16,705 bases of DNA from Thermoplasmatales archaeon SW_10_69_26 (GTDB lineage Archaea; Thermoplasmatota; SW-10-69-26), in assembly GCA_003009755.1 (NCBI GenBank), contig PXUB01000033.1, positions 1 to 16,705 of the forward strand, read 5' to 3'. Positions within the stretch are counted from its first letter, which is position 1; each line of letters opens with the position of its first letter. The position numbers and the translations under genes were made by a program. A model generated the notes under the pieces. The model was not told the DNA's origin, did no database searches, and saw only the letters and a program-made list of their open reading frames with translations. Positions 1 through 16,705 of the stretch are shown one piece after another.

Positions 1-3000
1 CCGTCACCGTATCACCCACGGGCGAGCCCCCGCGCTCGATCGCGATCGCCGGCGGCTGGTTCTCCTCACCCACGGTGACCGTCACCATCTGCGTGTCCGT
101 GAGCCCCTCGGCCTCGGCGGCGAGCGTGATGTTGTGCTCGCCGACCTGGCTGTCCTCGGTCGGGGTCCAGGCGAACGTGGCCGTCGGCTCGGCGGTGGTC
201 TGGTTCTCGACCGTGAACGTCGCGTTGGAGGGCACGTTGCTGGCGGTGAGTTCGACGGGGTCGCCGTTGGCGTCGGTGGCGTTCGCCGTGAACGTGACCT
301 CGTGACCCAACCGCGTCGTCGGATCCGGCACGGGCTCGATCACAGGCCCGTCGTCGGTCACCGTGATCTCCACCTGGTCGGTGGTCTCGGCACCGTGCTC
401 GTCCCTGGCGGTGACCTCGAGCACGTACGTGCCGCGGTCCCTCGCGTCGATGTCCGTCCACGCGAGCGTGCCGACCGGGGCCGCGGTCCCCTGATCCTCG
501 ACGCTGAAGGTGGCGCCCTCCTCCAGCGGGGTGCCGCTGGCGGACAGCTCGACCGCGTCACCCTCCTCGCTGCTGGCGCTCACGTTGACCGACAGGTCCT
601 GCTCGTGGGCGCTCTCGACGGCGATCGGTGCCTCCAGCGCGGGCGCGAGGTTCCCGACGGTGACGGTGCGGGTCGTGGTGGACCGCATCCCCTCGGCATC
701 CTCGACCGTGAGCTCGACCTCGAAGCTGCCCAGCTCGTCGTAGGAGTGGGTGGGGTTGGCCATGCGACTCGTGTCCCCGTCGCCGAAGTCCCACTCGTGG
801 AAGACGATCGGCGCCGACCCCGGACGCGAGGTGTCGTTGAACTGAACCTCGTCCAGCCGGGTCGGCTCCTCGGGCTCGTAGGTGAACGAGCTGACAGGCT
901 CGACGAGGCAGCCGTTGTCGAGCGTGACGTCCGGGTTGGGGCCCTGCCAGGGCTGGAACTCGACGGTGTTGTCCTGGCCCTCGTCGAGGATGCGCTCCTC
1001 GATCGCGGCGCGGTGGTAGGCACCCCAGTCGTTGCAGGTCGCCTCGACAGTGAGACCCTGCGTGCCGCTGGTCAACGCCAGCGGGACCGTGGTGGTCTCC
1101 AGCCGCGTGTTGTTCACCGTGACGTCGGTCGGCTGCACACCGGCCTCGCCAGCGGCGAGCTCGACACCGCCCGTTTCGCCGGTGTTCACCCGATCGTTGG
1201 CGAGCGTGGCGCGGCGAGCCTCGTCGAGCTCGACGGCGAGCGTGTTCGCGGTCAGCTCGTTGTCGGCGGTCGCGACGTCGGTCCCGGTGACGGCGATGCC
1301 GACGTCGTTGGCCGTCAGCGTGTTGGCGGTGATCTCGGCGTCGTCGCCGTCGACCTGGATACCGGTCCCGAGCCCGTCGGCGGCGACGTTCTGGACCCTG
1401 GCATTCTTCGCCGTGTCACCGACCAGCAGGCCGGCGGAGGCGCTGGTGTCGAGCGTCGAGCCCTCCAGGCCCAGACCGGCGACGGTGGCCTCGTCGGCCG
1501 TCACGCGGATCGCGGGCTCGTCGGTGGCGCGTCCCTGGACGGCGACCTGGTCGTTGGCGACCCGGCAGGCATCCCCTCCGGGGGCGGCACAGAGCCTGAG
1601 CCCCTCGTGGGGGATCGTGACCGATTCGACGTAGGGCGTCGCGTCGACGCCGGAGCTGCCGGGGAGCAGCACGGTTCCCTCGGGCCCTGCGGCGTCGACG
1701 GCCTCCTGCACGCCGACGTAGGTCTCGCCCGTGTCGGCGACGATCGGCAGGGCCGGATCGGGAGAGCCGTCGGGGAGCAGGAACGGCACCAGCTTCAGCA
1801 CGTTGTCGGAGCCGTCGTCGGTGGCGCGTTGAGCGACGAGCTCGTGATCGTAGACGCTCCAGTCGTTGAGCCGGGCATCCACGGTGAGCTCCTCAACGTC
1901 CGCGTTCACGATCAGCGCCTCGGCGTTCGTCAGGTTCAACTGGTTCTCGCGGAGCCTCAGACCGTCGGGCTGGGTCTCCGCGGCGCACGTGGCTTCACCG
2001 CAGGCGCTCACCTCGACGGCGGCCGCATCCTGACCCTCGAAGTCGTTGGCCTCGATCAGCGTGTCCTGGGCGCCATCGTGCACCCAGACGCCCGAGCCCT
2101 CGCCGTCGACGTCGGTGGTCTCGAGCAAGTGGAGGGTGATCGCGTTGTCGCGAACGACGGCGTCCTGCGTCCCCGAGAGGCTGATGGCGCGAAGCCCGTT
2201 CGTCTCGAACGTGTTCTCGACGATCGTGGGCGATGCGTCGGTACCCGCCTTGATCGCCGAGCGGGTGATCTCGGTGAACGTGTTCCCTTCGATCGTACCC
2301 GGTGCGTTGGCGTCGGCGGCGACACCGGCGTGATCCCAGCGGCTGAACGTGTTGGCGTCCTCGGCGTCGGGGCCACCGATCTGGTAACCCTCACCCGCAT
2401 CGGGGTGCAGCTGGACGCCGCGCTGGTTCTCGGCGGGGCTCTCGTCCTCGAAGACGTTGCCCTCCAGGACGCTGCCCTGCAGCGTGAAGCCGGGGGCCTC
2501 ACGGGCCTTGATGCCGCCGCCGAACCCGGACAGGCCCGAGTTCTGGATGGTGAGACCCTGGATGGTGACGTCCTCGGCCTCGACCTGAACCGTGAAGGCT
2601 TCCTCACCTTCGGCGTCGACGACCGTCTGCTCGGTGTTCGCCGCGCAGGGATCCTCGAGCACGGGCTCGCCGGGCTCGAACTGGGGGTCGGGTGAGGTGC
2701 TGCAGATCCGGAGGCCGGTGAGCCTCTCGGCCTCGGTCTCGTCGGTGTCGTCGCCGTTGCCGTTGCAGTCGATCGTATCGTCGGCGCAGTTGTTGCGGTC
2801 GACGGTGGCGGGCCCGTCGTACGTGTTGGGCGTCAGAGTGCCTCCGTCGGAGGCGGGGATGGCGACGGTCACGTCGGGGTGGGCGAAGTCGACGGCGGCT
2901 TGGATGGTCGCGAACACGCACTCCTCGTCGCCGTCGCCGTCCTTGTCGATCCAGCGTGTATCCCCGAGACCATCCCCGTCGGCGTCGTAGCCACCGGTGG

Positions 3001-3691
3001 TCGTCTCTCGGTCCGGGTCGATGCAGTTGGACTCGGTCTGGCTGTGGTGGGCGTCGCCGACGAGGACGGGCAGGCCGGGTTCGGCGGTGCCGTCGTCGAG
3101 CAGGAAGGGGGAGAACAGCGCGGTGCCGGCGCCGGTGAGCTGGTCCTCGACCGCATCGGACGTGTCCAGGCCCCAGTCGTTGAGGCGGAGATCGGCGTCG
3201 ATGCCCTCTGCCGTAGCAACCGTGCCGTCGATGCGGTTGAAGTCGAGGACGGCGTCGCCCTCGACCGCGACGAGGGGAGCGGTGGAGCCGTCGGGGTTCT
3301 GGATGGTGAGTTCGGTGAGGCTGACGCCGTCGGCAGCGATGGCAAGCGTCGGATCGGCGGCTCCGTCGCCGTCGAGGATCGTCGAGCTGCGATCGGTGCC
3401 GACGATCTCGACAGGCTTGTCAACGGTGACGGTCTCTGCATAGGTGCCGGCCTCGACCTCGATCGTGTCGCCGGCGGCGGCGTGGTCGACGGCGGCTTGG
3501 AGCGACGCGAAGTCGGCGTCGCCATCGTCGTCGACGACGATCGCGGATCCCTCGTGGCTGGCGGCGGCCGGCGCGGACAGGGCCGCGAGGCCGGCGGTCA
3601 GGAGAACGGCGGCCAGCGCGAGGACGGCGGGCCTGGCGAACGTCGAAGCTGCTGAGCGAGAATCGTTGGCACGCGATCGAGTGCGGTTCAT
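1..3691 (-). CDS. Secreted right-handed parallel beta-helix protein with PKD and cadherin-like Ig domains (3' end outside window)
   Basis: The frame is open from ATG at 3691-3689 to the window edge (1230 codons seen, no stop). A Sec-type signal peptide covers residues 1 to about 44, with a hydrophobic core at 20-40 and likely cleavage after APAAA. Three beta-helix blocks follow (about 50-173, 258-611 and 650-889). Each opens with an 'xxIQAAVDxA' entry and ends in an NDW cap (171-173, 609-611, 887-889). Asn-ladder periodicity supports the fold: N447, N470, N493 and N516 are 23 apart, and N790, N811 and N832 are 21 apart. An Asp-rich Ca-binding-like stretch lies at 235-256. A PKD domain (934-1014, WDFGDGD) and two cadherin-like Ig domains (1015-1115, 1116-1210) follow, and a third begins at 1212. 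Blocks of this kind (NosD/pectate-lyase-like) bind or cleave polysaccharides, or serve as surface scaffolds. I see no identifiable catalytic residues. The start is fixed by GGGAGG 6 nt upstream and by the signal peptide. Confidence 0.95.
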   Translation of the reverse strand, partial: MNRTRSRANDSRSAASTFARPAVLALAAVLLTAGLAALSAPAAASHEGSAIVVDDDGDADFASLQAAVDHAAAGDTIEVEAGTYAETVTVDKPVEIVGTDRSSTILDGDGAADPTLAIAADGVSLTELTIQNPDGSTAPLVAVEGDAVLDFNRIDGTVATAEGIDADLRLNDWGLDTSDAVEDQLTGAGTALFSPFLLDDGTAEPGLPVLVGDAHHSQTESNCIDPDRETTTGGYDADGDGLGDTRWIDKDGDGDEECVFATIQAAVDFAHPDVTVAIPASDGGTLTPNTYDGPATVDRNNCADDTIDCNGNGDDTDETEAERLTGLRICSTSPDPQFEPGEPVLEDPCAANTEQTVVDAEGEEAFTVQVEAEDVTIQGLTIQNSGLSGFGGGIKAREAPGFTLQGSVLEGNVFEDESPAENQRGVQLHPDAGEGYQIGGPDAEDANTFSRWDHAGVAADANAPGTIEGNTFTEITRSAIKAGTDASPTIVENTFETNGLRAISLSGTQDAVVRDNAITLHLLETTDVDGEGSGVWVHDGAQDTLIEANDFEGQDAAAVEVSACGEATCAAETQPDGLRLRENQLNLTNAEALIVNADVEELTVDARLNDWSVYDHELVAQRATDDGSDNVLKLVPFLLPDGSPDPALPIVADTGETYVGVQEAVDAAGPEGTVLLPGSSGVDATPYVESVTIPHEGLRLCAAPGGDACRVANDQVAVQGRATDEPAIRVTADEATVAGLGLEGSTLDTSASAGLLVGDTAKNARVQNVAADGLGTGIQVDGDDAEITANTLTANDVGIAVTGTDVATADNELTANTLAVELDEARRATLANDRVNTGETGGVELAAGEAGVQPTDVTVNNTRLETTTVPLALTSGTQGLTVEATCNDWGAYHRAAIEERILDEGQDNTVEFQPWQGPNPDVTLDNGCLVEPVSSFTYEPEEPTRLDEVQFNDTSRPGSAPIVFHEWDFGDGDTSRMANPTHSYDELGSFEVELTVEDAEGMRSTTTRTVTVGNLAPALEAPIAVESAHEQDLSVNVSASSEEGDAVELSASGTPLEEGATFSVEDQGTAAPVGTLAWTDIDARDRGTYVLEVTARDEHGAETTDQVEITVTDDGPVIEPVPDPTTRLGHEVTFTANATDANGDPVELTASNVPSNATFTVENQTTAEPTATFAWTPTEDSQVGEHNITLAAEAEGLTDTQMVTVTVGEENQPPAIAIERGGSPVGDTVT
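947..1054 (-). repeat. NDWG cap, copy 3 (beta-helix protein)
   Basis: Residues 880-915, 'LTVEATCNDWGAYHRAAIEE' then 'VEFQPW'. It ends beta-helix block 3, after which PKD and Ig domains begin. Confidence 0.75.
1775..1888 (-). repeat. NDW(G) cap, copy 2 (beta-helix protein)
   Basis: Residues 602-639, 'LTVDARLNDWSVYDHELVAQ' then 'VPFLL'. Ser replaces the Gly after Trp. It ends beta-helix block 2. Confidence 0.75.
3101..3202 (-). repeat. NDWG cap, copy 1 (beta-helix protein)
   Basis: Residues 164-197, 'IDADLRLNDWGLDTSDAVED' followed by 'SPFLL'. It ends beta-helix block 1. The next residues, 'DDGTAEPGLP', repeat after copy 2 as 'PDGSPDPALP'. Confidence 0.75.
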
Positions 3692-3697
3692 CGACAG

Positions 3698-3703
3698 CCT
3701 CCC
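3698..3703 (-). promoter_or_regulatory. Ribosome binding site of the beta-helix gene
   Basis: GGGAGG on the minus strand, 6 nt before the ATG at 3691. It decides the start over an in-frame TTG further upstream. Confidence 0.8.
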
Positions 3704-3731
3704 ATGCTGACCGAAAGCCAGCAGTTGCGGG

Positions 3732-3737
3732 TATAAA
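3732..3737 (-). promoter_or_regulatory. Candidate TATA box of the beta-helix gene
   Basis: On the minus strand the sequence reads TTTATA, 41-46 nt before the ATG. It is the most AT-rich spot in this gap. If it is an archaeal TATA box, transcription would start near 3708-3710, leaving a leader of about 17-19 nt that still includes the Shine-Dalgarno. No clear BRE is seen. Confidence 0.4.
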
Positions 3738-3836
3738 CAGCCAGCCCTGCATAAGTGCTGTCCGCCAACCGGGGTAAGCAACACCTTCACGCGACCTGTT
3801 CCCACGTCTACCAGCCGTTGGAGGCGGTGGCGGACT

Positions 3837-3872
3837 GGCCCCGGCCTCCGTCGTTGATGGGAGACCGGGGCC
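3837..3872 (-). terminator. GC-rich hairpin downstream of the S8 gene
   Basis: GGCCCCGG (3837-3844) pairs with CCGGGGCC (3865-3872). After one mismatch, four more pairs follow (3846-3849 with 3860-3863), leaving a 10-nt loop. It starts 17 nt after the stop. No T-tract follows, so it may be a termination or an mRNA-stabilising structure. Apart from this, the gap 3692-3888 holds only the promoter and ribosome binding site of the next gene. Confidence 0.45.
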
Positions 3873-3888
3873 GTGGTGGGGTGGCCGA

Positions 3889-6800
3889 TCAGCCGTCCTT
3901 GTACGGCTGGTAGATCACGTCGTTGCCGTTCTCCTCGAACCGCTGTTCGACGAGCAGGTCGGTGTAGACGCCCCAGTCGTTGTACCGGGCGTCGTAGGTC
4001 AGGCCGTTCGTGGCGTCGGTGAAGGTCAGGCAGACCGACGTGTCGAGGGTGCAGGTGGACGCCCACATCAGCGAGCCCGTGGGGGCTGCTTGGCCGTCGA
4101 CGTCCTCGACGAGGACGCCCTCGTTCAGCTCGTCGAGTTCGACGTGCTCGATCATCGTGCTCGGCGCGGTCACGTGGGCCCCGCGAGCGGTGTCGTTCAG
4201 GCGAACGCCCTGGAGCGAGGTCCCCTCGGCGGCGAGGGTGAGGGCGGTGCCTTGGGGGGCGGTCAGGTTCACGCTCGGCTCCGACAGGCAGCGATCGGCT
4301 GCGTCGGTGCTACCGCACAGCGTCACGCCCGGCGTGTCGACGGTGAAGGGGCCGGTGTAGTTGCCGGGCTCGACCCACACGGTCCCGTCGGTCGGGACGG
4401 CGGCCAGGGCCTCGTCGATCGTCTGGTAGCCCAGATCCTCGGAGGTGCGCGCCGCGCGGGGCACGTCCTCGACAGTGATCTGTACGCTCTCCTCGACCGT
4501 CACGTACGTGTCGTTGGCGCTGAACGTGACGGTGTAGGTGCCGGCCTGGTCGGCGGTGGGTCGCCACGTCAGCTCGCGGGCGTCGGCGTCGAAGGTGGCG
4601 CCCTCGGGCAGCCCGGAGGCGTCGACGGTGAGCTCGGCCTCGGTGTTGTCGCGGTCGCTGACGTCGACGGGGACCCTCAGCGTCGTCATCTCCTCGACCG
4701 TCTGGTCGGGGATGGGGGCGATCTCGGGGGCGCGGTTCTCCACGGTGACGTCGACCGTCGCCCGGGTGCTCGTCGCGCCGTCGTCGTCGACGACCTGCAC
4801 GGTGGCAGCGAAGGTGCCCTGCTGCTCGTAGGTGTGGGTGAGCGTCGGGTCCTCGGTCCGGATGGGATCGGTCCCGTCGCCGGGATCGAACACGTACTCC
4901 GCGATCGAGCCGTCGACGTCGGTGCTGTTCCCGGCGTCCAGCGTGCGCTCGGTGTACGTCAGGTCGCGCTCGGGCGAGACGTCGAGAGCCGCCCTCGGGG
5001 CTTGGTTGAGGACCTCGATGGTGTGCGTGGCGTCGTCGGTGGCGCCGTTGCTGTCCTCGACGGTGAGCTCGACGGTGTAGGTCCCCTGGGCTTCGTAGGT
5101 GTGGTTGACCGTGGCTCCTGTCAGCGAGGTGCCGTCCCCCATCGACCACCGGTAGCTTTGGATCGCACCGTCGGGGTCCTGGCTGTCGGTCGCGTCGAAC
5201 GTGGCCGGCGTGAAGGTGGCGATCTCGTCGGGAGCTTGGACCGCGGCCGTGGGTGCGAGGTTCTCCGCGACGATCTCGACGGTGTCGAGGGTCGACCAGC
5301 GGCCGTCGTCGTCTCGAACGGTCAGCGTGGCGTTGTACGTGCCGGGCTCGGTGTAGTTGTGCTCGATCGTGGCCGCATCCGTCGTGACGGAGCCGCTGTC
5401 GTCGCCGGGGGTGAACCGGTAGGTGGTCACGGTCCCGTCGGGGTCCGCGGAGGCGGAGCCGTCGAGGGTGACCGTCGTGTTCATGTCGGTCGTCGTCGGC
5501 GAGGCGTCGAGGACGGCGTCGGGTGCCGTCGTGACGGTGACGTCGTTGCGCGTGGGTCCGTTCATGTCGAGCCCGTCGAAGTAGCGGGCCTCGATGCCGA
5601 CGTCGCCCTTGGACGAGCTGGCGTCCCAGTCGTAGGTCCAGGTGGCCCACGAGCCATTGGGGCCGGTGGCGGTGGCCGGTCGCCAGTCCTCCTCGGCGCC
5701 TAGCGATTCGTCCGCGGTCTCCTCGCGGAACTCGACATAGCGATCGCCGACGGCGGCGACGTCGGTGGTCGCGGTGTCCTGTCCGGCGTCGTTGGTGGCG
5801 GTGACGTTGACGTCGTAGCGCCCGGGCTCGGTGTAGGCGTGCGTGACGGTGCTGTTATCGGTCGTCGTCAGGGTCGACCCGTCCCCGAACTCCCACTCGT
5901 AGGTGACCGGTGAGGTGCCCTGCGAGAGGTTGACGGTGAAGTTCACGGGTTGGTCGACGTCGGCTCGCGAGGGGTCGGCCGCGAACGACTGGATGCGCGG
6001 CGGCTCGTTGTCGGCGACGTTGTCGACGGCGAACGCGACGGTGTCGCGCACCTGGTCGCCGTCCTGGGTCGTGTAGAGAGCGCTCGCGGAGTAGTCGCCG
6101 TCTCCGACCTGGGTGCTGTCCCAGCCCGTGGACCAGCTCTGCACCCCGTCGGCGTCGGTCGGGCCGAAGACGGTCTCGCCGTCGGCCAGCCGGGTGACGG
6201 TCACCTCGACGCGTTCGTCGGTCGTCTCGGCTTCGGGGGTGGCGGTCACCGTGTCGGAGGTCGGGCCTTCGACGCCGTCAGCGACGGCGCTGACAGTGTA
6301 CCCGTAGGATTGGCCGTTGATGACGTCCGTGTCGGTGTAGCGGGTCTCGGTGATCTCGGCGACCTGGGACCCATCGCGGTAAACGCGGTAGTCTTCGGCG
6401 CCGTCGACGGGCGTCCAATCGAGGTGGACCTGCTCGTCGCCAGCGGTGGCCTCGAGGCCGGTGACTTGGGCGGGCGCGGTCGGCTCGGTGACCTCCGGCA
6501 CGGTCAGGGACCAGGGGTTGTCGGGACCGCCGCCGAACACGGCGTGCGGCGGGCCGAAGTAGGCGTCCAGCTCCTGCGAGGAGTCGAACGTGATGGCGAG
6601 CTGGAGCGTGGAGCCGGCCGCCAGCGTAGTCGGCGCACCCGAGTCGAACGTCAGATCCACCATCCAGGGGTACTCCTGGAAGGTCAGCGGGCCGACCGTG
6701 GCGCCGGTCTCGCCGACCGCGCCAGGCTCGCTGGCGGTACCGACCTGAGCGGAGACGTCGATCGGGGCCAGCGCGCAGTCCCCGCACGGGAAGCCCGAGA

Positions 6801-9800
6801 CGCCGGTGCGGACGGAGACGGTCTCGCCGGCGGCGATCTCGAGGTCGCTGTCGAGCGTGGTGGTGAACACCATCTCGAGGGGTTCCTCGGTGCAGCCGAA
6901 CGCGGTGTGCGAGGCGCTCTCGCCGGTCGGCTCGGTCTCGGTCAGCGGTCCCTGCAGCCCGGTGCAGCTGTCCGTTGCGCCGCTGCGCTGCTGGAGCGTG
7001 GCGAGCACGTCGTCTGGGTGGAAGGTGCGCGGCTCGACGGTGCCCACCGATCCGTCGTCGATGCTGTCGGTGAACGGCAGGGTGAGCTGCCAGCTGTCGG
7101 TTTCCTCGCCGCGAAGGTCCACGCTGTTGTCGTCCTGCGTTCGGTAGGTCACGACGACGTCGACGGCGGCGCCCTTAGGCACTGTGCCGTCCCAGTCGTC
7201 GTCGACGAGGACGTCGAACGTGACGGTGTTGGGTTGTTGGGCGATGAAGTTGGCCGTCGTGGAGCCGCTTGCTCGCTTCTGCCCGTCGACCAGCACGTCG
7301 AGCTGGATCTCAGCCTCGATGTCGGCCGGGGCCGAGAACGTGAGCTGGGCCTGCCCGACCCCGCCGGGTCGCACGAGCAACTCCTGGCTGGGAGCCGGGA
7401 GCAGCGGGAACGTGTCCGTGCCGTCGCCGGCGACGCTGATTGACGTGGAGCCACCGGCGTTGCTCTCCGGATCGTCCTCGTCGGCGCTGGTCCACTGCGA
7501 GTCGATCGTGCTGTCGCCGTCCTCGTCGCGTAGGTGGAAGAACAGCGTGTCCTGGCTGGGGCTGGGTTCGCCGCCGGCGTGGCCGTGGGCTTGCACGGTC
7601 ACCGTGTCCGCGACGGTGGAACCGTCGAGGAGGGTGGCCGTGAGCGTGAGCTCGTGGGTGCCGGGCTCCTCGTAGACGTGGTCGAGCACCGCGGGCGGGG
7701 TGCCGAACCCGGTGAGGCTGGTGCCGTCCCCCCAGTCGACGCGCCACTCGGTGATGGTGCCCTCGGTGTGGGTCCGGATCTGCGTGGAGAGCGGCGCCTT
7801 GCTCTCGGTGGGCGTGAGCGGTTCGACGAGGATGCCGCCCTCGCTCGTGGTCGACGTGGAGTCGGCGCTCGTCGGATCCTCGGCGGTGCCGGCGATCGTG
7901 ACGGTGCCATCGACGGTCTCGTCCTGGGCGGGCGTCTCGATCGTGACCGACGGTCCGGGGGTGTCGGCCTCGTTGTTGACCGTGACGCCAACGACGTCTT
8001 CGTCGGTTGTGGAGCCGGCGGTGACCCGCGCGGTGATGGAGGTGTCGCCGTCGTCGGCCTGCGTCGTATCGAAGGTGGCCGACCAGTCGGCGGTCGCGTC
8101 GACCGTCTTCGTGCCGAGCTCGGGGATCTCGACGGTGACCTGGCCCTCGGAGGCCTCGGGGCTGACGGTGACATCGGTGCCGGCGGGAGCCTGGCCGGTG
8201 TCGGCGGGGCCGCTGGCGCCGTTGGCGCCGAGGGACACGATGCCGAGCAGATCGGTCAGCCTCTCGCCGTCCTGGACGGAGTTGCCACCGGAGTCCTGGA
8301 TCGCGGTCTTGGAGACGTTGAAGGCGACGAGGTCGTCCTCGGGCGCCCAGTAGCCATCCACGTACTGCTCGAAGCTCCACTGGCTGGCGGCTTCGCCGGG
8401 CGCGGGCTCGGCGCGGGTCAGCAGCCGGAACTCGGGGGTCAGGTTCGTGTCCTGGTTCTCGGCGCTGAAGACGGGGTTGATCTTGCTATCCAGCCAGAAC
8501 TCCTGGTCGGCGTAGCTGAACTGCACTCCATAGCGCAGATACTCGGCGTTCGTCGGTTGCTCGGGGAGGTCTGCGACCCCGATCCCGAGGTTGAACCGGT
8601 CGTCGCTTGGCCCCTCGTCGCCCCAGGCGTACCCGGCGACCATGTCGGCGCGGTCGAGCGGGAAGCTGCCGGCCCCGAAGAGGCTGGCGTCGCCCTCGGG
8701 GTCCGTCCACAGCGGATCGTCCAGCGACAGCGAGGGGTCCGGCGAGGGAACGTGGGCATCCCCGGTGACGGTCAGGTCGTCGGACACGCTTGCGCCGTCG
8801 TCGGGCTCGGTGATCGCGACGGTCAGGTCGTCGGCGACGGTAACTGTGGTCGTGTCGGTGGCTTGTTGGTCGTCGGCGTCGGTGACGGTGAGCGTGACGT
8901 CGTACTCCCCGGCCTGCGTCCAGGTGTGCGCGATCTCGGCGCCGGTCTTCGTGTTGTCGTCGCCGAGCTCCCACTTATACGAGTACTCGGGGGTCCCGCC
9001 GGAGGCCGAGGCCGACAGCGTCGTCTCGACGTCGGGCGCGGTCTCGTAGGGGCCACCCGCGTCCGCGGTGAACGCGTCGTCGGGATCGTAGCGATCGCGG
9101 GCCTCCTGGACGGCGAGGTAGGCGTCCACGTTGCCGTAGCCGACGACGGGCGCCCACTGCCCGGTGGGCTCTTGGTCGCCAACGTGGGCCGTCTGCGTGA
9201 GGATCTCCTTGACCTCGGTGGGTGTGAGGTCGGGGTTGGCCTCGTACATGAGAGCGACGACGCCGGCCACGATCGGCGCTGAGAAGCTGGTGCCGCTCGA
9301 GCACTCGTTGTAGGCGTTATCGTTGGCGCTGGTGGGCATGGCCACGCAGACGCCGGGAGCCATGACCTCGGGCTTGTCGATCGTGGTGTCGGAGGCGGCC
9401 ACGCTGCCGGAGGCCCCGCAGGGGGAGATCCAGCCCTTCGCGAACCCGCCGGCACCGTGGCAGGGGACGTCGTCGATCCGGGAGACGCTGTTCAGGGTGT
9501 CGATGTTGCCGACGGTGATGGCTCGCTCGGCGGTCGCCGGGGAGCCCATGGTGCCGAAGTTGCCCGAGGAGGTGACGACGACGAGGCCCTGCTCGGCGGC
9601 CTGGTTGATGCACGTGTCGTCGGCGCTGCTGATGGGGACGACCGATCCGTAGCTGAGGCTCGCGACGCGGATGTCCGCCGGGTGGTCGATCGTCTTTTCC
9701 AGGGCCTCGCAGGTGCGCGTTGCAACGGTTCCCGTGTTCGGGTCGGGCTCGGACAGGGCCTGCACGTTCAGGACACCGGCCGCGGGCGCCGCGCCCACGT

Positions 9801-12800
9801 GGGTGGCGGAGGGGCCGCCGGTGCCGGCGGCCGCGCCCGCGCTCTTCGTGGCGTGCGCGGCGTTGGACTCGTGGTCGAAGATCGCCAAGCGGTCGATGAT
9901 CTTGGAGTCGCTGGCGTTCTGTGTCTCGTTCGCGAAGGTCTGCCACTCGAAGGCTTCGTGGGATTCGCGTACGCCGCTGTCGAAGTTGGCGTAGCCGACG
10001 TCGCGACCGGTGAAGCCCAGGCACTCGCTGGCGCCCCAGACGCACTCAGAGCCGTAGGTGGTGGATTGGCGGGCCTTGGTGTTGGGCACGTTGAGGGCCA
10101 GGTGCTTCTCGGCAGGCGGGGACCACTCGACGCGGATCGCGCCGTCGTGGTCCAGCAGGTCCCGCACGTTCTCGGCTTCGACGCCCTCCAGGGTGACGGC
10201 GTCGATCAGCCACAGAGCCTTGGCACGGTCGGCGTCGGCGAGATCGCCAAGCGCCTGCTGGTCGTCCTCGGTCGCCTCACGGTCGAGCAGGACCTTCACG
10301 TCGAAGGGGCCCGAGGAGGAGTCCATCTCCTCCTCGAGGGGATCCTGCACGCCATCGCGGTCGGCGTCGTCGTCGAACGGGAGCGTCCACATGCCGGCTT
10401 GCGTGGTGGACGTGGACCCGTCGTCGGTCGAGCCGTCTTGGCCCGATCGGTCGCTGGTGGTGCCGTTGACGGCCACGGTCTCGGGGTCGAGGAAGGCCCC
10501 GTCGGCGGGCTCGTCGATCTCGACGGGCCCGCTGTCGGTGACGAGGACGGTCACCTCGTCGGGCGGCGAGGTCTGCGATCCGTCGTAGTACTCGGCGGAG
10601 ATCGTGACCTCGGTCCCGTCGGCGATGGACGAGAAGTCGTGGTCGAGGTGCCAGTCGCTCCAGTCGCCGCTATCGTCGACGGCTTGCTGGAGGGGGCCAT
10701 CGGCCACGCGCACGTAGACGCCCTCCTGCTGGGGTCCGACGTCGATCGTCGTGCTCGCGGTCGCGGAGCGGTCGCCGGTGTCGGTGACGGTGAGCTCGGC
10801 GTCGGCGTTGAGCTCGCTCTCGTAGGTGTGGTTGACGGTGAACGTGCCGTCGTTGTTCAGCGGAACGTCGAGAGGGGCTGAGCCGTCGCCGGGGTCGAGC
10901 TGGACGGTGTCGATCGGGTCCGAACCGGGGCTCACCTCGCCGGTGAACGTCACGGGTAGCGGAGCGTTACCGGTCGTCGGGTCGGCTGCGAACGCCGCGA
11001 CCGTCGGCGGGTCGGCCTGCTGTGCGTCTTGCAGCTGGTAGTTGCGGCCGGTATCGGAGGAGGATGTTGGCGGAACCGTTTCCTCGGGGCCGCCGCCCGG
11101 AGCGCGGTCCACGGTCGGAAGCACGCTGACGGGGCTGGGCGCCCCGGGCACGCGCATCCGGGACTGGAGGTAGGGCTCGGTGAGACGGTCGCCGACCTCG
11201 AGCGCGTCTCCACCGAGGGCCCCTTCCCAGGCGTCGAAGGGGATCGTGGCGGTGAGGGTGTCGTCTTGGATCTCGACCTCGAACCCGCCTTCGACCTCCG
11301 CCCACCCGGCCCCCTGGGCACCGCAGCCCAGGCAGTAGGCGGAGGCGCTGAACGAGGGGTTCTGGGCACCGTCGGAGAGGATCCAAAGCCCCAGCGTGCG
11401 GCTCTCGTGCTCGAAGTTGAACTCCCACTCGGCCGCGGAGGAGCCGGGGTGGGGCAGTGCCGGATCGAACCCGTGCACGTCGACCGTGGCGGTCAGTGAG
11501 GAGCCGTCGTTGGCGAGGAAGGCGTTCTCGAGGTCCATGCTGCGGTAGGGGTCGGGCAACTCGGCGGGGTCGTCCTCGGCGAGGACGCGGAACCCGTCAG
11601 CGTTGCCGCTGTCGTCCCCGTCACCTTGGCTCGCATCCGCGACCGGCAGCTCGATGTGCGAGGGCGTGGTCGGGCTGTCGTAGTACACGCTGTAGGCGGG
11701 GCCGACGTTCGCGTATTCGACCCAGAAGCGGAGCTGGAGCTCGGCGCCCTCGTCGACGACGATGTCGCCATCATCGTCGGTGGGAACGGTGAGGTTGCTG
11801 GTCGACTCGTCGTACTCGGAGCCGTTCAGGACCTTCTCGTAGTTCTTCCCGAGCTTGAGCGGGATCGAGGCCTCGGTGGGGATCTGGTTGGGGAACGGAC
11901 CGTCGTCGGTGTACGTGGAGGCCAGCGTCACCGTGCCGCTGTCCGTGACGGCGTTCAGTTCGGCGTTGAGGCCCTTCACGAATACGGTGTTGCTCCACGT
12001 GGAGATGTGGAGGTTGGCGGTGGCCTCGTCGACGGTGTCGGGGTCATCGTCGCCGAGATGGAGCTCCTGGGCGAGAGGCCCGCTGTCGATCTGGAGGGGC
12101 AGCGTGTCGAGGCTGCCGCTGTGGACGGTCGGCGCCTCGCCGTGGGGCTCGGCGGTCGAGAGGTCGCCGCCCGCGACGCCGAGGTCGCCGCCTTCGATCG
12201 TGGCGGGCGCCGTCAGCTCGGCGCCGTCGGCGTCGGGTGCTCGGTCGTCGGGGGTGAGCCCGTCGGCCGAGGCGGTGTAGGATGTGACATGTAGGTTCGT
12301 GATGGGATCGCCAGGGGAGGCGCCGATCTCCGTCCACGGGATGGTGACGGTCACGGCGTCGTCGGCGAGGTCGGCGGTCACCGTGGCACTGGTGTCTGCA
12401 TCGACGGCGTCGGTCACCGTGGGTCCGTTCGCGCCGAGCTGCACGGCGTACCGGTGGGCTTGGCCGGCGTGCTCGAAGGCGAGATGCCAGGCGGTCGGGG
12501 CCAGGCGGGCGTCCTCGACGTCGCCGGCGAGGTCGGCGGTGACGTCCAGCGTCTCCTCGTCGGTGGCGGTCCCGAGGCTTCGGATGTCGGCTTCGCTCGT
12601 GGATGCGTCTCCGGCGTCGTCGGTTGTTGCGGTCTGCGTGAGGTCGCCGTCGACGCGGGCGTCGAGTGTGAGTTGGGACCGGTAGAGGTCGGAGCCGTCC
12701 CACTTGAGCCGAGTGGCCTCGCTCCCGGCGAAGAAGTCCGGCGTGAGGCCGACCATGATCTTGTTGCCCTGCTCGAAGGTGTAGGAGTCGGCGCCGGAGT

Positions 12801-15687
12801 GCTGGTAGGCCAGCCGGTTCTGCATGCAAGCGCCGTCGACCGGGTCGTTGTCGAGGAGGGTGGCGTTCGCGTACTCGTTCCCCGGGTTGCTCAACGCGAG
12901 CTGGCTCTGGCCGTCACTGATCTCGTACACGTCAGCGAAGAACAGGCCACCGCCGCTGTCGGCGATGCAGGTCGTGAGCGAGGCGCCTTGGGCGACCGTC
13001 CAGGGGTTGCCGTCGGTGTCGGTGATCGTCTCCACACCCTGGGCCAGCGTGATGTCCGCGGGCAGGGGCTCGGAGACGAAGACAGCCGGGTGCTCCTCGA
13101 CGACGTCAGCCTCGTCGGCGAAGGTCTGCTGGGCGATACCGCTGAGGCCACCGCCGACGAGCGCGTTCTTGGGATCGTTGCCCGGCGTGGGGGACATGGT
13201 GCCTTTGACGGTGTAGGCGTCGTCCGGAGCCGGTTCGGGCGCGTCGGCGAGCGTGCCGTTGTGATAGTGGAAGCCGATCGTTCGGGTCTCGTCCGTGGGC
13301 GTCACGCATTCCTCGACCGTGTTGGTGTCCGTGGCGCCGGTGCTGTCCTGGGTGCGAACCGCGAAGCAGGTCTCCTGGCCAGCGGTCAGGCCGTCGACGG
13401 TCGTGGAGAGGTCGGTCGTCTCCTGGATGGCGGTTTCGTAGTCGATCTCGGGGGTGCCCTGGTAGACGAGATACGTGTAGGGCTGTTCGCCGCCGCTGGC
13501 CTCGTCCCATGCGAGCTCGGCCGTGGTCTGCTCGGCCTCGGCGGTCTTGGCGGTCTGGAGGCCCGCGAAGGTTTGCGGGGTCGTGTCGGAGCCGCCGGAA
13601 CTGCCGGCCGTTCCGGCGATCCGCGTCTCGCCGGACACGCGATCGCCCTCGCTCGGGGTCGTGATGGAGACCGAGGGGGCCTCGACGTCGCTGCCGACGG
13701 TCGCGGTCGTTGTGGCGGTAGCGGTGGTGCCGGTGTCGTCGGTGACGGTTAACGTGACGTCGTAGACCCCCGATTGGTCGTAGGCGTAGGTGAAGCTTGC
13801 ACCGGTCTCCGTGGTCCCGTCACCAAGGTTCCAGGTGAACTCGTAGGGGGAGTCGCCATTGCTGGCGGTCCCGGTGAACGCGATCTCCTGGCCGGTCGCG
13901 GCGGTGTACGGGCCGCCGGCGTCGGCGGTGAGGGAGGTGGCCAAGCCGCAGACCTCTGTCACGGTCGTCGAGGGCGTGGCTCCGTTGGGCTGGAGGACGT
14001 TGGCCCAGGCCCAGCAGAGCGCGCCGAAGGCGGAGACCTCGCCGTAACCGAACCCGTTGTTCCACGTCAGTCCGTCGGCGCCGGGTCCCTCCCACTTGTC
14101 GATCATGTCGTCGGGGACGCCAGCCGTCCGGTAGTCGGCGGCGTGGATGAGGGCGTCGCGGACCGGATGCTCGCCCGGCACGTGGTCGCCGTTGTTGTCG
14201 AAGCCGCGTCCGTCGGGCTCCATCAGGTTCTCGCCACCGGTCTCGTCGCTGACCTCGGCACCGGCCTGCAGCAGGAGGGCCGAGATGCCCGCGACGTGCG
14301 GAGTAGACATGCTCGTCCCCGTCTTCTCGGTCCGTGTGCTGATGGCGCCACATTCCGTGATGGCGCAGGCCGCCTCGATATCGGTGCCCGGGGCGGTGAT
14401 GTCGGGCTTGCGGTGACGGTCGGCGAGATCATCAGCGCCGGTGGCACCACCGGCAGCGCCGTCGCCGCCTCCGCCCTCGCTGTTGGGTCCCCGGCTGCTG
14501 GAGGGGTTGATCCGGTCGTCGATGCGCGAGATCGTGGAGCGATCGTCGGCGTTCGCGACGCCGAGGGCGCCGGCGGCGTTGCCGGGGCTGGAGATGCCGT
14601 TCTCCTTGTCCCCGAAATCGCACAGGCTGGAGGGCTGGGGACCGCAGTTGCCGACGGCGATCGTGACGGCGACGCCCTGCTCGGCCAGGTTCGTGATCGC
14701 GGACTCGGCGCTGCCGGCGTTGGGGCCGCCGCGACCTGCCGAGCCGAAGCTGAGCGTGGCGACGTTGATCTTGTCGTCTTCGCTGGCGCCGCACTTCGGC
14801 TCGCCGTTCTCGATGGCCTGGTTCCACTCGTGCACGAACTCGAAGCCGCGGAGCGAGCCGCCCAGCGAGACGATGCCACCGCTGATCTCGACCTCCACGA
14901 GCTGGGCCTCGGGCGCGGTCCCGCCGGCCGCCTCAGCGGGGTTGCCGACGGCGGTCGAGGCGACGTGGGTGCCGTGGCCGGAGCGGTCCTGGTTGTCGAC
15001 GCACTCGATCGTCTGCGGTGTCGAGACGTCGGCTCCCGCGACCCGCTTGCCGCTCGGGAAGGCCGGGTTGGTGTTGTCGACGCCACTGTCGAGCACCGCG
15101 ACGACGGAGCCTTCACCCTGGTATCCCAGCGTACCGGCGGTTTCGCCGGCGTAGGGGCCCTCGAGTGCGCCAGCGTCCCGGGACTGGGTCGCCGGTGCGC
15201 TGACGTCGAGCGTGCGGTTGAGTTCGTAGTCGTGCTCCACGGCGACGACGCCGTCGAGGTCGCCCAGCGCGCCGACTTCGTCGGCGGGGACTTGGGCGTT
15301 GATCGTCGGGATGAAGCTGAACCGATAGGTCTCGACGGCCCCGTGGGAGGAGGCGAGGCGGTCGACGTCGGTCTTCGTCGGATCGTGGTCGTAGGTGAGC
15401 AGGACGGGGACGAGCTTGTCGGGGTTCCCGTCATCGACGTGCCCTTGGGCGATGGCCTCGGCTTCGTCGTCGACGAGGTTGTCGTCCTCGTCGAAGGCGT
15501 CGAGCCACGGTCCGACCCAGTCGGGGGCCGAGCCGCCGCTCGTCGTGGCGGCGGTACCGGTCGGGACCACGGAGGTCAGGGGTCCCGCCAGCATGGCGAC
15601 GGCGAGGAGCACGGGGAAGAGAGTCGTTTCCGAGAGCTTAGCAGCCGATCCGACGACGCTGGAGAACTGTGTGAAGCGATCGCTCAA
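3889..15687 (-). CDS. Giant secreted protein with two S8 (subtilisin-family) peptidase units and many beta-sandwich modules
   Basis: This complete gene encodes 3932 aa. Signal peptide about 1-46. Unit 1: propeptide-like 91-158 and S8 domain about 188-560 (D200, H238, N347, S459). PKD domains lie at 585-664, 1556-1650, 2206-2286, 2617-2700, 3229-3314, 3389-3475, 3478-3560 and 3563-3650. FnIII domains lie at 703-797 and 3070-3152. Three DOMON/CBM9-like modules (1023-1170, 1355-1535, 2323-2503) and four related unassigned beta-sandwiches (803-1008, 1190-1348, 2713-2873, 2905-3066) alternate with them. Unit 2: propeptide-like 1794-1860 and S8 domain 1876-2196 (D1903, H1945, N2043, S2134). A cadherin-like Ig (3651-3742) and a beta-helix segment with NDWG cap (3745-3932) end the protein. 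No membrane anchor or sorting signal is seen. The start is TTG: GGGAGG lies 8 nt upstream, no in-frame ATG, GTG or TTG lies between it and the upstream stop, and the first internal Met (M32) would destroy the signal peptide. It should act as an extracellular endopeptidase; the substrate is unknown. Confidence 0.97.
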   Translation of the reverse strand: MSDRFTQFSSVVGSAAKLSETTLFPVLLAVAMLAGPLTSVVPTGTAATTSGGSAPDWVGPWLDAFDEDDNLVDDEAEAIAQGHVDDGNPDKLVPVLLTYDHDPTKTDVDRLASSHGAVETYRFSFIPTINAQVPADEVGALGDLDGVVAVEHDYELNRTLDVSAPATQSRDAGALEGPYAGETAGTLGYQGEGSVVAVLDSGVDNTNPAFPSGKRVAGADVSTPQTIECVDNQDRSGHGTHVASTAVGNPAEAAGGTAPEAQLVEVEISGGIVSLGGSLRGFEFVHEWNQAIENGEPKCGASEDDKINVATLSFGSAGRGGPNAGSAESAITNLAEQGVAVTIAVGNCGPQPSSLCDFGDKENGISSPGNAAGALGVANADDRSTISRIDDRINPSSSRGPNSEGGGGDGAAGGATGADDLADRHRKPDITAPGTDIEAACAITECGAISTRTEKTGTSMSTPHVAGISALLLQAGAEVSDETGGENLMEPDGRGFDNNGDHVPGEHPVRDALIHAADYRTAGVPDDMIDKWEGPGADGLTWNNGFGYGEVSAFGALCWAWANVLQPNGATPSTTVTEVCGLATSLTADAGGPYTAATGQEIAFTGTASNGDSPYEFTWNLGDGTTETGASFTYAYDQSGVYDVTLTVTDDTGTTATATTTATVGSDVEAPSVSITTPSEGDRVSGETRIAGTAGSSGGSDTTPQTFAGLQTAKTAEAEQTTAELAWDEASGGEQPYTYLVYQGTPEIDYETAIQETTDLSTTVDGLTAGQETCFAVRTQDSTGATDTNTVEECVTPTDETRTIGFHYHNGTLADAPEPAPDDAYTVKGTMSPTPGNDPKNALVGGGLSGIAQQTFADEADVVEEHPAVFVSEPLPADITLAQGVETITDTDGNPWTVAQGASLTTCIADSGGGLFFADVYEISDGQSQLALSNPGNEYANATLLDNDPVDGACMQNRLAYQHSGADSYTFEQGNKIMVGLTPDFFAGSEATRLKWDGSDLYRSQLTLDARVDGDLTQTATTDDAGDASTSEADIRSLGTATDEETLDVTADLAGDVEDARLAPTAWHLAFEHAGQAHRYAVQLGANGPTVTDAVDADTSATVTADLADDAVTVTIPWTEIGASPGDPITNLHVTSYTASADGLTPDDRAPDADGAELTAPATIEGGDLGVAGGDLSTAEPHGEAPTVHSGSLDTLPLQIDSGPLAQELHLGDDDPDTVDEATANLHISTWSNTVFVKGLNAELNAVTDSGTVTLASTYTDDGPFPNQIPTEASIPLKLGKNYEKVLNGSEYDESTSNLTVPTDDDGDIVVDEGAELQLRFWVEYANVGPAYSVYYDSPTTPSHIELPVADASQGDGDDSGNADGFRVLAEDDPAELPDPYRSMDLENAFLANDGSSLTATVDVHGFDPALPHPGSSAAEWEFNFEHESRTLGLWILSDGAQNPSFSASAYCLGCGAQGAGWAEVEGGFEVEIQDDTLTATIPFDAWEGALGGDALEVGDRLTEPYLQSRMRVPGAPSPVSVLPTVDRAPGGGPEETVPPTSSSDTGRNYQLQDAQQADPPTVAAFAADPTTGNAPLPVTFTGEVSPGSDPIDTVQLDPGDGSAPLDVPLNNDGTFTVNHTYESELNADAELTVTDTGDRSATASTTIDVGPQQEGVYVRVADGPLQQAVDDSGDWSDWHLDHDFSSIADGTEVTISAEYYDGSQTSPPDEVTVLVTDSGPVEIDEPADGAFLDPETVAVNGTTSDRSGQDGSTDDGSTSTTQAGMWTLPFDDDADRDGVQDPLEEEMDSSSGPFDVKVLLDREATEDDQQALGDLADADRAKALWLIDAVTLEGVEAENVRDLLDHDGAIRVEWSPPAEKHLALNVPNTKARQSTTYGSECVWGASECLGFTGRDVGYANFDSGVRESHEAFEWQTFANETQNASDSKIIDRLAIFDHESNAAHATKSAGAAAGTGGPSATHVGAAPAAGVLNVQALSEPDPNTGTVATRTCEALEKTIDHPADIRVASLSYGSVVPISSADDTCINQAAEQGLVVVTSSGNFGTMGSPATAERAITVGNIDTLNSVSRIDDVPCHGAGGFAKGWISPCGASGSVAASDTTIDKPEVMAPGVCVAMPTSANDNAYNECSSGTSFSAPIVAGVVALMYEANPDLTPTEVKEILTQTAHVGDQEPTGQWAPVVGYGNVDAYLAVQEARDRYDPDDAFTADAGGPYETAPDVETTLSASASGGTPEYSYKWELGDDNTKTGAEIAHTWTQAGEYDVTLTVTDADDQQATDTTTVTVADDLTVAITEPDDGASVSDDLTVTGDAHVPSPDPSLSLDDPLWTDPEGDASLFGAGSFPLDRADMVAGYAWGDEGPSDDRFNLGIGVADLPEQPTNAEYLRYGVQFSYADQEFWLDSKINPVFSAENQDTNLTPEFRLLTRAEPAPGEAASQWSFEQYVDGYWAPEDDLVAFNVSKTAIQDSGGNSVQDGERLTDLLGIVSLGANGASGPADTGQAPAGTDVTVSPEASEGQVTVEIPELGTKTVDATADWSATFDTTQADDGDTSITARVTAGSTTDEDVVGVTVNNEADTPGPSVTIETPAQDETVDGTVTIAGTAEDPTSADSTSTTSEGGILVEPLTPTESKAPLSTQIRTHTEGTITEWRVDWGDGTSLTGFGTPPAVLDHVYEEPGTHELTLTATLLDGSTVADTVTVQAHGHAGGEPSPSQDTLFFHLRDEDGDSTIDSQWTSADEDDPESNAGGSTSISVAGDGTDTFPLLPAPSQELLVRPGGVGQAQLTFSAPADIEAEIQLDVLVDGQKRASGSTTANFIAQQPNTVTFDVLVDDDWDGTVPKGAAVDVVVTYRTQDDNSVDLRGEETDSWQLTLPFTDSIDDGSVGTVEPRTFHPDDVLATLQQRSGATDSCTGLQGPLTETEPTGESASHTAFGCTEEPLEMVFTTTLDSDLEIAAGETVSVRTGVSGFPCGDCALAPIDVSAQVGTASEPGAVGETGATVGPLTFQEYPWMVDLTFDSGAPTTLAAGSTLQLAITFDSSQELDAYFGPPHAVFGGGPDNPWSLTVPEVTEPTAPAQVTGLEATAGDEQVHLDWTPVDGAEDYRVYRDGSQVAEITETRYTDTDVINGQSYGYTVSAVADGVEGPTSDTVTATPEAETTDERVEVTVTRLADGETVFGPTDADGVQSWSTGWDSTQVGDGDYSASALYTTQDGDQVRDTVAFAVDNVADNEPPRIQSFAADPSRADVDQPVNFTVNLSQGTSPVTYEWEFGDGSTLTTTDNSTVTHAYTEPGRYDVNVTATNDAGQDTATTDVAAVGDRYVEFREETADESLGAEEDWRPATATGPNGSWATWTYDWDASSSKGDVGIEARYFDGLDMNGPTRNDVTVTTAPDAVLDASPTTTDMNTTVTLDGSASADPDGTVTTYRFTPGDDSGSVTTDAATIEHNYTEPGTYNATLTVRDDDGRWSTLDTVEIVAENLAPTAAVQAPDEIATFTPATFDATDSQDPDGAIQSYRWSMGDGTSLTGATVNHTYEAQGTYTVELTVEDSNGATDDATHTIEVLNQAPRAALDVSPERDLTYTERTLDAGNSTDVDGSIAEYVFDPGDGTDPIRTEDPTLTHTYEQQGTFAATVQVVDDDGATSTRATVDVTVENRAPEIAPIPDQTVEEMTTLRVPVDVSDRDNTEAELTVDASGLPEGATFDADARELTWRPTADQAGTYTVTFSANDTYVTVEESVQITVEDVPRAARTSEDLGYQTIDEALAAVPTDGTVWVEPGNYTGPFTVDTPGVTLCGSTDAADRCLSEPSVNLTAPQGTALTLAAEGTSLQGVRLNDTARGAHVTAPSTMIEHVELDELNEGVLVEDVDGQAAPTGSLMWASTCTLDTSVCLTFTDATNGLTYDARYNDWGVYTDLLVEQRFEENGNDVIYQPYKDG
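3892..4005 (-). repeat. NDWG cap, copy 4 (extreme C-terminus of the S8 protein)
   Basis: Residues 3895-3932, 'LTYDARYNDWGVYTDLLVEQ' then 'VIYQPYKDG' and stop. It is closest to copies 2 and 3. It closes the short beta-helix segment 3745-3890, which has the same entry pattern ('YQTIDEALAAVPTDGTVWVE') as the neighbouring gene. Confidence 0.8.
5527..5742 (-). repeat. Ig-like half-domain B2 (closing strands)
   Basis: Residues 3316-3387: 'RYVEFREETADESLG', 'GSWATWTYDWDASSSKGDVG', 'IEARYFDG', 'NDVTVTTAP'. It most resembles B1 (YYDG and YFDG). It follows a PKD domain and has no opening half nearby. Bracket matching pairs it with A2. Confidence 0.5.
6019..6216 (-). repeat. Ig-like half-domain B4 (closing strands)
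   Basis: Residues 3158-3223: 'RVEVTVTRLADGETVFG', 'SWSTGWDSTQVGDGDYSAS', 'DTVAFAVDN'. This is a textbook closing half, located right after FnIII domain 2. Confidence 0.6.
6490..6975 (-). repeat. Unassigned beta-sandwich module, copy 4
   Basis: Residues about 2905-3066, closing with 'LAAGSTLQLAITFDSSQELD' and 'NPWSLTVPEV'. It contains 'FPCGDCAL' (C2967, C2970), a CxxC pair. FnIII domain 2 follows directly. Confidence 0.45.
7069..7551 (-). repeat. Unassigned beta-sandwich module, copy 3
   Basis: Residues about 2713-2873. It opens with 'TLFFHLRDEDGDSTIDSQW', resembling the FHYHNGT start of copy 1, and closes with 'VPKGAAVDVVVTYRTQDDN' and 'DSWQLTLPF'. It follows a PKD domain. Confidence 0.45.
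7882..7953 (-). repeat. Ig-like half-domain A4 (opening strands)
   Basis: Residues 2579-2602, 'PSVTIETPAQDETVDG' then 'TVTIAGTA'. It is followed by a Ser/Thr/Asp linker, a PKD domain, two unassigned beta-sandwiches and FnIII before the closing half B4. Confidence 0.6.
7972..8175 (-). repeat. Ig-like half-domain B3 (closing strands)
   Basis: Residues 2505-2572: 'GQVTVEIPELGTKTVD', 'DWSATFDTTQADDGDTS', 'ITARVTAGS', 'VVGVTVNN'. This is a typical closing half with the WxxxxDTTxxxDGxxxIxA signature, placed directly after the DOMON-like insert. Confidence 0.6.
8179..8721 (-). repeat. DOMON/CBM9-like beta-sandwich module, copy 3
   Basis: Residues about 2323-2503: 'DDPLWTDPEGDASLFGAG', 'YLRYGVQFSYADQEFWLDSK', 'LVAFNVSKTAIQDSGGN' and 'ADTGQAP'. 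It has the DPxGDA opening and xxGQAP/DRAP close of the family and is the most aromatic-rich copy. It sits as the only insert between Ig halves A3 and B3. Confidence 0.5.
8755..8826 (-). repeat. Ig-like half-domain A3 (opening strands)
   Basis: Residues 2288-2311, 'LTVAITEPDDGASVSD' then 'DLTVTGDA'. It is followed by a short Pro/Ser/Asp linker and a DOMON-like module. The closing strands (B3) come only after that module, at 7972-8175. This is the cleanest case of one domain inserted into one Ig fold. Confidence 0.6.
9100..10062 (-). other. S8 peptidase domain 2 (divergent His motif)
   Basis: Residues about 1876-2196. The Asp motif is 'YANFDSGVRESH' (D1903). The His motif is 'NAAHATKSAGAAAG' (H1945), in which the usual HGTH reads HATK. 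The oxyanion Asn is in 'SSGNFG' (N2043) and the Ser motif is 'GTSFSAPIVAG' (S2134). All four key residues are present, so activity is possible. Eight Cys (1882, 1889, 1993, 2026, 2076, 2090, 2114, 2129) again suggest disulfides. The domain is clearly different from domain 1, so this is not a recent tandem copy. Confidence 0.92.
10108..10308 (-). other. Second propeptide-like domain, before peptidase unit 2
   Basis: Residues 1794-1860 ('FDVKVLLDREATEDDQQALG' to 'IRVEWSPP'). Size and layout match an I9-like propeptide: strand, helix, 'WLIDAVTLEGVEAENVRDLL', then a final strand before the catalytic domain. Its presence in mid-protein implies that the second protease came in as a complete proenzyme. 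A thrombospondin-3-like Asp stretch (D1772, D1774, D1776, D1778, D1782, E1785) lies just N-terminal and may bind Ca2+. Confidence 0.65.
10456..10527 (-). repeat. Ig-like half-domain A2 (opening strands)
   Basis: Residues 1721-1744, 'PVEIDEPADGAFLDP' then 'ETVAVNGTT'. It is followed by a Ser/Thr/Asp linker, the TSP3-like site, the second propeptide and peptidase 2. No closing half is found before about residue 2505. The balanced partner is B2, about 1570 residues downstream. Confidence 0.55.
10534..10725 (-). repeat. Ig-like half-domain B1 (closing strands)
   Basis: Residues 1655-1718: 'GVYVRVADG', 'WSDWHLDHDFSSIADGTEV', 'SAEYYDG', 'DEVTVLVTD'. These match the C-terminal half of the same Ig module (veVxvdDG...WxxxWDtt...DGxyxixAxxxDG...DxVtVxVxn), but no opening half lies directly before it; a PKD domain does. 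Confidence 0.55.
11083..11625 (-). repeat. DOMON/CBM9-like beta-sandwich module, copy 2
   Basis: Residues about 1355-1535, with 'YRSMDLENAFLANDGSSLTA', 'WEFNFEHESRTLGLWIL', 'TLTATIPFDAWEGALGGDAL' and 'PTVDRAPGG'. A 'YCLGCG' pair (C1452, C1455) may form a local disulfide or a metal clip not seen in copies 1 and 3. Confidence 0.5.
11644..12120 (-). repeat. Unassigned beta-sandwich module, copy 2
   Basis: Residues about 1190-1348, ending 'VDEGAELQLRFWVEYANVG' and 'TTPSHIELPVA'. The opening differs from copy 1 ('LPLQIDSGPLAQELHLGDDD'), so the relation rests mainly on the closing strands. Confidence 0.4.
12178..12621 (-). repeat. DOMON/CBM9-like beta-sandwich module, copy 1
   Basis: Residues about 1023-1170. 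Pattern: 'DDAGDASTSEADIRSLG', a long strand 'ETLDVTADLAG', 'AVTVTIPWTEIGASPGDPIT' and a terminal 'DDRAPD'. The 'IPWxxIGxxxGDxI' and 'DRAP' ends are shared with copies 2 and 3. Folds of this type usually bind carbohydrate or haem; no ligand can be assigned here. Confidence 0.5.
12664..13281 (-). repeat. Unassigned beta-sandwich module, copy 1
   Basis: Residues about 803-1008. It opens with 'TIGFHYHNGTLADAPEP' and closes with 'FEQGNKIMVGLTPDFFAGSE' and 'SQLTLDA'. The close (xxxGxxxxVxxT...S.LtL) is shared with three other stretches of the protein. Function unknown; it probably forms a structural or binding beta-sandwich. Confidence 0.45.
13603..13677 (-). repeat. Ig-like half-domain A1 (opening strands)
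   Basis: Residues 671-695, 'PSVSITTPSEGDRVSG' then 'ETRIAGTA'. This is the N-terminal half of the common bacterial Ig module (pattern VxIxxPxxGxxVxGxxxIxGTA). A Ser/Gly/Asp/Thr linker and an FnIII domain follow, not the expected closing strands. Its proposed partner is B1 at 10534-10725. Confidence 0.6.
14008..15126 (-). other. S8 peptidase domain 1 (canonical motifs)
   Basis: Residues about 188-560. The Asp motif is 'VVAVLDSGVD' (D200), the His motif 'SGHGTHVAS' (H238), the oxyanion Asn 'VGNCG' (N347) and the Ser motif 'GTSMSTPHVAG' (S459). All are intact, so activity is expected. Eight Cys (229, 299, 348, 356, 441, 446, 558, 580) suggest disulfides in an exported enzyme. A Gly/Asp-rich loop at about 403-420 precedes the 'KPDITAPG' motif and looks like a lineage-specific surface insertion. 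Confidence 0.95.
15214..15417 (-). other. Propeptide-like (I9-type) domain of peptidase unit 1
   Basis: Residues 91-158 of the giant protein. The pattern is 'KLVPVLLTYDHDP', a helix with Asp and Leu, a central 'YRFSFIPTINAQVPADEV' strand and 'LDGVVAVEHD' just before the mature domain. This is the usual order of subtilisin I9 intramolecular chaperones, which fold and inhibit the protease and are then cleaved. The assignment rests on pattern and position only. Confidence 0.75.
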
Positions 15688-15695
15688 GCTTGACG

Positions 15696-15701
15696 CCTCC
15701 C
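15696..15701 (-). promoter_or_regulatory. Ribosome binding site of the S8 gene
   Basis: GGGAGG on the minus strand, 8 nt before the TTG at 15687. It is identical to the site of the next gene and supports the non-ATG start. Confidence 0.8.
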
Positions 15702-15703
15702 TG

Positions 15704-15734
15704 GGCGGCCTCCGCCTTCGGATCGGCGCCGAAG
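15704..15734 (-). promoter_or_regulatory. Two small inverted repeats in the S8 leader
   Basis: Minus-strand CTTCGG-N7-CCGAAG (15716-15734) overlaps GGCGG-N3-CCGCC (15704-15716) by one base. They lie just upstream of the Shine-Dalgarno and could form leader hairpins. In G+C-rich sequence such short repeats are often chance. Confidence 0.25.
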
Positions 15735-15765
15735 ACGTCGGACCTCCAAGGTGAATGACCCACCC

Positions 15766-15792
15766 AAACAGAAAAGCGTTCCGTTGGAACGC
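15766..15792 (-). terminator. Hairpin plus T-tract terminator after the upstream gene
   Basis: On the minus strand GCGTTCC-AAC-GGAACGC forms a perfect 7-bp stem with a 3-nt loop, followed at once by TTTTCTGTTT. It lies 98 nt beyond the stop at 15891 and about 80 nt before the S8 start. It separates the upstream gene from the S8 gene, so the S8 promoter should lie between it and 15702. I see no convincing promoter there. A role of the palindrome as an operator is an alternative. Confidence 0.6.
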
Positions 15793-15890
15793 CCGTCAGT
15801 GAGGCGGCAACTCGGGTCGCCTGCCCGGTTCGCGCTCGGTCCATCCGGTCGACGACGCGCTGGCGGTGCAGCTGGTCGGGTCCGGCCGGG

Positions 15891-16705
15891 TCACCCGGAC
15901 AGGGGTCCGGTCACCTCGTACCCGATCCTCGACCGGTCCACGAGCACGCCCGGCGTCGCATCCAGCCCCGACTCGCGCGTCACCTCGACCACCAGCTCGT
16001 GCTCACCCTCCACGTTCGACCCCGGCTGCGAATCCGTATCGAACGGCAACAACGTCGCCACCAGCCCCTCACTACTCGTCTCCGTCCGCGTGACCGTCAT
16101 CTCACCCAAGTCCGCGTGCGAGACGGTCAGATTCACCCCAGCACCGGGCACGGCTTGGCCGACCTCGTCGACGACGTACACGCCCGCCGTCGGGCGCTGT
16201 TGGATGCCGACCTCCCCCTCCGGATGACTGACGAGATCGGCCTGCGCGATCACCGCATCCTCCACCACGATCGTGACGTTGGCGGTATCCTGAGCGCCGA
16301 GGTGGTCACTGACGGTCACGGTGGCCGTGTAGACGCCGGCCTCCGGGCCAACCCACGTCGCCTGGGCCCCATCCTGGGATCCGCTGCCATTGGCTGGCAG
16401 CTGCCAGTCGATCGAGATCGGACGATCCTGCGGATGCTCGCTCGGGCTGGCGTCGACGCGGGCGGGCGAGATGCCGTCCGTGACGCGGACCTCCGCCGCG
16501 GTCGTGTTCGCCGTTGGCCCCTGGTTGGCCTCGACGGCCACGGTCGCGTTCTGGTTCGTGACCCGCCCCGCCTCGTCCACGGCCGTGATCGTGTAGGTCA
16601 CGTCCTGGCTGCCGGCGGTGGCCACGGTCTCCTCAGCCACCCACACGCCATCGACCAGCTCGGCGTCGATCGTCGAGCCGTCCACGGTGAAGCTCACCCC
16701 AGCCA
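15891..16705 (-). CDS. C-terminal part of a large PKD/Ig-like exoprotein (5' end outside window)
   Basis: 270 codons plus a TGA stop are visible and the frame is still open at the right edge. The first visible residues read AGVSFTVDGST, so the in-frame GTG at 16697 is internal to an Ig-like domain and is not a start. Order of modules: the end of an Ig-like domain ('TITAVDEAGRVTNQNATVAV', about 16697-16518); a PKD-like domain with 'PISIDWQLPANG' and 'AGVYTATVTVSDHLGAQD' (about 16517-16248); and a terminal domain of about 110 residues resembling a bacterial Big_1 or carboxypeptidase-regulatory fold ('VDEVGQAVPGAGVNLTV'). Several NxT/S sequons are present. No catalytic motif, membrane segment or anchor is seen, and the protein ends in GPLSG. 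The domain style matches its two neighbours, so a secreted or surface adhesive role is plausible, but the N-terminal function is out of view. Confidence 0.9.
   Translation of the reverse strand, partial: AGVSFTVDGSTIDAELVDGVWVAEETVATAGSQDVTYTITAVDEAGRVTNQNATVAVEANQGPTANTTAAEVRVTDGISPARVDASPSEHPQDRPISIDWQLPANGSGSQDGAQATWVGPEAGVYTATVTVSDHLGAQDTANVTIVVEDAVIAQADLVSHPEGEVGIQQRPTAGVYVVDEVGQAVPGAGVNLTVSHADLGEMTVTRTETSSEGLVATLLPFDTDSQPGSNVEGEHELVVEVTRESGLDATPGVLVDRSRIGYEVTGPLSG

Follow-up and report, generated by a model that had tools for sequence, protein, structure and literature searches.

The giant protein P0001, encoded on the minus strand of the window (the whole stretch of DNA analysed here, a contig of 16,705 bases from a genome of 2.8 Mb with 70% G+C), very probably harbors four split Ig-like domains of the Big_7 family (PF17957), each opened at the loop between strands B and C by inserted modules, which include a whole subtilase zymogen; this is considered to be the best explanation of the evidence as a whole. 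The split halves and the constant point at which they are parted can be read directly from the sequence, as can the exchange of inserted payloads when relatives are compared.

P0001 corresponds to an open reading frame at window positions 3889 to 15687, with a TTG start and 3,932 amino acids (ORF list and sequence), and is, as judged from its sequence, a giant secreted protein with a signal peptide at its N-terminus. Its domain content, based on Pfam and sequence inspection, comprises two subtilase domains, many PKD domains, and a C-terminal beta-helix fragment. Two stretches match Peptidase S8 (PF00082; E 7.5e-60, Pfam), and both subtilase copies contain the DSGV, HGTH/HATK, and GTSxSxP motifs which carry the Asp, His, and Ser residues. 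Half-domain profiles were derived from 61 aligned uninterrupted Big_7 domains of the same phylum, cut at the B-C loop, i.e., between strand B (..GTA) and strand C (VxxVEVxID). The features concerned are listed below with P0001 residue numbers, where G002 denotes the orthologue, G128 a relative, and scan rank the position in the unbiased scan, all of which are detailed in the following paragraphs.

3889..15687, minus strand: P0001, with signal peptide, subtilase 1, PKD, nested Ig region, PKD array, He_PIG, and beta-helix fragment (ORF and Pfam).
13606..13680, minus strand: opening half A1 (strands A-B), residues 670-694; 24.5 bits with the half-A profile, positions 1-25 of 25; scan rank 2.
10726..13605, minus strand: A1-B1 insert, residues 695-1654, with fn3-like domain, DOMON-like beta domains, and PKD (sequence and Pfam).
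10534..10725, minus strand: closing half B1 (strands C-G), residues 1655-1718; 9.6 bits with the half-B profile; A1 and B1 joined, 47.2 bits over profile positions 1-88; Pfam Big_7, 27.7.
10456..10530, minus strand: opening half A2, residues 1720-1744; weak alone; scan rank 4; the A2 of G002 scores 8.9 bits and is 52% identical.
5743..10455, minus strand: proposed A2-B2 insert, residues 1745-3315, with subtilase zymogen, PKD, split domains 3 and 4, and PKD, as the order of the halves suggests.
8992..10395, minus strand: subtilase 2 zymogen, residues 1765-2232, with acidic loop, propeptide-like region, and S8 catalytic domain (Pfam Peptidase_S8, 1903-2171).
8755..8826, minus strand: opening half A3, residues 2288-2311; half-A, 12.1 bits; scan rank 3.
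8152..8754, minus strand: A3-B3 insert, residues 2312-2512, one DOMON-like beta domain with 43% identity to G002.
7972..8151, minus strand: closing half B3, residues 2513-2572; half-B, 20.2 bits (35.2 in G002); A3 and B3 joined, 43.6 bits.
7882..7956, minus strand: opening half A4, residues 2578-2602; half-A, 24.0 bits; scan rank 1.
6217..7881, minus strand: A4-B4 insert, residues 2603-3157, with PKD, beta domains, and fn3 (sequence; PDB fn3 match for 3087-3164).
6019..6216, minus strand: closing half B4, residues 3158-3223; half-B, 9.9 bits; A4 and B4 joined, 53.6 bits; Pfam Big_7, 31.6.
5527..5742, minus strand: outer closing half B2, residues 3316-3387, directly after a PKD; 5.0 bits alone (18.9 in G002); homologous to half Bx of G128; A2 and B2 joined, 22.5 bits in the window and 43.3 bits in G002 with the phylum-specific Big_7 profile.

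The first-pass annotation had placed four opening and four closing halves between positions 671 and 3387, which are residues of the minus-strand ORF, and all eight are present in P0001. Its description of these halves as never adjacent holds in that no opening half is joined to its closing half, the intervening gaps amounting to approximately 960, 1571, 200, and 555 residues for pairs 1 to 4, respectively; it does not hold for B1-A2 and B3-A4, which directly adjoin one another in the order B then A, at distances of approximately two and six residues. The start of B3 is probably located near residue 2513, as the sequence at 2503-2512 resembles the end of the insert. The proposed constant insertion point was borne out, since every A half stops at GTA, GTT, or GDA, i.e., the end of strand B, at which position a loop of approximately three to eight residues is found in uninterrupted domains.

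In 300 shuffles of P0001 the top scores reached 7.1 bits with the A profile and 4.1 bits with the B profile, A2 being the weakest of the opening halves. With the B profile, genuine PKD domains score up to approximately 10 bits, and the scores of B1, B4, and especially B2 are, therefore, not safe when taken alone. Because of this PKD background, an unbiased scan was performed in which every 32-residue piece of the protein was joined to B3 or B4, and 68-residue pieces (every second start) were combined with A4 or A1. When B3 or B4 was held constant, ranks 1 to 4 of all 32-residue pieces went to the four A halves; with A4 or A1 fixed, B3, B1, and B4 occupied ranks 1 to 3, and B2 ranked sixth or fourth, amid a PKD-like background above which its counterpart in the G002 orthologue clearly rises. 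All four joined pairs cover the whole phylum-specific profile, with which an intact Big_7 copy in the G002 orthologue scores 55.3 bits. Against the Pfam Big_7 model (cut-off, 24.1 bits), joined A1B1 and A4B4 pass and A3B3 falls just below (23.3 bits); joined A2B2 gave no Pfam Big_7 match, and neither did two B halves submitted to Pfam alone. The solved relatives of the intact domain (3PE9, 3PDD, and 9KVU) align over its full length of approximately 90 residues, such that a lone A or a lone B represents just part of a known sandwich. That the B segments are instead divergent PKD-like or fn3-like tails would accord with the PKD scores and with the position of the window B2 within the PKD background; every B, however, is preceded by a PKD, fn3, or insert domain that is complete in itself, and unambiguous closing halves are found in B3 (20 bits, and 35 bits in G002) and in the relatives G012 (42 bits), G128 (By, 63 bits), and G005 (inner B, 46 bits), which makes this reading very unlikely.

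The orthologue in G002, a genome of the same class and another family, is a collinear frame of 3,989 amino acids to which P0001 residues 586 to 3745 align at 43.7% identity, with an unrelated domain (residues 1 to 520) in place of the N-terminal subtilase of P0001 and the nested core retained. All eight halves and the insertion point are conserved therein, and the linkers which follow the GTA differ in length and sequence between the window and G002, being rich in Gly, Ser, Thr, and Asp in both. Among 389 genomes of the phylum, a strong match to the A3-B3 insert was found in G002 only, and the unique part of the A1-B1 insert and the beta part of the A4-B4 insert were likewise confined to the window and G002, weak matches aside. 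The degenerate state of A2 and B2 in the window, along with the repeat-rich nature of such genes, would fit a scenario in which Ig domains were disrupted by recombination between repeats and now persist as relics whose halves no longer fold together. The halves are, however, 31 to 54% identical to those of this other-family orthologue, which is the level of the neighboring domains; strand patterns and cut point are kept in both halves of each pair, other classes included; and a matching half located hundreds of residues away would not be retained in a relic. Disruption of this kind is, therefore, regarded as very unlikely.

The claim that a whole protease had been inserted is corroborated by the standalone subtilases of the phylum, whose alignment with P0001 (1765-2281) begins at residue 1765, directly behind the signal peptides of the standalone proteins. 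The aligned stretch includes the acidic loop, the propeptide-like region, and the catalytic domain, and in one of these proteins (L131) also a PKD; the insert, thus, represents a whole zymogen without a signal peptide. The Asp, His, and Ser motifs and that of the oxyanion Asn are present in the sequence of subtilase 2, which is, therefore, likely to be active.

Relatives identified by name belong to Thermoplasmatota, and the simplest arrangement among them occurs in G012 (JAQUQK01, isolate STD1_48). Its protein on contig C30 (L105, also designated L132) contains, in order, a PKD, an A half (344-367, 35.4 bits), the linker ADGSTGQQGDFNNDG, an S8 domain, a DOMON-like domain, a PKD, a B half (1095-1152, 42.4 bits), an intact Big_7 (1158-1253, 93 bits), and a caspase-like domain. 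A single orphan A and a single orphan B are present, enclosing the S8, DOMON-like, and PKD domains and scoring 85.6 bits when joined, and pairing across the subtilase is, therefore, the sole way in which the domain can be completed. This case also bears on the possibility that B1-A2 and B3-A4 of P0001 each constitute one circularly permuted Ig domain, with A1, A3, B4, and B2 as leftovers, for which the short B-to-A distances given above could be cited. Adjacency of B then A is, however, expected from any row of such domains, and permutation would leave four conserved halves unpaired; in G012 the orphan B precedes the intact Big_7, and the A approximately 730 residues upstream, across the subtilase, is the one partner left free for this B. 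The inner B halves of G128 and G005 precede a PKD and not an A. We accordingly view permutation as highly improbable and favor domains split at the B-C loop.

In G128 (contig C76, L181), the order is S8, Ax, insert, Ay, S8, DOMON-like, fn3, By, PKD, and Bx, a half order of A A B PKD B, with Ay, By, and Bx scoring 20.3, 62.8, and 18.9 bits and Ax being weak (6.6 bits). The joined Ay and By, which enclose the S8-to-fn3 segment, score 82.4 bits, and Ax joined to Bx scores 36.7 bits. The C76 sequence is divided between two overlapping frames which are shifted relative to each other and were each read unaltered; the split lies at approximately nucleotides 3870 to 3960 of the reverse strand and may reflect an assembly error or a real shift. 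The fn3-By-PKD-Bx segment is homologous to fn3-B4-PKD-B2 of the window (3070-3476; E 2e-25), and the payload beneath this homologous closing cassette differs, being a subtilase in the inner domain of G128 versus PKD and beta domain(s) in the window.

In G005 (contig C285, L104), an A half (12.4 bits) is followed by a trypsin-like region, a second A, a beta domain, a B (45.6 bits), a PKD, and a weak B, the inner pair scoring 45.0 bits when joined. The trypsin-like motifs TAGHC, DAGLI, and GDSGS are located at approximately residues 280 to 480 of the minus frame, after an A half; this region yielded no Pfam or PDB sequence match, and a trypsin-like protease probably occupies the slot, as its motifs indicate. 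Outside the archaea, the cultured gammaproteobacterium Fontimonas thermophila (L140) carries a possible split domain around an S8 domain, whose joined halves score just 16.1 bits. The order at residues 93 to 912 of its ORF, namely, A, S8, beta domain, and B, is that of the archaeal G012 protein, and this organism would be a good laboratory subject. Among gammaproteobacterial relatives of Fontimonas, a search revealed no further clear nested case, viral contigs contained uninterrupted Big_7 copies only, plasmid records gave PKD-level matches only, and the first contig scan with the subtilase 2 region found nothing. In most cases the S8 type seen nested in G012 and G128 occurs freestanding, with a clear Big_7 half at 1 of 21 named loci (G012) and Fontimonas as a weak further case. 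A search of relatives for the same Ig domain without an insert showed that intact Big_7 copies are abundant in the phylum and occur also within split-domain proteins (G002, 3892-3985).

Taken together, the joined-profile scores, the conservation in G002, and the relatives' half-domains around other payloads agree with the first-pass proposal of a loop which repeatedly accepts insertions, and these sequence comparisons support the B-C loop as a recurrent insertion site with exchangeable payload. As relatives hold different proteases in the same loop, it resembles a reusable slot for enzyme display on a rod.

The most likely nesting places the A1-B1 domain first, followed by an A2-B2 domain which would enclose subtilase 2, a PKD, the A3-B3 and A4-B4 domains, and a second PKD. 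The A2-B2 bracket is the weakest of the four pairs and is suggested only by a process of elimination and by the order A A B PKD B, which G128 and G005 share. The caution of the first-pass annotation that balanced order by itself is weak support is shared here, given that 14 of the 70 possible orders are balanced for the window; the corresponding chances are 2/6 for G128, 2/6 for G005, and 1/2 for G012, and their product of approximately 0.011 is a guide only, as the proteins are partly related. Neither profile scores nor conservation rank discriminated between partners. Since profile scores are additive (A4 joined to B2 also reaches 44.8 bits), A4-B4 and A4-B2 are not distinguishable by score, and the same split domains could have crossed partners, e.g., A2 with B4 and A4 with B2. 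Such crossing would, however, require two domains to be threaded through each other, and the A A B B order is found again in G128 and G005, whose cleanest halves are those of the inner pair (82.4 and 45.0 bits); crossed partners are, therefore, considered unlikely.

The Ig fold of the halves was taken from solved uninterrupted relatives and not from models. AlphaFold2 run on the single sequence of residues 2282 to 2610 (A3, B3, and A4) gave a pLDDT of 38, and for the nested region of G012, with 15 sequences, pLDDT was mostly 80 to 95 for the subtilase and approximately 31 to 58 for the Ig halves. A Foldseek search with the G012 model returned subtilisins as the closest solved structures. An alignment of uninterrupted domains onto A3 to B3 was discarded as folding input, as strand B was wrongly assigned to residues 2503-2512 or the halves were dispersed.

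Based on the nested arrangement, we propose that each A half (strands A and B) folds with its distant B half (strands C to G), and that the module between them hangs sideways from a linear PKD/Ig rod via a linker rich in Gly, Ser, Thr, and Asp. The two ends of each insert would lie close together, as expected from the Ig fold, and a payload attached at two neighboring points would leave the rod continuous and the enzyme facing outward. The same loop has been filled repeatedly, here by a subtilase zymogen, beta domains, fn3, and PKD and in relatives by other proteases, and the slot has been refilled with the closing cassette kept and the payload changed. The likely role of P0001 would be that of a secreted or surface-held multiprotease scaffold with its catalytic modules on side branches. 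Should subtilase 2 cleave its own propeptide, the chain would break inside A2-B2, and the paired halves would have to hold the pieces together. A broader view, in which the B-C loop is a general payload slot in secreted proteins of the Thermoplasmatota, used repeatedly and with nesting on as many as two levels, and the split Ig serves as a clamp after self-cleavage of the zymogen, is offered tentatively, and we consider it rather doubtful.

Several observations concern the surroundings of P0001 and its paralogue. The downstream gene (window positions 2 to 4066, minus strand) encodes its own signal peptide, a beta-helix (NosD-like), and PKD domains, and the C-terminus of P0001 is a short piece of the beta-helix unit of this gene (NDWGVY...), as if cut from one. 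Window positions 1 to 1169 match the end of contig C34 of the same genome at 90 to 100% identity, and the two contigs end at the same position, which indicates that the assembly breaks at duplicated PKD/beta-helix genes. Contig C34 (32776-47530; L042/L043) carries a second giant, an open frame of 4,918 amino acids running off the contig, with the signal peptide of P0001, two subtilases, the second of which belongs to another S8 type, and a single intact Big_7. In this paralogue the opening halves are weak, and no bracket order could be read. Unannotated beta domains which open with a Y/F-[LFY]-H motif (e.g., FHYHNGTL, LFFHLRDEDG, YYLHRSS, and LYFHST) occur at window positions 13200-13290 and 7480-7560 and also at L104, L132, L152, and L181, as payload or neighbor in these giants.

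These proteins add a recurrent example from nature in which whole enzymes sit in an Ig loop, and the uninterrupted copies which they also carry can serve as internal controls; the occurrence of two payloads with one closing cassette (window versus G128) provides a way to study domain insertion and swapping without breaking the fold. The Big_7 loop suggests a ready-made site for enzyme display on protein rods, and the linear domain annotation of giant archaeal proteases, in which such halves are otherwise overlooked, is corrected. A literature search found no report of a protease or subtilase in a Big_7 or Ig-like loop, or of payload exchange there, and a subscription paper may exist.

Among known systems, the lipin/Pah proteins form an Ig-like domain from N- and C-terminal parts which are 250 to 500 residues apart in yeast Pah1 and human lipins, Tt Pah2 being a natural version with a short linker (PMC7066176). 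Unlike P0001, lipin encloses a linker region and not a protease, has one split domain without nesting, and is unrelated in sequence; no lipin-type HAD catalytic domain with N-Lip/C-Lip halves was found among the Pfam matches of P0001, and the likeness is that of a split Ig only. In integrin beta, the betaA (VWA) domain is inserted in the Ig-like Hybrid domain (PMC3585415), which similarly places a functional insert in an Ig-like domain with both insert ends together on a stalk, but within a eukaryotic receptor, with a ligand-binding insert instead of a protease and a fixed architecture instead of an exchangeable payload. The pilus adhesin RrgA of Streptococcus pneumoniae, in which D3 lies within D2 and D2 within D1, D2 being described as non-Ig-like and closed by an isopeptide bond (PMC5333627), shares with P0001 the balanced nested insertions in an elongated prokaryotic surface protein but has an adhesive payload and no Big_7. 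No Pfam VWA match was obtained for a payload in a split domain, and the likeness to integrin and RrgA is, thus, architectural. Closest are the bacterial and archaeal Ig domains of Big_7 itself, along whose length joined pairs 1, 3, and 4 match; domains of this family are otherwise uninterrupted and have a few residues in the loop, whereas in P0001 this loop is opened by 200 to 1570 residues. The S8 subtilases of the Thermoplasmatota are homologous standalone secreted zymogens, whereas the P0001 copy has no signal peptide and is located inside an Ig loop. Split Ig domains and nested insertions are, therefore, already known, to which the present case adds proteases in a Big_7 loop with payload exchange.
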